The translations under genes and the position numbers were made by a program. Below the pieces are notes generated by a model, which was not told where the DNA came from, did no database searches, and saw only the letters and a list, made by a program, of their open reading frames with translations. Shown in pieces: positions 1 to 64,000 of a DNA stretch of 64,000 nt; positions within the stretch are counted from its first letter, which is position 1, and every line of letters begins with the position of its first letter. Origin of the DNA: Nakamurella alba (lineage in GTDB: Bacteria; Actinomycetota; Actinomycetes; Mycobacteriales; Nakamurellaceae); assembly GCF_009707545.1 (NCBI RefSeq), contig NZ_WLYK01000006.1, forward strand, positions 186,001 through 250,000, read 5' to 3'.

Positions 1-133
1 GCAGGGCGGTCAGCAGGCCGTCCAGGTCGTCGACGAGTTCGTCGTCCAGCATGGACACCCGCCAACGGCCCTCCTCCCGGACGACCGCAGCAGCAAAGCC
101 GGCCGGGTGGCCGGCGGAGGTAGAGGCGCTCAC
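1..133 (-). CDS. tRNA adenosine deaminase-associated protein (partial, N-terminus only)
   Basis: Only the first 44 codons lie in the window; the gene runs off the left edge. The reading starts at a GTG whose complement is 131-133 and gives MSASTSAGHPAGFAAAVVRE followed by a segment with GRWRVSMLDD and a Leu/Asp-rich helix. This resembles the small protein family found next to tadA in actinobacteria (the Rv3753c type). In Mycobacterium tuberculosis that gene is also divergent from tyrA, and the next gene here is tyrA pointing the other way, so context supports the call. The biochemical role of the family is not known to me. Family assignment rests on a short segment plus synteny. Confidence 0.6.
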   Translation of the reverse strand, partial: MSASTSAGHPAGFAAAVVREEGRWRVSMLDDELVDDLDGLLTAL

Positions 134-323
134 CCGCAGAACGTTACGCAATCGGCCGTGGCCCGGCCATGCCGCCCGGCTGTGTTCCTCTCCGGGGTCG
201 CCCGCCCATGGCTCGCACGGTCGAGCGCGGCCGGTCGGGTGACGGTCGCCGATGGTCGGCCACACGACCGGGGACACCGCCCACCCGTCGCCCCGGTATC
301 GCGGCGGCGCGATCCGCGGGATC

Positions 324-1328
324 ATGATCGGCATGGCGGACCGTCCCTCCCTGCATGTGCTCGGCCTCGGCCTGATCGGCGGTTCCCTGCTGCGCGCCGC
401 GGCGGCCACCCATGACGTCAGCGGCTGGTCACCCAGCGCCGACACCCGGGACGCGGCCGCCGCGGACGGTTTCCGGGTGGTCGCCGATCCGGAGACGCTG
501 CTCGAGGAGGCCGACGCCGCCGACGGTCTCGTCGTCCTGGCCGCACCCGTGACGGCGTTCGGGGACCTGCTGCGGCGGGTGGACGCGGTGGCCCCCGAAG
601 TCCGGCTGACCGATGTAGGGAGCGTCAAGGCCGCGGTGGAGGACCAGGTGGAGGCGCTGGCGCCGACCGCCCGGTTCATCGGTTCGCACCCGATGGCCGG
701 GACCCAGCACTCGGGGTGGGCGGCCGGATCGGCGGACCTGTTCACCGGTGCCGCCTGGGTCACCACGCTCACCGAGGAGTCCGACCTCGACACCTGGATG
801 TACGTGGCCGATCTCGCCCTCGGCCTGCAGTGCCGGGTGGTGCCGACGGAGGCGCCGGCGCACGACTCCGCGGTGGCCCTGGTCAGTCACCTCCCGCACC
901 TGCTCGCGCTGGCACTGGCGCAGGTCGGCGCCGACGGCGGACCGCTGGCCTTGTCGCTGGCCGCCGGGTCCTTCGGCGACGGGACGCGGGTGGCGGCCAC
1001 CCGACCCGAGCTGATCCGGGCGATGTGCGAGACCAACAAGAAGGCCTTGGTGCCCGCGGTCGATGCCTTCCTCGGGGTGCTCGGGGTGGGCCGCGGGTCG
1101 CTCGCGTCCACCGGATCGCTGGTGAAGCTCACCGAGGCCGGGCACGCCGGCCGGATGCAGTTCGAGCAGCGCGGCGGCGGCCTGGAGCTGCTGACCCTGT
1201 CCGGCGACGACCTGATCGAGCAGCTGCTCTCGGTCGGCGCCTCCGGCGGTCACGTGACCGCGGTCCGGCGGGAGGGCGACGACGGCCCGGAGGTCGACGC
1301 CTACTACCCGGCCTACGACGACGACTGA
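324..1328 (+). CDS. tyrA: Prephenate dehydrogenase
   Basis: Converts prephenate to 4-hydroxyphenylpyruvate with NAD(P) in tyrosine biosynthesis, in the cytosol. The product is 334 residues from ATG 324; ATG 333 is an equally good start, and an upstream GTG at 252 would add a non-homologous tail. An N-terminal Rossmann fold is visible (GLGLIGGS at about residues 14-21), followed by the family motif GSHPMAGTQHSGW near residue 120 and an all-helical C-terminal dimerisation domain. No ACT domain can be seen. The gene stands alone, divergent from the tadA-associated gene, as in mycobacteria. Confidence 0.9.
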   Translation: MIGMADRPSLHVLGLGLIGGSLLRAAAATHDVSGWSPSADTRDAAAADGFRVVADPETLLEEADAADGLVVLAAPVTAFGDLLRRVDAVAPEVRLTDVGSVKAAVEDQVEALAPTARFIGSHPMAGTQHSGWAAGSADLFTGAAWVTTLTEESDLDTWMYVADLALGLQCRVVPTEAPAHDSAVALVSHLPHLLALALAQVGADGGPLALSLAAGSFGDGTRVAATRPELIRAMCETNKKALVPAVDAFLGVLGVGRGSLASTGSLVKLTEAGHAGRMQFEQRGGGLELLTLSGDDLIEQLLSVGASGGHVTAVRREGDDGPEVDAYYPAYDDD

Positions 1329-1352
1329 TCCAGCCCGAGCGGACGTCAGGGC

Positions 1353-1700
1353 CTAACGAGCCGCGGCGGGCAGGTTGTCCGCGGCCCAGACGGAGAGTTC
1401 GGTCAGCGCCGGCAACAGCGCCTGCCCGCGGTCGGTGAGTCGGTAGACCACGGTCACCGGCGGTCCCTCGCAGACCGTCCGCAGCACCAGCCCGGCCCGG
1501 CCCAGCTCGGCCAACCGGTCGGACAGCACCGAATCGCTGATCCCGCCGATGGCGCGCCGCACCTCGGAGAAGCTCGCGGATCCGCCGAGCAGGGTCCCGA
1601 GGATCACGCCGTTCCAGCGCTTACCGAGGAACTCGAAGGCGCGCGCCAGACCCGCATCGCACATGCGGGGGTCGTGGTGCGCATCACCGACGTCGGCCAT
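1353..1700 (-). CDS. HxlR-type winged-helix transcriptional regulator
   Basis: A 115-residue protein made of a single HxlR domain. The N-terminal CDAGLARAFEFLGKRW segment carries the conserved Cys (Cys14) that senses thiol-reactive compounds in YodB/HypR/QorR-type members. It is followed by the recognition-helix region (GGISDSVLSDRLAELGRAGL) and the wing ending VVYRLTDRGQAL. A second Cys lies near residue 81 (TVCEGPP). The gene is divergent from a nitroreductase gene across 160 bp, the usual arrangement for a redox-responsive repressor and its target. Sensing of quinones or electrophiles is inferred from the family. Confidence 0.85.
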   Translation of the reverse strand: MADVGDAHHDPRMCDAGLARAFEFLGKRWNGVILGTLLGGSASFSEVRRAIGGISDSVLSDRLAELGRAGLVLRTVCEGPPVTVVYRLTDRGQALLPALTELSVWAADNLPAAAR

Positions 1701-1860
1701 GCAACCACTGTACCTGCGGTGCTACCTTCTGCCTGGGTACTTCGAAATTGCTAGCGACATCCGTCGTGCAAGTCACATCGAACTCCCCAGCAGCAATCAC
1801 CGAGCACGACAGTTCCGCGACCAGCGCCTGGCCGGTCGCCGACAGAAAGCCGATACACCG
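1701..1860. promoter_or_regulatory. Divergent HxlR/nitroreductase promoter region with inverted repeats
   Basis: GTACC at 1710-1714 pairs with GGTAC at 1736-1740, and a nested TACC-N9-GGTA lies at 1723-1739. The repeats sit 10-40 bp upstream of the HxlR start codon, where an autoregulatory operator would be expected. HxlR proteins bind short interrupted palindromes as dimers. The assignment is inference from spacing and symmetry. Confidence 0.35.
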
Positions 1861-2496
1861 ATGACCTCCACCCTTGCACCCATCACCGCAACTTCAACCA
1901 CCACGCTGCCCGTCCTCGACGAGGCCGGCCGGGCCCTGCTCTTCACCGACGCCCGTACCGCCAACACCTTCGCCGACACCCCGGTCACCGACGAGGAGCT
2001 CTCCGCCATCTGGGATCTCGCCAAGTGGCCGCCGACCTCGGCGAACTTCCAGCCGCTGCGGGTGCTGTACATCCGGACGCCGGAGGCCCGGGAGCGGCTG
2101 GTCGGCCATATGAACGACGGCAACAAGGAGAAGACCGCGGCCGCACCGGCCGTCGCCGTGCTCGCGGTGGACACCCGGTTCCACGAGCACATCCCGACCG
2201 TCTTCCCGATCCGCCCCGAGATGCAGGACGTGCTGGAGGCCGACGAGACCATGCGTACCGGGTCCGCCGCGCTGAACTCGTCCCTGCAGGCCGGCTACTT
2301 CATCCTGGCCGTCCGCGCGCTGGGTCTGGCCGCCGGCCCGATGCTCGGCTACGACGCCGCCGCGATCGACGCCGACTTCTTCCCGGACGGCCGGTGGAGG
2401 ACCAGCCTGGTCGTCAACATCGGCCACCCCGGCGAGAACCCCTGGTTCCCGCGGCTGCCGCGGCTGGACAACGAGCACACCGTCACCTGGGCCTGA
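1861..2496 (+). CDS. Nitroreductase-family NAD(P)H oxidoreductase (malonic semialdehyde reductase/RutE-like)
   Basis: A 211-residue FMN-dependent nitroreductase-fold protein. The ATG at 1861 is preferred over an upstream in-frame start that would run through the promoter. The LAKWPPTSANFQPLRVLYI segment is typical of the RutE/HadB branch (malonic semialdehyde reductase or haloacid/nitro-compound reductase), and the ALNSSLQAGYFILAVRALGLAAGPM helix is the conserved dimer/FMN helix. No rut genes are nearby. The HxlR regulator on the other strand makes a detoxification role against quinones or nitro compounds at least as likely as pyrimidine catabolism. Cytosolic, with no signal peptide. Confidence 0.8.
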   Translation: MTSTLAPITATSTTTLPVLDEAGRALLFTDARTANTFADTPVTDEELSAIWDLAKWPPTSANFQPLRVLYIRTPEARERLVGHMNDGNKEKTAAAPAVAVLAVDTRFHEHIPTVFPIRPEMQDVLEADETMRTGSAALNSSLQAGYFILAVRALGLAAGPMLGYDAAAIDADFFPDGRWRTSLVVNIGHPGENPWFPRLPRLDNEHTVTWA

Positions 2497-2646
2497 TCCC
2501 CATCCCGTCCCGGCCGGCGAGCAGAGTCCGCCGGCCGGGACCCGGGCACGGCACGGACGGCAGAACTGCCGATCGGAAGCCCGCGGGCCTCTACCCTTGC
2601 AGTCGGCACCCCAGTCCGGGGTCGGCCGATCGGAGGCAGGTCAAGG

Positions 2647-3987
2647 ATGCAGCGTCTCGCCGGCTTCATGCGGACGTACTGGACCCGGGGTGTGCCCGGC
2701 CGGGAGACCCCGCGCAGCCTTGCCGTCTTCATGCAGCGGATGTGGCTGCTCGCCCTCCTGCTCAAGCTGATCGGCTCGTCGTGGGACGTGTCCTGGCACT
2801 TCAAGTGGCTGCGCGACGACCTCGCCCCGCCGCACCTGATCAACACCGTCGGCACCGGCATCGCCATCGGCCTGGTGCTGGCCCACACCTTCACCGGCTA
2901 CGGCGCGGAGAAGACGTCGCTGCGGATCATGCAGTGGGGCACCGGCATCTTCGTGATCGCCGGGCCGATCGACATCATCAACCACCGGGTCAACGGACTC
3001 GACCTGACCGCCTGGTCGCCGTCCCACCTGCTGCTCTACATCGGCACGATGATCATGGTCATCGGCGTCATCCGGAACTGGTACCGCACCTACCCGCGCG
3101 AGGGCGCCTTCGCCCGACAGTGGACGGCGGGTCTGGTGGTGCTGTTCGCGTTCCTCTTCGAGGACGTCTTCTTCCCGACCGGCCAGCAGGAGTACGGGAT
3201 CCTCGAGGTCGCCTCCTGGTTCCGCGGCGATCCGTACGCCGAGTCCACCCTGCTGTCCTTCGCCGCCGGGCAGATCGGCCGCCCGGTCGACGACATCGCG
3301 ATCCAGCACTTCGCGATGCCGATCGCGTCCTGGGTCTACCCGGTGTGGACCCTCGCCATCTGCGTGATCGTGCTGGTCGCGGCCCGCATCGCGACCGGTT
3401 TCCGTTGGGCCGCGACCTGCGCGGTCGGCCTCTACGTCGCCTACCGCTGCGTGATCTGGCCGCTGCTGGTGGCTGGCGACTTCCCGCCCAGCTCGCTGCC
3501 GATCTGGCTGCTGGTGGTGGGTGTGCTGGTCGACCTGGTGTTCCTGGTGCGGATGAACGAGGCGCTGCGCGCGGTGCTCGGCGCCGTCCTGGTGACCGCC
3601 GGCGGCTATGGCGCATTGGCGCTGTCCGCCCTGGTCACCGGCACCCCGCTGAGCCTCGGGTCGCAGGACATCGCCTCCTGGCGGGCGGACTTCGAGGCCG
3701 GCGCGGCGCTGGCCACGCCGCCGGTCAACTGGTCGTCGGTCTGGATCACCCTGCCCGCGCTGCTGATCACCTGGTCCTTCGCCGCCCTGCTGGCCTCCCG
3801 CACGATCGGGCTGTCCACCCCGCGGCCGCCGGCGCTGCAGGTCCGCTACTCCGCCGAACCCCGCCGTGACGCCGCCGGGCACCTGGACGGCTGGGAGCCG
3901 ACCGGCGGATCGCACACCGGGCAGCGACGCCGGCGACCGGCACCGGCTGCCCCGACCCGGAAGAAGGCCCGCGCCGGCCGGCGGTGA
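2647..3987 (+). CDS. Polytopic membrane protein of unknown function
   Basis: A 446-residue protein with about nine or ten predicted membrane segments, for example RMWLLALLLKLIGSSW, INTVGTGIAIGLVLAHTF, LLLYIGTMIMVIGVI and IWLLVVGVLVDLVFLV. A basic C-terminal tail (GQRRRRPAPAAPTRKKARAG) follows. I recognise no characterised family. It lacks the histidine motifs expected for CtaG, the usual partner of CopD domains, although a CopD-like gene faces it on the other strand. The two genes abut stop to stop. An AGGTCAAGG segment just upstream of ATG 2647 is a weak ribosome binding site. Confidence 0.65.
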   Translation: MQRLAGFMRTYWTRGVPGRETPRSLAVFMQRMWLLALLLKLIGSSWDVSWHFKWLRDDLAPPHLINTVGTGIAIGLVLAHTFTGYGAEKTSLRIMQWGTGIFVIAGPIDIINHRVNGLDLTAWSPSHLLLYIGTMIMVIGVIRNWYRTYPREGAFARQWTAGLVVLFAFLFEDVFFPTGQQEYGILEVASWFRGDPYAESTLLSFAAGQIGRPVDDIAIQHFAMPIASWVYPVWTLAICVIVLVAARIATGFRWAATCAVGLYVAYRCVIWPLLVAGDFPPSSLPIWLLVVGVLVDLVFLVRMNEALRAVLGAVLVTAGGYGALALSALVTGTPLSLGSQDIASWRADFEAGAALATPPVNWSSVWITLPALLITWSFAALLASRTIGLSTPRPPALQVRYSAEPRRDAAGHLDGWEPTGGSHTGQRRRRPAPAAPTRKKARAGRR

Positions 3988-5091
3988 CTACAGGGAGGTG
4001 ACCGGGGTCCGGGTCAGCACCACGGCGACGCCGAACGCCACGGCCAGCACCACCAGCTCCCACCCGGCCCAGAACGTCACCGCGGTGCGTTCCCGCCGGA
4101 TGATCCGCGGCAGCAACCGGTACCGAATGACCGCGGCGGTGACCGCGACCAGCACCATGCACAGCGTCTTGGCCAGGATCAGCAGCCCGTAGCGGGTGGT
4201 GAACAGCGAGCCCGGCAGCGCGGTGATCGGCGAGAGGGCCAGTTCGATGAGGCCGTTGAGCACCCCGGTCACCCCGACCACCAGCACGCACCAGGTGGCC
4301 AGCTTCGAGAACCGCGGCAGGGTCTGCGCGAGCAGCACCGGCTGCCGGATCAGGAAGATGATCACCGCGGCCAGGCCGCCGGCCCACGCGGTCGCGGCGA
4401 CGACGTGCAGCTCCATCGAGATCATCGTCAGGTCGTGGTAATACCAGTTCGACGCGTGACCGGTGAGCGGCAGCGGCAGCAACCCGAACAACGCGACGCC
4501 GACGCGCAACTCGGCCGGCACCCGCTCGCCGTGCCGCACCGCCAGCACCGACAGCCAGATGGACAGCACCGCGCAGCCGGCGGACAGCAGCAGACCCTTG
4601 CCCGCGGCGATCGAGGAGATGTAGTTCCAGATCGACGCCGGGGTCGGCGTGCCGCCGAGCTCCACCGTCAGCAGCACGATGGCCAACAGCGCCGAGATCC
4701 CCCACAGCGCACTGGTCCACACCGCGAGGCGGCGGGTCGGCGCGATCACCGGCTCGGTCCGGTCCGGCCGGTCGAAGCCGACCAGCTTGGCCAGCAGGGC
4801 CAGCCCGGCGGTGGCGACGGCGCCCAGGTCCAGCAGCATCCGGACGACCGGGATGCCGTAGTGCACGACCGGTCCGGGATCCTCGATCCCCTCCGGCACC
4901 GCGGTGGACAGGGTGGCGGTGCCGATCAGCGCCGCCACCAGCGCGGCCCCGACCAGCAGCGCGGCGAAGGACCCGAGCCCGGTGAGCAGCCCGGCGAACC
5001 GGGCCGGACCGGCGGCGGCCGCGGGGTCGGGACGATCCGGCGCGCGCAACGGGATGCGCGTGGCCGATCGCCGGGACCGCGGGGAACTCAC
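3988..5091 (-). CDS. CopD-domain copper resistance/transport membrane protein
   Basis: A 367-residue integral membrane protein with about eight or nine membrane segments. The C-terminal half matches the CopD domain, with LPLPLTGHASNWYYHDLTMISMELHVVAATAWAGGLAAV holding the conserved His residues (key positions GHAS, HD, ELHV) and the W-AGGLA stretch. CopD-domain proteins take part in copper uptake or delivery to cuproenzymes. Many actinobacterial versions are fused to CtaG, but this one is not. It is encoded alone, convergent with the unknown membrane protein. Confidence 0.8.
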   Translation of the reverse strand: MSSPRSRRSATRIPLRAPDRPDPAAAAGPARFAGLLTGLGSFAALLVGAALVAALIGTATLSTAVPEGIEDPGPVVHYGIPVVRMLLDLGAVATAGLALLAKLVGFDRPDRTEPVIAPTRRLAVWTSALWGISALLAIVLLTVELGGTPTPASIWNYISSIAAGKGLLLSAGCAVLSIWLSVLAVRHGERVPAELRVGVALFGLLPLPLTGHASNWYYHDLTMISMELHVVAATAWAGGLAAVIIFLIRQPVLLAQTLPRFSKLATWCVLVVGVTGVLNGLIELALSPITALPGSLFTTRYGLLILAKTLCMVLVAVTAAVIRYRLLPRIIRRERTAVTFWAGWELVVLAVAFGVAVVLTRTPVTSL

Positions 5092-5131
5092 CCGTTCATC
5101 GTGGCACGTCGCAACGCCACCGGGCGCACCC

Positions 5132-6871
5132 TCAGCGGGTCCGCTGCACCCGCGCGACGTCCCAGACCGGGGTGTCGGAGACCCGCACGGTGCCGTCGGT
5201 GTCGAAGACGAGGAACGAGTCGAAGGTCCGGGCGAACGCGCGGTCGTGGGTCACCGCCACGACGGTGCCCTCGAACGCCTCGAGCGCCTCCTCGAGCTGC
5301 TCGGCCGAGTGCAGGTCCAGGTTGTCGGTCGGCTCGTCGAGCAGCAGCAGGGTCGCCCCGGACAGTTCCAGCAGCAGGATCTGCAAGCGGGCCTGCTGCC
5401 CGCCGGAGAGCGTCTGGTACTGCTGCTCGGACGCCCTGGCCAGGCCGTACCGGTCGAGCGCCCGGGCCGCCTGCTCCCGGCCCATCCCGGACCGGTGCTC
5501 GTCACCGTGGTGCAGGATCTCCAGCAGCGTCCGTCCGTCCAGCTCCGGGTGGGCATGGGTCTGCCGGAAGTAGCCGGGCCGCACCCGGGAGCCGAGCACG
5601 ACCTTCCCCGAGTGGTGCACCGGCGTCAGGTCGACCGTCGATACCGGGCGGTGCTCGACGTCCGGGTCGGAGCCGCCGCGGGCCAGCAGCCGCAGGAAGT
5701 GCGACTTGCCGGATCCGTTCGACCCGAGCACGGCCAGCCGTTGCCCGTAGAAGACCTCCAGGTCGAACGGCTTCATCAGACCGGTCAGCTCGAGGCCGGT
5801 GCAGACGATCGCCCGCTTCGCGGTGCGCCCGCCGGTGAGCCGCATGGTGACCCGCTGGCTCAGCGGCACCGCCTCCGGCGGACCGGCGTCCTCGAACTTC
5901 GCCAGCCGGGTCTTCGCCGCCTGGTACCGGGACGACATCCCGTCGTTGAAGGTCGCTTTCACCTTCAACGTGTTGACCAGCGTCTTCAGCTTGAGGTGCT
6001 CCTCGTCCCACCGTCGGCGCAGCTCCTCCAGCCGGGAGTTCCGGTCGTCGCGCGCCTGCCGGTAGGTCGACAGCGAGCCGCCGTGCACCCAGGACACCGC
6101 ACCGGCGGCGCCCGGCTCGAGCGTGACGATCCGGTTCGCGGCCCGTTCCAACAGTTCGCGGTCGTGCGAGACCAGCAGCACCGCCTTGTCCGTCGCGGCG
6201 AGTCGGCCCTCCAGCCACACCTTGCCGGGCACGTCGAGGTAGTTGTCCGGCTCGTCCAGCAGCAGCACCTCGGCCGGCCCGTCCAGCAGCAGCTCCAGCA
6301 CCAGCCGTTTCTGCTCGCCGCCGGACAGGCTGGTCACCGCGCGGAACTTCGCGCGGTCGTACGGCACCCCGAGCGCCGCGACACAGGCGACGTCGTAACG
6401 GGTCTCCCAGTCGTAACCGTGCACGTCGGCCCAGTCGGCCAGTGCCTGCGCGTAGTCCATCGCGACCCGGTCGGAGTCGTCCTCCATCATCGCCAGCTCG
6501 GTGGCGTCGATCCGTCGGCCGGCGTCGCGGATCGCGTCCGGGCTGACCGCCAGCAGCAGGTCCCGCACCGTCGAGTCGTCGCGGACCGATCCGATGAACT
6601 GCGGCATGACCGCCATCTCGCCGGACCGGGTCACCGCACCGTCCTCCGGCTCCTGTTCTCCGGTGACGATCCGCAGCAGGGTGGACTTGCCGGTCCCGTT
6701 CGGCCCGATCAGCGCGGTCACCCCGGACGGAACCCGGAAGCCCACGTCGGCGAGCAACGGTCGGCCGTCGGGGAGGGAGAGAGCGATACCGGACAGTTCG
6801 AGATGACCCACCGGGTCAGGCTGCTGTCCGGGCCGCACCCACGTCAACCCGATTCGGACCGATGCGGACAC
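5132..6871 (-). CDS. ABC-F family ATPase (duplicated ATP-binding domains)
   Basis: 579 residues, starting at a GTG whose complement is 6869-6871. It has two nucleotide-binding domains and no membrane domain: first Walker A GPNGTGKST near residue 57 with signature LSGGEQKR, and second Walker A GSNGSGKSH with signature LSGGQQAR and Walker B LLLLDEPTDNLDL. The linker is charged and helical (RNSRLEELRRRWDEEHLKL). ABC-F proteins act on ribosomes as translation factors or antibiotic-protection proteins. This one lacks the LSxGQQRR signature seen in the other ABC-F gene at 22.8 kb. It is divergent from the small MT0933-like gene. Confidence 0.85.
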   Translation of the reverse strand: MSASVRIGLTWVRPGQQPDPVGHLELSGIALSLPDGRPLLADVGFRVPSGVTALIGPNGTGKSTLLRIVTGEQEPEDGAVTRSGEMAVMPQFIGSVRDDSTVRDLLLAVSPDAIRDAGRRIDATELAMMEDDSDRVAMDYAQALADWADVHGYDWETRYDVACVAALGVPYDRAKFRAVTSLSGGEQKRLVLELLLDGPAEVLLLDEPDNYLDVPGKVWLEGRLAATDKAVLLVSHDRELLERAANRIVTLEPGAAGAVSWVHGGSLSTYRQARDDRNSRLEELRRRWDEEHLKLKTLVNTLKVKATFNDGMSSRYQAAKTRLAKFEDAGPPEAVPLSQRVTMRLTGGRTAKRAIVCTGLELTGLMKPFDLEVFYGQRLAVLGSNGSGKSHFLRLLARGGSDPDVEHRPVSTVDLTPVHHSGKVVLGSRVRPGYFRQTHAHPELDGRTLLEILHHGDEHRSGMGREQAARALDRYGLARASEQQYQTLSGGQQARLQILLLELSGATLLLLDEPTDNLDLHSAEQLEEALEAFEGTVVAVTHDRAFARTFDSFLVFDTDGTVRVSDTPVWDVARVQRTR

Positions 6872-6972
6872 CAGCCCTGTGGCCGGGCCGGGCGCACGTC
6901 ATCCTGCTCGACTACCGTGGTCGCCACGACCGACCTGCCGGGGGCCGGTCACCGGTGGAGGAGTGAGAAGCG

Positions 6973-7215
6973 ATGGTCGATTTCGGCGAGCTCGCGCGCA
7001 AGGCGGAGGGGCTCGTGGCCGAGCACTCCGAGAAGATCAAGGACGGCGTGGAGAAGGTCGGCGAGTTCGTCGGCAACAAGATCGGGCACGACAAGGTCGA
7101 CCCGATCGAGGACAAGGTCGACGGGTTCGTCGACGGCATCGCCGCCAAGCACAAGCCCGACGTCGCCGGCGACGCCTCCCCGGCCACCCCGCCGCAGGAG
7201 ACCCCGCCCGCCTGA
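6973..7215 (+). CDS. MT0933-like small helical protein (annotated elsewhere as antitoxin family)
   Basis: An 80-residue, acidic and lysine-rich protein (for example AEGLVAEHSEKIKDGVEK and VGNKIGHDKVDPIEDKV) with predicted amphipathic helices and a Pro-rich tail. It resembles the Rv0909/MT0933-like antitoxin family. A GGAGGAGTG-type ribosome binding site precedes ATG 6973. No toxin gene is adjacent, since the next gene is hrpA on the opposite strand. The antitoxin label is therefore inherited from the family name only, and a stress or cell-envelope helical protein is equally possible. Confidence 0.65.
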   Translation: MVDFGELARKAEGLVAEHSEKIKDGVEKVGEFVGNKIGHDKVDPIEDKVDGFVDGIAAKHKPDVAGDASPATPPQETPPA

Positions 7216-7224
7216 TCCGCGGAT

Positions 7225-7269
7225 GCGACGCCCTCTCTCCCGCTCTTCGGCAGGGAGGGAGGGCGTCGC
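7225..7269. terminator. Strong bidirectional hairpin terminator
   Basis: Left arm 7225-7241 pairs with right arm 7253-7269 over 17 bp with one G-T type mismatch and an 11-nt loop. It lies between the end of the small plus-strand gene and the end of hrpA on the minus strand, so it can stop both transcripts. Confidence 0.85.
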
Positions 7270-7294
7270 TGTCCCGGTCCCGGTTGCCTGGCGC

Positions 7295-10200
7295 TCAGCG
7301 CAGGGCGGCGATCGCCGCGTGCACCCGCTTCGCGGACACCGGCACCGCGGTCCGCATCGGCTGGGCGAAGGTCGCCACCCGGAACTCGTCGAGCATCCGG
7401 GCCACCTCCCGCACATCGGGATCGCCGGACCGGCCCGCCGCCGCCACGTCCAGCGCAGTGGTCACGTCGTCGAGATCCCTTTGCAGACCGTCGATCTCCG
7501 CCGACCGCAAGCGATCCCGGTCCGGCGCCTCCCGCACCCGGGAGGCCCGGACCGCCAGCGCCTGCAGCCATCTCGTCAGATCGGGGAGATGCGCGGCGCC
7601 GGTCCGGGTGAGGAAACCCGGCGGCAGCAGCCGCACCAGCTGCTCGCGCAGGTCGCCGATCCGGTCCCGCAGGCCGCCCGCACCCGGTGACGCCGCCACC
7701 GCGTCGATGGCCGTCTCCGCTTCGTGGGCGGCGCGCAGCACCGCCTCCGCGGCGATCACCACGTCCAGCACCGCCTTGGGCACCTGCGGTGTCAGTCTGG
7801 TCACCAGCCTCTCGAAACCCGTGACGTCCCAGGCCGGCCCGCCGGCCCAGTCGAACAGCGCATCGATCGCGGCGGTGGTCGCGTCCGCCAGCAGCACCCC
7901 GAGGTCGCCGTGCGGGGTGACGGTCAGGGTCAGCTGCTGTGCCTTGGTCAGCCCGTTCCGCACGTGCGCCACCGGCGGCTTGATCCGCAGGGCCAGCAAC
8001 CGGATCGTTCCGCGGCGCATCGCCCGCAGCTGGTCCTCCTCGGACGTGAACACCCGGAGGCCTGCGCTCGCCCCGTCGTCGACCAGCGCGGGGTAGCCGA
8101 GGATCTCCTGCCCGGCCACGACGCTGCGCACCTGTTGCGGGATCCCCTCCTCCGGGAACACCGTGAGACCCGAGCGTTCACGGGCGCCGTGCACCTGGCT
8201 CGCCGACACGGTGGCGACCGCCTTGCGGGTGTCTGCGCGCAGCGCCGCTTGCAGCTGGTCCAGGTCCTTGCCCGCGGCGATCTGTGCGCCGGCCGGATCC
8301 ACCACCCGGAAGGTCATCCGCAGGTGTGCCGGCACCTTCTCCAGGTCGAAATCACCAGGGGTGACAACGATTCCGGTCAGTGCGGTGAGCGCGCCGGCCA
8401 GTTCCACCGGCAGCGGACCGTCACCGGCCCGGGCCAGTGCCGCAGCGGCGAAGTCGGGCGCCGGCACGAAGTTGCGGCGCAGCGTCTTGGGTAGGGACCG
8501 CAGCAGCGCCACCGCGAGATCCTTGCGCAGACCGGGGATCTGGCGTTCGAAGGCGGCCGGATCGACCCGGGCCAGCACGGCCAGCGGGATGGTCACCGAC
8601 ACTCCGTCGTCCGTGCGGGCCGGGTCGTAGACGTAGTCCAGGTCGAGGTCGACGCCGCCGGAGGTGAACGTGTCCGGGAACGCCTCCGGATCGACGTCGA
8701 CCGCGCCGGCCGAGAGCAGCATCTCCGGGGTGAAGGTGAGCAGCCCCGGATCGGTGCGCGACGCCTTCTTCCACCACGCGTCGAAGTGCCGAGCGGAGGT
8801 CACCGACGCCGGGATCCGGGCGTCGTAGAGGGCGAAGAGCGACTCGTCGTCGAGCAGCAGGTCCCGACGGCGGACCCGGTCCTCGCGCTCCGAGACCTCC
8901 TCCATCGCAGCCTTGTTCGCGGCGAAGAACGCGTGCCGGGTCTGCCAGTCACCCTCCACCAGCGCGTGCCGGATGAACAGCTCGCGGGCCAGCGACGGGT
9001 CGACGTGGTCGAACTGCACGGTGCGCGCGCCGATCAGCGTGACCCCGAGCAGGGTGACCTTCTCGGTCGCCACCACGCTGCCGCGGCGGGCGTCCCACCG
9101 GGGCTCGGAATAGCTGCGCCGCAACAGGTCCCCGCCGACCTCCTCCACCCAGAGCGGATCGACGGCGGCCGCGGTGCGTCCCCAGAGGCGAGAGGTCTCG
9201 ACGAGTTCGGCGGCCACCACCAGCTTCGGCGGCGACTTCGCCAGCGCCGATCCGGGCCACAGCAGGAAGGCGGTCCCCCGCGCGCCCTGGAACTCGCGGC
9301 CCGCCTCGGACTTCAGGCCGATGTGCGAGAGCAGGCCGGAGATCAGCGCGATGTGCACCGCGCGGGAGTCGACCGGCGTGGTGGCGAGGGTGCCGCGTCC
9401 CTGCTGGGTGGCCGGCTCCTTCCCGGGCCGCTCGGTCGGTGCTGCCTGCTCGCCTTCCTGCATCCCGCGCAGGCCGAGCTGGCGGGCGATCTGCCGGAGC
9501 TGGGCGTGCAGGTCCTGCCACTCCCTGATCCGCAGGTAGTGCAGGTACTCCTGCTTGCACATCCGGCGAAAGGCGTTGCCGGAACGGGCTTTCGCCTCGG
9601 TGCGCAGGTAATGCCAGAGGTGCAGGGTGGCCAGGAAGTCCGACTTCGGGTCGACGAACCGGGAGTGGGCGGCGGTCGCCTTGTCCCGTTCCTCCAGCGG
9701 GTACTCGCGGACGTCCTGGATCGCCAGCGCCGAGACGATCACCAGCATCTCCGGCAGCACGTTGCGCCGGTCGCCCTCGACCAGCATCCGGGCCAGGCGG
9801 GGATCCACCGGCAGTGCGGCGATCGACCGTCCGGTGGGGGTCAGTCGGGTGCGTCCGTCCTCACGGAGGATCGCACCGAGCTCGGTGAGCACCCCGATGC
9901 CGTCCGAGATCTGCCGCGAGTCAGGCGGTTCCAGGAACGGGAACGAGGCGATGTCGCCCAGATCGAGGGCGGCCATCTGCAGGATCACCGAGGCGAGCGA
10001 GGTGCGGGCGACCTCCGGATCGGTGAACTCCGGGCGGCCCAGGAAGTCCTCCTCGGAGTACAGCCGGATGCAGATGCCGTCGGCCACCCGGCCGCAGCGC
10101 CCTGCGCGCTGGTTCGCCGATGCCTGCGAGATCGGTTCGATCGGCAGCCGCTGGACCTTCGTCCTGGTGGAGTAGCGGGAGATGCGTGCGGTGCCCGGGT

Positions 10201-11638
10201 CGATGACGTAGCGGATACCCGGGACGGTCAAGGAGGTCTCGGCGACGTTGGTGGATAGCACGATCCGCCGGCCGGTGTGCGGGCTGAACACCCGGTGCTG
10301 GTCCGCCGCGGAGAGCCGCCCGTACAGCGGAAGCACCTCGGTGGTGCCGGGGCGGTACTGCAGGTGCCCGCGCAGCACCTCGGCGGTGTCGGTGATCTCC
10401 CGTTCGCCGGACAGGAAGACCAGGATGTCGCCGTCGCCCTCGGCCGAGAGTTCGTCCACCGCATCGCAGATCGCCTGCGCCTGGTCCTTGCTCTCGGTGT
10501 CGTCGCGCTTTCCGGTCGGTCGGGCGGACGTCGGCTCGTCGAACTCGTCCTCCCCCGACTCCTCCGGCCCGCACGGGCGGTACCGCACCTCCACCGGATA
10601 GGTCCGCCCGGACACCTCGACCACCGGCGCCGGCACACCGGCCGTCGCGAAGTGCCGGGAGAAGCGGTCGACGTCGATGGTCGCCGAGGTGATGATCACC
10701 TTGAGATCGGGCCGCCGGGGCAGGATCTCGGTGAGGTAGCCGAGCAGGAAGTCGATGTTGAGGCTGCGTTCGTGGGCCTCGTCGATGATGATCGTGTCGT
10801 AGGCGGTGAGCAGCCGGTCACGGTTGATCTCGGCGAGCAGGATGCCGTCGGTCATCAGCTTGACCAGGGTGTCCGGCCCGGTGTGGTCGCCGAACCGGAT
10901 CGAGTAGCCGACGGCTCCGCCCACCTGGGTGCCGGTCTCCTCGGCGATCCGTTCGGCGAGGGCGCGGGCGGCGATCCGGCGGGGCTGCGTGTGCCCGATG
11001 AGACCCTTGACCCCACGGCCGATCTGGAGGCAGATCTTCGGCAGCTGGGTCGACTTGCCCGACCCGGTCTCGCCGGCGACGACCACCACCTGGTGGTCGC
11101 GGATGGTCGCGGCGATCTCGTCGACCTTGTCGCTGACCGGCAGTTCCTCGGGGAACTTCAGGACCGGGACCGCGGCTGCCCGCCGGGCCAGCTTCTGCTC
11201 GGCCGTCTCCACCGCGGCGAGGATCTGCGCCGTCGTCCGCCGCCGGTCCGCCTCGTCCCGGCTCTTGCGGAGGCCGGACAGGCGGCGTTCCAGTCGGGGG
11301 CGGTCAGCTGTCCCGAGCAGCTCGATCCGGGCACGCAGCTCTCCGGGCGTCGGGAGCGGGGTGTCGGAGCGGGCGGCATCCCGAGCACTGTCCGCCGAGT
11401 GTGCGGCCGCCGGGCCGGACGTCTCGGTGCCGGCAGTCTCCGCGATCGTCTCCCCATCGCGGCCGGCGCCGGCGGTACCAGGCGTGCCCTGCGTGGACTC
11501 CGGGCGGCGACGTCGTGGTCGCCGGCGGCGCGGACGGGTGCGCTGCGTCGGCTCCCCCGATTCGGCAGGTGTCCGCTCGGGGCCCTGCTGCCCGGTCGCC
11601 GGGCCGGGAACGGCGGGCGACGGAACGGGCTCGGACAT
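7295..11638 (-). CDS. hrpA: ATP-dependent RNA helicase HrpA
   Basis: A 1447-residue DEAH-box helicase. Residues 1-100 are low complexity, rich in Arg, Pro and Gly (TRPRRRRPRRRRP). The helicase core carries Walker A GETGSGKST at 189-197, DEAH at 286-289, SAT (ITSATID), and motif VI QRAGRCGR. HA2 and OB-fold regions follow, then the long C-terminal region (DUF3418 type) of bacterial HrpA. Members remodel RNA, and in E. coli HrpA acts on stalled ribosomes. The gene is single, full length, and ends beside the shared terminator at 7225-7269. Confidence 0.93.
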   Translation of the reverse strand: MSEPVPSPAVPGPATGQQGPERTPAESGEPTQRTRPRRRRPRRRRPESTQGTPGTAGAGRDGETIAETAGTETSGPAAAHSADSARDAARSDTPLPTPGELRARIELLGTADRPRLERRLSGLRKSRDEADRRRTTAQILAAVETAEQKLARRAAAVPVLKFPEELPVSDKVDEIAATIRDHQVVVVAGETGSGKSTQLPKICLQIGRGVKGLIGHTQPRRIAARALAERIAEETGTQVGGAVGYSIRFGDHTGPDTLVKLMTDGILLAEINRDRLLTAYDTIIIDEAHERSLNIDFLLGYLTEILPRRPDLKVIITSATIDVDRFSRHFATAGVPAPVVEVSGRTYPVEVRYRPCGPEESGEDEFDEPTSARPTGKRDDTESKDQAQAICDAVDELSAEGDGDILVFLSGEREITDTAEVLRGHLQYRPGTTEVLPLYGRLSAADQHRVFSPHTGRRIVLSTNVAETSLTVPGIRYVIDPGTARISRYSTRTKVQRLPIEPISQASANQRAGRCGRVADGICIRLYSEEDFLGRPEFTDPEVARTSLASVILQMAALDLGDIASFPFLEPPDSRQISDGIGVLTELGAILREDGRTRLTPTGRSIAALPVDPRLARMLVEGDRRNVLPEMLVIVSALAIQDVREYPLEERDKATAAHSRFVDPKSDFLATLHLWHYLRTEAKARSGNAFRRMCKQEYLHYLRIREWQDLHAQLRQIARQLGLRGMQEGEQAAPTERPGKEPATQQGRGTLATTPVDSRAVHIALISGLLSHIGLKSEAGREFQGARGTAFLLWPGSALAKSPPKLVVAAELVETSRLWGRTAAAVDPLWVEEVGGDLLRRSYSEPRWDARRGSVVATEKVTLLGVTLIGARTVQFDHVDPSLARELFIRHALVEGDWQTRHAFFAANKAAMEEVSEREDRVRRRDLLLDDESLFALYDARIPASVTSARHFDAWWKKASRTDPGLLTFTPEMLLSAGAVDVDPEAFPDTFTSGGVDLDLDYVYDPARTDDGVSVTIPLAVLARVDPAAFERQIPGLRKDLAVALLRSLPKTLRRNFVPAPDFAAAALARAGDGPLPVELAGALTALTGIVVTPGDFDLEKVPAHLRMTFRVVDPAGAQIAAGKDLDQLQAALRADTRKAVATVSASQVHGARERSGLTVFPEEGIPQQVRSVVAGQEILGYPALVDDGASAGLRVFTSEEDQLRAMRRGTIRLLALRIKPPVAHVRNGLTKAQQLTLTVTPHGDLGVLLADATTAAIDALFDWAGGPAWDVTGFERLVTRLTPQVPKAVLDVVIAAEAVLRAAHEAETAIDAVAASPGAGGLRDRIGDLREQLVRLLPPGFLTRTGAAHLPDLTRWLQALAVRASRVREAPDRDRLRSAEIDGLQRDLDDVTTALDVAAAGRSGDPDVREVARMLDEFRVATFAQPMRTAVPVSAKRVHAAIAALR

Positions 11639-11824
11639 GACTGCTCCAGTTTAGGCGCGGCCGGCCACCGGTTTCCCGCTCCGAGTCTTTCGAGCGGCCG
11701 TCGGTGTGACCGGACCGCCCGATCCGGTACTTCCGGACGGGCGACATGTCCCGCATGATGCAGAGCCGGGCCGGCGTGTGCCGGCCGGGTGGCGCAGTCG
11801 GACGCAGGAGCAGCAGGGGGCGGG

Positions 11825-12658
11825 ATGCGGGTGGGATCAGGGCGGGTGGCTGCGACCGTCGTCGGCGCGACGCTGGCCGTGATGGGTCTCGCCGGCTGCG
11901 CCTCATGGGCCGGCACCGACGCCGCGCCGATGGGAACCAGCGGGTCCGTCACGGTCGAGTTGAGCGTGGCGCCGTTGAGCGGCGGCCGCTGCCCCGGAGT
12001 CGTGCAGACCGACGGAAGCTGCTTGCCATCAGTGCAAGTCATCGACGACGGCACCGACACCGCACCGGGCTCCACTCCGGAGTTGTCCCCCGAGCTGCAG
12101 GAGCAGCTGGAGCTCGCCCGCTGCGAACTCGAATGGGACCGGTGCGAACTGATCGACGGCACAGCCGTTCCGGAACCGGGTGCCTCGTCGATCGTCGCCC
12201 CGCCACCTTCGGAGGTGGGTCCGCTCGGCGCCATCGGCAACGGTGCCGACCTCGTTCGCACCTCTTTCGACACCGGTACCGACGCCGCCTTCGATGCCGT
12301 CTGCGCGGAGTCGCTGGCCCCGCGGTCCGCCGATGGCGACGATCCGACGCCGTCGGTGGCCGGTATCGAGTGCGTGGACGACCCGGCGAACGAAGGCATG
12401 ACCGCCGCCGACCTGGTCCGGGGCGCGGAGGAGTCGTTCAGCACGTTCGTCGTCATCGCAGACCGCATCACGCTGACCGACCCGAGCCATCCCGTGCTGG
12501 TGGTGGACCTCGCCGAGGAGCCCGGCCGGGCGTTCCGCGCCGCACCGGCGATGCTCTGGGACCTCGACGCCAACCTGAGCATCGGCAACATGTGGTTCTC
12601 CGAGTTCGCCGACGCCGCCGACGCCTCCCCGGGCGGCGTCCTGCGTGATCTCGGCTGA
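11825..12658 (+). CDS. Lipoprotein, first of a tandem paralogous pair
   Basis: 277 residues. Start ATG 11825 follows AGCAGGGGG. A lipoprotein signal ends in VMGLAGC with the lipidated Cys at residue 25. The mature part starts with SWAGTDAAP and ends with FRAAPAMLWDLDANLSIG and a short Ala/Asp-rich tail. No catalytic motif is visible, and I know of no characterised relative. The next gene is a clear paralog with the same lipobox position, the same WAGTDAAP start and a nearly identical C-terminal 45 residues, while the middle parts differ. It is probably anchored on the outer face of the membrane. Confidence 0.7.
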   Translation: MRVGSGRVAATVVGATLAVMGLAGCASWAGTDAAPMGTSGSVTVELSVAPLSGGRCPGVVQTDGSCLPSVQVIDDGTDTAPGSTPELSPELQEQLELARCELEWDRCELIDGTAVPEPGASSIVAPPPSEVGPLGAIGNGADLVRTSFDTGTDAAFDAVCAESLAPRSADGDDPTPSVAGIECVDDPANEGMTAADLVRGAEESFSTFVVIADRITLTDPSHPVLVVDLAEEPGRAFRAAPAMLWDLDANLSIGNMWFSEFADAADASPGGVLRDLG

Positions 12659-12668
12659 GGGCGTGACG

Positions 12669-13469
12669 ATGCTCTTCGGACGCAGCCGGACCCTGGCCGT
12701 CGGCGGGGCGCTGGTGGTGAGCGGCCTGCTCCTCTCCGGGTGCGCGGAGTGGGCCGGCACCGATGCAGCTCCGATCGAGGTCCCGGCATCGGCCATGGTC
12801 ACCGCAGCGACGCCGACCACCGAACAGTCTCTGGCGATCGCCCAGATGATCGAGCAGTGCGACAAGGCTTTCACCAGTTGCTCGTTCATGGTCGAACCGG
12901 GCCAGACCCTGCCGCCCGAGATCGAGGCCTACATCTCCAGTCGGTCCGCCGCGCAGGAGAGCGCGCTGAGCTCGGCCATGGCACAGAACGACTCACCACC
13001 CGAGGAGTCCGGGGACTCGTACGGCGAGGGCCGGGCGCAGCTGTTGCGCTCCTACTTCACCCACGAGACTGATGCGTCGTTCGACGCGGTGTGCGCCGAA
13101 GCGCTCGAGCCGCAGGCTCCGGACGACGGGGACTACCCGGCCGGGCCGGCCGCGATCAACTGCGTCGAGGACGAGGCCAACGACGGTCGGTCCGCCGAGG
13201 ATCTCGGCGGACCGGGGTGGGACGAGGACTCCGACGGCGAGTTCCCGTCCCCCGCCTACTACTTCGTCGCCGACGAACGGACCCTGACCGACCCGACTCA
13301 CCCGGTGCTGGTCGTCGACCGCGTCGAGGAGGCCGGGCGTTCCTTCCGGGCCGCCCCGGCCATGCTCTGGGACATCGACGCCAACCTGAGCATCGGCAAC
13401 ATGTGGTTCTCCGAGTTCGCCGACGCCGCCGACGCCGCCCCGGGTGGCGTCCTGCACGACCTCGGCTGA
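12669..13469 (+). CDS. Lipoprotein, second of a tandem paralogous pair
   Basis: 266 residues from ATG 12669, chosen because GAGGG at 12657-12661 sits 7 nt upstream; a GTG at 12663 is an alternative. The signal peptide ends LLLSGC with Cys25 as lipid site. The mature protein begins AEWAGTDAAP and ends with a block almost identical to that of the upstream gene (RAAPAMLWDIDANLSIGNMW onward). The central part has drifted strongly. The gap to the upstream stop is 10 bp, so the two are cotranscribed. Function unknown. Confidence 0.7.
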   Translation: MLFGRSRTLAVGGALVVSGLLLSGCAEWAGTDAAPIEVPASAMVTAATPTTEQSLAIAQMIEQCDKAFTSCSFMVEPGQTLPPEIEAYISSRSAAQESALSSAMAQNDSPPEESGDSYGEGRAQLLRSYFTHETDASFDAVCAEALEPQAPDDGDYPAGPAAINCVEDEANDGRSAEDLGGPGWDEDSDGEFPSPAYYFVADERTLTDPTHPVLVVDRVEEAGRSFRAAPAMLWDIDANLSIGNMWFSEFADAADAAPGGVLHDLG

Positions 13470-13484
13470 GCGACGGCCCCTGAG

Positions 13485-14405
13485 TCAGCGCGCGGCGAGT
13501 GCGTCCGCGAACCACTCGAAGGCGGCCGACCCGAGCGGGTAGGGCTTTTGTCCCTGCAGGATCCGGAGCAGCCACCAGTACCGCTCGACGCGCCGGTCGG
13601 TGAAGGTGCGGATGGTGCGGCCCAGCTCGTGCGCCTGTTCCGCGGGCAGGTCCCCGACGATCCGGGACAGCACCAGCTGGCCCTCCGGACCGGTCGGGTC
13701 GATCCCGGCCCGCTCGGCCGCTCCGGCGTGCTCGAGCACCAGGGTCGGGTCCATCGCCTGCTGCTCGGGAGTGCGCTGCGACCCGGCCATCGCCATCTCC
13801 CGCACCCGGGCGGCGAACGCGGGATCCGCCGCCAGCCCGGCCAGTTCCACCCAGGCCTCGACCTGCTCGGTGGTGGGCTCGTCCGGCAGCTCGGGCGGCA
13901 GCGCCCGCATCAGGCGCCCGAGTCCGGCGCCGGGTGCGTCATCGGGGATGCCGGCGAAGGCGGTGGCGGCGAAGTCGTCGAGCAGTCGTTGCCGCTCCGG
14001 GGCGGTCATCCGGGCCAGGTCGTTCATCAGGGTCAGCTCCCTCTCGGACAGTCCGTCGAGGTCACCGCCACCACTGCGGGCGATGAGCGTGCACACCGCA
14101 CGCTGCACCCGCAGCGCCCGGATCTGCTCGTCGATCGCCCGGACATGGGTGGCGGCCACCTCGGCGATCCCCACCCGGCGGGCGAGGACCGTGCGCACGT
14201 CGTCGAGCCCCAGGCCGAGGTCGCGGAGCGTGCGGACGAGATCGAGCCGAGCCACCGCGGCGGCGTCGTAGCAGCGGTAACCCGCCGCCGTCCGGCCGGA
14301 CTCGGGCAGGATCCCCTCGTCCGACCAGAACCGGATGGTCCGCACCGGCACACCGCTGCGCCGGGCGAGCTGACCGATGGTCAGCAGATGCTCGTTCCCG
14401 ATCAC
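13485..14405 (-). CDS. MerR-family transcriptional regulator
   Basis: 306 residues from a GTG whose complement is 14403-14405. The N-terminus is a MerR HTH (LLTIGQLARRSGVPVRTIRFWSDEGILPESGR, with AAGYRCYDAAAVARL as the wing), followed by a coiled-coil dimerisation helix and about 190 residues of a helical effector domain. The effector domain has no Cys metal-site pattern, so a drug or other organic ligand is more likely than a metal. It is divergent from an MFS transporter. A MerR-type palindrome lies just upstream of its start. Confidence 0.82.
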   Translation of the reverse strand: MIGNEHLLTIGQLARRSGVPVRTIRFWSDEGILPESGRTAAGYRCYDAAAVARLDLVRTLRDLGLGLDDVRTVLARRVGIAEVAATHVRAIDEQIRALRVQRAVCTLIARSGGGDLDGLSERELTLMNDLARMTAPERQRLLDDFAATAFAGIPDDAPGAGLGRLMRALPPELPDEPTTEQVEAWVELAGLAADPAFAARVREMAMAGSQRTPEQQAMDPTLVLEHAGAAERAGIDPTGPEGQLVLSRIVGDLPAEQAHELGRTIRTFTDRRVERYWWLLRILQGQKPYPLGSAAFEWFADALAAR

Positions 14406-14412
14406 GTGCGCC

Positions 14413-14440
14413 ACCTTCCGGGTTCCAGCCGCTGGAAGGT
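14413..14440. promoter_or_regulatory. MerR-type operator between regulator and MFS gene
   Basis: ACCTTCC at 14413-14419 pairs exactly with GGAAGGT at 14434-14440, with an inner CCAG/CTGG pair around 14425-14434. On the minus strand this follows TTGACC (plus-strand GGTCAA, 14439-14444), the layout of MerR-family elongated-spacer promoters. It overlaps the region just upstream of the regulator's GTG, which suggests autoregulation. A clear -10 box is not visible. Confidence 0.5.
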
Positions 14441-14502
14441 CAAGCATCACCCGCGGGCCGAAGTCGGTGGCCGATGGCACCCCGCCGGTATTGACTGCCG
14501 GG

Positions 14503-15741
14503 GTGCACATCGGCATACGGACAGGGCTCGGTGCCGGCTTCTGGCGACTCTGGCCGGCGAGCGCGCTGTCCGACCTGGGATACGGCATCGGGGTCGCGGC
14601 CACCCCACTGCTGGCGGTGTCGCTGACCGACGACCCGATCCCGGTGACCCTGCTCAGCTCACTGCTCTTCCTGCCCTGGCTGCTGTTCGCCCTGCCGGTC
14701 GGGGCGCTGGTCGACCGGTGGGACCGGCGGCGCACCATGGCGCTGGCGAACTCGGCGCGCGCGCTGGTGATCGCCGGTCTGACGGTCCTGATCGTCACCG
14801 ACACGGTGGGCATCGGCCTGCTCTACGTCGCCGCCGCACTGCTCGGCACCGCCGAGGTGTTCTACGACCAGGCGGCCCGGGCGATCCTGCCGGAGGTGGT
14901 GGCACCGGACCAGCTGGACCGCGGCAACAGCTGGCTGTCCGGTGCGGAGATGGTCGGGCAGCTGTTCGTCGGCGGGCCGATCGGTGCGGCGCTCTTCGCG
15001 TGGTGGGACGCCTCGCCGTTCGCCGGGATGGCGATCGGCTTCGCTGTCTCGGCGGCGGTGGTCAGCACCCTGCCGCGTCGGTCGACCCCTGTCCCGCGCG
15101 CCGGCACCTCCCTGCGGTCGGAGATCGCCGAAGGCCTGCGCTGGCTACGCGGGCACGCGTTGATCCGGGGCCTGACCGCCGCCTCTGCGCTCACCGCCGG
15201 CCTCGGGGCGATGTTCAACGCTCTCCTGGTCCTCTACGCCCTGCAGGTGCTCCGGCTGCCGGAGGCAGGTTTCGGCATCCTGCTCGTCGCGGGCGGCATC
15301 GGCGGGGTGGCCGGGGCGCTGGCCGCCACTCCGCTGGTCCGGCTCTGCGGCCGGTCCGGTGCGCTCGCCGTCGGCGCCTGCCTCTCCCCGATCGGGGTGG
15401 TGGTCATCGCGCTGGTGGACACCACCTGGATCGCCTGTTTGCTGATGGGACTGGGGACGGCATCGATCACGGTGTGGAACGTGGTCTTCATGTCGCTGCG
15501 CCAGGCGATCGTCCCGGAGCGGCTGTTCGGCCGCGTGCTCGGCGTCTACCGGACGGTGATCTGGGGCGGGATCCCGGTCGGGGCACTGGCCGGCGGTGTG
15601 CTGGCCGAGTTCACGTCCGTGTCGACCGCACTGCTCTGCTCGGGCGCCGGTCAGGCCCTCGTCGCCGTGCGCATCGTGCAGCTGCTGCGCCGGCACCGGG
15701 AGATCGTCGATGCCGGTGTGACGCGTCCGACCGACCCGTGA
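14503..15741 (+). CDS. MFS transporter (Enterobacter/TetV-type exporter)
   Basis: 412 residues from GTG 14503. About twelve membrane segments are predicted. The A-motif appears as GALVDRWDRRRTMALAN between segments 2 and 3, and a second related loop as LVRLCGRSGALAVG. This is the layout of the enterobactin-exporter-like/MFS_3 drug-efflux branch. The divergent MerR regulator and the palindrome between them suggest induction by the exported compound. The substrate cannot be told from the sequence. Confidence 0.8.
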   Translation: MHIGIRTGLGAGFWRLWPASALSDLGYGIGVAATPLLAVSLTDDPIPVTLLSSLLFLPWLLFALPVGALVDRWDRRRTMALANSARALVIAGLTVLIVTDTVGIGLLYVAAALLGTAEVFYDQAARAILPEVVAPDQLDRGNSWLSGAEMVGQLFVGGPIGAALFAWWDASPFAGMAIGFAVSAAVVSTLPRRSTPVPRAGTSLRSEIAEGLRWLRGHALIRGLTAASALTAGLGAMFNALLVLYALQVLRLPEAGFGILLVAGGIGGVAGALAATPLVRLCGRSGALAVGACLSPIGVVVIALVDTTWIACLLMGLGTASITVWNVVFMSLRQAIVPERLFGRVLGVYRTVIWGGIPVGALAGGVLAEFTSVSTALLCSGAGQALVAVRIVQLLRRHREIVDAGVTRPTDP

Positions 15742-15787
15742 CCTGCAACGGCGCTGAACGGGCGATCCGGTCTGGGAGACTCCACAG

Positions 15788-16648
15788 GTGATCCTGGGCT
15801 ACCTGCTCGCCGTGATGGGCGCTCTCGGGTCGGGTCTCGGGTCCGTGGTGGAGTCGGTGGCGATCCGGCGGTCCGGCGCGTACGGCGGCGGCAACGACGA
15901 CCTGGGCAAGATCGCCCGGCAGCCGCTCTACTGGACCGGGGTCTGCATCGACATCCTCGGGTTCGTCTGCGCCGCGCTCGCGCTGCACCTGCTGCCGCTG
16001 TTCCTGGTGCAGTCGGTGATGGCCTTCAGTGTGGGCGTCACCGCCACCATCTCCGCGATCCTCGGCACCCGGCTCGGCCGCCGTGGCTGGGTCGCCCTGG
16101 CCGTGTCGGCGACCGGTCTGGTGCTGCTGGGATTCACCGCCCAGACCGGTCCGGCCAAGGACATCCCGTCGCTCTGGCACTGGCTGCTGCTCGCGGTCGC
16201 ACCCGTCGTCGGGATCATCGGACTCTCGGGTGACCGTGTCCCGCAGCGGGTCTCGGCGATCCTGCTCGGCTTCGCCGCCGGTCTGGGCTTCGCCGCGGTC
16301 GCGGTCTCGGCGCGATCGATGCCGGACATCAATTCGGTCGGCGACCTGCTCGGCACCCCGGCCGCCTGGGCCATCGCGGCGAACGGCGTCGTCGCGACCG
16401 CCGTGTTCGCCAAGGCGCTGCAGAAGGGCAGCGCGACCACGGTGTCCGCGGTCATGTTCACCACCAACACCGTGGTGCCGTCCGCGATCGGGCTCTCGGT
16501 GCTGGACGACAGCATCAGGTCCGGTTTCCTCGGCGCCGGGATCACCGGGTTCGTCCTCGCCGTCACCGGCGCCGTCGCCCTGGCCCACTACTCCGCCGTG
16601 GCCGTCGAGGAGCACGAGCGCACCCACCCCGCCCCCGCACCGGCCTGA
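15788..16648 (+). CDS. DMT/NIPA-like membrane protein
   Basis: 286 residues from GTG 15788, about nine or ten membrane segments in two repeated halves (LGYLLAVMGALGSGLGSVVE; LQSVMAFSVGVTATISAILG-type; TVVPSAIGLSVLDDSIRSG). The pattern fits the drug/metabolite transporter superfamily, close to the NIPA magnesium-transporter-like or EamA-like branches common in actinobacteria. No ligand-specific motif is visible. It starts 46 bp downstream of the MFS gene on the same strand and may be cotranscribed with it. Confidence 0.65.
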   Translation: MILGYLLAVMGALGSGLGSVVESVAIRRSGAYGGGNDDLGKIARQPLYWTGVCIDILGFVCAALALHLLPLFLVQSVMAFSVGVTATISAILGTRLGRRGWVALAVSATGLVLLGFTAQTGPAKDIPSLWHWLLLAVAPVVGIIGLSGDRVPQRVSAILLGFAAGLGFAAVAVSARSMPDINSVGDLLGTPAAWAIAANGVVATAVFAKALQKGSATTVSAVMFTTNTVVPSAIGLSVLDDSIRSGFLGAGITGFVLAVTGAVALAHYSAVAVEEHERTHPAPAPA

Positions 16649-16794
16649 ATCAGGCGTCGCCGGAGTTCCGGTGATGTCCCCGATCTCGGCTGTGACACTG
16701 TCGTGCGCACACATAACACCGTTGTGGAATTGTCCGGACCTGCATCAGGCCAGCAGGATGCCGTTCGACCATCACCACTCCCCGGAGGTTTCCG

Positions 16795-17283
16795 TTGTTG
16801 CTGCGCCCTGCCCGCTTCCTCGTTGCCGCTGCGGTCGCCGCCGGCGTGCTCACCGGCTGCGGAAGCGGCACCACCCCGGCCGCGGAGACGGTGACGTCCA
16901 CGGAAACCGCTGTGCAGACCGAGGTCTCGACGACCACCGCCACCATGACGACCATGCGCACCGTGACACCGGCGGCCGCGACGCCGAGTACCGAGACCGT
17001 CACAGTGACCTCGACCGAGAAGGCTGCGCCGCCGTCGACGGTCACCAACACGGCGGTCTCGACGGTGGTGAGCACGGTGACGACGACCGAGCCGGCGGTG
17101 GCCGACCTCGGGGTGGGCGGCTCGACAGATGACGACGAGGATTCCGACTCCGACACCTCCTTCGCCTACTTCTCCAACTGCTCGGAGGCGAAGGCCGCGG
17201 GCGCCGCACCCGTGCACCGTGGCGACCCGGGCTACAGCTCCGACCTGGACCGCGACGGCGACGGGGTGGCCTGCGAGAGCTGA
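16795..17283 (+). CDS. Lipoprotein with C-terminal excalibur calcium-binding domain
   Basis: 162 residues from a TTG start at 16795; GGAGG at 16784-16788 gives 6-nt spacing and decides the start. Lipobox LTGC puts the lipidated Cys at residue 22. A long Thr/Val/Glu-rich, probably extended linker (about residues 25-110) follows. The last 40 residues form an excalibur domain, SNCSEAKAAGAAPVHRGDPG then DRDGDGVACES, with the DxDxDG calcium loop and two conserved Cys. Excalibur domains occur on extracellular nucleases and surface proteins. No enzyme domain is present here. Confidence 0.8.
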   Translation: MLLRPARFLVAAAVAAGVLTGCGSGTTPAAETVTSTETAVQTEVSTTTATMTTMRTVTPAAATPSTETVTVTSTEKAAPPSTVTNTAVSTVVSTVTTTEPAVADLGVGGSTDDDEDSDSDTSFAYFSNCSEAKAAGAAPVHRGDPGYSSDLDRDGDGVACES

Positions 17284-17363
17284 CCACCCGCGCACACGGA
17301 CGCCGCGGGCCCGGGTCGGTGGGAGACTGACCGGGTCGGAGCGGTGTGGAGAGGACGTGCCAG

Positions 17364-17948
17364 GTGGCCTGGGATTTCGCCAAGTTCTTCAAGGGGCCCT
17401 CGCGGGAGGAGCGCCTGACGAAGATGGGCGTGCGCGGGGACGTGGTCGCCGCCGCCATGCGGATGGCGACGGATGCCCGATCCGACCCGACGCTGGTGGA
17501 GCTCACCGCGCTGCTGCCGGACGACGAGACCGTCCTGGTGGCGATGGAGGGCCGGTGGGAGAAGTACCTCGGCCTGGCCGTACTGACCACCCACCGGATC
17601 GCCTTCGCCGGCCACGGCTACGAGAACGGGTTCCTGGCCACCCTCGGCCTGGACGACGTGCTGGCGATCGAGCTGCCGAAGTCGGGCCGGGTCCGGTTCA
17701 TCGGCCGGACGACCACCCCGGACGGGACCGCGGACGCGATGTTCGTCGACCGCACCCTGGGCACCTCGGCCGAGCAGTTCGCCGAGGCCGCCGAGAAGCA
17801 GCGCAAAATCGGCGAGGGACCGGCGCCGGTGGTCGAGAAGCGGGATCCGCTCGAACTTCTCGCCGAGCTGCGGCTGCTCCGTGACGCCGGAGCGATGACA
17901 CCCGAGCAGTTCGAGGCGGAGAAGGCCAAGCTGGTCGCCGACCTGTAG
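17364..17948 (+). CDS. SHOCT-domain protein with N-terminal PH-like domain
   Basis: 194 residues from GTG 17364; GAGAGGA at 17350-17356 supports this start. Residues about 45-130 (AMEGRWEKYLGLAVLTTHRIAFAGH onward) look like a bacterial PH-like domain of the kind usually paired with SHOCT. The C-terminus, DPLELLAELRLLRDAGAMTP followed by EQFEAEKAKLVADL, is a clear SHOCT motif, a short oligomerisation domain. No signal peptide is visible. The function is not known. It ends before a strong terminator shared with the protease gene. Confidence 0.72.
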   Translation: MAWDFAKFFKGPSREERLTKMGVRGDVVAAAMRMATDARSDPTLVELTALLPDDETVLVAMEGRWEKYLGLAVLTTHRIAFAGHGYENGFLATLGLDDVLAIELPKSGRVRFIGRTTTPDGTADAMFVDRTLGTSAEQFAEAAEKQRKIGEGPAPVVEKRDPLELLAELRLLRDAGAMTPEQFEAEKAKLVADL

Positions 17949-17980
17949 CGGCGCCGGGAACGACGGGCCGGCAACGACGA

Positions 17981-18014
17981 ACAGGGCCCCTCCGCCGCAG
18001 CGGAGGGGCCCTGT
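17981..18014. terminator. Bidirectional hairpin terminator
   Basis: A perfect 15-bp stem, left arm 17981-17995 and right arm 18000-18014, with a 4-nt CGCA loop. It lies between the converging SHOCT gene and the subtilase gene, 17 nt past the subtilase stop, and can serve both. Confidence 0.9.
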
Positions 18015-18031
18015 CCTGTCAGCTCAGGAAC

Positions 18032-21000
18032 TCACTTGGAGCGGTTGGCCTCGAAGATCGAGCCCGATCCGTCCACGAACTCCACCCAACCCAGGTAGCT
18101 GGTGTTCGCGTCGAGCCCGGAGGCGGACGCGGTGACCGGCACCTTCTGGCCGGCCTTCACCGTGGTACTCGCCGGCGAGGTGGTGAACGAACCCACCCCA
18201 CCCTCCGGCGCGACGGTGTAGGTGCGCCAGAGGTAGTCGGTCGAGGTGGTGCCGGCGGCGTTCGAGAAGCCCGCCACCACGGCGACGTAGTCACCGGCCT
18301 CGGGTGCGACCAGGTCGACGTGCTCCTGCGCCGAGGCGCTCGCCGACTGCCCGACGGCGTAGCCCACCCCGTCGATGATCTGGTAGACGGTGAGATCGAT
18401 GTCGGCGCCGCTGCTGTCGTCCGGACCGTAGGCCGAGAACCGGACCAGCTTGGTGCCCTCCGCCACGGTCAGCGGGTACTCGTTCTCGCCGTCGGCGGTG
18501 ACGTTGCCGTCCTCGCCGACCCCCGCCGCCAGTCCGAAGCCCTTGGTGGTGAAGGGACCGGAGAAGCCGGCGAAGGTGTCCCAGGTGACGGAACCCGAGG
18601 TGCCCTCGATGGACACGACCGGAGCGGTGTTCTTGAGCGCCACCGGCTTGACCGCGATGGGCAGCCGGACGGTCATCGGCTTGATGCTGCCGAACCCACG
18701 CTTGGATCCGGTGTAGACGGCACCCTTCCAGCTCAGGAAGCCGGTCGAGTACTCACCGAGCGCGGCATCCGTCCGGGTCAGCGTGACCTTGAAGGACTTG
18801 GTCTGGCCGGCCCGGTCGAAGAACAGGATGCTCGGCGACACGGCGACCTTGAAGCCCTTGACCCCGGTGATCTGCGGCTTGTAGATCCCCGGCTGGGTCG
18901 AGGTGACCGAGCGGGTGACCGTCTGGCTGCTCACCAGCTGACCGACCGCGATGGAGGCCTGGTTGTAATCGCTCGGGTCCTTGGCCGGCGCACCGCTGCC
19001 GGTGTCGAAGCCCGAACCCTCCAGGAAGCTCAGCCAGTCGCCCACCCCGGCGTTGAAGATCATGCCCGGGGAGAACATCTTCGACGGGTCGACATGGCCC
19101 GCACCCTGCGCGAACGGGTCGGTGTTCTTGCTGCCGTCCGCGTTCTTCAGGTCGTAGGCGGTGGTCATCATGGCCGACTTGATCGCCATCGGCGACCACT
19201 TCGGGTACTTCTGCTTGTACAGCGCCGCCAGGCCCGCGATGTGCGGCGCGGCCATCGACGTACCGGACAGGAAGTCGAAGTCACGGCCGTTGTTCGACGC
19301 CGGGGCGATCGCGGCCAGGATGTCGACGCCCGGGGCGGCGATGTCCGGCTTGAGGATGTTGCCGTCGGTCGAGGTGGACGGACCGCGCGAGGAGAACCCG
19401 GCGATCTGCGGGTACGGCGTCGGGGTGGAGGTGATGTTGCCCGGCACGAGAGTGGCGGTGGCACCGGCGGTCTGGGCATAGGCCTTGACCGCGTTGCCGT
19501 TCGGCGACTCGATGTGAACGGTCGGCACGGAGTGCACGTCGCCGTTCACGCCGCCGACGGTGACGTTCGCCAGGATCATCGCGGTGCCACCGGCACGCTT
19601 GACCTCGGCGGACTTGGCGACCCGGTCGTTGCCGCCGCGGTCGCACTCGACGATCTTGCCGGCCACCTTCGCCGGGTCGAGAGTCCCTTCGTAGCAACGG
19701 GTCGCGTCCGCGGCCACCGCACCCGGCAGCGCCACGGCCGAGGCCGCCACCAGCGGCAGCGGGCCGACCTGGGACAGCACGGTCGTGCTGGCGCCGGCGT
19801 AGACCGCGCCGTTGCCGAGCTTCACGGAGCCCTCGCGGGGCTGCAGGGTGCTGGCCGCGACGGTGGTCAGCCACGGGCTCGGGTGGTCCAGGGTGGACGA
19901 TCCCGGGCCGCTGTTACCGGCCGAGGCGGAGACGAAGATGCCGGCGGCTGCGGCCGAGAGGAAGGCCAGCTCGATCGGGTCGTCGATCGAGGACTCGGTG
20001 GTCGAGCCGACCGAGAAGTTGATGACGTCGACGCCGTCGGACACGGCCGCGTCGACCGCGGCGAGGATGTCGGAGTTGAAGCCACCGGAGTTGTCCGGGT
20101 CGGCGGCGGTCCACAGCGCCTTGTAGACGGCGATGGACGCAGCCGGGGCGACGCCGGAGATGGCGCCGTAGCCGTAGCCGTCGACCGAGGCCTGCACGCC
20201 GTAGTTGCCGCCGGCGGTGGACCCGGTGTGGGTGCCGTGACCGTCGCCGTCACGCGGGGACTCGTAGTCGTTCGTCAGGTCGCCGGGGTAGGCGGCAAGG
20301 AACGAGTCGCCGAACCAGCGGGCGCTGATCAGCTTGGTGTTGCACATGTCGGCGGTGAATTCCTCGCCGGTCTCGCAGGCGCCGGTGAAGGTCTGGCCGT
20401 TCGCCTTCTTCATGACGATCGACGAACCCTGCTTGTAGGCCTTGGTCGGGTTCTTCGGATCGGCCTTGGTGCCGAGCTTCTCGCCGGCGAACGACTTCGA
20501 CTCCGGCCAGACGCCGGTGTCGATGACGCCGATGACGATGCCCTTGCCGGCACCCTTCGTCCCGCCCAGGCCCTTCCACAATCCGTTGTTGCCGGACAGC
20601 TTGAGGAAGTCGTAGTCGACCCGGTCGTCAGAGGCCTTCACGAACGCGTCCTTGGTGACGGACAGGACCTCGGGGTTCGCGGCCAGCTCCTGGGCCTGCT
20701 CCCCGGTGAGTCCGGCGGTGAAACCGTTGAGGGCGATCGAGTAGTGATCGGTGGGAGCCACGCCGGCCGACTGGGCGACCGCGGCCTGGTCCCGGGCCAG
20801 CATCGTCAGGTAGCGGCGGGCCGCGGTGCTCGAGAGGTCGATCTTGGCTCCGTCGACCGGCTTCGTGGCCGGGATGCCCTCGGTACCGCCGGTGTAGGAG
20901 GCGACCGGGCTCTTCTTCAGCGTGACGATGTAGCGGCCCGGGGCGAACTCGGTCTGCGCCACCGGAGCGACCGTGGCTCCGGGGCTCGCGACGAGGGGTG

Positions 21001-21097
21001 CCGCTCCGGCTGTGCCCGGCGCGGCGCCGACGAGCGCCACCACCGTCAGGGACGAGATGGCCCAGCGGGATACCCGCCGGGCTCGCGTGCGTGACAT
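18032..21097 (-). CDS. Secreted subtilisin-like serine protease (S8 family) with inhibitor propeptide and PA insert
   Basis: 1021 residues. The ATG complement of 21095-21097 is preceded by GGAGG, so longer upstream starts are rejected. A Sec signal peptide covers about residues 1-32. An I9-type propeptide (FAPGRYIVTLKK to VLSVTKD) covers about 51-150. The S8 domain has Asp193 (VIDTGVWPES), His287 (DGHGTHTGS) and Ser614 (SGTSMAAPHIAG), with a protease-associated insert around 440-560. A C-terminal Fn3-like/beta-sandwich region extends to residue 1021. The layout resembles plant cucumisin-type and large actinobacterial extracellular subtilases. It has no membrane anchor or LPXTG, so it is probably released. 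Confidence 0.92.
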   Translation of the reverse strand: MSRTRARRVSRWAISSLTVVALVGAAPGTAGAAPLVASPGATVAPVAQTEFAPGRYIVTLKKSPVASYTGGTEGIPATKPVDGAKIDLSSTAARRYLTMLARDQAAVAQSAGVAPTDHYSIALNGFTAGLTGEQAQELAANPEVLSVTKDAFVKASDDRVDYDFLKLSGNNGLWKGLGGTKGAGKGIVIGVIDTGVWPESKSFAGEKLGTKADPKNPTKAYKQGSSIVMKKANGQTFTGACETGEEFTADMCNTKLISARWFGDSFLAAYPGDLTNDYESPRDGDGHGTHTGSTAGGNYGVQASVDGYGYGAISGVAPAASIAVYKALWTAADPDNSGGFNSDILAAVDAAVSDGVDVINFSVGSTTESSIDDPIELAFLSAAAAGIFVSASAGNSGPGSSTLDHPSPWLTTVAASTLQPREGSVKLGNGAVYAGASTTVLSQVGPLPLVAASAVALPGAVAADATRCYEGTLDPAKVAGKIVECDRGGNDRVAKSAEVKRAGGTAMILANVTVGGVNGDVHSVPTVHIESPNGNAVKAYAQTAGATATLVPGNITSTPTPYPQIAGFSSRGPSTSTDGNILKPDIAAPGVDILAAIAPASNNGRDFDFLSGTSMAAPHIAGLAALYKQKYPKWSPMAIKSAMMTTAYDLKNADGSKNTDPFAQGAGHVDPSKMFSPGMIFNAGVGDWLSFLEGSGFDTGSGAPAKDPSDYNQASIAVGQLVSSQTVTRSVTSTQPGIYKPQITGVKGFKVAVSPSILFFDRAGQTKSFKVTLTRTDAALGEYSTGFLSWKGAVYTGSKRGFGSIKPMTVRLPIAVKPVALKNTAPVVSIEGTSGSVTWDTFAGFSGPFTTKGFGLAAGVGEDGNVTADGENEYPLTVAEGTKLVRFSAYGPDDSSGADIDLTVYQIIDGVGYAVGQSASASAQEHVDLVAPEAGDYVAVVAGFSNAAGTTSTDYLWRTYTVAPEGGVGSFTTSPASTTVKAGQKVPVTASASGLDANTSYLGWVEFVDGSGSIFEANRSK

Positions 21098-21491
21098 GCA
21101 ACCTCCGTTGTCTCGGGGACCCCGGCGCCACTCGGCTGCGGACCGGAGCGAGGACCTTCGGTGCGGGAACCGTGAGCAGTGCATGGGAGAGCGCTGGACG
21201 GAACCTGTGCCCGGACATCCTGAGCGCCGCGAACGACGGTGGCAAGTTCCGGCAACGTGTCCGTTTCGCGGAAATTCTCCGGTTGACCTGCCCTCTGCAC
21301 AGCAAGGCTTCCGGCGCAATGCTGCTCATCGGGTGAACTGTGGCATCGTCGGGGTGACCACGGTGTCGCCCTGTCGACCGCCTCCGCCCTGGAGGTACCC
21401 ACCCGCGGCGGTGCGCATCCACCCGGAGTACAGGGCACTCTGGAGCGAGAGCGGGATCGACGACGACCCGCACCGGAAGGAGGGTCGGCCG
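21098..21491. other. Intergenic region, 394 bp
   Basis: This separates the divergent subtilase and OB-like genes and so must hold both promoters. A TTGACC hexamer lies at 21283-21288 on the plus strand but has no matching -10 element. I see no tRNA, riboswitch consensus, repeat or conserved small ORF. Confidence 0.5.
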
Positions 21492-21878
21492 ATGTCACGT
21501 CAGGACCGGACACCCCCGCGCGGGCTCCGCATCCGACCGGCCGCGCTGCCGACGCAGGAGGTACCGGACGATCGTCGTGCCGCCGACGCGGCCCGCGAGC
21601 ACCTGCTGGCCGCGCGTCCGAGAGATCCCGCCCGGAGCCGGGGTGACGTCCGCGCACAGGTCACCGGCACCCTGCGCCAGGGTCTCCGCACCGGCAGCTG
21701 GGTGCTGACCGACGAGGTCACCGGCCGGGTCGTCGAGGTGAAGGGCACCCGCGGTCACGGTTTCCGCGACGGCCTCCGGGTCATCCTGCGCGGAGTCCTG
21801 CACACCGACCGGGTCACCACTTCTCAGCAAGGCACCCCTTTCACCGTCGACGAGATCGTCGTCCCCGGCCGCCGCTGA
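21492..21878 (+). CDS. Hypothetical small basic protein
   Basis: 128 residues from ATG 21492, preceded by GGAAGGAGGG. The first 50 residues are charged and probably disordered. The second half (VRAQVTGTLRQGLRTGSWVLTDEV, VEVKGTRGHGFRDGLRVILRG) is rich in beta strands and could be an OB-like or SH3-like barrel, but I recognise no family. No signal peptide or membrane segment. It is a single gene upstream of the nitroreductase region. Confidence 0.5.
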   Translation: MSRQDRTPPRGLRIRPAALPTQEVPDDRRAADAAREHLLAARPRDPARSRGDVRAQVTGTLRQGLRTGSWVLTDEVTGRVVEVKGTRGHGFRDGLRVILRGVLHTDRVTTSQQGTPFTVDEIVVPGRR

Positions 21879-22036
21879 CCGACCTGCGGGCGACGAGCCG
21901 GCGCGGGTGACCCGCTGCCGTCGCCCACCCCGGTCACCGGCCGTCGACTGCGTGTGCCGCGACGACCACGCATCGCAATTCACCCGTTCGCCCCTCGATG
22001 GCCGGCGCATGCACGCACGACCTCTGCCCACAAACG

Positions 22037-22100
22037 AGAGCACTGCTCTTGCATTCGGCCACGCAGCGGTGTTCACTGTTCACATCAGAGAGCAGTGCTC
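22037..22100. promoter_or_regulatory. Two palindromic operators (GAGCA-N-TGCTC)
   Basis: AGAGCACTGCTCT at 22037-22049 is a perfect 13-bp palindrome, and GAGCAGTGCTC at 22090-22100 is an 11-bp copy with the centre base changed. They are 52 bp apart, and the second lies 20 bp before the ATG of the nitroreductase gene. The symmetry and length are those of TetR-family operators. No TetR gene is adjacent. Confidence 0.6.
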
Positions 22101-22120
22101 ACAACAATGCGGAGGACCCG

Positions 22121-22573
22121 ATGACCATGACCAGCTCCCGCTACATCCGCCCGGCCCGCATGGACGGCGTGTTCAACCGACTTGTCGGCTGGCTCGCCCG
22201 ACGCGGGATCAGCCTGGCCGGCAGCCGCCAGCTGTCCGTGCAGGGCCGGACCTCCGGCGAGTGGCGCTCCACTCCGGTCAACCCGATGACCCTGGACGGG
22301 GTGCGCTACCTGGTCTCACCCCGGGGCATCACCCAGTGGGTGCGCAACATCCGCGTCTCGGGGACCGGGCGGCTGACCAAGGGCCGTGCCGTCGAGGAGT
22401 TCCGCGCCGTCGAGGTGGCCGACGCCGACAAGCCGGCGATCCTGCGCGCCTACCTGAAGGCGTGGAAGTGGGAGGTCGGCCGGTTCTTCGAGAACCTCGA
22501 CGAGCACGCGTCGGACGAGCGGCTGCTGCAGGAGGCGCCGGGCTTCCCGGTGTTCCGCATCGAGCAGATCTGA
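22121..22573 (+). CDS. Nitroreductase/quinone reductase family protein (deazaflavin-dependent, DUF385 type)
   Basis: 150 residues from ATG 22121 with GCGGAGGACCCG upstream. The split beta-barrel Ddn-like fold is indicated by NRLVGWLARRGISLAG, GRTSGEWRSTPVNPMTLDG, YLVSPRGITQWVRNIRV and the closing GFPVFRIEQI. Such proteins use F420 (or bind heme or FMN) to reduce quinones and nitro compounds at the membrane. The gene is preceded by two palindromes, so it is probably repressor-controlled. The exact cofactor is inferred from the family. Confidence 0.8.
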   Translation: MTMTSSRYIRPARMDGVFNRLVGWLARRGISLAGSRQLSVQGRTSGEWRSTPVNPMTLDGVRYLVSPRGITQWVRNIRVSGTGRLTKGRAVEEFRAVEVADADKPAILRAYLKAWKWEVGRFFENLDEHASDERLLQEAPGFPVFRIEQI

Positions 22574-22635
22574 ACCGGGACCGACTGCCGCACAGCAACT
22601 GTCGCGCCGAAGCGAAACTCTTCCGGGGGAAAGGC

Positions 22636-22790
22636 TGGACGCCGGCGCACGATCGCGCGTACGGTGGCCGACATGATCTCCTGACGCCCCGCCCGGACCA
22701 GTGCGTGGAGCCTTCGCCTCCCCCGGCCCGGAACCGTCGTCCGTGCACCGCCGTCATCCGGCCGTGCCCTCGCATCCCCGGGGTGATCTC
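22636..22790 (+). promoter_or_regulatory. Promoter and long leader of the ABC-F gene, with a three-codon micro-ORF
   Basis: A TGGACG/TACGGT pair (22636-22641 and 22660-22665, spacing 18) is a fair promoter. Its expected start of transcription is at about 22671-22673, where ATG ATC TCC TGA (22673-22684) forms a possible leaderless micro-ORF. About 105 nt of untranslated leader follow before the TTG start. Antibiotic-resistance ABC-F genes are often controlled by ribosome-mediated attenuation, and this layout would allow it. Confidence 0.35.
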
Positions 22791-24470
<1,680 letters not shown>

Positions 24471-24520
24471 CCGGCGCCCGAGATGGTGAGCGCTGCGAAC
24501 AGTCGCTGCACAATGGGGAC

Positions 24521-25741
24521 GTGTCCGCCCCACTCACCCCGCCGCGCGCCGCACGGGCCGCGGTGGCCGTGCAGTTCGCGACGATGGGCTGCATCACCGG
24601 CAGCTGGGCGGGCCGGATCCCGACGGTGCGGGCGCAGACCGGCCTGGACGACGCCGGGTGGGGGCTCGCGACGGTCGCCGGCACCATCGGCAGCCTGCTG
24701 TCGATGGTGCTGGTGCTCACCCTCATCGGCCGGGTCGGTCCGCGGCGCACCGCGACCGCGGGGGCCGTCCTGCTGGTCGTGGACGCCCCGCTGCTCGCCG
24801 CGGCGCACCACCCCGCGCACCTGGTGATCGGACTGCTGGTGCAGGGCGTCGCGACCGGATTGCTGGCGCCGGCGATGAACGCCCAGGCCGTCGTCGTGGA
24901 GCGGGAGTACCGGCGCCGCATCATGTCCGGCTTCCACGCCTGCTTCAGCCTCGGTCAGCTGACCGGTGGCCTGATCGGTGCGGTGTCCGCACGGCTCGGG
25001 GTCGTACCGACCGTGCAGCTGGCGGTGACCGGCGCCGTGCTCCTGGTGTTGCTGCTGATCAGCCGGGGCCGGTTGCCCGCGGATCCGCCGACCCGGCCGG
25101 CGGAGACCAGGCGCAGGCTCCGCGCCCGGTTCACCCCGCAGCTGACGCTGCTGGCGGTGATCGCCCTGCTGGCGTCGGTCAACGAGGGCTCGGCGGTGCA
25201 GTGGAGTGCCCAGTACACCGCCGGCACGTTGCTGGCCGGCGGCGGCGCCGGGGCGCTGACCTTCAGCGCGTACTCCGTGTCCATGGTGCTGGCCCGCGCG
25301 GTCGGCGACCGGGTGGTGGGCCGGCTCGGCCGCCGCCGGTTCCTCGTGTGCTCCGAGTTGCTGGTCGCCACCGGCATGACCACCGGGCTGCTGCTCGGCT
25401 CGGTCACCGGAGCGGTGATCGCTTTCGTCGCCCTCGGTCTCGGGTCGGCCTGCATCGTCCCGACCGTGATGGGCCTGGCCGGCAACCAGCCCGGGACCAC
25501 CGCCGGTGAAGGGGTGTCCGTGGTCTCGCTCGGTCAGTGGCCGGCGTTCCTGATCGGGCCGCCGCTGATCGGTGCGGTGGCCGGGCTGATCGGACTGCGC
25601 GGGGCTCTCGGGGTGCTGGTGGTCGCCGCGCTGGCGATCGTCCTGCTCGCCCGGTTCGTCCGGGAGCCGGCATCCGACGAGATGGTGGCCGCGGCCGGCG
25701 GGCGGGCCTCCACCGTCTACCCGGCGGACGGTCCCGGCTGA
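24521..25741 (+). CDS. MFS transporter
   Basis: 406 residues from GTG 24521. About twelve membrane segments, with an A-motif-like loop (LIGRVGPRRTATAGAVLLVV) and its counterpart (RVVGRLGRRRFLVCSELL). It resembles the YbjJ/FucP-like MFS proteins of actinobacteria. It starts 50 bp after the ABC-F gene on the same strand, so it could be part of a resistance unit. Its stop overlaps the end of the next, convergent MFS gene by 25 bp. Confidence 0.75.
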   Translation: MSAPLTPPRAARAAVAVQFATMGCITGSWAGRIPTVRAQTGLDDAGWGLATVAGTIGSLLSMVLVLTLIGRVGPRRTATAGAVLLVVDAPLLAAAHHPAHLVIGLLVQGVATGLLAPAMNAQAVVVEREYRRRIMSGFHACFSLGQLTGGLIGAVSARLGVVPTVQLAVTGAVLLVLLLISRGRLPADPPTRPAETRRRLRARFTPQLTLLAVIALLASVNEGSAVQWSAQYTAGTLLAGGGAGALTFSAYSVSMVLARAVGDRVVGRLGRRRFLVCSELLVATGMTTGLLLGSVTGAVIAFVALGLGSACIVPTVMGLAGNQPGTTAGEGVSVVSLGQWPAFLIGPPLIGAVAGLIGLRGALGVLVVAALAIVLLARFVREPASDEMVAAAGGRASTVYPADGPG

Positions 25742-26991
25742 GCCTCGGCGGCCGGGGCCACCGCCGCGGCCGGCACGTCGGGCATCCGCCGGAACCGCGG
25801 GTGGACCAGGACGAACACCGCGACCACCGCCATCACCCCGGTCCCGACCATCACCGGCAGGGGTGGCCAGACCCCGTACAGGGCGGTACCGAGGGTCGGC
25901 GCGATCACGAAGGTGAGTCCGCTGGTGGCACCGATCAGCCCGGCCAGCCCGCCCTGCTCCTCGCGCCGCACCAGCAGTGACGGTCCCGCCGTGTACCCCG
26001 GCATCGCGATGCCCAGACCCAGCCCGATCAGCAGCATCGCGACGAACAGCGGCACCGCTCCGGCGTCCGGGATCAGCACCGCGAACCCGGCGAGCGCGAC
26101 GAGACCACCGACCCGGAGCAGGATCTGCGGTGACCAGCCGGTCCGCGGCACCACCACGGCCTGCGCGAGGACCATGCCCACACCGGCGGCGAGCAGTGCC
26201 CCGCCGGTGAGCACGCCCGCGGTACGGGTGTCGACGCCCAGTCGGTCCTGCACCAGGAACCCGGTGATCACCTGGACGAAGCCCAGCGCGGTGAACATCC
26301 CGAACCCGGCCACCAGGAACGGCCACACCCTCCGGTCGAACGGGCTGACCCGGGCCGGTTGCTCGATCAGCTCGGTCCGTGACTCCCGGCGCAGTTTCGT
26401 GCCCAGCAGCACCAGGCCGACGGCCAGCAGCACCGGCACCGCGACCAGCGGCACGATGAGTCCGATGGCGGCGAGCACGCCGCCCAGCACGGCGCCGCCG
26501 ACCATCGCGATGCCCTGGACGGCACCGACCCCGGCCATGCCCTTCACCCGGGTCGGCTCGTCCGTCGTCACGTCGGCGATGTAGGCCTGCGCGGTGGGCG
26601 GCACGGCCGCGATGGCGGTCCCGAACCCGATGCCGCGGAGCAGCACGAACAACACGAAGAGCACGCCCCCGCCCAGCATTCCGCGCATGCCGAACCAGGC
26701 CAGCAGGGCGAACAGCGCCATCGTGACCGCGGCCAGGCCGAAGGCGGCGACGAGCACCGGCTTGCGCCCCCAGGACTGGGACCGCCGGCCCCAGACCTGG
26801 CTGGTGAGCACGACCATCACGGCCGCCGTGCTGATGGTGACGCCGATCTGCCACTCCGCGAGCCCGACCTCGCGGGCCAGCGGGGCGATGATCGGGTTCA
26901 GCGTCATCTGACCCAGATAGATCAGGAAGACCGCGCCGAGCAGGAGTGGGATCTGTGGCCGGGTACCGGTTCCCGCATCGGTGGCGGTCAT
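25717..26991 (-). CDS. MFS exporter, possibly siderophore-related
   Basis: 424 residues from the ATG complement of 26989-26991. About twelve membrane segments and an MFS loop (SQVWGRRSQSWGRKPVLVAAFG) are visible. A palindrome resembling a DtxR/IdeR iron box sits 68 bp upstream of the start. In actinobacteria that combination usually means an iron-regulated siderophore exporter. No siderophore biosynthesis or uptake genes are in the window, so the substrate is inference. Its C-terminus overlaps the end of the opposing MFS gene. Confidence 0.75.
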   Translation of the reverse strand: MTATDAGTGTRPQIPLLLGAVFLIYLGQMTLNPIIAPLAREVGLAEWQIGVTISTAAVMVVLTSQVWGRRSQSWGRKPVLVAAFGLAAVTMALFALLAWFGMRGMLGGGVLFVLFVLLRGIGFGTAIAAVPPTAQAYIADVTTDEPTRVKGMAGVGAVQGIAMVGGAVLGGVLAAIGLIVPLVAVPVLLAVGLVLLGTKLRRESRTELIEQPARVSPFDRRVWPFLVAGFGMFTALGFVQVITGFLVQDRLGVDTRTAGVLTGGALLAAGVGMVLAQAVVVPRTGWSPQILLRVGGLVALAGFAVLIPDAGAVPLFVAMLLIGLGLGIAMPGYTAGPSLLVRREEQGGLAGLIGATSGLTFVIAPTLGTALYGVWPPLPVMVGTGVMAVVAVFVLVHPRFRRMPDVPAAAVAPAAEAQPGPSAG

Positions 26992-27058
26992 CGTCAGGAG
27001 TCGTCCGATCCCGGGCGGACGGCCGGACCGGCGCGCACCGACCCGTCGTGCGTGTGAA

Positions 27059-27074
27059 GTTAGGGCACCCTAAC
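27059..27074 (-). promoter_or_regulatory. Iron-box-like palindrome upstream of MFS exporter
   Basis: GTTAGGGCACCCTAAC has 7-bp perfect arms around a 2-bp centre. The half sites TTAGG and CCTAA match those of DtxR/IdeR, but they are 4 bp apart rather than the 9 bp of the classical 19-bp box. It lies 68 bp before the MFS start and just past the end of the dehydrogenase gene. Confidence 0.5.
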
Positions 27075-27106
27075 ACGCCCTCCGGCACGTGCGGAACGGC
27101 GCCCGC

Positions 27107-28279
27107 TCAGCCGATGTCGGCCAACCGCACCCAGGCCCCGGTCTCCAGGGAGCGGGACATCGCGTCCAGGGTCACCGCGCTGCGGACGGCGTCCGCGACG
27201 GTCGCACCGTGCGGTGTCCCGGTCGCGATGGAGGTCAGGAAGGCCGCACCCTCGATCACCTTCAGGTCGTCATAGCCCATGCTGGTCGCCGCGCCCGGTT
27301 GGAAGAGTCCGTAGTCACCGGCTCCCGGGCCGACGTAGACGGTCGACACGGGCTGGTCCTGGTAGGCGTCACCGGTGCTGACCCCGAGCTCGCCCATCCG
27401 CCGGAAGTCCCACAGCAGGGCGCCCCGGGTGCCGTGGATCTCGAAGCCGTAATTGTTCTGCTCGCCGACGGCGACCCGGCTCGCCTCCAGCGTCGCGCGG
27501 GCACCGCGGGCGAAACGCAGCAGCGCGCTGACGAAGTCGTCGTTCTCCACCTCGCCGAGCACCCCACCGGTCGACCGGCCGTGGCCGCTGGTGGCGCCGG
27601 TGGGCAGCGACCGCTGCGGCACGAAGATCGCGGTGTCGGCCACCACGGCGTCGATGTCGCCGAGCAGGTGGTACGCGAGATCGACACCGTGCGAGGCGAG
27701 ATCGCCCAGCACTCCGTTGCCGCCACGCTCCCGCTGGTAGCGCCAGGTCAGGTTGCCGTCCGGGTGCGCGGCGTAGTCCGACAGCAGCCGGAACCGGGCA
27801 TGCGTGACCTCGCCGATCGCGCCGTCGGCGATCATCCCGCGGGCCGCCTGCACTGCCGGGGCATTCCGGTAGTTGAAGCCCACCGCGCTCTGCACACCGG
27901 CCATGGTCACCGCGTCCAGCACGGCACGGGCGTCAGCTGCGGTCAGCCCGACCGGCTTCTCGATCCACAGGTGCTTGCCGGCGGCCGCGACCGCGCTGCC
28001 GATCTCCCGGTGCAGGAAGTTCGGCGCGGTCACACTGATCGCACCGATCTCCGGGTCCTCGAGCAGCGCCCGCCAGTCGGCGACACCGCGGCGGAAGCCG
28101 AAGCGCGCCGCGGCCTCCTCCGCACGCCCCGGGACGTCGTCGGCCACCGCGACCAGCTCGGGCACCAGGGCGAGATCGCTGTAGTGCTGGGCGATCCTGG
28201 TGTAGGCCTGGGTGTGGACGCGCCCCATCCAGCCGAAGCCGATGACCCCGACGCCGATGCGTCCCGTGCTCGCCGACAT
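27107..28279 (-). CDS. Gfo/Idh/MocA family oxidoreductase
   Basis: 390 residues; ATG complement of 28277-28279 with GGAG nine bases upstream. N-terminal Rossmann fold (GVGVIGFGWMGRVH), followed by the conserved EKPVG lysine (IEKPVGLTAADARAV) and the C-terminal alpha/beta domain with GNGVLGDLASHGVDLAYHL, which holds the catalytic Asp/His pair. Members oxidise sugars, inositols or related polyols with NAD(P). The divergent LacI regulator and the palindrome between them suggest a sugar or cyclitol inducer. No transporter or other pathway gene is next to it. Confidence 0.87.
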   Translation of the reverse strand: MSASTGRIGVGVIGFGWMGRVHTQAYTRIAQHYSDLALVPELVAVADDVPGRAEEAAARFGFRRGVADWRALLEDPEIGAISVTAPNFLHREIGSAVAAAGKHLWIEKPVGLTAADARAVLDAVTMAGVQSAVGFNYRNAPAVQAARGMIADGAIGEVTHARFRLLSDYAAHPDGNLTWRYQRERGGNGVLGDLASHGVDLAYHLLGDIDAVVADTAIFVPQRSLPTGATSGHGRSTGGVLGEVENDDFVSALLRFARGARATLEASRVAVGEQNNYGFEIHGTRGALLWDFRRMGELGVSTGDAYQDQPVSTVYVGPGAGDYGLFQPGAATSMGYDDLKVIEGAAFLTSIATGTPHGATVADAVRSAVTLDAMSRSLETGAWVRLADIG

Positions 28280-28352
28280 TGCCGTGCTCCATCCGGATCG
28301 GTGGTGGTCCGGTCGGGGTTGACCGCCGGCGTCCGCAGCTCGGGAGCTCCGG

Positions 28353-28382
28353 TTTGGACCGGTCCAAAGTTGCTGGACCAGC
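28353..28382. promoter_or_regulatory. LacI-type operator pair
   Basis: TTTGGACCGGTCCAAA at 28353-28368 is a perfect 16-bp palindrome with the central CG expected for a LacI/GalR operator. GCTGG-A-CCAGC at 28372-28382 is a second perfect palindrome 3 bp away. Both lie between the divergent dehydrogenase and LacI genes. Confidence 0.7.
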
Positions 28383-28479
28383 TTCCGTCCTGCGGCTCCG
28401 GCTGTCAAGTGCCGGGATCGCGGGAGCGGCCTGCGGATACGATCGCCGCCGGAACCCGACGCGCAGCTGGAGGCCCGCA

Positions 28480-29493
28480 CTGACCGCTCCCCCGCCCCGA
28501 CCACCGACCATCCGGGACGTGGCGGCACTGGCGGGCGTCTCGAAGTCACTGGTGTCCCTGGTGCTGCGGGACGCACCCTCAGTCAGCCCAGCCAAGCGCG
28601 AGGCGGTCCGGGAAGCGATGCAGCAGTTGGGGTATCGGCCCAACCTGACCGCCAGGCAGCTGACCGAGCGGCGCACCCGGACGATCGGCGTGCTGCTCAA
28701 CGACCTGCGCAACCCCTGGTTCGTCGACGGTCTGGCGACAGCGACCGCCGTCCTGCGCGCCGAGGGCTACCGCCTGCTGCTCGCCGACGGCCAGCTCGAC
28801 GCCGATGCGACCGAGGACGTGCTCTCCGGCTTCGCCGATCTGCGGGTGGACGGCGTGCTGCTGCTCGGCACGCTCGCCGACACCCCGGCGACCCTGGAGA
28901 CGGCGCGGTCCCTGCCCACCGTCGCCGTCGGCAACCGGGACCTCGGGTCACCGGTACTCGATGTCGTCGCGGGTGACGACGTGCACGGGACCCGTTTGGC
29001 CGTCGATCATCTCGTGCAGCTCGGGCACCGGAGGATCGGTCACGTCGCCGGTAGCCTCGGCAAGGTCGCGGCACTCCGGCACCAGGCGTTCCTCGAACGG
29101 ACCGCGGAGTCCGGCATCGAGGGATCGGTGGCCACCGGGGAGATGACGGAGCAGGGTGGTCGTGCCGCCGGCCTGGAACTGCTGCGCAGCAGCACACCCA
29201 CCGCAGTGGTCGCGGTCAACGACATCGCCGCGGTCGGCGTCCTGTCCGCCGCGCGCGAACTGGGACTCCATGTCCCGCAGGACCTCTCGCTGGTCGGCTA
29301 CGACAACTCGGCGCTGGCCCGGCTCGAGCACCTCTCGCTGACCAGCGTGGAGAACGACCTGCCTGCGATCGGCGAGCTGGCCGCCCGGGCCCTGCTCGAC
29401 CGCATCGACGACCCGGCCCGGCCGGCCGCCACCCATCTCACCGTGCCGCACCTGGTCGTCCGCGGGACCAGCGCCCCGCCGCCCCGCGGCTGA
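28480..29493 (+). CDS. LacI-family transcriptional regulator
   Basis: 337 residues if read from a CTG at 28480. GGAGG at 28469-28473 gives 6-nt spacing and no ATG, GTG or TTG lies between it and the HTH, so CTG is the best start. The HTH is complete (TIRDVAALAGVSKSLVSLVL, with hinge GYRPNLTARQLTER), and a periplasmic-binding-protein-like sensor follows (IGVLLNDLRNPWF, VDHLVQLGHRRIGHVAGS, SLVGYDNSALARL). It probably represses the divergent dehydrogenase gene and itself through the palindrome at 28353-28368. Confidence 0.87.
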   Translation: MTAPPPRPPTIRDVAALAGVSKSLVSLVLRDAPSVSPAKREAVREAMQQLGYRPNLTARQLTERRTRTIGVLLNDLRNPWFVDGLATATAVLRAEGYRLLLADGQLDADATEDVLSGFADLRVDGVLLLGTLADTPATLETARSLPTVAVGNRDLGSPVLDVVAGDDVHGTRLAVDHLVQLGHRRIGHVAGSLGKVAALRHQAFLERTAESGIEGSVATGEMTEQGGRAAGLELLRSSTPTAVVAVNDIAAVGVLSAARELGLHVPQDLSLVGYDNSALARLEHLSLTSVENDLPAIGELAARALLDRIDDPARPAATHLTVPHLVVRGTSAPPPRG

Positions 29494-29495
29494 GA

Positions 29496-31868
29496 TCAGA
29501 CCGCGAAGACCGACATCATCCCGGTCAGTCCCAGCAACGTGGAGGCGGTGGTGGACGAGCTCTGCCACTGGAACCGGTAGGTGTAGCTCTGCCCGGTAGT
29601 CAGCCCGGTGACCAGGTACTCGGCCGCGACCGCGATGGCCGCCGTCGAGTTCTGCACGAACTTCTTCGCACCGCCGGTGGGCACCCTGTTGTCGGCGCCC
29701 ATGATGCCGAACTGGATGCCCACCGCGGTCTTCCCGCACTTCACCGTCGCGTTGCAGCGGACCAGGACCGACCCGGACGCCGGTGCGGTGAAGGTCACCG
29801 CGACCGGCCCGCCGCCGTCGGCGAGCACGTTGGTCTGGGTGGTCATCGTGGTGGTCTGGTCGGTGGACGCACCGGCCGCGACGCCGAGCAACGATCCCGG
29901 AGCGGGACCGGAGGGCGTCCCGGTCGGGCTCACCGTGGCCGACATGGCATTGGCCTCGTCGTCGTAGACGAAGGCGATACCGGTCTGCGTGCCGGCGGCG
30001 AACATCGCGGCGACCGCGTCCTGCACCGCCTCCGGATCCGTCACCGGCGCTCCGGTGACCGTGGCGGACAACGCGTTCAGCTCGTCGTCGTAGGCGAAGG
30101 CGATACCGGTCTGCGTGCCCGCCGCGAACATCGCCGCGACCGCGTCCTGCGCGCCTTCCGCATCGAGTCCACCGCCGGCCCCGGTGACCGTCGCCGACAT
30201 CGCGTTGAGGTCGTCGTCGTAGGCGAAGGTGATGCCGGTCTGCACGCCGGCGGCGAACATCGCGGCGATGGCGTCCTGTGCACCCTCGGCGTCCAGGCCG
30301 GGAGTGGTGGTCCCGCCAGGGTTCCCGCCACTGGTCCCGGCGCCGACGTGCGCCACGTACGACGTGCCGGTGGCGGTGTGTGCGGAAGAGTAGTTGGCGA
30401 CGGTGTTGCCGGCCAGGTCGTTGTCGTAGACCACCAGGTCGACCGCGGTCTTCGCGCCGGTGAAGGCGAGGCCGGTGCCGGGTGCGCCCATCGAGGTGTT
30501 GCGCAGCACCCGGAGCCGCTGGGTGTCGCTGGTGACGGTGATCCCGTCGCGCAGGGTCGAGGCCGGATCGGTCCCGTTGTCCCGCAGGATGTTCCCCTCG
30601 ATCGTCATGTCCGCGATCGCGGTGAACCCGGCCGTGGTCGAGGCGCCGACGTAGATGCCGGTCATCGAGTTGCTGACGATCTCGTTGCCGCGGACGGTGA
30701 TGCCCGGGCCGAGACGGGTGGTCGTCGAGGTCTTGAACATCCGGATGCCGCAGCCGGTGCTGCGACTGATCCGGTTGCCCTGCAACGTGTACCGGCCGTC
30801 GTCCGCCTGACCGATGACCACGCCACCGATCGAGTTGTCCCCGGTGCCGGCGGACCCGTTGCGGTCGATGATGCAGCCGGTGACCAGTCCGTCGTACCCC
30901 GCCTTCGGCGACAGGCCGGTGCCGTCGATCGAGACGCCGACCTTGAGGTTGCCGGAGATGGTGCATCCCGACACCAGGATGCCGCCGGTGCCGGCGTCGC
31001 GGAAGCCGAACCAATTGCCGGTCGAGGTGCAGCCGATCACCTTGTGACCGCGGGAGGCCACGGGCTCGTTGATGGTCGTGCTGACGGTCTGCTTCTCGAA
31101 GAAGATGCCGTGCACGGCGTTGCCGGTGGCGATGCAGCCGACCAGCGAGCCCTGCTCCAGCTCGAAGGCGCCGGTGCCGATGCCGAACCCGGAGCCGCCG
31201 AGCATGCCGTTACGGTTCAGGCCCAGCACGGACGCCGCCCGCCCGCAGTTCTCCGCGTAGCAGCCCTCGAAGAGGTAGTCGCGGATGAAGTCGACGCCGA
31301 ACCCGCTGGCCCAGGTGTTCCGCACGGTCACGTTGCGCCAGACCGGGCGCAGCATGTGCTGGATGAAGAAGCCCTTGATGTAGGTCTGGTAGCTGGTGAA
31401 GGTCTGGTTGATCCCGTCGATGGTGAATTCCTGGAACGTGCAGTCCGTCATCGGGTTCGTCGGCCCGCTCGCCGACCCGGCCTGCCGCCGGATGGCCGCG
31501 GCACTGCCGAAGGGCAGCAGCACCGTCTGCACCCGGGACTCGCCGCGCATGCCGACGCCCGACCGCCAGTTCAGCGGGGCGTCGAGCCGGTAGCGGCCCG
31601 CCGGAAGGTAGATCTGCGTCGGGATGCCGTTCGCGGCGTAGGCATTGCCGACGCTGTCGATGGCCCGCTGCAGGATGGTCGACACCGAGGCGGACCCGTC
31701 CAGCAGCAGCGTCTCGCCGGAGTTGACGTAGTCCCGCACGTCGACGGTGGCCATGATCTTCTCGGACACCGGGATCGCGCCGGACAGCGGCGCGGTGGCC
31801 ACCAGCCCTCCGGTGACGGCGGTGCCGACGACGGCACCGCGCAGCAGCTGACGGCGGGCGAGCGCCAT
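29496..31868 (-). CDS. Tat-exported right-handed beta-helix protein with C-terminal phage-tail-like repeats
   Basis: 790 residues. The N-terminus ARRQLLRGAVVGTAVTGG is a twin-arginine signal. Residues about 40-130 resemble the pectate-lyase-like cap (DGSASVSTILQRAID, IYLPAGRYRLDAPLNW), and about 130-510 form a parallel beta-helix with many N-G/N-I rungs (GNRISRSTGCGIRMF, RGNEIVSNSMTGIYVG). Residues about 523-645 contain three copies of a 42-residue unit (E-QDAVAAMFAAGTQTGI-F-YDDE-NA-SATV). The last 130 residues form a beta-sandwich-like domain. Beta-helix plus QDAVA repeats is common in phage tail spikes. A polysaccharide-binding or -cleaving surface role is inference. Confidence 0.78.
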   Translation of the reverse strand: MALARRQLLRGAVVGTAVTGGLVATAPLSGAIPVSEKIMATVDVRDYVNSGETLLLDGSASVSTILQRAIDSVGNAYAANGIPTQIYLPAGRYRLDAPLNWRSGVGMRGESRVQTVLLPFGSAAAIRRQAGSASGPTNPMTDCTFQEFTIDGINQTFTSYQTYIKGFFIQHMLRPVWRNVTVRNTWASGFGVDFIRDYLFEGCYAENCGRAASVLGLNRNGMLGGSGFGIGTGAFELEQGSLVGCIATGNAVHGIFFEKQTVSTTINEPVASRGHKVIGCTSTGNWFGFRDAGTGGILVSGCTISGNLKVGVSIDGTGLSPKAGYDGLVTGCIIDRNGSAGTGDNSIGGVVIGQADDGRYTLQGNRISRSTGCGIRMFKTSTTTRLGPGITVRGNEIVSNSMTGIYVGASTTAGFTAIADMTIEGNILRDNGTDPASTLRDGITVTSDTQRLRVLRNTSMGAPGTGLAFTGAKTAVDLVVYDNDLAGNTVANYSSAHTATGTSYVAHVGAGTSGGNPGGTTTPGLDAEGAQDAIAAMFAAGVQTGITFAYDDDLNAMSATVTGAGGGLDAEGAQDAVAAMFAAGTQTGIAFAYDDELNALSATVTGAPVTDPEAVQDAVAAMFAAGTQTGIAFVYDDEANAMSATVSPTGTPSGPAPGSLLGVAAGASTDQTTTMTTQTNVLADGGGPVAVTFTAPASGSVLVRCNATVKCGKTAVGIQFGIMGADNRVPTGGAKKFVQNSTAAIAVAAEYLVTGLTTGQSYTYRFQWQSSSTTASTLLGLTGMMSVFAV
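29935..30300 (-). repeat. Three tandem repeats of about 120-126 bp inside the beta-helix gene
   Basis: Each copy encodes QDA(V/I)AAMFAAG(T/V)QTGI(A/T)F(A/V)YDD followed by NA-SATV. The copies are highly similar in DNA as well as protein, which suggests recent expansion. Spacing differs slightly between copies 2 and 3, where the GLDAEGA lead-in is replaced by VTDPEAV. Confidence 0.85.
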
Positions 31869-32094
31869 GGTTCCCCCCTGGACGAACGGCGAACGAAGGA
31901 CGGCAGAACACGGCCGACCGCGCCCCGGACGCGATCACCGTCTCCATTCCTACCGCACGCACAGTCACCGGCGATCCGCCGAGTGGGGGTCAGCCTTTGG
32001 GCCGACAGGGTGAATGGGCACGTGAGCCCACATACGTAGAGTGCCGAACCGGCGCGGAGGTGTGGCAGGAGCCACGTCCGCGCCGGCCGGCGGA

Positions 32095-32115
32095 TGAACG
32101 GCCGGCGGCCGTTCA
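32095..32115 (-). terminator. Hairpin terminator after the excalibur gene
   Basis: TGAACGGCC at 32095-32103 pairs perfectly with GGCCGTTCA at 32107-32115 around a 3-nt loop. It lies 17 bp past the stop of the minus-strand gene at 32133. Confidence 0.7.
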
Positions 32116-32132
32116 GGGTTGGCCGTCGTGCG

Positions 32133-33053
32133 TCAGGGGCGCGACTCGCAGCCGACCCCGTCACCGTCCCGATCGAGCTTGCGGCTGTAGCCGGGCTCGC
32201 CCGCGCGGATCGGCCGGCCGATGGTGTTCCAGACGTCGGTGCAGTTGGCGTAGGTCACCGACGGCGCGGGGGTCGGGGCGGGGGTGCTGACCGGGGGCTT
32301 CGGCGCGGTCACCGGCGGCTTCGGGGCGGCCTTCTGCACCACCTTCGCCGGAGCACTGGTGGCCCCGAAGAACGACGGCGAGTCGCCGAACCAGGTCCGG
32401 AAGTACTGCGCACCCGACGTCGTCCGGAACAGCGCCTTGCCGTTCGCGGCCACCTGCACGTAACCCGCGGTCGTCCACGGCCCCGCCGCGGACGGCGCCG
32501 ATTGCACCCCGACCACCCGGTTCGCGTAGGCGATGAAACCCTTGCCGGCGGCAAAACGACGCGCATCCACGGTCACGCTGGTGACACCGCTCGTACGGGA
32601 TGCAGCGGTGCCGGCGTAGGACGCGTACTTGATCGTCGTGGTCGAGTGCTTCCAGCGCAGCAACCAGGCGTCGTTGGTGTGGCCGTACCCACCCGAGGTG
32701 GCATAGACCCCCGGGCGGAGGTCCCACGTGCCGATGGTGGCAGTCGCGACCCGGGTCCGGTTCCAGATGATCTGCGCTACCAGGGGCGACGGACCGGAGA
32801 GATCGACGGTCGCCCATTCGAACCGGCCCTCACAACCGGTCAGGCGCACCGGGAGCTGGGTGACGTCCGCCCGGATGGAGAGGCGGGCCGGGAACTGGGC
32901 CGTCACTGCACATGTCGGCAGAGCGACCGACGCCGCCGGCACCGGGGCTGCGGTGGCTCCACCCACCATCCCGGTGAGCAGGGCGGCGGAGGTGGCCAGG
33001 ACGGTGGCGCCGGCGAGTGCCGCGCGCCGGATCCGCTGGGTCAGGACGTGCAT
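32133..33053 (-). CDS. Secreted protein with C-terminal excalibur calcium-binding domain
   Basis: 306 residues from the ATG complement of 33051-33053. A Sec signal peptide (about residues 1-36, ending GGATAAP) is followed by a beta-rich region with two Cys (LPTCAVT, LTGCEGRF) of unknown family. A Pro/Ala/Lys linker (PKPPVTAPKPPVSTPAPTP) then leads to the excalibur domain (YANCTDVWN, GEPGYSRKLDRDGDGVGCES). The protein is secreted and probably calcium-binding. No nuclease domain is present, although excalibur is often attached to one. It is not closely related to the other excalibur gene outside the domain. Confidence 0.78.
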   Translation of the reverse strand: MHVLTQRIRRAALAGATVLATSAALLTGMVGGATAAPVPAASVALPTCAVTAQFPARLSIRADVTQLPVRLTGCEGRFEWATVDLSGPSPLVAQIIWNRTRVATATIGTWDLRPGVYATSGGYGHTNDAWLLRWKHSTTTIKYASYAGTAASRTSGVTSVTVDARRFAAGKGFIAYANRVVGVQSAPSAAGPWTTAGYVQVAANGKALFRTTSGAQYFRTWFGDSPSFFGATSAPAKVVQKAAPKPPVTAPKPPVSTPAPTPAPSVTYANCTDVWNTIGRPIRAGEPGYSRKLDRDGDGVGCESRP

Positions 33054-33452
33054 GGAGGACCTGTTCTCTCTCGTTCTCGTCGTCGAGCACGGAGCCGAGG
33101 GCATGGCGAGACCGCCTGGTGTCGCTGGAATGTCCCCACCGCTCCGCCGCGGGCACCGGCCCGCGTCCGCGCGGCGTCCCGATCACCCCCGGACGGCCGC
33201 GCACCAGGACGGTAACCCGTCGGCGTGGGGCTGCCCGAACGCCCGGAGCCGGATTCACCTACCCCACAAGGGATGTCCGAGCCATCGAGTGATCGGAGAC
33301 CGGAACGCTCACCGAGCGTCACGGCGACCACCGGCGAGGCGACCCCTGACGGGTGACGAGAGCCGACCACCCGATCGTGGCCGTGTCGCAGCGTCGTGAT
33401 CATGACGGTGACCTGGGACGACCCCGCGGGATCGGGCGCTACGGTTCCGCCC
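33054..33452. other. Intergenic region, 399 bp
   Basis: This lies between the divergent excalibur and DUF6159 genes and must hold both promoters. Open frames in it on either strand lack codon-position GC bias and ribosome binding sites. I see no RNA gene or strong palindrome. Confidence 0.5.
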
Positions 33453-34322
33453 ATGGGACGAATCGGACGTGGCTGGAGCCTGACGAAGAAGAGCTGGTCG
33501 GTGGTGCGGTCCGACCCCGCGCTGATCGGCTTCACCATGCTGTCGGTGCTGGCCGGAATCGTCTGCGCCGCACTGTTCCTCGGCACCGGTGTCGGCCTGG
33601 TGGTGATGACCGACGCCGACTGGGTGGCCGTCCCGGTCCTTGTGCTCGGCGCCTATGTCCTCACCGTCGTCGGGACGTTCGCCGGTGTCGCGCTCACCTG
33701 CGGCGCGGTCGATGCGCTGGACGGGCGTCCCGCGAACCTGCGGGACTGCCTGCGGGAGGCCACGTCCCGGCTGCCGCTGGTACTGCGCTGGGCCGGCGTC
33801 CGGTTCGGAGTCGGTGTGCTCATCTCGATCCTGGAGGCCCTGCTGAAGGACGGTGCCGGCCAGGTCACCAGCCAGATCGTCGGCGGGCTCGCCGGTTTCG
33901 CCTGGCGGGTGGCCACCTTCTTCGTCATCCCGGCCATCGCCATCGAGCGGCTGGCCCCCAAGGCGGCGTTCAAGCGGTCCACCTCGCTGATCCGGTCACA
34001 GTGGGGCGAGGGGCTCACCGGGACGATCGCCATCGGCGCGATCTTTGGCCTGCTCGGTGTGCTGCCAGGCTTCGTGCTGATCGGCCTGGGCGTCGTGGCC
34101 GCCAAGTCGTTCCTCGCCCTCGGGGTCGTGCTGATGATCGTCGGCGGCGTGCTCGCCGCAGTCGCCATGCTGCTGCAGTCGACAGTGATGGCCGTGTTCA
34201 AGGTGGCCCTGTACCGGTACGCCATGGACGGCACCGTGGTCGCCCCGTTCACCGCCGAGGAACTGCAGCACGCCTTCCTCTCGCGTCGTCGCACCGGAGC
34301 GCTGGCCGGCCGCCACAGCTGA
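33453..34322 (+). CDS. Membrane protein of the DUF6159 type
   Basis: 289 residues from ATG 33453; an upstream ATG at 33402 would add an unrelated tail. MGRIGRGWSLTKKSWSVVRSDPALIGF is typical of the family start. About six membrane segments follow (for example AGIVCAALFLGTGVGLVVM and FLALGVVLMIVGGVLAAVAM), with the conserved cytoplasmic stretch FKRSTSLIRSQWGEGLTG. The C-terminus is short and cytosolic. It is often called glycerophosphoryl diester phosphodiesterase membrane-domain-like, but no phosphodiesterase residues are present. Function unknown. Confidence 0.72.
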   Translation: MGRIGRGWSLTKKSWSVVRSDPALIGFTMLSVLAGIVCAALFLGTGVGLVVMTDADWVAVPVLVLGAYVLTVVGTFAGVALTCGAVDALDGRPANLRDCLREATSRLPLVLRWAGVRFGVGVLISILEALLKDGAGQVTSQIVGGLAGFAWRVATFFVIPAIAIERLAPKAAFKRSTSLIRSQWGEGLTGTIAIGAIFGLLGVLPGFVLIGLGVVAAKSFLALGVVLMIVGGVLAAVAMLLQSTVMAVFKVALYRYAMDGTVVAPFTAEELQHAFLSRRRTGALAGRHS

Positions 34323-34391
34323 TCCGACCGTTCTCCGGCCCGGAATCGGCGGCCCCATGCAACCCGCACGGGGCCGTCGTCCGTCTCCGCA

Positions 34392-34411
34392 GTGGTCCCG
34401 CCCGGGACCAC
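34392..34411 (+). other. Perfect 8-bp hairpin just before a ribosome binding site
   Basis: GTGGTCCC (34392-34399) pairs with GGGACCAC (34404-34411) over a GCCC loop. It could end the DUF6159 transcript or act in the leader of the lipoprotein gene, whose GGGAGGGA site begins 5 nt later. Confidence 0.45.
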
Positions 34412-34429
34412 CATCGGGAGGGACAGCAC

Positions 34430-35475
34430 ATGGGCCGACGCATCCTGATCGCCGCGGTCATCACCGGGGCAGTGCTGCTCGCCGGATGCGGCGCACGGGC
34501 CGCCACCGGTGGACCGAGACCCCGTCACCGGAGACCACGTCACCGGAAACCACGGCACCGTCGTCGTCGACCTCGACACCGCCATCAACGCCGAGCAGCA
34601 CCTCGTCCGCCGTCCCGCCCGCCGAGTGCCCCGCGGAACTCGGCGAGATGTCCGGCGACTGGATGGATGCCTTCCCGGTTCCGCCCGTTCCCGGACCGGC
34701 CGACCGGCTTGTCCCGGCGCTGATCCCGACCGCCGCCCTGCTCTGCTCCTACCTCGGGTCCAACATGACCTCGAACAGCGGGCTGCCGTTGACCGACTCC
34801 GTCGACCTCGCCGGTGCTCTCGACGAACTGGTGGACGAACTGCGCTGGATCCCGGCCCGGGCCCCCGGTGAGACAAAGGCCTGCTCGGCCGCCGGGGGCC
34901 CACAGACCAACTACCTGCTCGCCCTGGAGTACGACGGTGCACCCACCGTCTGGGTCTCCTCCGCCGAGGATCCCAACTCCTGCGTCGGCGTCGGCAACGG
35001 TACCTTCAGCTCCGATGTGAACCTGGGGCCCCGGATGACACAGGTCATGAAGACCGGCGCCTGGCCCGCAGCGGTGCCGGAACCCGGCTCCGAGCGATGC
35101 ACCGCCGGTGGCGGCCGGTTCGGCCAGCAGGAGAAGATGGTGCCGGCCGGCGTCGTCTCCGCCGAGATCTGCCGGACCGAGGGTGAGGAACTCGACCGGG
35201 TCGAGATCACCGACGGTGTCGACGATCTCGTGGATGCGCTCAACGCACTCCCGACGATTCCCTCCGAGTCCGGATGTGTCGGGACCGAGGCCCCTGCCGA
35301 CGGTGGGCGTCCGACCCCGGTGATGTACTCGCTCGTCTTCCACTATGCCGAAGGTCCGGCGGTCCCGGTCCGGGTCATCGTCGACTGCGACCCGGCGATC
35401 GACAACGACAGCCTGGCCGCCCGCGACGCGAGCACCGTCATCCCGGTGCTCGACGCACTGCTCGCCGCGGGCTGA
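34430..35475 (+). pseudogene. Lipoprotein gene split by a frameshift after the signal peptide
   Basis: ATG 34430, with GGGAGGGA upstream, opens a perfect lipoprotein signal (MGRRILIAAVITGAVLLAGC, lipid site Cys20) followed by GARAATG. In that frame the sequence then becomes an Arg/His-rich nonsense stretch. One base back, the frame reads a Ser/Thr/Pro linker (TETPSPETTSPETTAPSSST) and then a folded domain with several Cys that continues to the stop at 35473-35475. A single-base deletion between about 34500 and 34520 explains this. It is either a real inactivating mutation or a base-calling error in a GC-rich repeat. The mature domain has no family I know. Confidence 0.65.
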
Positions 35476-35499
35476 CCAGGCTGTGTTGAGCAGGGGTCC

Positions 35500-36330
35500 T
35501 CAGCAGATGACCACCATGAAGAACGAGGTGTCGTGCTGCGTGTAGGGCGAGTACTGGTCGTGGATGAAGACATTCACCGAGTTCGTCCCGGCCGGCCCGG
35601 TGGCGACGACCCAGTTGTAGGCGTAGGGCGTGACCTGGAAGGCGCACCGGGAGATGTTGCGGTCGAAGGTGACCGTGTAGTTGCCGGTGCTGCTCCGCGA
35701 GGAGGAGACGGCACGGGTGGTGCCCCAGTCGAGGCTGCCGTCGACGTCGACGAACGCGGCCATCTGCGGCGCGTAGTAGCCGGTGACGTCGATGACCAGG
35801 TCGGTCGGGCCGGCGAAGTTCTTCACCGTGAGGTGCGGGCCGTTCGGCGAGCGGATCGGCAGGGTCGCGCCGGTGCCGGTGCTGATGGTGCCGTAGTTCA
35901 GCACGGTGGACGTGACCTCCGGGGTACCCGCAGCCCAGGCGCGCATGAAGCCGACGGACGACGGGTCGACCGCGGTCATGCTCACGGTGACTGCCGTTGC
36001 ACTGGACGGGATCCCGCACCCGCCGGACTTGCCGCCCTGTGGCGCGAACCCGGTCGTGCCGCTGACGTAGTAGCTCTTGGTGCTCCCGCTGGACAGTGGC
36101 GACTGACCACCGAACCGGGTGTCGACGATCCGGCACGGGGCGACCGAGGCGTAGATCGCGTCCATCTGCACGGGCAACTGGAAAGCAGTCCCGCCTCCGG
36201 GGGCAGCCCCGCCCGGTGGCTCGTTGGAGCCGTCCGGCCCGGATGAGCCGGAGGCACCGGTCATTCCGAGGGTCACCAGGCACAGCACGGTCACCACTGC
36301 GGTGACCGACGAACGGACAAGACGGTGCAT
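35500..36330 (-). CDS. Secreted surface protein of unknown function
   Basis: 276 residues; the ATG complement of 36328-36330 follows GGAGG with 5-nt spacing. A Sec signal (about 1-30) precedes a Gly/Pro-rich linker. A domain then starts YASVAPCRIVDTRFGGQSPLSSG and runs to LVIDVTGYYAP; this is the widespread actinobacterial surface domain with CRIVDTR near its start and VIDVxGY(Y/F) near its end. The last 85 residues (DVDGSLDWGTTRAVSSSRSS to FFMVVIC) form a separate beta-rich domain seen in phage and surface proteins. Cell-surface or secreted; function unknown. Confidence 0.7.
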   Translation of the reverse strand: MHRLVRSSVTAVVTVLCLVTLGMTGASGSSGPDGSNEPPGGAAPGGGTAFQLPVQMDAIYASVAPCRIVDTRFGGQSPLSSGSTKSYYVSGTTGFAPQGGKSGGCGIPSSATAVTVSMTAVDPSSVGFMRAWAAGTPEVTSTVLNYGTISTGTGATLPIRSPNGPHLTVKNFAGPTDLVIDVTGYYAPQMAAFVDVDGSLDWGTTRAVSSSRSSTGNYTVTFDRNISRCAFQVTPYAYNWVVATGPAGTNSVNVFIHDQYSPYTQHDTSFFMVVIC

Positions 36331-36355
36331 CGGAACCTCCCGGGTCAGGCCTCGA

Positions 36356-36373
36356 CGGACCGGGTCCGGTCCG
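36356..36373. promoter_or_regulatory. 18-bp palindrome upstream of the surface-protein gene
   Basis: CGGACCGG-GT-CCGGTCCG, with 8-bp perfect arms, lies 26 bp upstream of the start codon of the minus-strand surface protein and 102 bp before the VOC gene. It could be an operator or a leader hairpin. Confidence 0.4.
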
Positions 36374-36474
36374 CCGTGGTCCACGCGAGGGGCGACGGCG
36401 GCGACAGAGACCTCCGCCCAGCAGGTTCCACCGGATGCTGAGCCGCTGTCGCCCGGTCGGACTACCGTCGGCGG

Positions 36475-36849
36475 ATGGACACTCCCGACCCCGACCGGAC
36501 ACCGCCGGGCCTGACCCTGGTGCTGGATGCCGTGGACACCGCGCTGATCGCCCGGTTCTGGGCGGCCGCCCTGCGGTACGACCTGCAGGACCCGGTGGAC
36601 GTGTACCAGGTGCTGACGCCGCCGCAGTCCGGACCGGTCCTGCTGGTGCAGCGGGTCGGTGCACCCAAGTCCGGCAAGAACCGGATGCACCTGGACCTGC
36701 ACGTGAGCGATGCGGATGCGGAGTGCACCCGCCTGGAACGGCTGGGCGGCAGTCGGATCGGCACCGGCGCACTGGGCGACGTCCGGTGGGTCACCATGGC
36801 CGATCCGGAGGGCAACGAGTTCGACGTCGTCCAGGACCCGCCGGACTGA
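36475..36849 (+). CDS. VOC-superfamily (glyoxalase-like) protein
   Basis: 124 residues from ATG 36475. One VOC-type beta-alpha-beta-beta-beta unit pair is visible: LTLVLDAVDTALIARFWAAAL, MHLDLHVSDADAECTRLERLG and VTMADPEGNEFDVVQD. This glyoxalase-like branch is common in actinobacteria and has no known substrate. The metal-ligand pattern is partial (His in MHLDLHV, Glu in NEFDVV). Cytosolic single gene. Confidence 0.75.
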   Translation: MDTPDPDRTPPGLTLVLDAVDTALIARFWAAALRYDLQDPVDVYQVLTPPQSGPVLLVQRVGAPKSGKNRMHLDLHVSDADAECTRLERLGGSRIGTGALGDVRWVTMADPEGNEFDVVQDPPD

Positions 36850-36892
36850 CCTGCCGCCCGGCGATCACGTGGGATGTGATGATCAGCAGGTG

Positions 36893-37309
36893 ATGTCACC
36901 GAAGCGCCACGCCCTGACCGCCGTCGCCGCCCTCTGTCTGGCACTCACCGCCGGTTGCGGTTCCGACAGCGGCGGCGCAGGCACCACGACACCTGCCCCG
37001 ACATCGACCTCCGCGTCCGTCGCACCGGCCGGCCAGGGGGCGCCGCGGGTCACCGACAAGGCGGACAACGCCGGCATCAGCCTGACCGCCGGGGCCGATG
37101 CGTTCACGCCGGCCGCGGTGGCGATCCCGGTCGGCGGCACGGTCACGATCAAGGTGGGCGACGGCGCCGAGCACGAGATCATCGTGGGCACCGAGGCGCC
37201 GTTCACCCTGGCCGCGGGTGACACGAAGATCTTCGCGTTCGATTCCCCCGGCACCTTCGACATCGGTGACATCCGGACCAAGGCGCAGGCGGTCGTCACC
37301 GTCGGCTGA
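36893..37309 (+). CDS. Cupredoxin-like lipoprotein lacking the copper cysteine
   Basis: 138 residues from ATG 36893 (a GTG one codon earlier is possible). Lipobox LTAGC gives Cys22. A Ser/Thr/Pro/Ala linker precedes a cupredoxin-like beta sandwich (GADAFTPAAVAIPVGGTVTI, AEHEIIVG, DTKIFAFDSPGTFDIGD). One His sits at the usual first-ligand place (AEHEI), but there is no Cys after the signal region. A type-1 copper site as in plastocyanin is therefore not formed. It is probably an electron-inactive or differently liganded relative. Confidence 0.7.
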   Translation: MSPKRHALTAVAALCLALTAGCGSDSGGAGTTTPAPTSTSASVAPAGQGAPRVTDKADNAGISLTAGADAFTPAAVAIPVGGTVTIKVGDGAEHEIIVGTEAPFTLAAGDTKIFAFDSPGTFDIGDIRTKAQAVVTVG

Positions 37310-37346
37310 GCACAGAACCCTTGCCGGGAAGAGACTTCCGCGAATC

Positions 37347-38003
37347 TCAGCCGGAGACTGCGCGCCGCGAGGTGCGGCTCCGACCCCGCACTGCGGCTCC
37401 GGTCATCGACGACACCATCGCCCGGTAGGCATCCAGCGAGCGCTCGCCGTTGGCCAGGTCACCGGTGATCAGGTAGTCGACGATGATCCCGCGCAGGGTG
37501 GCCAGGGTGAGCCGGGAGACGGTGCGGGCGGCGGACTCCTCCATGCCGTCCGCCTCCGCCGCGACCGTGAAGAAGTGCACCCAGCCGTCGACCGCCGTAC
37601 TGGCGAAATCGTCGAACCGGTCGGGCTCCTCGAACCGGCGCGAAGCCATGTGGAAGAACAGCTGCATGTCGCTGATGTGGCCGGCATGCACGTAGTAGTT
37701 CCAGAACCGGCCGATCGCCTCGTCGAGCCCGATCGGCGGCGGCGCACCGAGCAGCGCGATGGTGTCGTTCCGGAGCAACTTCATCACCCGGCCGAGCAGT
37801 TCGTCCCGGCTGCCGAAGTGGTAGATCAGCATCCGACTGGACGTGCCGAGGTCGGCGGCGATCGCACCCAGGGCGAAGCCCTCCGGACCGCGGTCCCGCA
37901 GGATCTGGGTGATGGCCGGCAGCATCTCCGAGGCCTTCGAGTCGGCCTCCAGCGACCGCGGTGAGCGGACGTGCTTCCGCTCCGCTGCCCCCGGTCCGGT
38001 CAT
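37347..38003 (-). CDS. TetR-family regulator, last gene of the Opp/DUF1028 operon
   Basis: 218 residues from the ATG complement of 38001-38003. The N-terminal HTH (GPEGFALGAIAADLGTSSRMLIYHFGSRDELL) is well preserved, and the ligand domain has conserved aromatic stretches (FWNYYVHAGHISDMQLFFHMA). It begins 35 bp after the stop of the ABC ATPase gene and so is likely the distal gene of the operon that starts at 47949. It is the best candidate to bind the two TGTAA-N5-TTACA sites at the operon front. Confidence 0.85.
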   Translation of the reverse strand: MTGPGAAERKHVRSPRSLEADSKASEMLPAITQILRDRGPEGFALGAIAADLGTSSRMLIYHFGSRDELLGRVMKLLRNDTIALLGAPPPIGLDEAIGRFWNYYVHAGHISDMQLFFHMASRRFEEPDRFDDFASTAVDGWVHFFTVAAEADGMEESAARTVSRLTLATLRGIIVDYLITGDLANGERSLDAYRAMVSSMTGAAVRGRSRTSRRAVSG

Positions 38004-38038
38004 GCCGGACAATGTAGCCGTTCCGGCGGCTTCCGGGA

Positions 38039-38968
38039 CTACGCCTGCGTGGTCGTGGTGCATCGGACGCGGTGTCCCGGCGCGATCTCCACCAGGCCGA
38101 TCCCGTGGTCCGTGCAGGCCCCCGGGACCGGGCAGGCCGTGGCACCGGACACGCCGGCCATGTCACGGGCGACCGCGGCCGGGTCCCACCGCACTCGCGG
38201 GTCGATCGGCGGGACCGCATCGATGAGCGCCCGGGTGTAGGGATGCGCCGGCGCGGACAGGATGACCTCGGTCGGGCCGGTCTCCAACAACCGCCCGCGG
38301 TACATGACCAGCACGGTGTCCGCCAACCGCTGCACGCTGGACATGTCGTGGGTGACCATCAGGTAGCCGGTGCCGAACTCGTCCTGCAACCCGGCCAGTG
38401 TCGCGATCAGCCGGCTGCGCACCGTCTGGTCCAGACTGGCGGTCGGCTCGTCCAGCACCACCACGTTCGGCGAGGCCACCAGCGCCCGCGCGACGGCCAC
38501 CCGCTGGGCCTGTCCGCCGGAGAGCTCGCGCGGTCGCCGGTCCAGGAAATCACCGTCCAGCCCGACCTTCTCGAGCACGGTGACGACCGCCGTCTCGGTG
38601 GCGTCCCGGTCCTTCACACCCAGCCGGCGGAGCGGCTCCGCCACCGAGCGGCGCACGCTCCACATCGGGTCCAGCGACTGGTCCGGATGCTGGAACACCA
38701 TCTGCACCCGGGGCCGGTCGCCGATGTCGCCCACGGCCACGGGGGCGGTGAACGTACCGTCCGGCTCCCCGGTCCAGCCGATCGACCCGGCGGTCAGCTG
38801 TTGCAGGCCCGCGACCACCCGCGCGGTCGACGACTTGCCGGACCCGGACTCGCCGACCAACGCAACGGTGCACCCCTCCGGAATGCTCAACGAGACACCC
38901 TGTACGGCATGCACCTTCGTGCGGCCGCTGTAGATGACCGACGCATCGGTCAGGGTCAATGCCCTCAT
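38039..38968 (-). CDS. ABC importer ATP-binding protein, OppF/DppF type
   Basis: 309 residues; ATG complement of 38966-38968 with GGAGG upstream. Walker A GESGSGKSST, Q-loop with VFQHPDQSLDP, signature LSGGQAQR, Walker B VVVLDEPTASLD and switch His (VTHDMSS) are all present. The C-terminal oligopeptide-transporter extension carries conserved Cys (ATACPVPGACTDHG, HRVRCTT). Its start overlaps the stop of the other ATPase gene by 4 bp (ATGA), so the two subunits are translationally coupled and form the heterodimeric motor of the importer. Confidence 0.92.
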   Translation of the reverse strand: MRALTLTDASVIYSGRTKVHAVQGVSLSIPEGCTVALVGESGSGKSSTARVVAGLQQLTAGSIGWTGEPDGTFTAPVAVGDIGDRPRVQMVFQHPDQSLDPMWSVRRSVAEPLRRLGVKDRDATETAVVTVLEKVGLDGDFLDRRPRELSGGQAQRVAVARALVASPNVVVLDEPTASLDQTVRSRLIATLAGLQDEFGTGYLMVTHDMSSVQRLADTVLVMYRGRLLETGPTEVILSAPAHPYTRALIDAVPPIDPRVRWDPAAVARDMAGVSGATACPVPGACTDHGIGLVEIAPGHRVRCTTTTQA

Positions 38969-39762
38969 CCCGCCACCTCCCGCCCGGCCGCCCGGCCCTC
39001 GTGCACGGCCGTCGCGGCAGCCACCAGGTCCTGTGTGTACTGCTGGGTCGGCGCGTGGAAGATGTCGTCCACGCTGCCGGTCTCGACGATCCGGCCCCGG
39101 TACAGCACGACCACCCGGGTGCACATCTGGGCCACCACGCCGAGGTCGTGCGTGATGAACAGGACGCCGCGATTGCTGTCAGAGGTGGTGCGTCGGAACA
39201 GGTCCAGGATCTGCGCCTGCACGGTCACGTCGAGCCCGGTGGTCGGCTCGTCGGCGATCAACAGTTCCGGGTCGGCGGCGATCGCAAGCCCGATCATCAC
39301 CCGTTGGTTCATCCCGCCGGAGAGCTCGTGCGGGTACGACCGGCGCACCCGCTCCGGGTCGTCGATCCCGACCGAGAGCAGCAGTTCCTCGACCTGCGCC
39401 GCCCCGGCCCGCCGCTGCCCGCGGGACCGCAGCAGCCGGATCACCTGGGCGCCGATCCGCATCGTGGGATTCAGCGCGCCACGCGGGTTCTGGAAGACGA
39501 TCGAGATCCGCGGCCGGACCGACGTGCGCCCGGCGGTGAGGTAGGGGTCGCCGGCCAACGTCGCGGCGCCGGCCACCGGCACGATCGCCGGCGGCAGCAG
39601 GCCGGTCAACGCCAGCGAGGTCATCGACTTGCCGGAGCCGGATTCACCGACCAGGCCGACGATCTCGCCGCGGTCGACGGCGAAGGAGACGTCGCGCAGG
39701 ATCTCCCGGCCGCCCGGTCCGTCCAGCGACAGGCCGGTCACCTCGAGCAGGGCGTCGCTCAT
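38965..39762 (-). CDS. ABC importer ATP-binding protein, OppD/DppD type
   Basis: 265 residues from the ATG complement of 39760-39762. Walker A GESGSGKSMT, VFQNPRGALNP at the Q-loop, signature LSGGMNQR, Walker B LLIADEPTTGLD and His switch FITHDLGVV are visible. It is shorter than typical OppD, with the C-terminal Cys-rich extension absent. The gene overlaps the permease gene upstream and the second ATPase gene downstream by 4 bp each. Confidence 0.92.
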   Translation of the reverse strand: MSDALLEVTGLSLDGPGGREILRDVSFAVDRGEIVGLVGESGSGKSMTSLALTGLLPPAIVPVAGAATLAGDPYLTAGRTSVRPRISIVFQNPRGALNPTMRIGAQVIRLLRSRGQRRAGAAQVEELLLSVGIDDPERVRRSYPHELSGGMNQRVMIGLAIAADPELLIADEPTTGLDVTVQAQILDLFRRTTSDSNRGVLFITHDLGVVAQMCTRVVVLYRGRIVETGSVDDIFHAPTQQYTQDLVAAATAVHEGRAAGREVAG

Positions 39763-40619
39763 CGGATACTCCTCTCCAGGCGGTCGCCGACGAGCTGGAA
39801 CGCGGCGGCGGCGAGCAGGATCATCAGCCCGGGGAACAGCGCGGTCCACCAGTTGCCCAGCAACAGGTCTCCCGACCCGACGGCGATCATCTGCCCCCAC
39901 TCCGGGGTGGGCGGCTGGACGCCGACACCGAGGAAGGACAGGCCCGCCAGGTCCAGCACCACCCAGCCGGCGATGAGCGAGGCCTGCACCAGCGGCGCCC
40001 GGAACGCGTTGGGCAGCACGTGCTGCAACGCCACCACCAGCGTCGGGGTGCCACTCACCCGGGCCGCGGCGACGAAATCGCGGGAACGGATCTCCAGCGC
40101 CTGCGCGCGGGTCAGCCGGACGAACTGCGGGATGTAGGCAATGGTGACGCCGATCGCGGCGTTGAGTGCGTTGTTGCCGAGGGAGGCCGCGATGACCAGA
40201 GCCAGCACGAAAGCCGGGAAGGCCATGAGGATGTCGGTGAGTCTCATGACGACCGCGTCGAACCGGCCACCGATGGTGGCGCTGATCGCCCCCACCACCG
40301 AGCCGATCGCCAGGCCGACCAGGGTCACCGCGACCGCGAGCAGCAGGTCGATCTGGATGGCGGCCATGGACCGGACGAAGATGTCCCGGCCGAAGGCGTC
40401 GGTGCCGAACCAGTGGCCCGCCGACGGTGCCTGCAGCACCGTCGACGGCGAGGCGACCGTGCCGTAGCCGGCGACGATCGGCACCACCGTGCCGAGCACG
40501 GCCATGGCACCCAGGATGCCGATGCCGACCACCAGGCCGATGTTGCGCGGGGCTTTCGGCACCATCCGGGCCGGACGGTCCTTGCGCTGCAGGGCGCGTG
40601 GCGTCAGGGTCGAGGTCAT
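39759..40619 (-). CDS. ABC importer permease, OppC/DppC type
   Basis: 286 residues from the ATG complement of 40617-40619. About six membrane segments. The N-terminal extracytoplasmic loop (HWFGTDAFGRDIFVRSM) is the OppC_N signature. The EAA-like loop (EIRSRDFVAAARVSGTPTLVVALQHVLPN) contacts the ATPases, and DLAGLSFLGVGVQPPTPEWG is strongly conserved in the family. Overlaps the OppB-type gene and the OppD-type gene by 4 bp. Confidence 0.93.
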   Translation of the reverse strand: MTSTLTPRALQRKDRPARMVPKAPRNIGLVVGIGILGAMAVLGTVVPIVAGYGTVASPSTVLQAPSAGHWFGTDAFGRDIFVRSMAAIQIDLLLAVAVTLVGLAIGSVVGAISATIGGRFDAVVMRLTDILMAFPAFVLALVIAASLGNNALNAAIGVTIAYIPQFVRLTRAQALEIRSRDFVAAARVSGTPTLVVALQHVLPNAFRAPLVQASLIAGWVVLDLAGLSFLGVGVQPPTPEWGQMIAVGSGDLLLGNWWTALFPGLMILLAAAAFQLVGDRLERSIR

Positions 40620-41677
40620 GCCGCCACCTCCGGGCGACGGGCCGACGGCCGGGTCCGGCGGGCCGCCGGTGCGGTGCGTACCCGCGGATCGACCACGGTG
40701 TAGAGGATGTCGAGCACGGTGTTGAGCAGCACGTAGATGATGCCGACCAGCAGCGCGAAACCGCGCAGGGCGTTCAGGTCGTGCGACTGCAGCGCCTGGT
40801 AGGCGTACTGGCCGATGCCCGGCCAGGAGAAGATCTGCTCGATGATGATGTTGCCGCCGAGCAGGTACCCGGCCACGATGGTGATGCCGGTGAGCACCGG
40901 CAGCAGGGAGTTGCGCAGCCCGTCCCGGAACAGGATCGAGGTGCTGCCGTAGCCGAAGAGCCTTGACGTGCGGGTGAAGTCGGAGTCGAGAGCGCGGATC
41001 GTCGACGACCGGACGTTCTTGATGATCGACGGCGTCACCACCAACCCGAGCACGAGGCACGGCAGCGCGATGGACCGCAGCGCCACCCCGGCCAGTTCCG
41101 GGTCACCGGCCAGCAGCGCGTCGACGACGTAGGAGCCGGTGACCGTGTCCGGGGCGTCGTACCCGCGCGGCAGCCGGCCGACCGGGCTGGGGAACCAGCC
41201 GAGGATGTTGCAGAACAGCAGCACCGCCATCAGGCCGACCCAGAAGGTCGCGGTGGAGGAGGCCAGCAGGGCGAAACCTCTGACCGCGCCGTCGGTCACA
41301 CCGCCCGCCGAGCGAGCGGCCAGGGCGCCGAGCACGATGCCGACGACCAGCGCGATGAGCAGCGCGCCGAGGCTCAGCTCCAGCGAGGCTGGCAGCCGGT
41401 CCAGCAGCTCCTCGGTCACCGACCCCTGGGTACGGATCGACTGCCCGAAGTCGAACTGCACGACCCCGACGAGGTAGTTCCAGAACTGCACGGGCAGGGC
41501 GCGGTCGAGCCCGTACTGCACGCGGAGCGCCTGGATCTGCTCCTCGGTGGCGTACTGACCGGCCTGGGTGCGGGCCGCGTCGCCGGGCAGCAGGTAGGTG
41601 ATCAGGAAGACCACGACCACCACCCCGGCGATGCTGATCAGCGCGAGACCCAGCCGGTGCGCGATGTACCGCAGCAC
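40616..41677 (-). CDS. ABC importer permease, OppB/DppB type
   Basis: 353 residues from a GTG whose complement is 41675-41677; GAGGAGG five to eight bases upstream sets the start. Family features: LRYIAHRLGLALISIAGVVV, LPGDAARTQ, the EAA-like LDSDFTRTSRLFGYGSTSILFRDGLRNS and the closing YLLGGNIIIEQIFSWPGIGQYAYQAL. About six membrane segments. A basic C-terminal tail follows. The 65-bp gap to the upstream solute-binding gene is the largest within the core of the operon. Confidence 0.93.
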   Translation of the reverse strand: MLRYIAHRLGLALISIAGVVVVVFLITYLLPGDAARTQAGQYATEEQIQALRVQYGLDRALPVQFWNYLVGVVQFDFGQSIRTQGSVTEELLDRLPASLELSLGALLIALVVGIVLGALAARSAGGVTDGAVRGFALLASSTATFWVGLMAVLLFCNILGWFPSPVGRLPRGYDAPDTVTGSYVVDALLAGDPELAGVALRSIALPCLVLGLVVTPSIIKNVRSSTIRALDSDFTRTSRLFGYGSTSILFRDGLRNSLLPVLTGITIVAGYLLGGNIIIEQIFSWPGIGQYAYQALQSHDLNALRGFALLVGIIYVLLNTVLDILYTVVDPRVRTAPAARRTRPSARRPEVAA

Positions 41678-41742
41678 GGCGCTCCTCCTCTCGGGCGGTA
41701 CCCCGCAGGTGCCGCCCGGGCGGGCGGCACCTGCGGAGCGGA

Positions 41743-43419
41743 TCACTGGACGGACAGGTACCGGAAGTACGGCAGTGCGTCGTCGGGCTGGGTGATCCCG
41801 CTGACGTTCGGGTTGGACACCACCAGGTAGTTCCGGGCGTACAGGTAGGCCATCGGCGCCTCGTCGATGGCGATCTGCTGCGCCGTCTGCGAGAGCCCGT
41901 CCCGGGTGGCCACGTCGGCCTCGGAGATCGCCTCGGTGAGAGTGCTGTCGATCTCGGCGTTGTCGAACCCGGTGTAGTTCACGAAAGAACCGGAGCTGAG
42001 CAGGAAGAACATCTGGTAGACGGCGTCCTGGCCCCACGAGTACCACTCGCCGAGGAACATCTGCAGCTGCTTCTCACCCAGCTTCTGGGTGTACTCCGAG
42101 CTCTGCAGCTGCTCGACGTTCAGCGTGACACCGCCCTCCTGCAGCGCACTCTGGATGAAGGTGGCGGACTCCACCGAGGTGGGATCGGCGGCATTCACCG
42201 ACAGGGTGAGCGTCAGGTCGGACACGCCGGCCTCGGCCAGCAGCGCCTTCGCCTTCGCCACGTCGGTCGGGTAGGCGACCTTCGTGCCGTCGGGATCCAG
42301 CGAGGAGGCCATCGGGTAGGGCGCCGGGCCGTAGGCGTCGTTCGCGAAGCCCTGCATGACCTCGGTACGCAGCGTGTCGTAGGGCACCAGGTACGAGATC
42401 GCCTGGCGCACCCTGACGTCCTTCAGCACCGGGTCGGCGTTGTTGAAGCCGAGGTAGGCGAGCTGGCTGGCGGAGCTGGCAGTCACCTTGACCGCCGCAT
42501 CGCTCTCGGCCTGCTTGGCCAGCTTCGGGGTGAGCCCCATCGCCAGGTCCAGCTGACCCTGCTGCAGCGCCAGGTACTGCTGATTCGGGTCCGAGACGTT
42601 CTTCACCGTCACGGTTTCCGGCGCCGCCGAGGTGTCGCTCGCGGTGTAGGCCGGATTCTTGGCAAGCACGATCTCCGCGTCACCGGGCCAGCTCTCGACC
42701 ACGTACGGGCCGGATGACACGTTGTTCTTGGAGAAGTACGCGGTGGCCCAGGGGTCGTCCGCGGTCTTGTTCGCCTCGCCCACGGCCTTCGGCAGGATGC
42801 CGAAGATCGGGAAGGACAGGAACTTCTCCATCAGCGGCGCCTCGAACTGCGTGGCGATGGTGAGCGTGGTGTCGTCGACGGCCGTGATGTCCGTCGTCTC
42901 GTCCTCGATGCCGATGTACACCTTGAACGCGTTGGCGTAGCTCTCCGGCGACAGGCTGCGCTGCAGCGTGTACACGACATCCTCGGCGGTGAGCGGGGTC
43001 CCGTCCTGGAACGTCAGCCCCGGCTTGAGCGTGATGGTCAGCAGGGTGCCGGCCGCGTCCCACTCGAGCGACTCGGCGAGCTCGGGCTGGTAGGTCGCAT
43101 CGCCGACCAACAGTCCGTCCTGCTCGGTGTACTCCTGCGACACCAGGGTGCCGTAGATGTTGTTGGTGATCATGAAGCCTGTGTTCGACTTGAAGACGAT
43201 CGGGTCGAGGACGCCGACGGCCCCGTAGCCGATGATGACGTCCTTCGAGGGGGCGGCCCCTCCGGACGAGGCGCCGCTGCCGGCGGCACTCGAGCCGGTC
43301 GACGCCCCGGACGTACCACCGGAGGTCTCGCTGGAGGACGAACAGCCGGCGACGAGCAGGGCGGCCGCGGTGGCGACCGCGACCCCCCTCGCGACCCGGA
43401 CAGCGGTACGGCGGATCAT
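41743..43419 (-). CDS. ABC importer solute-binding lipoprotein, SBP family 5
   Basis: 558 residues from the ATG complement of 43417-43419, 6 nt after AGGAGA; a second ATG two codons earlier overlaps that site. The signal ends LLVAGCSSSS (lipobox) and is followed by a Ser/Gly linker. The DppA/OppA-type domain has the LTITLKPGLTFQDGTPLTAEDVVYTLQRS motif region and the usual YNFSSGPYVV-like core (FSKNNVSSGPYVVESW). It captures a peptide- or opine-like solute outside the membrane for the permeases encoded next to it. Confidence 0.93.
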   Translation of the reverse strand: MIRRTAVRVARGVAVATAAALLVAGCSSSSETSGGTSGASTGSSAAGSGASSGGAAPSKDVIIGYGAVGVLDPIVFKSNTGFMITNNIYGTLVSQEYTEQDGLLVGDATYQPELAESLEWDAAGTLLTITLKPGLTFQDGTPLTAEDVVYTLQRSLSPESYANAFKVYIGIEDETTDITAVDDTTLTIATQFEAPLMEKFLSFPIFGILPKAVGEANKTADDPWATAYFSKNNVSSGPYVVESWPGDAEIVLAKNPAYTASDTSAAPETVTVKNVSDPNQQYLALQQGQLDLAMGLTPKLAKQAESDAAVKVTASSASQLAYLGFNNADPVLKDVRVRQAISYLVPYDTLRTEVMQGFANDAYGPAPYPMASSLDPDGTKVAYPTDVAKAKALLAEAGVSDLTLTLSVNAADPTSVESATFIQSALQEGGVTLNVEQLQSSEYTQKLGEKQLQMFLGEWYSWGQDAVYQMFFLLSSGSFVNYTGFDNAEIDSTLTEAISEADVATRDGLSQTAQQIAIDEAPMAYLYARNYLVVSNPNVSGITQPDDALPYFRYLSVQ

Positions 43420-43507
43420 GGGCATTCTCCTGGGAACGGGCGTGCACGGGACACCCGCGGGCCGGGACGGCCTGCGGGGTAGGGCAACTCACTGCGTGGT
43501 GGTGCGG

Positions 43508-44683
43508 TCAGCCTTCCTGCAGCCGGCGGACGGCCAGTTCCGCGAGGAAGGAGGCGATCTGCGGGACGACCGAGTCGTCGAACCGGACGTCGGCCGAGTG
43601 GTTGGTCGGCAGCACCGAGTACGGCGGCGGGCCGGCCGCGGCGCCGACGAGCACGAAGGCGCCGCCGGTCTGCTGCAGGAACAGCGAGAAGTCCTCCGCG
43701 ATCATCTCCGGGAAGGCCATTGCCCGGTGCTTCTCCGGCCCGAACAGGTCGGCCACCACCTTCTCCACCAGGACCGCCCCGGAGGCGTCGGTGATCGTCG
43801 GCGGCAGGTCGGCCGTGGTCACCGCGTCGACGGTGAGACCGTAGGCGCCGGCGATGGACCGGCTGATGTCGACGATCTGCGCCTCGGTGGACCGGGCCCG
43901 CTCCGCGGTGGTGGCGCGCAGGCTGATCCGCAGCACGGCATCGTCGGGGATGACGTTGCCGGCCGTCCCCGCCACGAGCGATCCGACGGTGGCGACGATC
44001 GGGTCGCCCGGCGAACTGCGTTGGGCCACCAGGGTCTGGATCGCGGTGACCACCAGCGCCGCGGTGGTGACCGGGTCGAGCGCCTGGTGCGGCCGGGCGG
44101 CGTGGCCGCCGCGGCCGTTGATGGTGAGGGTGAAGTTCGAGGTGGCACCCATGACGGCACCCTCCCGGCACTGGAAGGTGCCGGGCTCGCAGTAGGACAG
44201 CACGTGCACGCCGTACGAGGCCACCGGCAGCTCACCGGTGGTGAGCAGCACGCCCTCGTCGATCAGCAGCTGGGCCCCGCCGGCGCCCTCCTCGCCGGGC
44301 TGGAAGACGGCCAGCACCGTGCCGGCCAGTTCGTCACGCCGGCCGGCGAGCTCGTGGACCGCGCCGACCAGCCCGGCCATGTGCAGGTCGTGACCGCAGG
44401 CGTGCATGTTCTCGTTGTCCGAGGCGAACTCGAGATCGCCACGTTCCCGCACCGGCAGTGCGTCCATGTCGGCCCGCAACAGCACCGTCGGACCGGGGCG
44501 GTCACCGCGGATCACCGCAGTGATGGCCGAACTGCTTTCGTAGCAGCGTATCTCCAGCTCGAGGCCGGTCAGCGCAGTGAGCAGTTCCGCCTGCGTGCGG
44601 GGCAGGTCCAGTGCGAGTTCCGGCATGGAGTGCAGCCGTCGGCGCAGCGCGACCAGGTCGGGCGCAGGGACCACCCCGGTCAC
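43508..44683 (-). CDS. M20-family amidohydrolase/metallopeptidase
   Basis: 391 residues from a GTG whose complement is 44681-44683, overlapping the preceding stop by 4 bp (GTGA). Zinc-site motifs of the M20D (hippurate hydrolase/IAA-amino acid hydrolase) branch are clear: LLRADMDALPV, MHACGHDLHMAGLVGA, FQPGEEGAGGAQLL, and NHSADVRFDD. It cleaves N-acyl or carboxy-terminal amide bonds in the cytosol. In this operon it probably acts on the imported solute. Confidence 0.9.
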   Translation of the reverse strand: MTGVVPAPDLVALRRRLHSMPELALDLPRTQAELLTALTGLELEIRCYESSSAITAVIRGDRPGPTVLLRADMDALPVRERGDLEFASDNENMHACGHDLHMAGLVGAVHELAGRRDELAGTVLAVFQPGEEGAGGAQLLIDEGVLLTTGELPVASYGVHVLSYCEPGTFQCREGAVMGATSNFTLTINGRGGHAARPHQALDPVTTAALVVTAIQTLVAQRSSPGDPIVATVGSLVAGTAGNVIPDDAVLRISLRATTAERARSTEAQIVDISRSIAGAYGLTVDAVTTADLPPTITDASGAVLVEKVVADLFGPEKHRAMAFPEMIAEDFSLFLQQTGGAFVLVGAAAGPPPYSVLPTNHSADVRFDDSVVPQIASFLAELAVRRLQEG

Positions 44684-45648
44684 CACGTCTTCATCGCGGC
44701 GCCGAGCCGTCCGATGTCCTCGACCATGGTGTCGACGGAGATCGGCGCCAGGGCGACCTCGCCGCAGCCGGCGGCGCCGAGCTCGGCCATCCGGTGCAGG
44801 CAGCTGTCCAGGTCGCCGCTGATGGTCAACGCGTCGATCCACGAGTCCGGCATGTCCCGGGCCAGCGCCTCGGCGCCGCCCTTGCGCAGCTCGGCCAACT
44901 CCTCGTTGATCCCGATCGCCCCGGTCATCGGCCCCGGCTCCCCGGCCGCCAGGTACATCGCGACCACCGGCCGGGCCTTGAGCCTGGCCTCCTCGACCGT
45001 GTCGGCGAGGCTGAACAGCGCGAACGTCGAGATCGGTGTGTCCGCGCCGCTGCCGGCGGCGGCCATCAGACCGGACTGGGTGCCGACGAACTCCGGGGTG
45101 GAGAATACCGACAGCAGCAGTCCGTCGGCGATCTCACCGGTGAGGGCCGTCATCTTCGGTCCGGTGGCACCAATGTAGACCGGCGCGACCTCGGCCGGCG
45201 GGAACGCCAGCTGCACCTTGTCGAAGGTGAAACCGCCGTACTCACCGGACACCTCGGCCCCGGACAGCAGCAGCCGGACCGACTCGATGTAGCCGCGCAT
45301 GGTGCCCAGCGGCCGCGCGTGACCGATGCCCTGCTGGTCCAGCCAGCTGTTCACCCCGCTGCCCAGGCCGAGCCGGAACCGGCCGGGGTGGGCAGCGCTG
45401 AGGGTGCCGGTCTCCATCGCGGTGAGCGCGGGGTGCCGGACGAAGCAGGAGAGCACGCCGGTCCCGACCTTGAGAGTCTCGGTCGCGCCGAGCACCACGG
45501 CGGCGCCGGAGATCCCGCCGGTGAGGAAGTAGTCCTCCGAGCACCACACGGAGTCGAAGCCGTTCGACTCCAGGGCGCGTGAGACGGTGATCAGCTCGGA
45601 CGGGTGGAAGTTGCTGCCGAGCACGAAACCGACGGCAGGGTGGGTCAT
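44680..45648 (-). CDS. LLM class flavin/F420-dependent oxidoreductase
   Basis: 322 residues from the ATG complement of 45646-45648. A luciferase-like TIM barrel is indicated by GFVLGSNFHPSELITVSRALE, FDSVWCSEDYFLTGG, GRFRLGLGSGVNSWLDQQG and PVYIGATGPKMTALTGEIADG. The family includes FMN-dependent monooxygenases with a flavin reductase and F420-dependent dehydrogenases; no reductase gene is in the operon, which slightly favours F420. It overlaps both neighbours by 4 bp. Confidence 0.87.
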   Translation of the reverse strand: MTHPAVGFVLGSNFHPSELITVSRALESNGFDSVWCSEDYFLTGGISGAAVVLGATETLKVGTGVLSCFVRHPALTAMETGTLSAAHPGRFRLGLGSGVNSWLDQQGIGHARPLGTMRGYIESVRLLLSGAEVSGEYGGFTFDKVQLAFPPAEVAPVYIGATGPKMTALTGEIADGLLLSVFSTPEFVGTQSGLMAAAGSGADTPISTFALFSLADTVEEARLKARPVVAMYLAAGEPGPMTGAIGINEELAELRKGGAEALARDMPDSWIDALTISGDLDSCLHRMAELGAAGCGEVALAPISVDTMVEDIGRLGAAMKTW

Positions 45649-46565
45649 CTGGTGGCCTCTCGGAGGATCTCGTCGGATCCGAGGTCGATGGTGCCGATCT
45701 CGTGGAGTCCGTCCACGAAGCGGGCGAATGCAGGTCGGGTGCGCAGGACGTCGGCGGCGAGGGCGATGCCGTCGGCACGACGGTCGGCCCGCAGCAGCAG
45801 CACCGCCTGCCACAGGGTGGCCTCACGGTCCGCGCCGAGGGTCCGCTGGGCGCCGGCCAGCGCGGCCAGCGCGGCCTCGAGCTCGTCTCCGGTCACCGCA
45901 TCGGAGCCGGTGACCAGGCCGGGCGCGAAGACCGCGCCGAAGAAGATGTCGTAGGCCCGCTTGACGGCCAGGTCCCGGCGCAGTCCGGCCAACGGGTCCA
46001 CCGCGAAGTCCACCCGGAGATCGAGCGACGTCCCGAGCCAGGAGCCGGCCGGCCGCTCCGCCGAGATGATCCGCAGCGCAGCGGACATCGTGCCGCGGGC
46101 GTCGCCGCCGGCGGCCTGTCCCGCGTCGAGCGCACCGAGCAGCCGTTCCGCGAAGTCACCGTCGCCGGTGACCGCGGCCAGGGTGGACGGCAGCACGTCG
46201 TCGGTGGCTAGCATGTTGCCGATCGCGATCGCGCCGTCGCCGACCACCGCACCGCAGGACGGCACGCACTGCCGGCCGGTGAAGTGGGCGACGTTCCCGG
46301 CCGCGTCCATCAGCGCCACCTGTCGGATCTCCCGCGCCTCGTCGACCGCCAGCAGCTTCTCGAGCGCCTCCTGCACCGGCACGCCGGCCTCGATCAGGTC
46401 GAGACCCTGCGGACCGTAGGACACCTCGACGAACGACTGGGTGGCGACCACCCCCACGCCGGGCCGGGTGTGGTCGGCCACCGGGCCCACACCGAAGGCG
46501 TGGGTGGTGGTCGCGATCCCCAGATCTCCGGTCGCCGGGTCGCGGGCGATCACGGTGAAGGTCAT
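45645..46565 (-). CDS. DUF1028 domain protein (Ntn-hydrolase-like)
   Basis: 306 residues from the ATG complement of 46563-46565. The N-terminal 215 residues match DUF1028: TFTVIARDPATGDLGIATTT, VATQSFVEVSYGPQGLDLI, QVALMDAAGNVAHFTGRQC and the GNMLA stretch. A helical C-terminal region (ADREATLWQAVLLLRADRRADG) follows. DUF1028 resembles Ntn hydrolases and is often encoded with M20 peptidases and Opp transporters; its reaction is unknown. It overlaps the LLM and hydrolase genes by 4 bp each. Confidence 0.88.
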   Translation of the reverse strand: MTFTVIARDPATGDLGIATTTHAFGVGPVADHTRPGVGVVATQSFVEVSYGPQGLDLIEAGVPVQEALEKLLAVDEAREIRQVALMDAAGNVAHFTGRQCVPSCGAVVGDGAIAIGNMLATDDVLPSTLAAVTGDGDFAERLLGALDAGQAAGGDARGTMSAALRIISAERPAGSWLGTSLDLRVDFAVDPLAGLRRDLAVKRAYDIFFGAVFAPGLVTGSDAVTGDELEAALAALAGAQRTLGADREATLWQAVLLLRADRRADGIALAADVLRTRPAFARFVDGLHEIGTIDLGSDEILREATR

Positions 46566-47383
46566 GCCGCGGCCTCGCCGGGCTCCGCCGCGTCCAGGTG
46601 CGGCAGCAACAGGGCAAGGGTGCCGGTCGGGTCCTCCAGCGCCGGCAGGTGACCGACACCGGCCATCTCCACGAAGGTCCCGCGGACCGCATCGGCCATC
46701 AGCCGGCCGTGCGCGGGCGTGCAGGTGGCGTCGAACTCGCCGTTGACGATCAGAGCCGGGCAGCGGACCGCCGGCGCCCACCGCGAGGCGTCGGAGGCGA
46801 TGGTCGGACCCCACAGCGCGCGGATGGTGTCCAGCCCGTGCCGGTTGGTCAGATGGTGCACCGTCGCAAGGATGTCGGGTGCCGTGCCGGGTGCCGTCGC
46901 ATCGACGGCCACCTGCTCGAACGCCTTCTCCACCCCCAGGTCCTCCATCATCGCGATCAGCGCAGGGGTCTCGCCCGGCGGCGCCGGGGTGGAGAACAGG
47001 CAGCCGCCGAAGGACGCGAGCCCGGTGACCACCTCGGGCAGTTCACCCGCGAGGCCGACGATGATCGCGCCGCCGAGCGAACCGCCGACCAGGTGCAGTC
47101 GGTCCAGGCCGAGGGCGAGGATGACGTCGCGGTGGTCGGCGACCCAGGCCTCGACCCCGTACTCAACGCTGTCCGAGGACTCCCCGTGGCCGGCGGAATC
47201 CACGGCGTAGCAGACCCTGTCGACCGCGATCTCGCGGATCACGTCGAGCCAGAACTCCTTGCGCAGGTTCGTCGGGTGGACGAACCAGACCGGCGTCTTG
47301 GTGGTCGGCGTCTCCGGCCCGACCACCATCACCGAGATGGTGTTGCCGCTGCCAGAGGCGACGACGGTGCGGTACCGCAGCAT
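46562..47383 (-). CDS. Alpha/beta hydrolase
   Basis: 273 residues from the ATG complement of 47381-47383, which shares one base with the upstream stop (TGATG). The fold is indicated by YAVDSAGHGESSDSV, the nucleophile elbow HLVGGSLGGAII (Ser in GGSLGG), the acid region LIVNGEFDATC and catalytic His in GVGHLPALEDP. It is an esterase, lactonase or C-C hydrolase by family. In this operon it probably processes the imported compound or a product of the LLM enzyme. Confidence 0.87.
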   Translation of the reverse strand: MLRYRTVVASGSGNTISVMVVGPETPTTKTPVWFVHPTNLRKEFWLDVIREIAVDRVCYAVDSAGHGESSDSVEYGVEAWVADHRDVILALGLDRLHLVGGSLGGAIIVGLAGELPEVVTGLASFGGCLFSTPAPPGETPALIAMMEDLGVEKAFEQVAVDATAPGTAPDILATVHHLTNRHGLDTIRALWGPTIASDASRWAPAVRCPALIVNGEFDATCTPAHGRLMADAVRGTFVEMAGVGHLPALEDPTGTLALLLPHLDAAEPGEAAA

Positions 47384-47949
47384 CAGGAGGCGCCGACGGT
47401 GTCGAGGTCCAGCTCGTACGGGACCGGGCCGCTGTAGGTGGTGTGCCCCAGGCCCCGGGCATCGGTGGCCTCGGCGATGGTCTTGCTCGGCGGCACCTCG
47501 TCGCCGTCGGGCGCCGGCGAGCAGTGGAAGTGCCACATCGACCAGGTCGGGTTGCCCTCGCCGTCATTGCGCTTGTAGACCTCGGTCGCCCGGTAGCGGA
47601 GCCGGTGGTGCACGGGCTCCGGCAGGTCGTTCCCGTCCGCGTCACGCAGCTCGATGTGCGGGAAGATCCCCTCGGACACCACGTAACCCATGTCCCCGCT
47701 GACGTCGACCCGCAGCACCTTGTCCTCGGCGAGACCGAAGGTCGAGGTCCTGGCGTAGAACTGCCACAGCTCGTCCAGCTCGTCCACGCCGAAGTACGGG
47801 TGACCGTTCAGGTTGTACATCAGGTAGGTGTCGGTGCCGCTCGGGAACACCGTTCGCATCAGCGGGATGTTGACGTTGTAGTTCGAGTAGAACCACGTGG
47901 TGTGCAGACGCAGCAGTTCGGTCTCGTCCGCCGAGAAGTTCTGGGTCAC
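47383..47949 (-). CDS. NTF2-like (SnoaL-type) protein, first gene of the operon
   Basis: 188 residues from a GTG whose complement is 47947-47949, with GATGGAGG about nine bases upstream; an ATG ten codons earlier overlaps that site. The cone-shaped NTF2 fold is suggested by LLRLHTTWFYSNYNVNIPLM, GVDELDELWQFYARTS, MGYVVSEGIFPHIEL and the RYRATEVYKR/WSMWHFHCSP strands. Such proteins are isomerases, dehydratases, cyclases or ligand binders. The C-terminal tail (PPSKTIAEATDARGLGHTTYSG) is unusual. It is not close to a family of known function. Confidence 0.7.
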   Translation of the reverse strand: MTQNFSADETELLRLHTTWFYSNYNVNIPLMRTVFPSGTDTYLMYNLNGHPYFGVDELDELWQFYARTSTFGLAEDKVLRVDVSGDMGYVVSEGIFPHIELRDADGNDLPEPVHHRLRYRATEVYKRNDGEGNPTWSMWHFHCSPAPDGDEVPPSKTIAEATDARGLGHTTYSGPVPYELDLDTVGAS

Positions 47950-48010
47950 AGCAGTGTTCCTCCATCGGATGATCCGCAACGGCGGCGCTCCGACGCGCCC
48001 GCCTCTTCGG

Positions 48011-48070
48011 TGTAATGAAGTTACAACGCCGTCCCGGCACTCATGGTTTCGTTCTTGTAACGTCCTTACA
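48011..48070 (-). promoter_or_regulatory. Tandem TGTAA-N5-TTACA operators of the Opp/DUF1028 operon
   Basis: Two perfect copies: TGTAATGAAGTTACA at 48011-48025 and TGTAACGTCCTTACA at 48056-48070. Each has 5-bp arms around a 5-bp spacer, and they are 45 bp apart centre to centre, 62-121 bp upstream of the first operon gene. The spacing is about four helical turns, suitable for cooperative binding or looping. The TetR protein at 37347-38003 is the likely ligand-responsive partner. Confidence 0.7.
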
Positions 48071-48090
48071 CATCACTGGTGCCCGGACGA

Positions 48091-48123
48091 CGAAGGGCCC
48101 GGCCGTGGCGGCCGGGCCCTTCG
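48091..48123 (-). terminator. Hairpin terminator after mftD
   Basis: A perfect 14-bp stem, 48091-48104 with 48110-48123, and a GTGGC loop, 18 bp past the mftD stop. It separates the mycofactocin operon from the promoter of the leftward operon. Confidence 0.85.
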
Positions 48124-48141
48124 GGTGGAGCGATCGGGACG

Positions 48142-49368
48142 TCAGACGGGGACGCCCAGCCTGCGGTGGAAGCCGTCGGGGATCTCGACGGTGTCGGGGG
48201 TGAGTTGGTCGATGGATTTCAGGCCGAGCCCGAGGAGGGCGGAGTCGATGCCGCTGCGCAGGATGTCCAGGACGTTCCCGACGCCGGCTTCGCCGTTGGC
48301 GGCCAGGCCCCAGAGGTAGGCACGGCCGATCATCACGGTCCGGGCGCCCAGGGCGAGGGCCTTGACGACGTCGGAGCCGCGGGTGATGCCGCCGTCAAGG
48401 GCGATCTCGAGCTGGTGGCCGACGGCGTCGGCGATAGGCCCGAGGCAGCGGATCGGGGCAGGGGTGCCGTCGAGGTTGTTGCCGCCGTGGTTGGACACGG
48501 AGATGGCGTCGGCGCCGATGTCGACGGCCTGCTTCGCGTCGTCGATCCGGCAGACACCTTTGATCATGAACGGCTTGCCGGAGATCTGTGCCCAGGTGTC
48601 CCGCATCCAGGCGACGTCGTTCCAGCTGGGGGGTGGGGTGGTCATCCACTCGTAGTAGGCGCCAAAGAACGTCGGGCCCTTGGCCTCGCCGGGTTTCGCG
48701 AGGTTGGGTGCGGTGAGGTCGGGGATCTTCCCCGACCTGCCGAACTCGTACAGCCAGCCGGGTTTGGTGATCACCTTGGGCGCCATCCGGATCATGGTGC
48801 GCAGGTCGACCTTCTCCGGGATCTCCGGGCTGCCCCAGTCCCGGCCCATGGAGAACGACCAGTCCAGGGTGGCGATCAACGCCTTCGCGCCGGCGTCATG
48901 GGCGCGTTGCATGCGCTGGATCATGACGTCGCGATCGCCGGTCCAGTACATCTGGAAGAAGGTCCTGTCGTTGGCGGCGGCGACCTCCTCGACCGGTTTC
49001 GAGGCGAAGTTGGACAGGCCCATGATGGTGCCGCGGGAGGCGGCGGCCCGGGCGACGGCGACCTCGCCGTCGGGGTGCACGGCCTGCACCCCGGTGGGGC
49101 TGATGATCACCGGAAGCGAGATGTCCTGCCCGAGGAACCGTGTCGCCATCGACCGGTCGGCCTGGTGGCCGGCCACGTGCGGTGCGAACTCGATCAGCCG
49201 GAACGCGTCCTGGTTCCCGGCCAGCGACTGGCCCCGCTCGGACCCGGCGACCAAAGCGCCGAACACCGGCGCCGGCAAACGCTTGCGGGCCCGCTCCCGC
49301 GCCACCGCGACCGACTCGAACCACGGATTGGGCTTCCACGGGTTCGCCAACCAGGCCGGCCGGTTCAC
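48142..49368 (-). CDS. mftD: Mycofactocin system FMN-dependent dehydrogenase MftD
   Basis: 408 residues from a GTG whose complement is 49366-49368, overlapping mftC by 4 bp (GTGA). It is an alpha-hydroxy-acid-oxidase/lactate-dehydrogenase-type FMN barrel: LPVIISPTGVQAVHPDGEVA, FFQMYWTGDRDVMIQRM, SVSNHGGNNLDGTPAPI and ALDGGITRGSDVVKALALGA. In mycofactocin biosynthesis MftD oxidatively deaminates the cyclised Val-Tyr-derived intermediate (AHDP) to pre-mycofactocin. Location after mftABC confirms the assignment. Confidence 0.95.
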   Translation of the reverse strand: MNRPAWLANPWKPNPWFESVAVARERARKRLPAPVFGALVAGSERGQSLAGNQDAFRLIEFAPHVAGHQADRSMATRFLGQDISLPVIISPTGVQAVHPDGEVAVARAAASRGTIMGLSNFASKPVEEVAAANDRTFFQMYWTGDRDVMIQRMQRAHDAGAKALIATLDWSFSMGRDWGSPEIPEKVDLRTMIRMAPKVITKPGWLYEFGRSGKIPDLTAPNLAKPGEAKGPTFFGAYYEWMTTPPPSWNDVAWMRDTWAQISGKPFMIKGVCRIDDAKQAVDIGADAISVSNHGGNNLDGTPAPIRCLGPIADAVGHQLEIALDGGITRGSDVVKALALGARTVMIGRAYLWGLAANGEAGVGNVLDILRSGIDSALLGLGLKSIDQLTPDTVEIPDGFHRRLGVPV

Positions 49369-50594
49369 CGCCGCACCCCGGAGTCCGCGGGAAGCATGCC
49401 GGCGACCGGGCTCTCGTCGCACATGGAGACCGGCGTGCGGCGGAACAGCGTGAGCATGACCGGACCGTTCCGCAGCGGCTTGCTGTGCGAGTGATCGAGC
49501 GAGGGTTTCGGTGGCAGACCGGGTTCCACCTTCGACAGCGCCAACTCGCCGTAGCCTTTCACACATTCCGGGTCCGGACCGTCCAGCGGCAGACCGGTGA
49601 AGAACTTCGCCGCCATGCACCCGCCCCGGCAGGCATCGAACGCCGAGCACGACGCACACGCACCGCCCGACTGCGGACGGCGCAGCTCGGTGAACAACTC
49701 CGACGTCCGCCACACCCCGGCGAAACCACCCGTGTCGCGGACGTTCCCGGCCAGGAAGTTCTCGTGGATCGCGAACGGGCACGCATACACATCACCCACC
49801 GGGTCGATCAGGCACACCACCCGACCGGCCCCGCACAGGTTCAACCCGGGCAGCGCCTCACCGAATGCCGCCAGGTGGAAGAACGAGTCCCCGGTGAGCA
49901 CGTTCTCCCCGTTGGCGACCAGCCAGTCGTAGAGCTCGCGCTGCTGCGCGGCGGTCGGGTGCAGCTCGTCCCACACGTCCGCACCCCGGCCGGCCGGCCG
50001 CAGCCGGGTCAGCCGCAGCTGCGCGTTGTACCGGTCGGCGATCGCCTTGAACTCGTCCAGCTGGCCGATGTTCTGCCGGGTGCACACCACCGAGATCTTG
50101 AAGTTCACGAACCCGGCGGCGGCCAGGTTCTCCATCGCCCGGATCGCGGTGTCGAACGAACCGCGACCGCGGACGAAATCGTTGACCTCCGCGGTCGCGC
50201 CGTCCAGCGAGATCTGCACGTCCACGTAGTCCGAGGCCGCCAGCCTGCGCGCCACCTGCGGGTTGATCTTCACCCCGTTGGTGGAGAACTTCACCCCCAC
50301 CTTGTGCGCGGTGGCGTAGTCGACCAGCTCCCAGAAGTCCGGCCGCACAGTGGGTTCCCCACCGCCGATGTTCACGTAGAACACCTGCATCCGCTCCAGC
50401 TCGTCGATCACCGCCTTCGCCTCCGCCGTGGACAGCTCCCGCGGATCCCGCCGGCCCGAACTGGACAGGCAGTGCGCACACGCCAGGTTGCAGGCGTAGG
50501 TCAGCTCCCACGTCAGGCAGATCGGCGCATCCAGGCCGCGGGAGAAGTGCTCCACCAGCGGCAGCACCGCGGGCGGTCGTTCGAGGGTGGTCAT
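49365..50594 (-). CDS. mftC: Mycofactocin radical SAM maturase MftC
   Basis: 409 residues from the ATG complement of 50592-50594. Radical SAM motif CNLACAHC with Cys35, Cys39 and Cys42 binding the [4Fe-4S] cluster, GGGEP SAM motif, and a SPASM-type C-terminal domain rich in Cys (LCGAGRVVCLIDPVGDVYAC, GACASCSAFDACRGGC). MftC decarboxylates and cross-links the C-terminal Val-Tyr of MftA. Its start overlaps mftB by 4 bp. The tail beyond about residue 365 is longer than the core domain and His/Pro-rich. Confidence 0.96.
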   Translation of the reverse strand: MTTLERPPAVLPLVEHFSRGLDAPICLTWELTYACNLACAHCLSSSGRRDPRELSTAEAKAVIDELERMQVFYVNIGGGEPTVRPDFWELVDYATAHKVGVKFSTNGVKINPQVARRLAASDYVDVQISLDGATAEVNDFVRGRGSFDTAIRAMENLAAAGFVNFKISVVCTRQNIGQLDEFKAIADRYNAQLRLTRLRPAGRGADVWDELHPTAAQQRELYDWLVANGENVLTGDSFFHLAAFGEALPGLNLCGAGRVVCLIDPVGDVYACPFAIHENFLAGNVRDTGGFAGVWRTSELFTELRRPQSGGACASCSAFDACRGGCMAAKFFTGLPLDGPDPECVKGYGELALSKVEPGLPPKPSLDHSHSKPLRNGPVMLTLFRRTPVSMCDESPVAGMLPADSGVRR

Positions 50595-50875
50595 CGGTGA
50601 CGCTCCCTGATGGTCCGGGTCGCCGTCAACGTCCCCAGGGCCGCTTCGAAGGAGGCCAGCCGACGGGGATCATCGATCCCCGCCGCCACACAGGCCTCCC
50701 GGGCAGACGGGAACCGGGACAGCGACCGCACAACGGTCACCAGCGTCGGGTCCTTCAGGAAGGACAACCGACGGGTGCTGAACGAGTACAACAACGCGCC
50801 GAACGGCTCCGGCCGCACCTCCACGGAGGGATCCAGCTCGTAACCGCGACCGGCGTCGAAGAGGTCAGTAGACAC
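50591..50875 (-). CDS. mftB: Mycofactocin precursor-binding chaperone MftB
   Basis: 94 residues from a GTG whose complement is 50873-50875. A PqqD-like RiPP recognition domain is visible: FDAGRGYELDPSVEVRPEPF, ALLYSFSTRRLSFLKDP and the helical REACVAAGIDDP. It binds MftA and delivers it to MftC. Its first 11 bases overlap the end of mftA, so its translation depends on ribosomes finishing the precursor. The longer frame upstream is mftA read in the wrong phase. Confidence 0.93.
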   Translation of the reverse strand: MSTDLFDAGRGYELDPSVEVRPEPFGALLYSFSTRRLSFLKDPTLVTVVRSLSRFPSAREACVAAGIDDPRRLASFEAALGTLTATRTIRERHR

Positions 50876-50993
50876 CGCACATACCGTCGATCGAGACGTC
50901 CTCGACGAGCAGGTCCTGGACGACCAACTGTGACTCGTCGGTCTCGGTGTCGTTCTGGTCGGTGGCAACGGGGGCGACTGCGGTGTCGGACAT
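50865..50993 (-). CDS. mftA: Mycofactocin precursor peptide MftA
   Basis: 42 residues from the ATG complement of 50991-50993; AGGGGA five bases upstream supports it. The leader is acidic (TDQNDTETDESQLVVQDLLV), and the core ends IDGMCGVY, the canonical MftA C-terminus. The last Val-Tyr pair is decarboxylated and cross-linked by MftC and becomes the redox cofactor. It is the first gene of the leftward operon, has a 54-nt leader if the promoter at 51054-51084 is right, and overlaps mftB by 11 bp. Confidence 0.96.
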   Translation of the reverse strand: MSDTAVAPVATDQNDTETDESQLVVQDLLVEDVSIDGMCGVY

Positions 50994-51053
50994 GGATTCC
51001 CCTGACGTGGGTCCGGATGAGGCCGGGGCCGGGTCGGCGACCGGTTCCTCCGG

Positions 51054-51100
51054 ACCCTAATTGGCACCGGGTGCCGATTGTCAAGGAAGTCTGAGATAAT
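51054..51100. promoter_or_regulatory. Divergent mftA/mftR promoter with near-perfect 19-bp operator
   Basis: ATTGGCACCGGGTGCCGAT at 51060-51078 contains a perfect GGCACC-G-GGTGCC core. For mftA (minus strand) TTGACA lies at 51084-51079 and TAGGGT at 51059-51054, so the palindrome fills the spacer. For mftR a GATAAT -10 lies at 51095-51100 and the palindrome covers its -35 zone. Binding by MftR would block both. Confidence 0.65.
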
Positions 51101-51210
51101 CTGTCGTGGAACGGATGTCGACCCTCACCGGTCCCGTCCGGGATGACGGGACACGACCTGCCCGATCGGTCAGGTCACCCCGTGGGCATCGTCGCCGAAA
51201 GGAGGAGCGC

Positions 51211-51795
51211 ATGGCGGAGACCGGGCGGCCGGCGGTGACCAGCAGGGCCGAGCTGGAACGGATCTGCCTGGTCATGTTCGCCGATCGGGGCTTCGACGTG
51301 ACCTCCGTCGACGAGATCGCCGCGGCGGCGGGGATCGGCCGGCGCACCTTCTTCCGCTACTTCCCGTCGAAGAACGATGTGGTGTGGGGCGATTTCGACG
51401 GACAACTGCAGCAGTTCACCGCCTGGTTCGACCGTTGCCCACCTCAGGTGCCGGTGTCGACGGCGATCCGCGACGCGGTGCTGGACTTCAACACCTTCGA
51501 CGACGCGGCCACCGCATCGCTGCGGATCAGGATGGCGGTGATCCTCGATTCGCCTGCGCTGCAGGCGTACTCGACGTTGCGCTACGCTGCCTGGCGGGCC
51601 GTGATCGCGAACTTCGCCGCCCGGCGGCTCGGCGGGATCGAGCAGGACCTGCGTCCTCGCACGCTCGGCCATGTGGCGTTGGCGGCCTCGATCGCCGCGT
51701 ACGAGCAGTGGCTGGCGGACGGGGACTCGGACCTGTTGCCGCTGCTGCGTGAGTCCCTGGAGACCGTGTGCCCGACGAGTGGGGAGAACGCATGA
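51211..51795 (+). CDS. mftR: Mycofactocin system TetR-type regulator MftR
   Basis: 194 residues from ATG 51211, directly after GGAGGAGCGC. The HTH (FDVTSVDEIAAAAGIGRRTFFRYFPSKNDVVWGDF) is complete, and the FFRYFPSKNDVVWGDF segment is characteristic of MftR. In mycobacteria MftR represses the mft genes and responds to acyl-CoA. It is divergent from mftA across the palindrome at 51060-51078, and overlaps the SDR gene by 4 bp. Confidence 0.92.
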   Translation: MAETGRPAVTSRAELERICLVMFADRGFDVTSVDEIAAAAGIGRRTFFRYFPSKNDVVWGDFDGQLQQFTAWFDRCPPQVPVSTAIRDAVLDFNTFDDAATASLRIRMAVILDSPALQAYSTLRYAAWRAVIANFAARRLGGIEQDLRPRTLGHVALAASIAAYEQWLADGDSDLLPLLRESLETVCPTSGENA

Positions 51796-52595
51796 CGAAC
51801 GACAGGAGTCGGCCGTGGGCGGTCGTCACCGGGGCGGCCCGGGGGATGGGGCGGGCGGTGGCGCGGCAGTTGGCGGTGGCCGGGTTCGACCTGCTGCTGC
51901 TGGACACACCGTCGCCGGACCTGATCGAGGGCCTGGGCTACCGGCTGGCCACGGCCGACGAGCTGACCGACACCGTCCTGCAGTGCGAGGATTTCGGCGC
52001 CGCCGTGGTGGCGTTGCCGGTCGACGTGCGGGACGCCGCCGCCGTGTCCGCCGCGCTGGAACACGTGCCGGCAGGCCGGTTGCAGGCCGCGGTCGCGGTG
52101 GCCGGGATCATCGGCGCCGACAAACCGGCGTGGGAGTTCACCCCGGCCGAGTTGGACCTGGACCTGTCGGTCAACCTGCACGGCGTGGCCAACCTGGCCC
52201 GCGCCGCCGTCCCCGCTCTGCTGCACGCCCCCGGCGGGCACGGCCGGTTCGTCGCTGTGGTGTCCACCGCCGGCCAGACCGGCCTACCACGCCTCGCCGG
52301 GTACGTGGCCGCCAAACACGCCGCACTCGGCTACATCCGCGCCCTGGCCGCCGATCTCGGCCCGCACGGCGTCACCGCCAACGCCGTGCTGCCCGGATCC
52401 ACCCGCTCCGCCCTGCTCGACCACTCCGCCCACGTCTACGGCCTGCCCGACAAGGAGGCCTTCGCCCCCCACCAGCGCCTGCAACGGATCCTGGAACCCT
52501 CCGAGATCGCCGCCGCCGTCGCCTTCCTCGCCAGTCCCGCATCGTCGGCGATCACCGGCGCGGCGATCCACGTCGACGGAGGATTCGTCGGATGA
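51792..52595 (+). CDS. Mycofactocin-coupled SDR family oxidoreductase
   Basis: 267 residues from ATG 51792 (ATGA overlap with mftR). Classical SDR layout: VVTGAARGMGRAVARQLAVAG (nucleotide site), catalytic Ser in VVSTAGQTGLPRL, Tyr-x-x-x-Lys in GYVAAKHA, and the closing AAIHVDGGFVG. SDRs of this branch carry an insertion after the nucleotide site (here TPSPDLIEGLGYRLATADEL) and hold NAD tightly, passing electrons to mycofactocin. The alcohol or carbonyl substrate is unknown. Confidence 0.88.
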   Translation: MTNDRSRPWAVVTGAARGMGRAVARQLAVAGFDLLLLDTPSPDLIEGLGYRLATADELTDTVLQCEDFGAAVVALPVDVRDAAAVSAALEHVPAGRLQAAVAVAGIIGADKPAWEFTPAELDLDLSVNLHGVANLARAAVPALLHAPGGHGRFVAVVSTAGQTGLPRLAGYVAAKHAALGYIRALAADLGPHGVTANAVLPGSTRSALLDHSAHVYGLPDKEAFAPHQRLQRILEPSEIAAAVAFLASPASSAITGAAIHVDGGFVG

Positions 52596-54013
52596 CCAGC
52601 ACCTGGTCGTTGACGCCGGGCACCCGGTGGCTGGACCGCCACACCCTGGCCGGCGGCGCCCCCTACCGTCTCATCACCCTCACCCCCACCGGCTCCGGCC
52701 TGCTCCGCGAGAAGGTCCTCGACCGCCCCGGGCACGACCTGCCGGCGGCGATGACCGAGGTGCTGCGCCGCCTGGAAACCGCCGGCCTGGTTCAGGCCCC
52801 CACCCCACCGGCCGCCGGGCACCACGACGTCACCCTGGTCATCCCTGCCCGGTCCCACCCCGACCCGCTCCGGGCCCTGCTCGCCCGGCTGCCCGCCGAC
52901 CTGCCGGTGACCATCGTCGACGACGGATCCCCCACCCCCCTCGCCGTTCTCGCCGACCAGCGCCCGCACACCACCGTGCTGCGCCACGAGACCTCCCGCG
53001 GCCCGGCCGCCGCCCGCAACGCCGGCGCCGCACTCGTCACCACCGGCTGGATCGGATTCCTGGACGCCGACACCCTGCCCGACCCCGACTGGATCGACCG
53101 GCTCCTGGGCCACATCCAGCACACCGACCAGACCGGCGCCGGGAAAGTGGTGCTGGCCGCACCGCGCATCCACGCCCTGCCCGGCACCGGCACCTCCGCC
53201 TGGTTCGAACAACAAGTCTGCGCCCTCGATCTCGGCGGCACCCCCTCCGACGTCGGCATCGGCCTGCCCGTCTCCTACGTCCCCTCCGCCGCCCTCCTCG
53301 TGGCGACCGACGCCTTCCGCGCCGTGGGCGGGTTCGACGAGGACATGCACGTCGGCGAGGACGTCGACCTCGTCTGGCGCCTCGCCACCCACGGCCGCAT
53401 CCGCTACCTCCCCGACATCGCCGTCGCCCACCGCCCCCGCGGCACCCTGACCGCCGCACTGGCCCGCCGCGTCGACTACGGCCGCTCCGCCGCCGACCTC
53501 GGCCGCCGCCACCCCGGCGCCCTGCGCCACGTCGACATCTCCGCCTGGTCCTTCGCCCCCTGGGCCGCCGCCATCCTGATCCACCCCGCCGCCGGCGCCG
53601 CCCTCGCCGCCGCCACCACCGCCATCGCCATCGCCCCCTGGGGCATGCCCGACCTGTCCCCCGCCCACGCCCGCCGCCTCGCCGCCACCGGACACCTCCG
53701 CGCCGCCGGCGCCCTCGGCCGCTGGCTCATCCGCCCCCTGTGGCCACTCACCGCAGCGGTCGCGCTGGCGCATCCCCGCACCGGAGGGCGCCTCGCCCTG
53801 GCCGCCGCCGCGGGCCTGGCCTACCTGACATCACTCGAGATCCGCGAGAAACGCCCCCTGACCCACATTCCCGGATCACTGCTGGCCCGCACCCTGGACG
53901 ATCTCGCCTACAGCATCGGCGTCTGGCACGGCGCCGTCCAGCAGCGCACCACCGAACCGCTGCGCCCCCGCATCCGCGACCTGCCCCGGATCGGCAGGTG
54001 GCGGCGTGCCTGA
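52592..54013 (+). CDS. mftF: Mycofactocin glycosyltransferase MftF
   Basis: 473 residues from ATG 52592 (ATGA overlap with the SDR). About 80 N-terminal residues resemble a PqqD-like recognition domain (TRWLDRHTLAGGAPYRLITLT). The GT2 domain has VTLVIPARSHPDPL, TIVDDGSPTPL, the metal-binding DADTLPDPDW and GGFDEDMHVGEDVDLVWRLA. Two or three C-terminal membrane segments lie near FAPWAAAILIHPAAG and AAAGLAYLTSLEI. MftF adds beta-1,4-linked glucose units to (pre)mycofactocin. The second half is extremely rich in CC-ending codons. Confidence 0.94.
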   Translation: MTSTWSLTPGTRWLDRHTLAGGAPYRLITLTPTGSGLLREKVLDRPGHDLPAAMTEVLRRLETAGLVQAPTPPAAGHHDVTLVIPARSHPDPLRALLARLPADLPVTIVDDGSPTPLAVLADQRPHTTVLRHETSRGPAAARNAGAALVTTGWIGFLDADTLPDPDWIDRLLGHIQHTDQTGAGKVVLAAPRIHALPGTGTSAWFEQQVCALDLGGTPSDVGIGLPVSYVPSAALLVATDAFRAVGGFDEDMHVGEDVDLVWRLATHGRIRYLPDIAVAHRPRGTLTAALARRVDYGRSAADLGRRHPGALRHVDISAWSFAPWAAAILIHPAAGAALAAATTAIAIAPWGMPDLSPAHARRLAATGHLRAAGALGRWLIRPLWPLTAAVALAHPRTGGRLALAAAAGLAYLTSLEIREKRPLTHIPGSLLARTLDDLAYSIGVWHGAVQQRTTEPLRPRIRDLPRIGRWRRA

Positions 54014-54776
54014 ACCGCTGCACCACGCCCGCTGGCCCGACATCGCCGCCGCCCAGCGGACCCTGCTGCTCTGGCCGATCGGCTCCACCGAACAACACGG
54101 CCCGCACCTGCCCATGGGCACCGACACCCTCATCGCCCAGGCCCTCGCCGACGCCGCCCACCAACTGTTCCCCGCCACCGGGCTCGCCCCCGCCCAGCCC
54201 GTCGGCGCCAGCGGCGAGCACGAACACTTCCCCGGCACCCTGTCCATCGGCACCCCCGCCCTCACCCAGATCGTCGTCGAGTTCGTCCGGCACGCCACCC
54301 GCCACTGGGCACACGTCCTGATCATCAACGGCCACGGCGGCAACCACGACGCCCTCCGGGAAGCCGTCACCCTGCTCACCTACGAGGGCCGCAGCGTCCA
54401 CGTCCACCACGCCACCCACCCCGACGCCGACCCCCACGCCGGGCATCACGAGACCTCCCTGCTGCTGCACCTGCACCCCCACCTCGTCCGGACCGACCTC
54501 GCCGCACCCGGGAACACCACCCCCATCAGCGATCTCATGCCCGCACTCCGCGCCGGCGGCACCGCCGCCGTCGCCCCCAACGGCATCCTCGGCGACCCCA
54601 CCCACGCCACCGCGGCACACGGCCGCAGCATCTTCCACCAGATGCTGCGGCCACTGCTGACGACGGTGCACGCGCTGTTTCAGGGCGCCGGGATCACCGT
54701 CCGCCCCCAGGTGCCGTTCACGATCGCCGAGGCCGACAGGAACAGCGCCACCACGGCGTCGAGCACCAGCACGTAG
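54006..54776 (+). CDS. mftE: Mycofactocin peptidase MftE (creatininase family)
   Basis: 256 residues from GTG 54006, overlapping mftF by 8 bp. Creatininase-fold metal-site motifs are clear: LLLWPIGSTEQHGPHLPMGT, GASGEHEHFPGTLSIG, INGHGGNHDALREA and HHETSLLL. MftE cuts the C-terminal Val-Tyr-derived dipeptide from the modified precursor. The natural end of the fold is near TTVHALFQG. The last 30 or so residues (AGITVRPQVPFTIAEADRNS onward) are read antisense through the 3' end of the transporter gene and look acquired. Confidence 0.92.
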   Translation: MPEPLHHARWPDIAAAQRTLLLWPIGSTEQHGPHLPMGTDTLIAQALADAAHQLFPATGLAPAQPVGASGEHEHFPGTLSIGTPALTQIVVEFVRHATRHWAHVLIINGHGGNHDALREAVTLLTYEGRSVHVHHATHPDADPHAGHHETSLLLHLHPHLVRTDLAAPGNTTPISDLMPALRAGGTAAVAPNGILGDPTHATAAHGRSIFHQMLRPLLTTVHALFQGAGITVRPQVPFTIAEADRNSATTASSTST

Positions 54777-55294
54777 CCGGAGAACTGCGCCAGCCCGGCG
54801 TTGCCGGCAAACGTGGCGATGGTCAGGATCCAGAACGTCGCGGTCAACAGCGCGAAGATCAGGGTGATGGTGCGAGTGGTCCGTGTTGCCGCGAGCAGCA
54901 TGTAAGTGGTGAACACCGTCCACGCCAACAGGAACCAGGCCAGGATGTCGTTCGCCGCGGCCGCGTCCGGCACCTGCGGCAGGAACACCGAGACCAACAG
55001 GCCGAAGGACAGCCAGAACCCGGCGTAGGTGGTGAAGACGACGCCGGCGAACTGCTCCCCACGCCGGAAATGGATCACCCCGGCGACGATCTCGGTGAGG
55101 AAGCCGAGCGCGAAGGCGAGGGCCAGCACGCCCGGCGTCGCCGCTGCGGCCACCCAGCCTGCGTTCACCGCCCCGAGCACGAGCGCCGAGATGCCGAAGC
55201 TGGCCAGCCCCAACGGCAGCGGATCGCCCCAGGTCGGTGGTGCGGCCGGCGCAGCGGCGGCCGTGGTGGCTGGGGCGGGCAAGGTGTCCGTCAT
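54680..55294 (-). CDS. GPR1/FUN34/YaaH-family (SatP-like) acetate transporter
   Basis: 204 residues from the ATG complement of 55292-55294, after AAAGGAGCGACCC. Six membrane segments with the family start GDPLPLGLASFGISALVLGAVNAG, the central VFTTYAGFWLSFGLLVSVFLP and the closing ASAIVNGTWGRTVIPAP. Members move acetate or succinate with protons. Here it sits between mycofactocin and alcohol dehydrogenase genes, so uptake or release of acetate made from ethanol is a reasonable role. Its 3' end overlaps mftE by 97 bp on the other strand. Confidence 0.87.
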   Translation of the reverse strand: MTDTLPAPATTAAAAPAAPPTWGDPLPLGLASFGISALVLGAVNAGWVAAAATPGVLALAFALGFLTEIVAGVIHFRRGEQFAGVVFTTYAGFWLSFGLLVSVFLPQVPDAAAANDILAWFLLAWTVFTTYMLLAATRTTRTITLIFALLTATFWILTIATFAGNAGLAQFSGYVLVLDAVVALFLSASAIVNGTWGRTVIPAP

Positions 55295-55649
55295 GGGTCG
55301 CTCCTTTGCGATACGGGACAGGTGAACCGGGACGCTGCCACCGTGCGGGCAGCTCCGGCAGTCCGGGATCCGGAACGGTCGGACCGGCCCGCTCCGGATG
55401 GAGGGGACGGACGGGCAACGGTCCCGCCGAAGGAACAGGTCCGCGGGCGACCACCTACCCGATCGGGCAGGTTCCACCCCGCCGCACGCAGCGTTCCTGC
55501 AGCGGGGTGGCGGCGTAGTCTCGGTACCTCGGACACCGGCACGGCGCAGTGGCGGTCCGCCGGATACGGCAGCACCCCGGTCCGGCCGGCCCCGTTCCAC
55601 CACCGGTCACGGCAGGACGACGACGGAGGCGGTCCCGGAGGTGAACAGC
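55295..55649. promoter_or_regulatory. Divergent control region of transporter and alcohol dehydrogenase genes
   Basis: 355 bp without a gene. ACCTACCCGATCGGGCAGGT at 55453-55472 is a 20-bp palindrome with one mismatched pair. Next to it CCACCCCGC (55474-55482) and GCGGGGTGG (55502-55510) form a second 9-bp inverted repeat with a 19-nt loop. These are candidate sites for the MnoR-like response regulator encoded downstream. No convincing -35/-10 pair is visible, as expected for an activator-dependent promoter. Confidence 0.5.
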
Positions 55650-56852
55650 ATGACCATCGGGCACGACGGAGTGCCCGCATCGACCGGTGCGGCCGGCACC
55701 CTGCACTCCGTGGTGAAGTTCCACGCGCCCGAGATCGTATTCGGTGTCGGTGCTCTCGGCGAATCAGGCTTCGCGGCCGTCCGGCTCGGAGCCCGTCGGC
55801 CGTTCGTGGTCACCGATGCCGGGGTGATCGGCGCCGGCTGGGTGGATGCCCTGCTGGGGCATCTGCGTGACGCCGGGCTGACGCCGACCGTGTGGTCGGA
55901 TCTGACGCCGAATCCGAAGGACACCGAGATCTCGGACGGCTTCGACCACTACCTGGCGAGCGGCTGCGATGTCCTGGTCGCCATCGGCGGCGGATCGGTG
56001 ATGGACGCCGCCAAGGGCATCGCGATCCTGTCCGGGAATGCCGGATCCATCCTCGATTTCGCCGGGGTGGACCAGGTGACGCGGGCGATCCCGCCGCTGC
56101 TGATGATCCCGACGACCGCGGGCACCGGCGCCGACGTCTCGCAGTTCTGCATCGTCACCGACACCGTACGGTCGGTCAAGATCACCATCATGGGCCGGGC
56201 GCTGGTACCGGACATCTCGATCACCGACCCGACACTGCTCACCACCATGCCCGAATGGCTCAGCGCCACCACGGGTCTCGACGCACTGACGCACGGCATC
56301 GAGGCCTTCGTCTCCCTCGCGCACAACCCGTTGGCCGACTCGCACGCGCTGAACGCGGTCCGTCTGGTCAGCCACCACCTGCCGCAGACCATCCGGGACC
56401 CGCGGAACCTGGAGGCACGCCGGCCCATGGCCCAGGCCAGCCTGGAAGCCGGCCTGGCGTTCACCAACGCGATCCTCGGCGCCACCCACGCGATGAGCCA
56501 CCAGGTCGGCGGGCTGCTCGACGCTCCGCACGGGCTGATCAACGGGATCCTGCTGCCGCACGTGATCCGCTACAACGCCCAGTCCACCCCGGAACGCTTC
56601 GTCGACCTGGCCCGTGCAGTCGGACTGCCGGTGGACGGCGTGCCGGGTGACGAGGTCGCCGACATGCTGTCGGCCTACGTGCGCCGCTTGGCCGACGAGG
56701 TCGGTGTGCCCCGCGGACTGCGCGCGCTCGGGGTCGGCGAGGACGACATCGCCCGGCTCGCCCTGTCCACCCTGGACGACGCCTGCCTCACCACCAACCC
56801 ACGCACGGCGGACCTGGCCGACATCGAGCGGATGCTGCGGGATGCCCTGTGA
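55650..56852 (+). CDS. Iron-containing alcohol dehydrogenase (1,3-propanediol dehydrogenase-like)
   Basis: 400 residues from ATG 55650 with GGAGG at 55637-55641; a GTG at 55641 overlaps that site. Group III ADH features: FGVGALGESG, VAIGGGSVMDAAKGIAIL, IPTTAGTGADVSQFCIV, and metal-site residues in GLDALTHGIEAFVS, GATHAMSHQVGGLLDAPHGLING. It oxidises alcohols with NAD or reduces aldehydes. In mycobacteria a dhaT-like gene also stands next to mnoS. Its stop overlaps the kinase start by 4 bp (GTGA). Confidence 0.87.
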   Translation: MTIGHDGVPASTGAAGTLHSVVKFHAPEIVFGVGALGESGFAAVRLGARRPFVVTDAGVIGAGWVDALLGHLRDAGLTPTVWSDLTPNPKDTEISDGFDHYLASGCDVLVAIGGGSVMDAAKGIAILSGNAGSILDFAGVDQVTRAIPPLLMIPTTAGTGADVSQFCIVTDTVRSVKITIMGRALVPDISITDPTLLTTMPEWLSATTGLDALTHGIEAFVSLAHNPLADSHALNAVRLVSHHLPQTIRDPRNLEARRPMAQASLEAGLAFTNAILGATHAMSHQVGGLLDAPHGLINGILLPHVIRYNAQSTPERFVDLARAVGLPVDGVPGDEVADMLSAYVRRLADEVGVPRGLRALGVGEDDIARLALSTLDDACLTTNPRTADLADIERMLRDAL

Positions 56853-58255
56853 CAAAGAGCTTGTCGCCGACCCCGGGTGACATCGAGAAGCTCACCGGCG
56901 TCCGGTCCGGCAAGCGGTCGTACTACCGCGAATACATCCGGTCGGACGAACGGATGCAGCACACCGTCCGCGCCCTGGACTCGATCTCCCGGGCGCTGGT
57001 GCGCACCGTGGAGGGTCCGCGGTCCCTGCTGGAGGAGATCGCCCGCGCCGCCTGCGAGCACCTTGCGGCGCCGTGGGTGCTGCTCGGGCTCTGCGACGGT
57101 GCGCTGCTCCGGGCCCGGCCCCGCTTCGTCGCCGTCGACGGCCGGGGCGATGCCTGGGAGGACGAGGGCCGGCTGATGCAGACCGTCCGGCTCGAACTCG
57201 GTGCCATCCGGGCGGGCCTCAGCCGCCCGGCCCGGTCGGACAGCCCGTGGGTCCGGGTGCCGATGACGCTCGAGGGCAAGCTGGTCGGTGGCCTGGTGGC
57301 GATGCACGGGCTGCCGACGGCGCCCGAGCCCGGCGACCTGTCGGTGCTCCGGGTGCTCGCCAACCAGGCGGCGGTGGCGTTGCACACCTCCGACCAGTAC
57401 CAGGCCGGCCTCGAACTGCACCGCCGTGCGCAGCAGCTCTACGACGAGGCCACGGCCCAGGCACTGGATCTCACCGCCCGCACCAACGAGCTACGGCGGA
57501 CCGAGCTGCGGCTGGCCGCCGCCCACCAGCGCGAGCTGCTCGACGGTGAACGGCACCGCATCGCCCGGGAACTGCACGACAGCGTCAGCCAGTACGTGCT
57601 GTCGGCCGGCATGGCGGTGGAGATCGCCCGCGGCGAGGCCGCGGCGGTCGGACCGGCGGCGTCCGGCATCACCCGCGAGCTGGACCGGGCGAAAGGGCTG
57701 ACGCAGGAGGCGATCCAGCAGCTTCGCGACGCCATCTACGCCCTGCACCACGCGACCAGCGGGGAGGCACCGGCCTCGTTGTCCGACCTGCTCTCCGAGC
57801 TGACCGCCCACTACCGGCCGCGGCTGCACGTGCAGGTCAAGGTGGAGGGCAGCCCCGGTGATCCGGCGCCGCTGGACGCGGCCGCCGACCACGACCTGGC
57901 ACGGATCGCCGGTGAGGCGCTGTTCAACATCGCCAACCACTCCAGCGCCGATCGGGCGGTGGTCCGGCTGCGCTACCGGGCGGACCAGGTGGTGCTCACG
58001 GTCGCCGACGACGGCAAGGGCGACCCGGTCGCGCTCAGTCGCTTGCTCCGACTCGAACGGCAGGCGGTCGCCGACGGTCGGCACCGCGGCCTGGCCAACA
58101 TGGCCACCCGCGCCGAGAAGCTCGGCGGAACACTGGCTTTCCGCCGGGCCAGACTCGGCGGGGTGCGGGTCGAGGTCCGCATCCCACTACCGCTGCACCG
58201 GCTGCGGCCCCCCGAGTTCGCCACCGATCCCGGCCAGATCCTGGAGACACCATGA
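56849..58255 (+). CDS. mnoS: Sensor histidine kinase, MnoS-like
   Basis: 468 residues from GTG 56849. No membrane segment; a GAF-like domain covers about residues 40-180 (SISRALVRTVEG, PWVLLGLCDGALL, VPMTLEGKLVGGLVAMHG), followed by a coiled coil and a HisKA_3 dimerisation domain (GERHRIARELHDSVSQYVLS, phospho-acceptor His243). The HATPase domain is indicated by FNIANHSSADRAVVRLRY, DDGKGD and GLANMATRAEKLGGTL. A cytosolic sensor of an alcohol or its metabolite is inferred by analogy to MnoS of Mycobacterium smegmatis. Confidence 0.82.
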   Translation: MTKSLSPTPGDIEKLTGVRSGKRSYYREYIRSDERMQHTVRALDSISRALVRTVEGPRSLLEEIARAACEHLAAPWVLLGLCDGALLRARPRFVAVDGRGDAWEDEGRLMQTVRLELGAIRAGLSRPARSDSPWVRVPMTLEGKLVGGLVAMHGLPTAPEPGDLSVLRVLANQAAVALHTSDQYQAGLELHRRAQQLYDEATAQALDLTARTNELRRTELRLAAAHQRELLDGERHRIARELHDSVSQYVLSAGMAVEIARGEAAAVGPAASGITRELDRAKGLTQEAIQQLRDAIYALHHATSGEAPASLSDLLSELTAHYRPRLHVQVKVEGSPGDPAPLDAAADHDLARIAGEALFNIANHSSADRAVVRLRYRADQVVLTVADDGKGDPVALSRLLRLERQAVADGRHRGLANMATRAEKLGGTLAFRRARLGGVRVEVRIPLPLHRLRPPEFATDPGQILETP

Positions 58256-58911
58256 GCACTCCCACCCGAACGGGTTCCATCGAGATCGTGCTGGTGGACG
58301 ACCACGCGATCGTCCGGCAGGGACTGCGGGCCATCCTGGAACGCGAGGAGGACCTCCGGGTGGTCGGCGAGGCCGCCAGCACCGCCGATGCGCTGGCCGT
58401 CGTGGACCGGGTGCGGCCGCAGATCGTGCTGCTGGACCTCAAGCTGTCCACCGGCTCGGACACCGAGGGACTCGCGCTGTGCGCGGAGCTGATCGCCGCC
58501 CACCCGGAGCTCGGGGTGCTGGTGCTGACCACCTTCCTGGACGACCACCTGGTGCTCTCCGCCATCCACAACGGCGCCCGCGGGTACGTCGTCAAGGACG
58601 TCGACACGTCCGCGCTCATCTCGGCGATCCGCGACATCAGCAGGGGTGGCAGTGCTTTCGACGCCCGTAGTGCCGCGGCGATGGTGCGTGGCATCCATGC
58701 CGGCGCGCAGGAGAGCGACAAGAAGCTGACCGCCAGGGAGCAGCAGGTGCTGGAACTGCTGGCCCGCGGTCTGTCCAACGGCGAGATCGCCACCGTGCTG
58801 TTCATCTCGGACACCACCGCGAAGTTCCACGTCGGGAACATCCTCCGCAAGCTCGGCGTCTCCCGCCGCGCCGAGGCGGTGCACCTCGCAGGGAAGATGG
58901 GACTGATCTGA
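58252..58911 (+). CDS. mnoR: LuxR-type response regulator, MnoR-like
   Basis: 219 residues from ATG 58252 (ATGA overlap with the kinase). The receiver domain has the acidic pair Asp16-Asp17 (LVDDHAIVRQGLRAIL), phospho-acceptor Asp62 (IVLLDLKLS), Thr and Lys switch residues (LVLTTFLDD, GYVVKDVD). The C-terminal HTH (LTAREQQVLELLARGLSNGEIATVL to TAKFHVGNILRKLGV) is complete. It probably activates the dehydrogenase genes on both sides. It converges on mftM with 17 bp between stops. Confidence 0.84.
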   Translation: MSTPTRTGSIEIVLVDDHAIVRQGLRAILEREEDLRVVGEAASTADALAVVDRVRPQIVLLDLKLSTGSDTEGLALCAELIAAHPELGVLVLTTFLDDHLVLSAIHNGARGYVVKDVDTSALISAIRDISRGGSAFDARSAAAMVRGIHAGAQESDKKLTAREQQVLELLARGLSNGEIATVLFISDTTAKFHVGNILRKLGVSRRAEAVHLAGKMGLI

Positions 58912-58928
58912 TCCGGGTCTGATCCGGT

Positions 58929-59864
58929 TCAGAGGAGCCGGTCCAGCACCAGCCACCCGCCCAGCGCGTCGAAGGTCCGGGCCGACCAGCCCTGCGCCGC
59001 GGCCCCCCAGGCGTCCAGGTCCGAGCGGTCGATGCAGCGCACATGGCCGAATGCGGCGTTGGGAGTCTGCTCGTACGGCACCGCGATGACCACCCGGTGC
59101 CGGGCCACCCGCAGCGCCTCCTCGATCGCGCGCCGGCCGTGTGCGGCGTCCAGGTGCTCGAGCAGGTGCACCAGCAGCACGACGTCGGCGCTGCGGTCCG
59201 GGCGCGGGACCCGCGCCGCATCGGCGACGAAGGTGCGCACGGGGACGCCGAGACGGTCGGCCAGCACCCCGAGCAACCGCATGGTGCCCGGGGTCAGGTC
59301 GCAGGCCTCCACCCGCCGCCGGGGCAGTCGGGCCAGGTGCAGGGCGAGAAAGCCGAAGCAGGCGCCGATCTCGAGCACCGAGGCGTCCGGCGGCACCAGG
59401 CCGTCCGCGGTCGCATGGATGACGGCGAACTCCTCGACCGCGTCGCCGGTGCCTGCTGCCGGCCGGTCGCGATGCCGCCGGCGGTGCTCCCGCATCCGGC
59501 GGAACGTGTGGTCGTAGAACAGGATCCACGCGTCGAGGGGATCCGGCCGGGCGGTCAGCACGATGCCGGTGAAGATCCGCTCGAACAGGTCGCTGCCGCT
59601 CGCCCACCCCGGGGCGAACAGTTCGGCGTCGATCAGCGAGGTGAGCGAGTCATCGATCCGGCCGTCCGGGACATGGTGCCGCACCACCAGCCGGGAGCCG
59701 TCACGCCACAGTTCGAAGTGCGCGGTGACGGCGACCCTGGACCCGTGTGCCGGCGGCGTGACCGGATCCCGCACCACGGTGACCAGGTCGTCCACGTACC
59801 GACCGTGCTGCAGTGGCGCCAACGGGTCGATCGGGCGGACCACCTCGGCGGGATCGGCGCTCAC
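58929..59864 (-). CDS. mftM: SAM-dependent methyltransferase, MftM-like (mycofactocin oligosaccharide methylation)
   Basis: 311 residues from a GTG whose complement is 59862-59864, overlapping the VWA gene by 4 bp. An N-terminal region of about 120 residues (HGRYVDDLVTVVRDPVTPPA, LTSLIDAELFAPGW) precedes a class I methyltransferase domain with VLEIGACFGFLALHLA (motif I), RRVEACDLTPGTMRLL and ADVVLLVHLLEHLDAAHG. MftM (MSMEG_6237) methylates the second glucose of mycofactocin, and its gene lies in the same mnoSR/mno neighbourhood in M. smegmatis. Context makes this the likely function. Confidence 0.78.
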   Translation of the reverse strand: MSADPAEVVRPIDPLAPLQHGRYVDDLVTVVRDPVTPPAHGSRVAVTAHFELWRDGSRLVVRHHVPDGRIDDSLTSLIDAELFAPGWASGSDLFERIFTGIVLTARPDPLDAWILFYDHTFRRMREHRRRHRDRPAAGTGDAVEEFAVIHATADGLVPPDASVLEIGACFGFLALHLARLPRRRVEACDLTPGTMRLLGVLADRLGVPVRTFVADAARVPRPDRSADVVLLVHLLEHLDAAHGRRAIEEALRVARHRVVIAVPYEQTPNAAFGHVRCIDRSDLDAWGAAAQGWSARTFDALGGWLVLDRLL

Positions 59865-61372
59865 GTGGCCAACGCCAGGTCCAGGGAGGTGCGCTCCAGT
59901 GCCGACAGGTCGCGCACCACCTCGACCCGCTCGCACAGGCCGGCGTACTTCGGCAGATCGCAGGTGCCCAGGCCCCAGGAGTAGGACGGTTCCGGGGTCA
60001 GCCAGACCACCCGCCGGGCCCGATGCGCGATCTCGGCGAAGGCGTCCATCCGCGGGTCCTTCCCGTTGCTGCGGCCGTCGCCGAGCACCACCACCGAGGT
60101 GCGGCGGTCCAACGAGGATCCGCTGTCGGCGAGGAAGTCCTCGAACACCCGGCCGTAGTCGGAGTTCGCGTCGGTGTCCAGCACGTCACCGCCGAAGACC
60201 AGGCCGAGGGCGTGTTCGAGCGGGTGGTGGGCGAAGAGCTGGGTGATCTCCCGGACGGTGTCGACGAAGGCGTAGGTGCGGACGTGCCCGAAGATCGACT
60301 GCATGCCGTGCACCATGTGCAGGGTGAACCGCGCGGTGGCCCGCACCGAGAGCGAGACGTCCGCCAGCACGACCACTCTCGACCGCTCCCGGACCCGGGC
60401 CACGGTGACCGGCCGGAACGGGACTCCGTCGTAGCGCAGAGAGCGGCGGGCGGTGCGGGCCGGGTCCACCCGCCCCCGCGGGTCCACCTTCCGGCGCTGG
60501 GCCAGGCCGCCTTTCAGCGTGGTGGCGATCCGGCGCAGCGACTCCTCCAGCTTCTGCCGTTCCAGCACGCTCACCTCGTCCAGTACGGCGATCCGGGCGT
60601 GGTCGACGACGTCCCTGGTGCGGCGAAGGTCGGCCAGCCGGCGCAGGTGCTCGACCAGGTACTCCGGCAGCCGGTCCAGCAGGCCGCGGATCATCGCGTC
60701 GTCCTCCCGCGGCGCACCGCCGCTCGGACCGGTGCCGAGCCACCGCAGCAGCCGGCCCTCCTCGTCGTCCGTGAGATCCAGGTCCATCGCTGTCCCGGTG
60801 GCCGGGCTGAGCGATCCGGGCGCGTCGATGCCGTGCGTCCGGGAGACGTCGAGCTGCACCTTCATCCCCTGGGACCGGGACCTGCCACCGCCGGGCGAGA
60901 AGGAGATCTCGTCGGTCATCGACGCCAGGTTCACGATGTCGGCGTCGTCGTCCAGGTTGTAGCCCTCGGACAGCGCCTCCGGATCGAAGTACTGCGACAT
61001 GTCGGACTCGGCGGACGGAGAGTTACTGATGGGGGGCGCCCCCTCCGTGCCGTCGACCAGCGAGAAGTCCTCCATCTCGCCGGATTCGCCGGCTGTGCCG
61101 CCCAGATCGGAGTCGGCGGCGGCGACCTCCCCGGCCCGGGAAGCCACCGGGACCGGGCGCAGGGAGAAGTACAGCGCGAAGACGTCGTCGAAGGTGCTCA
61201 CCGACGACGCGCTGGTGACCAGCGCGGCCCGCAGCGCCGCGTGCAGCCGCACCCGGTCGCCGAGGATCGACGGCTGGGCCGCGCACCGGGCGGCGTCCAC
61301 CGCCTCCGCCGTGCTGACCCGCACCCCCTGCCCGCGCAGGCAGGCGATGAACCCGAGCAGCGCCTCCTCCAC
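59861..61372 (-). CDS. VWA-domain protein (CoxE/NorD-like), partner of MoxR ATPase
   Basis: 503 residues from a GTG whose complement is 61370-61372, five bases after the moxR stop. The N-terminal helical CoxE-like region (MEEALLGFIACLRGQGVRVS, STFDDVFALYF) is followed by an acidic middle part. The C-terminal VWA domain has an intact MIDAS motif (VVVLADVSLSVRATARF, DxSxS) and FDGGDVLDTDANSDYG-like loops. MoxR/VWA pairs are chaperone machines that insert cofactors or remodel enzymes. The neighbouring dehydrogenase is the natural client. Confidence 0.85.
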   Translation of the reverse strand: MEEALLGFIACLRGQGVRVSTAEAVDAARCAAQPSILGDRVRLHAALRAALVTSASSVSTFDDVFALYFSLRPVPVASRAGEVAAADSDLGGTAGESGEMEDFSLVDGTEGAPPISNSPSAESDMSQYFDPEALSEGYNLDDDADIVNLASMTDEISFSPGGGRSRSQGMKVQLDVSRTHGIDAPGSLSPATGTAMDLDLTDDEEGRLLRWLGTGPSGGAPREDDAMIRGLLDRLPEYLVEHLRRLADLRRTRDVVDHARIAVLDEVSVLERQKLEESLRRIATTLKGGLAQRRKVDPRGRVDPARTARRSLRYDGVPFRPVTVARVRERSRVVVLADVSLSVRATARFTLHMVHGMQSIFGHVRTYAFVDTVREITQLFAHHPLEHALGLVFGGDVLDTDANSDYGRVFEDFLADSGSSLDRRTSVVVLGDGRSNGKDPRMDAFAEIAHRARRVVWLTPEPSYSWGLGTCDLPKYAGLCERVEVVRDLSALERTSLDLALAT

Positions 61373-61377
61373 GGCGG

Positions 61378-62481
61378 CTACACCGGTCGCCGGCGGGACG
61401 CTGCGACCGAGTCCTGACGGGCCGGCCGGGCACCGAAGAACGCCGCTGCACCGTGCCGCTTCGGGATGTCGTAGGCGTCCCGCTTCGCCCGCCCGTCCGT
61501 GTCGTCGGAGATTGCGGACTGGGCGGCCGGAGGGGCCTTGTCCGGCTGCTGCGCCGGTGCCGCGCGCACCCCGAAGCGCTCGTCCAGGAACCGCAACGCC
61601 CTAGCCAGGTCCCGCTCGAACTTGGTGACCACGTTGACCGTGTCCGACAGCGAGCGGTGGTCGATCGAGGTGGCGCCGAGGACGGCGAGAGTGCGTGCCC
61701 AGTCGACGGTCTCGGAGATGCTGGGGGACTGCCGCAGGTCCAGCGCACGGAGCTCCTGCACGACCGTGACCAGCTCGGACGTCATCGCCTCGGACAGCCC
61801 GGTCTTTTTCGACCGGACGATCTCCAGCTCCCGCTCGTGCTCGGGGTAGTCCAGGAACAGGTGGAGGCAGCGGCGCTTGAGAGCAGCGGACAGGTCACGG
61901 GTGTTGTTGGAGGTCAGCAGCACCAGCGGTGGGTGCGCGGCCACGACGGTGCCGATCTCCGGGATCGAGATCTGGTTCTCGGCCAGTGTTTCCAGCAGCA
62001 CCGCCTCCAGCGCCTCGTCGGAGCGGTCCACCTCGTCGATCAGCAGGACCACCGGTTCCGGGCTGCGCATGGCGGTCAGCAGCGGCCGTTCGGACAGGAA
62101 CCGCTCGGAGAAGAACACGTCGTCCCGGTCGGCGATGCGGTCGACCGCGGACTCGAGATCGGGGGCGTCGCCGACGAGGTCGGCAATCTTCTCCCGCAGG
62201 ATCTGGGTGTACAGCAGCTGCTTGCCGTAGTCCCACTCGTAGAGCGCCTTGGACTCGTCCTGGCTCTCGTAGCACTGCAGCCGGACCAGTTCCCGACCGA
62301 GCACCGCGGCCAGACTCCGCGCCAGGTCGGTCTTCCCGACGCCGGCCGGGCCCTCGAGCAGCAGCGGCCGGCCGAGCCGGGCGGCCAGGTAGACGGTGGT
62401 GGCCAGACGCTCGTCGGCGATGTAGCCGACCTGGTTCAGCCGGGTGAGGACGTCGTCGACGCTCTCGAAGACCGGATCCAT
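61378..62481 (-). CDS. MoxR-family AAA+ ATPase
   Basis: 367 residues from the ATG complement of 62479-62481. Walker A LEGPAGVGKTDLARSLA, Walker B VVLLIDEVDRSDEALEAVLLE, sensor 1 LLTSNNTRDL and the arginine-finger region RRCLHLFLDYPEHERELEIV are all visible. The C-terminal helical lid extends to about residue 325 with an additional polar tail. It probably works with the VWA protein encoded 5 bp downstream. A hairpin separates it from mno, which may lower its expression relative to the dehydrogenase. Confidence 0.9.
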   Translation of the reverse strand: MDPVFESVDDVLTRLNQVGYIADERLATTVYLAARLGRPLLLEGPAGVGKTDLARSLAAVLGRELVRLQCYESQDESKALYEWDYGKQLLYTQILREKIADLVGDAPDLESAVDRIADRDDVFFSERFLSERPLLTAMRSPEPVVLLIDEVDRSDEALEAVLLETLAENQISIPEIGTVVAAHPPLVLLTSNNTRDLSAALKRRCLHLFLDYPEHERELEIVRSKKTGLSEAMTSELVTVVQELRALDLRQSPSISETVDWARTLAVLGATSIDHRSLSDTVNVVTKFERDLARALRFLDERFGVRAAPAQQPDKAPPAAQSAISDDTDGRAKRDAYDIPKRHGAAAFFGARPARQDSVAASRRRPV

Positions 62482-62503
62482 GCGGGTGCACTCCTGGTGC
62501 CGG

Positions 62504-62537
62504 GCGGTGCCGGGGCCACTTCGGGCCCCGGCACCGC
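62504..62537 (-). terminator. Hairpin between mno and moxR
   Basis: A perfect 14-bp stem, 62504-62517 with 62524-62537, and a 6-nt loop. It lies 21 bp past the mno stop and 22 bp before the moxR start, so it is either a full terminator or a partial one that sets the mno to moxR ratio. Confidence 0.8.
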
Positions 62538-62558
62538 ATCGGGTGGGTCAGCGGGCGA

Positions 62559-63851
62559 TCAGGACAGCAGGTCGTCCAGGTCGCCGTTGTAGCTGTGGTC
62601 CACCACCGGACGGACGGAGTCGAAGGTGCACTCCCGCGGGTTCGCGTCGGTGCAGGCGTCACCGAGCACGTGATGCGTGATGTTGTCGATGGTCTCGGCG
62701 TCACCGAGCACCTTGGCGTGCGCCTCGTAGTACTTGGTGGGCCCGGTACCCAGGCGGTTCTTCTCGTGGGTGTCCTGGGTGATGTCGGTGAACTTCTCCG
62801 GGATGCCGCAGTCGCGCAGCAGCCGGACGGCAGCGCCCACGGCGGCGTCGGCGGCCTGGACCGTGGTCATGCCGCCGATGTCGACGCCCATCGCCTGGGC
62901 GATCAGCGCGAACTTCTTGTACTCGGTGGACAGGTTGAACGCCCACACCCGCGGCAGCGCGATCGCGTTGTTCAGGCCGTGGTGGGTGTCGAAGAAGGCG
63001 CTGGTGGCGTGGCTGATCGAGTGGATGATGCCCAGACCGCCGGAGTTGAACGCCTGGGCGGCGATGTACTGCGCGTACATCATGCCCTCGCGGGCGGCCA
63101 GGTCGTAGCCGTTCCAGGTGGCCTTGCGCAGGTGCTCGCCGACGAGTTCGATGCTGCGGATGGCATTCCCGTAGGACGGCTCGAAGTTCAGCCGCGACAC
63201 GAACGGCTCGCTGCCGTGGGCCAGCACGTCGAACCCGCACTGCGCGGTGAAGTGCCGCGGGCAGTCGTAGTAGAGCACCGGGTCGTCGATCGCCAGGGTG
63301 GCCACCGCGGCGTCGTCGAAGGCGACGTACTTGTGCGGCTTGCTCGGGTCGGTCGTGGTGTCGGTGATGACGTAGGCCCACGAGGTCTCGGAGCCGGTGC
63401 CGGCCGTGGTCGAGACCGCGATGTGCGGCGGGTTCTTCGTGTTCTCGCTCTTGTTGAAGCCCTCGAACTCGTTGATGTTGCGACCGTCGTGGGCCACCGC
63501 GATGCGGGCGCCCTTGCAGGCGTCGTGCGAGGAGCCGCCGCCGATGGAGATGAACGAGTCGCAATCGTTCTCCATGTACAGGCGCGCGCCGTCCATGGCG
63601 TTGTAGTCCTTGGGGTTCGACTCCACCTTGTCGTACAGCACGACCTCCAGGCCGTGGTACTTCAGCGACTCGACGATGTTGTGCACGACGTTGGTGCCGC
63701 GCAGGCCGGAGGTCATCACCAGGACCTTGCGGAAGCCGAGCTTCAGCGCCTCCGGCCCGATGATCTCGCTGGACCCCGGGCCCATCAGGGCGCGCGGGAA
63801 CGGGTGGAACTCCTTGATCGGGAAGGGCTTCAGAAGATCGTCGACCTGCAC
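62559..63851 (-). CDS. mno: NDMA-dependent methanol/alcohol dehydrogenase (mycofactocin-linked)
   Basis: 430 residues from a GTG whose complement is 63849-63851; GAGGAGA five bases upstream sets the start. Group III metal-dependent ADH: EFHPFPRALMGPGSSEIIG, FISIGGGSSHDACKGARIA, VSTTAGTGSETSWAYVITD, and metal ligands in the segments FDVLAHGSEPFVS and SISHATSAFFDTHHGLNN. The enzyme binds NAD tightly and passes electrons to mycofactocin (artificially to N,N-dimethyl-4-nitrosoaniline), oxidising methanol, ethanol or 1,3-propanediol. First gene of the leftward mno-moxR-VWA-mftM set. Confidence 0.92.
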   Translation of the reverse strand: MQVDDLLKPFPIKEFHPFPRALMGPGSSEIIGPEALKLGFRKVLVMTSGLRGTNVVHNIVESLKYHGLEVVLYDKVESNPKDYNAMDGARLYMENDCDSFISIGGGSSHDACKGARIAVAHDGRNINEFEGFNKSENTKNPPHIAVSTTAGTGSETSWAYVITDTTTDPSKPHKYVAFDDAAVATLAIDDPVLYYDCPRHFTAQCGFDVLAHGSEPFVSRLNFEPSYGNAIRSIELVGEHLRKATWNGYDLAAREGMMYAQYIAAQAFNSGGLGIIHSISHATSAFFDTHHGLNNAIALPRVWAFNLSTEYKKFALIAQAMGVDIGGMTTVQAADAAVGAAVRLLRDCGIPEKFTDITQDTHEKNRLGTGPTKYYEAHAKVLGDAETIDNITHHVLGDACTDANPRECTFDSVRPVVDHSYNGDLDDLLS

Positions 63852-64000
63852 GGCTGTCTCCTCGGGAAGGTCCGCGGTGGAGGTTCGGCGCCGTCGCCGC
63901 ACCGCGATGCACCCACCGTGTCCGACGTCACCGCCGGGGACCAGACGAGGATCGGTAAACCGTTCGGACGGCCGTCCCGGCCCTGTCCGTTCGGGGAGGT
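63852..64000 (-). promoter_or_regulatory. Upstream region of mno with CCGTTCGG direct repeats
   Basis: CCGTTCGG occurs at 63960-63967 and 63987-63994, 27 bp apart, 109 and 136 bp upstream of the mno start. Direct repeats at this distance suit a dimeric activator such as the MnoR-like regulator. The region continues past the window edge. Confidence 0.35.

Follow-up and report, generated by a model that had tools for sequence, protein, structure and literature searches.

An eleven-gene unit with a matching operator and TetR recognition segment is, judging from sequence comparison, conserved across several actinobacterial orders, and in Nakamurella alba it lies within the 64,000-nucleotide stretch of DNA analyzed here (the window). 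On balance, we favor reading it as a horizontally acquired, TetR-controlled catabolic operon that would import a solute, cleave it with an M20D amidohydrolase, reduce it with F420H2, and open it with a DUF1028 protein and an alpha/beta hydrolase. An imported small molecule is probably broken down with F420 and several amide-cutting enzymes.

Gene layout and predicted TetR operators

The original prediction described eleven leftward genes running from 47949 to 37347, most of them overlapping by 1 to 4 bp, in the layout of a single unit. All eleven lie on the minus strand and belong to the families it had named, and codon scoring returned the same minus-strand genes (Table 1). Start codons read gene by gene gave overlaps at 7 of 10 junctions, six by 1 to 4 bp and a seventh by 7 bp. 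The single-unit layout is supported at the sequence level. The overlap is 1 bp at the NTF2-like/hydrolase junction, 4 bp at the hydrolase/DUF1028, DUF1028/LLM, PermB/PermC, PermC/ATPase D, and ATPase D/ATPase F junctions, and 7 bp (with a GTG start) at the LLM/M20 junction. Gaps of 82 bp (M20/SBP), 65 bp (SBP/PermB, with a GTG start at 41677), and 35 bp (ATPase F/TetR, with the TetR ATG at 38003) separate the remaining genes; an alternative upstream TetR ATG at 38063 would produce a 25-bp overlap with the ATPase gene. The references used in the family searches began one codon upstream of the real start for the hydrolase (47386) and PermB (41680), eight codons upstream for M20 (44710), two codons inside for PermC (40613), and at the alternative ATG for TetR (38063), shifts whose effect on the scores is presumably small.

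Table 1. Features of the operon and its upstream region (positions within the window)
Feature	Position	Strand	Basis
NTF2/SnoaL-like protein, 188 aa, GTG start	47383..47949	-	sequence and fold searches
Alpha/beta hydrolase, Ser102 and His245 invariant	46562..47383	-	family search, alignment
DUF1028 protein, predicted N-terminal-Thr Ntn hydrolase	45645..46565	-	Pfam, alignment, structure comparison
Mer-like LLM oxidoreductase, predicted F420H2-dependent	44680..45648	-	Pfam/NCBIfam, solved relatives, alignment
M20D amidohydrolase, TIGR01891 over cut-off	43508..44686	-	Pfam/NCBIfam, solved relatives
SBP_bac_5 substrate-binding lipoprotein, lipobox by inspection	41743..43425	-	Pfam
Opp/Dpp-type permease B, GTG start	40616..41677	-	Pfam/NCBIfam, start codon
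Opp/Dpp-type permease C	39759..40619	-	Pfam/NCBIfam, start codon
Opp/Dpp-type ATPase D	38965..39762	-	Pfam/NCBIfam
Opp/Dpp-type ATPase F, oligo_HPY tail	38039..38968	-	Pfam/NCBIfam
TetR-family regulator, predicted binder of two operators	37347..38003	-	Pfam, operator and recognition-segment comparison
Operator 1, TGTAAGGACGTTACA	48056..48070	.	palindrome search
Operator 2, TGTAACTTCATTACA	48011..48025	.	palindrome search
Strong hairpin, 15-bp stem, in the mftD-operon interval	48091..48123	-	-34.8 kcal/mol, z -5.2

The regulator carries a TetR_N domain (27.4 bits; Pfam cut-off, 24). The palindrome TGTAA-N5-TTACA occurs twice in the 6.05-Mb genome, both times ahead of the operon's first gene. 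In the genomes of six relatives, a stricter form of the palindrome gave 24 sites, all 24 within the homologous cluster, and the reversed-pattern control gave none. The TetR recognition segment GTSSRML was identical in 9/9 TetR proteins. Based on these patterns, the cluster and its operators almost certainly constitute one local TetR regulon, in which TetR would occupy the palindromes until substrate or product releases it. A promoter and terminator consensus scan returned no match. The region delimited by the original prediction ended at 48070, the edge of the outer operator palindrome; neither the two operators nor the upstream mycofactocin cluster figured in that account.

Conservation and origin

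Conservation was assessed across 33 related loci found by the NTF2-like protein. The NTF2-like, hydrolase, DUF1028, and Mer-like LLM genes occurred together at 14 of these loci, and six (three Jiangella, a Nocardioidaceae MAG, Rhizohabitans, and Microbacterium) carried the Opp importer, M20D, and TetR in addition. Counted gene by gene, M20 was present at orthologue level at 7/33 loci and TetR at 8/33, and DUF1028 was missing at 10/33. Distance matrices of gene pairs were concordant (r = 0.69 to 1.00; permutation P ≤ 0.0085). Core genes at these loci come from codon-scored calling, and labels of non-core genes come from a cruder first calling. A gene-neighborhood search for cluster break-up in relatives had been proposed as a check; the genes stay together. 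The NTF2-like gene was absent from 16 congeners, and the operon was probably acquired horizontally. A plasmid search yielded two distant NTF2-like matches (Embleya and M. branderi), with no substrate annotation in either. DUF1028 alone is common on plasmids (296 records) and is not diagnostic.

Predicted importer and enzyme functions

The importer is complete and ordered, with an SBP_bac_5 protein (PF00496, 260.3 bits), two BPD_transp_1 permeases (PF00528 twice), and two ABC_tran ATPases (PF00005 twice, with PF08352 in one); the PF00496, PF00528, and PF00005 matches all exceed their cut-offs. Importers of the Opp/Dpp class serve peptides, opines, and metals. No listed NCBIfam model for the SBP (10 models), PermB (13), or PermC (20) exceeded its cut-off and so assigned a substrate class, nor did any among the best 25 of 183 and the best 25 of 190 matches for the two ATPases. 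Opine or staphylopine import was rejected, with Cnt models far under cut-off; the opine-like solute originally proposed thus finds little backing (CntA, 45 bits versus 800). The importer would take up a small amide- or amino-acid-bearing compound. Import combined with amide hydrolysis, also part of the original prediction, is backed by the peptide-type importer, the structures nearest to M20D, and the Ntn-type DUF1028 protein. M20D scored above cut-off for PF01546 (101.1 bits) and TIGR01891 (253.9 versus 153.75); its nearest solved structures are an IAA-amino-acid hydrolase, YxeP, and an N-acyl-glutamine aminoacylase, and it would remove an amino-acid or acyl part.

The DUF1028 protein matched PF06267 over cut-off (197.1 bits) and has an Ntn-type fold. 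Thr2 is present in all 18 DUF1028 proteins whose N-termini are intact (three others among the 21 in the alignment are cut), and in the model it superposes on the first residue of the proteasome chain; of the 50 structure matches listed, 20 begin with model residue 2 opposite residue 1 of a proteasomal or HslV chain. Thr2 is therefore predicted, by position only and assuming loss of Met1, to be an N-terminal nucleophile in catalytic position. SPO2555 (PDB 2imh) shares the Pfam family, the Ntn fold, and an N-terminal Thr, whereas the window protein is ~75 residues longer (306 versus 231); the relevant excerpt of PMC9140057 describes SPO2555 as uncharacterized, without peer-reviewed data. Among 5.39 million papers of the PMC literature, we found DUF1028 by that name in none and no published reaction for it; a solved structure exists. 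Together with the alpha/beta hydrolase (Abhydrolase_6, 56.3 bits, over cut-off), the DUF1028 protein would open amide or ester bonds after the hydride transfer by the LLM protein. The hydrolase was rejected as PcaD (61.9 versus a cut-off of 255.85) and as RutD (TIGR03611, 24.4 versus 238.5). At E ≤ 0.001, neither Pfam nor NCBIfam gave a match to the NTF2-like protein, and a profile search against solved-structure sequences likewise returned none. Its model (pLDDT 93) has a predicted NTF2/SnoaL fold and matches solved NTF2-like proteins; fold comparisons used Foldseek with the best chains listed, beyond which further folds may exist. It would serve either as a binding partner or catalytically, as isomerase or dehydratase.

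The LLM protein scored 159.9 bits against PF00296, over cut-off, and its six best solved relatives are all F420-dependent Mer (including 1z69, 8qpl, and 8qq8). Its family and its nearest solved relatives, F420 enzymes, are those expected of an F420-dependent luciferase-like hydride transferase. Indirect evidence for F420 use comes from FGD and CofD. FGD is a neighbor in four lineages: it exceeded the 420-bit cut-off at two loci (L027, 535.8 bits; L025, 523.6 bits) and, adjoining TetR, in Microbacterium (451.5 bits), and L026 has a contig-cut copy (330 bits). Two FGD over cut-off are encoded in the N. alba genome. CofD was over cut-off in 14/14 genomes tested, and CofG in 17/21 carriers with one further carrier weak. 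The lack of a CofG match in the other three carriers (two Jiangella and Desertimonas) counts against an F420 reading and clashes with the CofD result. Overall, the LLM protein is likely F420H2-dependent; it would transfer hydride to a ring or double bond, and F420H2 would be regenerated by glucose-6-phosphate dehydrogenase. Although Mer (methylene-H4MPT reductase) provides its closest solved relatives, identity as Mer was rejected (TIGR03555, 138.2 versus a cut-off of 348.7). Glu6, for which the relevant part of PMC11094777 gives a catalytic role in Mer, is apparently missing: its position, placed by ungapped extrapolation beyond the alignment start, is not Glu in 15/15 LLM proteins with an intact N-terminus (2 more are cut).

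Substrate class, alternative pathways, and significance

The Jiangella regulon adds two deaminase-type and two allantoinase/dihydroorotase-type amidohydrolases, which fall under NCBIfam equivalog cut-offs among the matches listed, and an N-carbamoyl amidase (TIGR01879, 374.3 versus a cut-off of 204). These genes point to a substrate resembling a cyclic ureide or a nucleobase. The window's operon itself contains none of the deaminase and cyclic-amidase genes, and three members of the N-carbamoyl-amidase family over cut-off in the N. alba genome all lie away from it. Among the representatives scanned, other core loci contain a molybdenum hydroxylase, HyuA, a thiohydantoin-desulfurase relative, and PucR. 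Hydantoin/ergothioneine utilization (ErtD/ErtE) and the allantoin pathway share a cyclic amidohydrolase and an N-carbamoyl amidase with the Jiangella regulon, but the Jiangella genes fall under the Ert and AllB cut-offs. The most likely substrate class, at slightly less than an even chance, is a nitrogen heterocycle of the cyclic-ureide or nucleobase type, whether free or conjugated. More tentatively, the operon may encode an undescribed aerobic route in which Mer-like F420H2 reduction of the imported N-heterocycle enables its opening by the DUF1028 protein and the alpha/beta hydrolase. We found no paper in the PMC literature on F420H2-dependent hydantoin chemistry, on catabolic ring cleavage with an F420-dependent hydride transferase, or on Jiangella oligopeptide uptake linked to F420; for purine degradation with F420-dependent luciferase-like enzymes, a single paper, on SAR202, came up.

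The Rut pyrimidine pathway likewise combines an LLM enzyme, an alpha/beta hydrolase, and amide hydrolysis of an N-heterocycle. The original prediction envisaged oxidative ring or chain cleavage, a claim that is not supported as stated. In an oxidative, Rut-like pathway, the LLM protein would be a flavin monooxygenase cleaving the ring with O2 and the hydrolase would be RutD-like; we consider this unlikely. The window LLM protein is closest to F420-dependent Mer, and RutA (TIGR03612) is not among its 23 NCBIfam families at E ≤ 0.001; none of the eleven genes is a flavin reductase, and the FGD neighbors in four lineages also argue against it. The operon further differs from the Rut pathway in having an ABC importer. 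In favor of Rut-like chemistry are the weak RutD match of the hydrolase and a RutA-like gene (342 bits, cut-off 498) that Amycolatopsis (L020) carries about 8 kb away from the core. At the M. branderi core locus, RibBA and a flavin reductase accompany a second LLM protein, annotated as flavin-dependent, so that in this one relative the core is probably coupled to oxidative chemistry, yet that locus holds a Mer-like LLM protein too.

It is similarly doubtful that the operon scavenges peptides or amino acids, importing a modified peptide, dehydroamino acid, diketopiperazine, or N-acyl amino acid whose C=C bond the LLM protein would reduce (as LxmJ does on didehydroalanine) and whose amide bonds M20D and DUF1028 would cut. 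The peptide-type importer and the proximity of M20D to N-acyl-amino-acid hydrolases would suit this explanation, as would a beta-lactamase-family esterase gene, which the same operator precedes in Rhizohabitans and which, in Jiangella and in the Nocardioidaceae MAG, is divergent from a region bearing the operator. An F420H2-dependent LLHT reducing didehydroalanine is known, according to a section of PMC8498797. However, the allantoinase-like, deaminase, and N-carbamoyl-amidase genes of Jiangella fit cyclic ureides better.

Mycofactocin maturation involves peptide cleavage, and the operon is preceded by mftD at a distance of 192 bp and in the same orientation, but a role in the adjoining mycofactocin system, serving mycofactocin or its side products, is highly improbable and was rejected: mftD, mftC, mftF, and mftE occur at 0/33 related loci at the threshold used, the three of 16 congeners with an mftD orthologue lack the operon beside it, and the strong hairpin and private operators lie in between. 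No terminator with a T-run was found in that interval; the hairpin, though without a T-run, is possibly the terminator of the mycofactocin transcript. Mycofactocin appeared together with DUF1028 in no paper that we found in the PMC literature.

Like the operon as we favor reading it, the picrate system (Fht) combines an LLM-class hydride transferase, F420H2, and a catabolic setting; we know of no Opp importer, DUF1028, M20D, or NTF2-like partner in that system. Picrate reduction by Fht is F420H2-dependent in Rhodococcus, Nocardia, and Nocardioides, and the same section of PMC8498797 gives other F420 roles in these genera as little known and the roles of most actinobacterial F420-dependent LLM enzymes as unknown. 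The module described here links one such LLM enzyme and one DUF1028 protein to an importer, named hydrolases, FGD (in relatives), and a sharp operator. Both function questions thereby become directly testable, with the operator as an induction reporter and the SBP for a ligand screen. If the aerobic F420H2-dependent N-heterocycle route is correct, it would, as far as our searches show, provide the first function for DUF1028 and the first F420-linked breakdown of a nucleobase- or ureide-type compound, spread as a mobile TetR-controlled module.

Operon layout and conservation

All eleven genes of the original prediction lie on the minus strand. The claim that most junctions overlap by 1 to 4 bp held for 6 of the 10, as read from start codons, and one further junction overlaps by 7 bp; gaps separate M20 from SBP (82 bp), SBP from PermB (65 bp), and ATPase from TetR (35 bp). 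The DUF1028 protein had a single matching place in the genome (6.05 Mb, 29 contigs), and operon GC content (0.687 to 0.718 in 2-kb blocks) was unremarkable against the window.

The expectation that the genes are kept together in relatives was borne out by a neighborhood check: DUF1028, the alpha/beta hydrolase (ABH), and the LLM accompanied the NTF2-like gene in 14 of 33 loci (L numbers) obtained from one scan of genome contigs with the NTF2 alignment. Per-gene counts at fixed thresholds were 23 for DUF1028, 19 each for ABH and the Mer-like LLM, 8 for TetR, 7 for orthologue-level M20, and 6 for SBP, all lower bounds because only 23 of the 33 loci are longer than 15 kb. DUF1028 was absent from ten loci (L005, L008, L011, L016, L017, L024, and L032 to L035), three of which (L005, L008, and L011) are second NTF2 copies within the same Jiangella clusters. 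The complete set, importer included, occurs in Jiangella (L006, L007, and L010), a Nocardioidaceae MAG (L009), Rhizohabitans (L012), and Microbacterium (L013), with contig-limited pieces in L015 and L016. Pseudonocardia, Amycolatopsis, Tetrasphaera, and Desertimonas have the four core genes (NTF2-like, ABH, DUF1028, and LLM) without the importer, while in loci of Haloechinothrix and Prauserella, DUF1028 and ABH occur but no LLM was recognized. Core genes also lie on two plasmid loci, of Embleya and Mycobacterium branderi; in the latter, the Mer-like LLM (37.5%) is ~4 kb away from the other three. Pairwise gene distance matrices were correlated (r = 0.69 to 1.00; permutation P ≤ 0.0085), with shared species descent uncontrolled.

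Coordinates of features in the window and in related loci
Feature	Locus	Position	Strand	Remarks
NTF2-like start	window	47949	-	GTG
Hydrolase start	window	47383	-	ATG
M20 start	window	44686	-	GTG
PermB start	window	41677	-	GTG
PermC start	window	40619	-	ATG
TetR start	window	38003	-	ATG
Operators	window	48011-48025; 48056-48070
Hairpin between mftD and operon	window	48091-48123		15-bp stem, -34.8 kcal/mol, z -5.2
Mycofactocin cluster	window	48142-54776		Immediately upstream of operon
mftD, mftC, mftB	window		-	Over cut-offs
mftR, mycofactocin-coupled SDR, mftF, mftE	window		+	Over cut-offs
ErcA-like iron alcohol dehydrogenase, then MadS-family sensor kinase	window	55398-58255		Beside mft genes; 475 bits (below cut-off 550) and 525 (cut-off 500)
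NTF2, hydrolase, DUF1028, second LLM (annotated flavin-dependent), flavin reductase, RibBA	L093, M. branderi plasmid	8770-21225		RibBA, a cofactor-supply gene within a likely catabolic cluster
Three NTF2-like paralogues in 3.2 kb	L015, Frankiales MAG	1780-4964		Reversed DUF1028 gene between second and third
Core genes adjoining CoxL/CoxS-type molybdenum hydroxylase, XdhC, MadB/CoxE-like maturation proteins, HyuA, or PucR	L022; L027; L025	5813-15755; 528-8892; 2542-7137		Combinations vary
Large IorA-like protein (POR + DUF6537)	L092, adjoining Jiangella regulon	3898-7308		Domains scanned in L011 counterpart

Predicted regulon and distribution

The palindrome TGTAA-N5-TTACA, the predicted TetR target, has two sites in the genome, both within 125 bp upstream of the NTF2 gene, against 0.15 expected per genome and 0.0016 per window by a simple base-composition estimate. 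Among 20 upstream stretches, it was exact in 11 (the window, L005 to L013, and the second NTF2 copy of L009), reduced to its inner part in 2 (L004 and L031), and absent from 7 (L014, L015, L016, L018, L019, L020, and L025). A stricter form, TGTAATNNNATTACA, gave 24 sites in six of eight genomes and none in the other two, both MAGs; its reversed control gave none. All 24 sites remapped onto cluster loci: upstream of NTF2a, between divergent esterase and NTF2b genes, at the TetR/hydrolase boundary, between divergent isoaspartyl-dipeptidase-like and second deaminase genes, and, in Rhizohabitans, additionally upstream of the esterase. The TetR recognition segment GTSSRML was identical in 9 of 9 proteins. 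By these sequence criteria, the operators and TetR form a predicted local regulon conserved across orders; we infer TetR binding to the operators and the extent of each transcript.

None of 16 congeners carried the NTF2-like gene. Counting Nakamurella alba itself, it was found in 2 of 101 relatives and, across the order, in 6 of 298 genomes, a set that takes in Prauserella (genome G050, locus L028), with one of the six a very weak match. This rarity in genus and order, yet conservation in distant orders, suggests horizontal acquisition.

F420 and substrate clues

The models and solved structures nearest to the LLM are F420-dependent methylene-H4MPT reductases (Mer), although it scores below the Mer cut-off. 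None of the 15 LLM proteins with an intact N terminus has Glu at the position, located by ungapped extrapolation beyond the alignment, of Glu6, given as the catalytic residue of Mer in PMC11094777. F420-glucose-6-phosphate dehydrogenase genes above the full cut-off are present within the clusters of L027 and L025 and, in Microbacterium, 76 bp past TetR; a fourth copy, truncated where the L026 contig stops, scores below cut-off (330 bits). CofD exceeded its cut-off in all 14 genomes tested and CofG in 17 of 21, with no match in Jiangella endophytica, J. muralis, and Desertimonas and a weak match in Tetrasphaera. The LLM is quite probably an F420H2 hydride transferase. PMC8498797 describes the roles of F420 in Rhodococcus, Nocardia, and Nocardioides, apart from those with nitroaromatics, as little known.

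In Jiangella, genes behind the same operators encode two amidohydrolases of deaminase type, two cyclic amidases of allantoinase/dihydroorotase type, an isoaspartyl-dipeptidase-like protein, MmgE/PrpD, a marginal phosphoribosyltransferase match (24.9, below cut-off 26.3), and a hydantoinase/carbamoylase-family amidase (374 versus cut-off 204; also 405 versus 399 on an allantoate-amidohydrolase subfamily model). Among the matches listed, neither the four deaminase- or allantoinase-type proteins nor the isoaspartyl-dipeptidase-like protein reached an NCBIfam cut-off. In Pseudonocardia, Haloechinothrix, and Tetrasphaera, the core loci have as neighbors, in varying combinations, HyuA, PucR, molybdenum hydroxylase subunits, or a thiohydantoin-desulfurase relative (representatives from L022 and L027 were scanned, the rest assigned by sequence cluster). 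Together, the Jiangella regulon genes and these neighbors suggest that the substrate is a ring compound bearing ureide or amide bonds. The window operon is without these genes, and its compound may therefore be a simpler member or a conjugated one; elsewhere in the genome, three carbamoylase-family genes exceed the cut-off. L022, L027, and L025 perhaps represent a second, molybdenum-dependent version of the pathway.

Mycofactocin cluster and standing of the operon

Every gene of the adjacent mycofactocin cluster scored above its family cut-off, and the intervening hairpin has no T-run. The linkage to the operon looks incidental, since, at the threshold applied, mftD, mftC, mftF, and mftE were absent from all 33 NTF2-related loci. 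Clear mftD orthologues (67 to 69%) occurred in only 3 of 16 congeners, with the operon beside none of them; in two of the three, an alcohol-dehydrogenase-like gene follows mftD instead.

Each operon part taken singly is of a known type, and no description of the combination was found in the PMC literature searched. The proposed mechanism is moderately supported, and the operon itself is real, conserved, self-regulated, and probably mobile.
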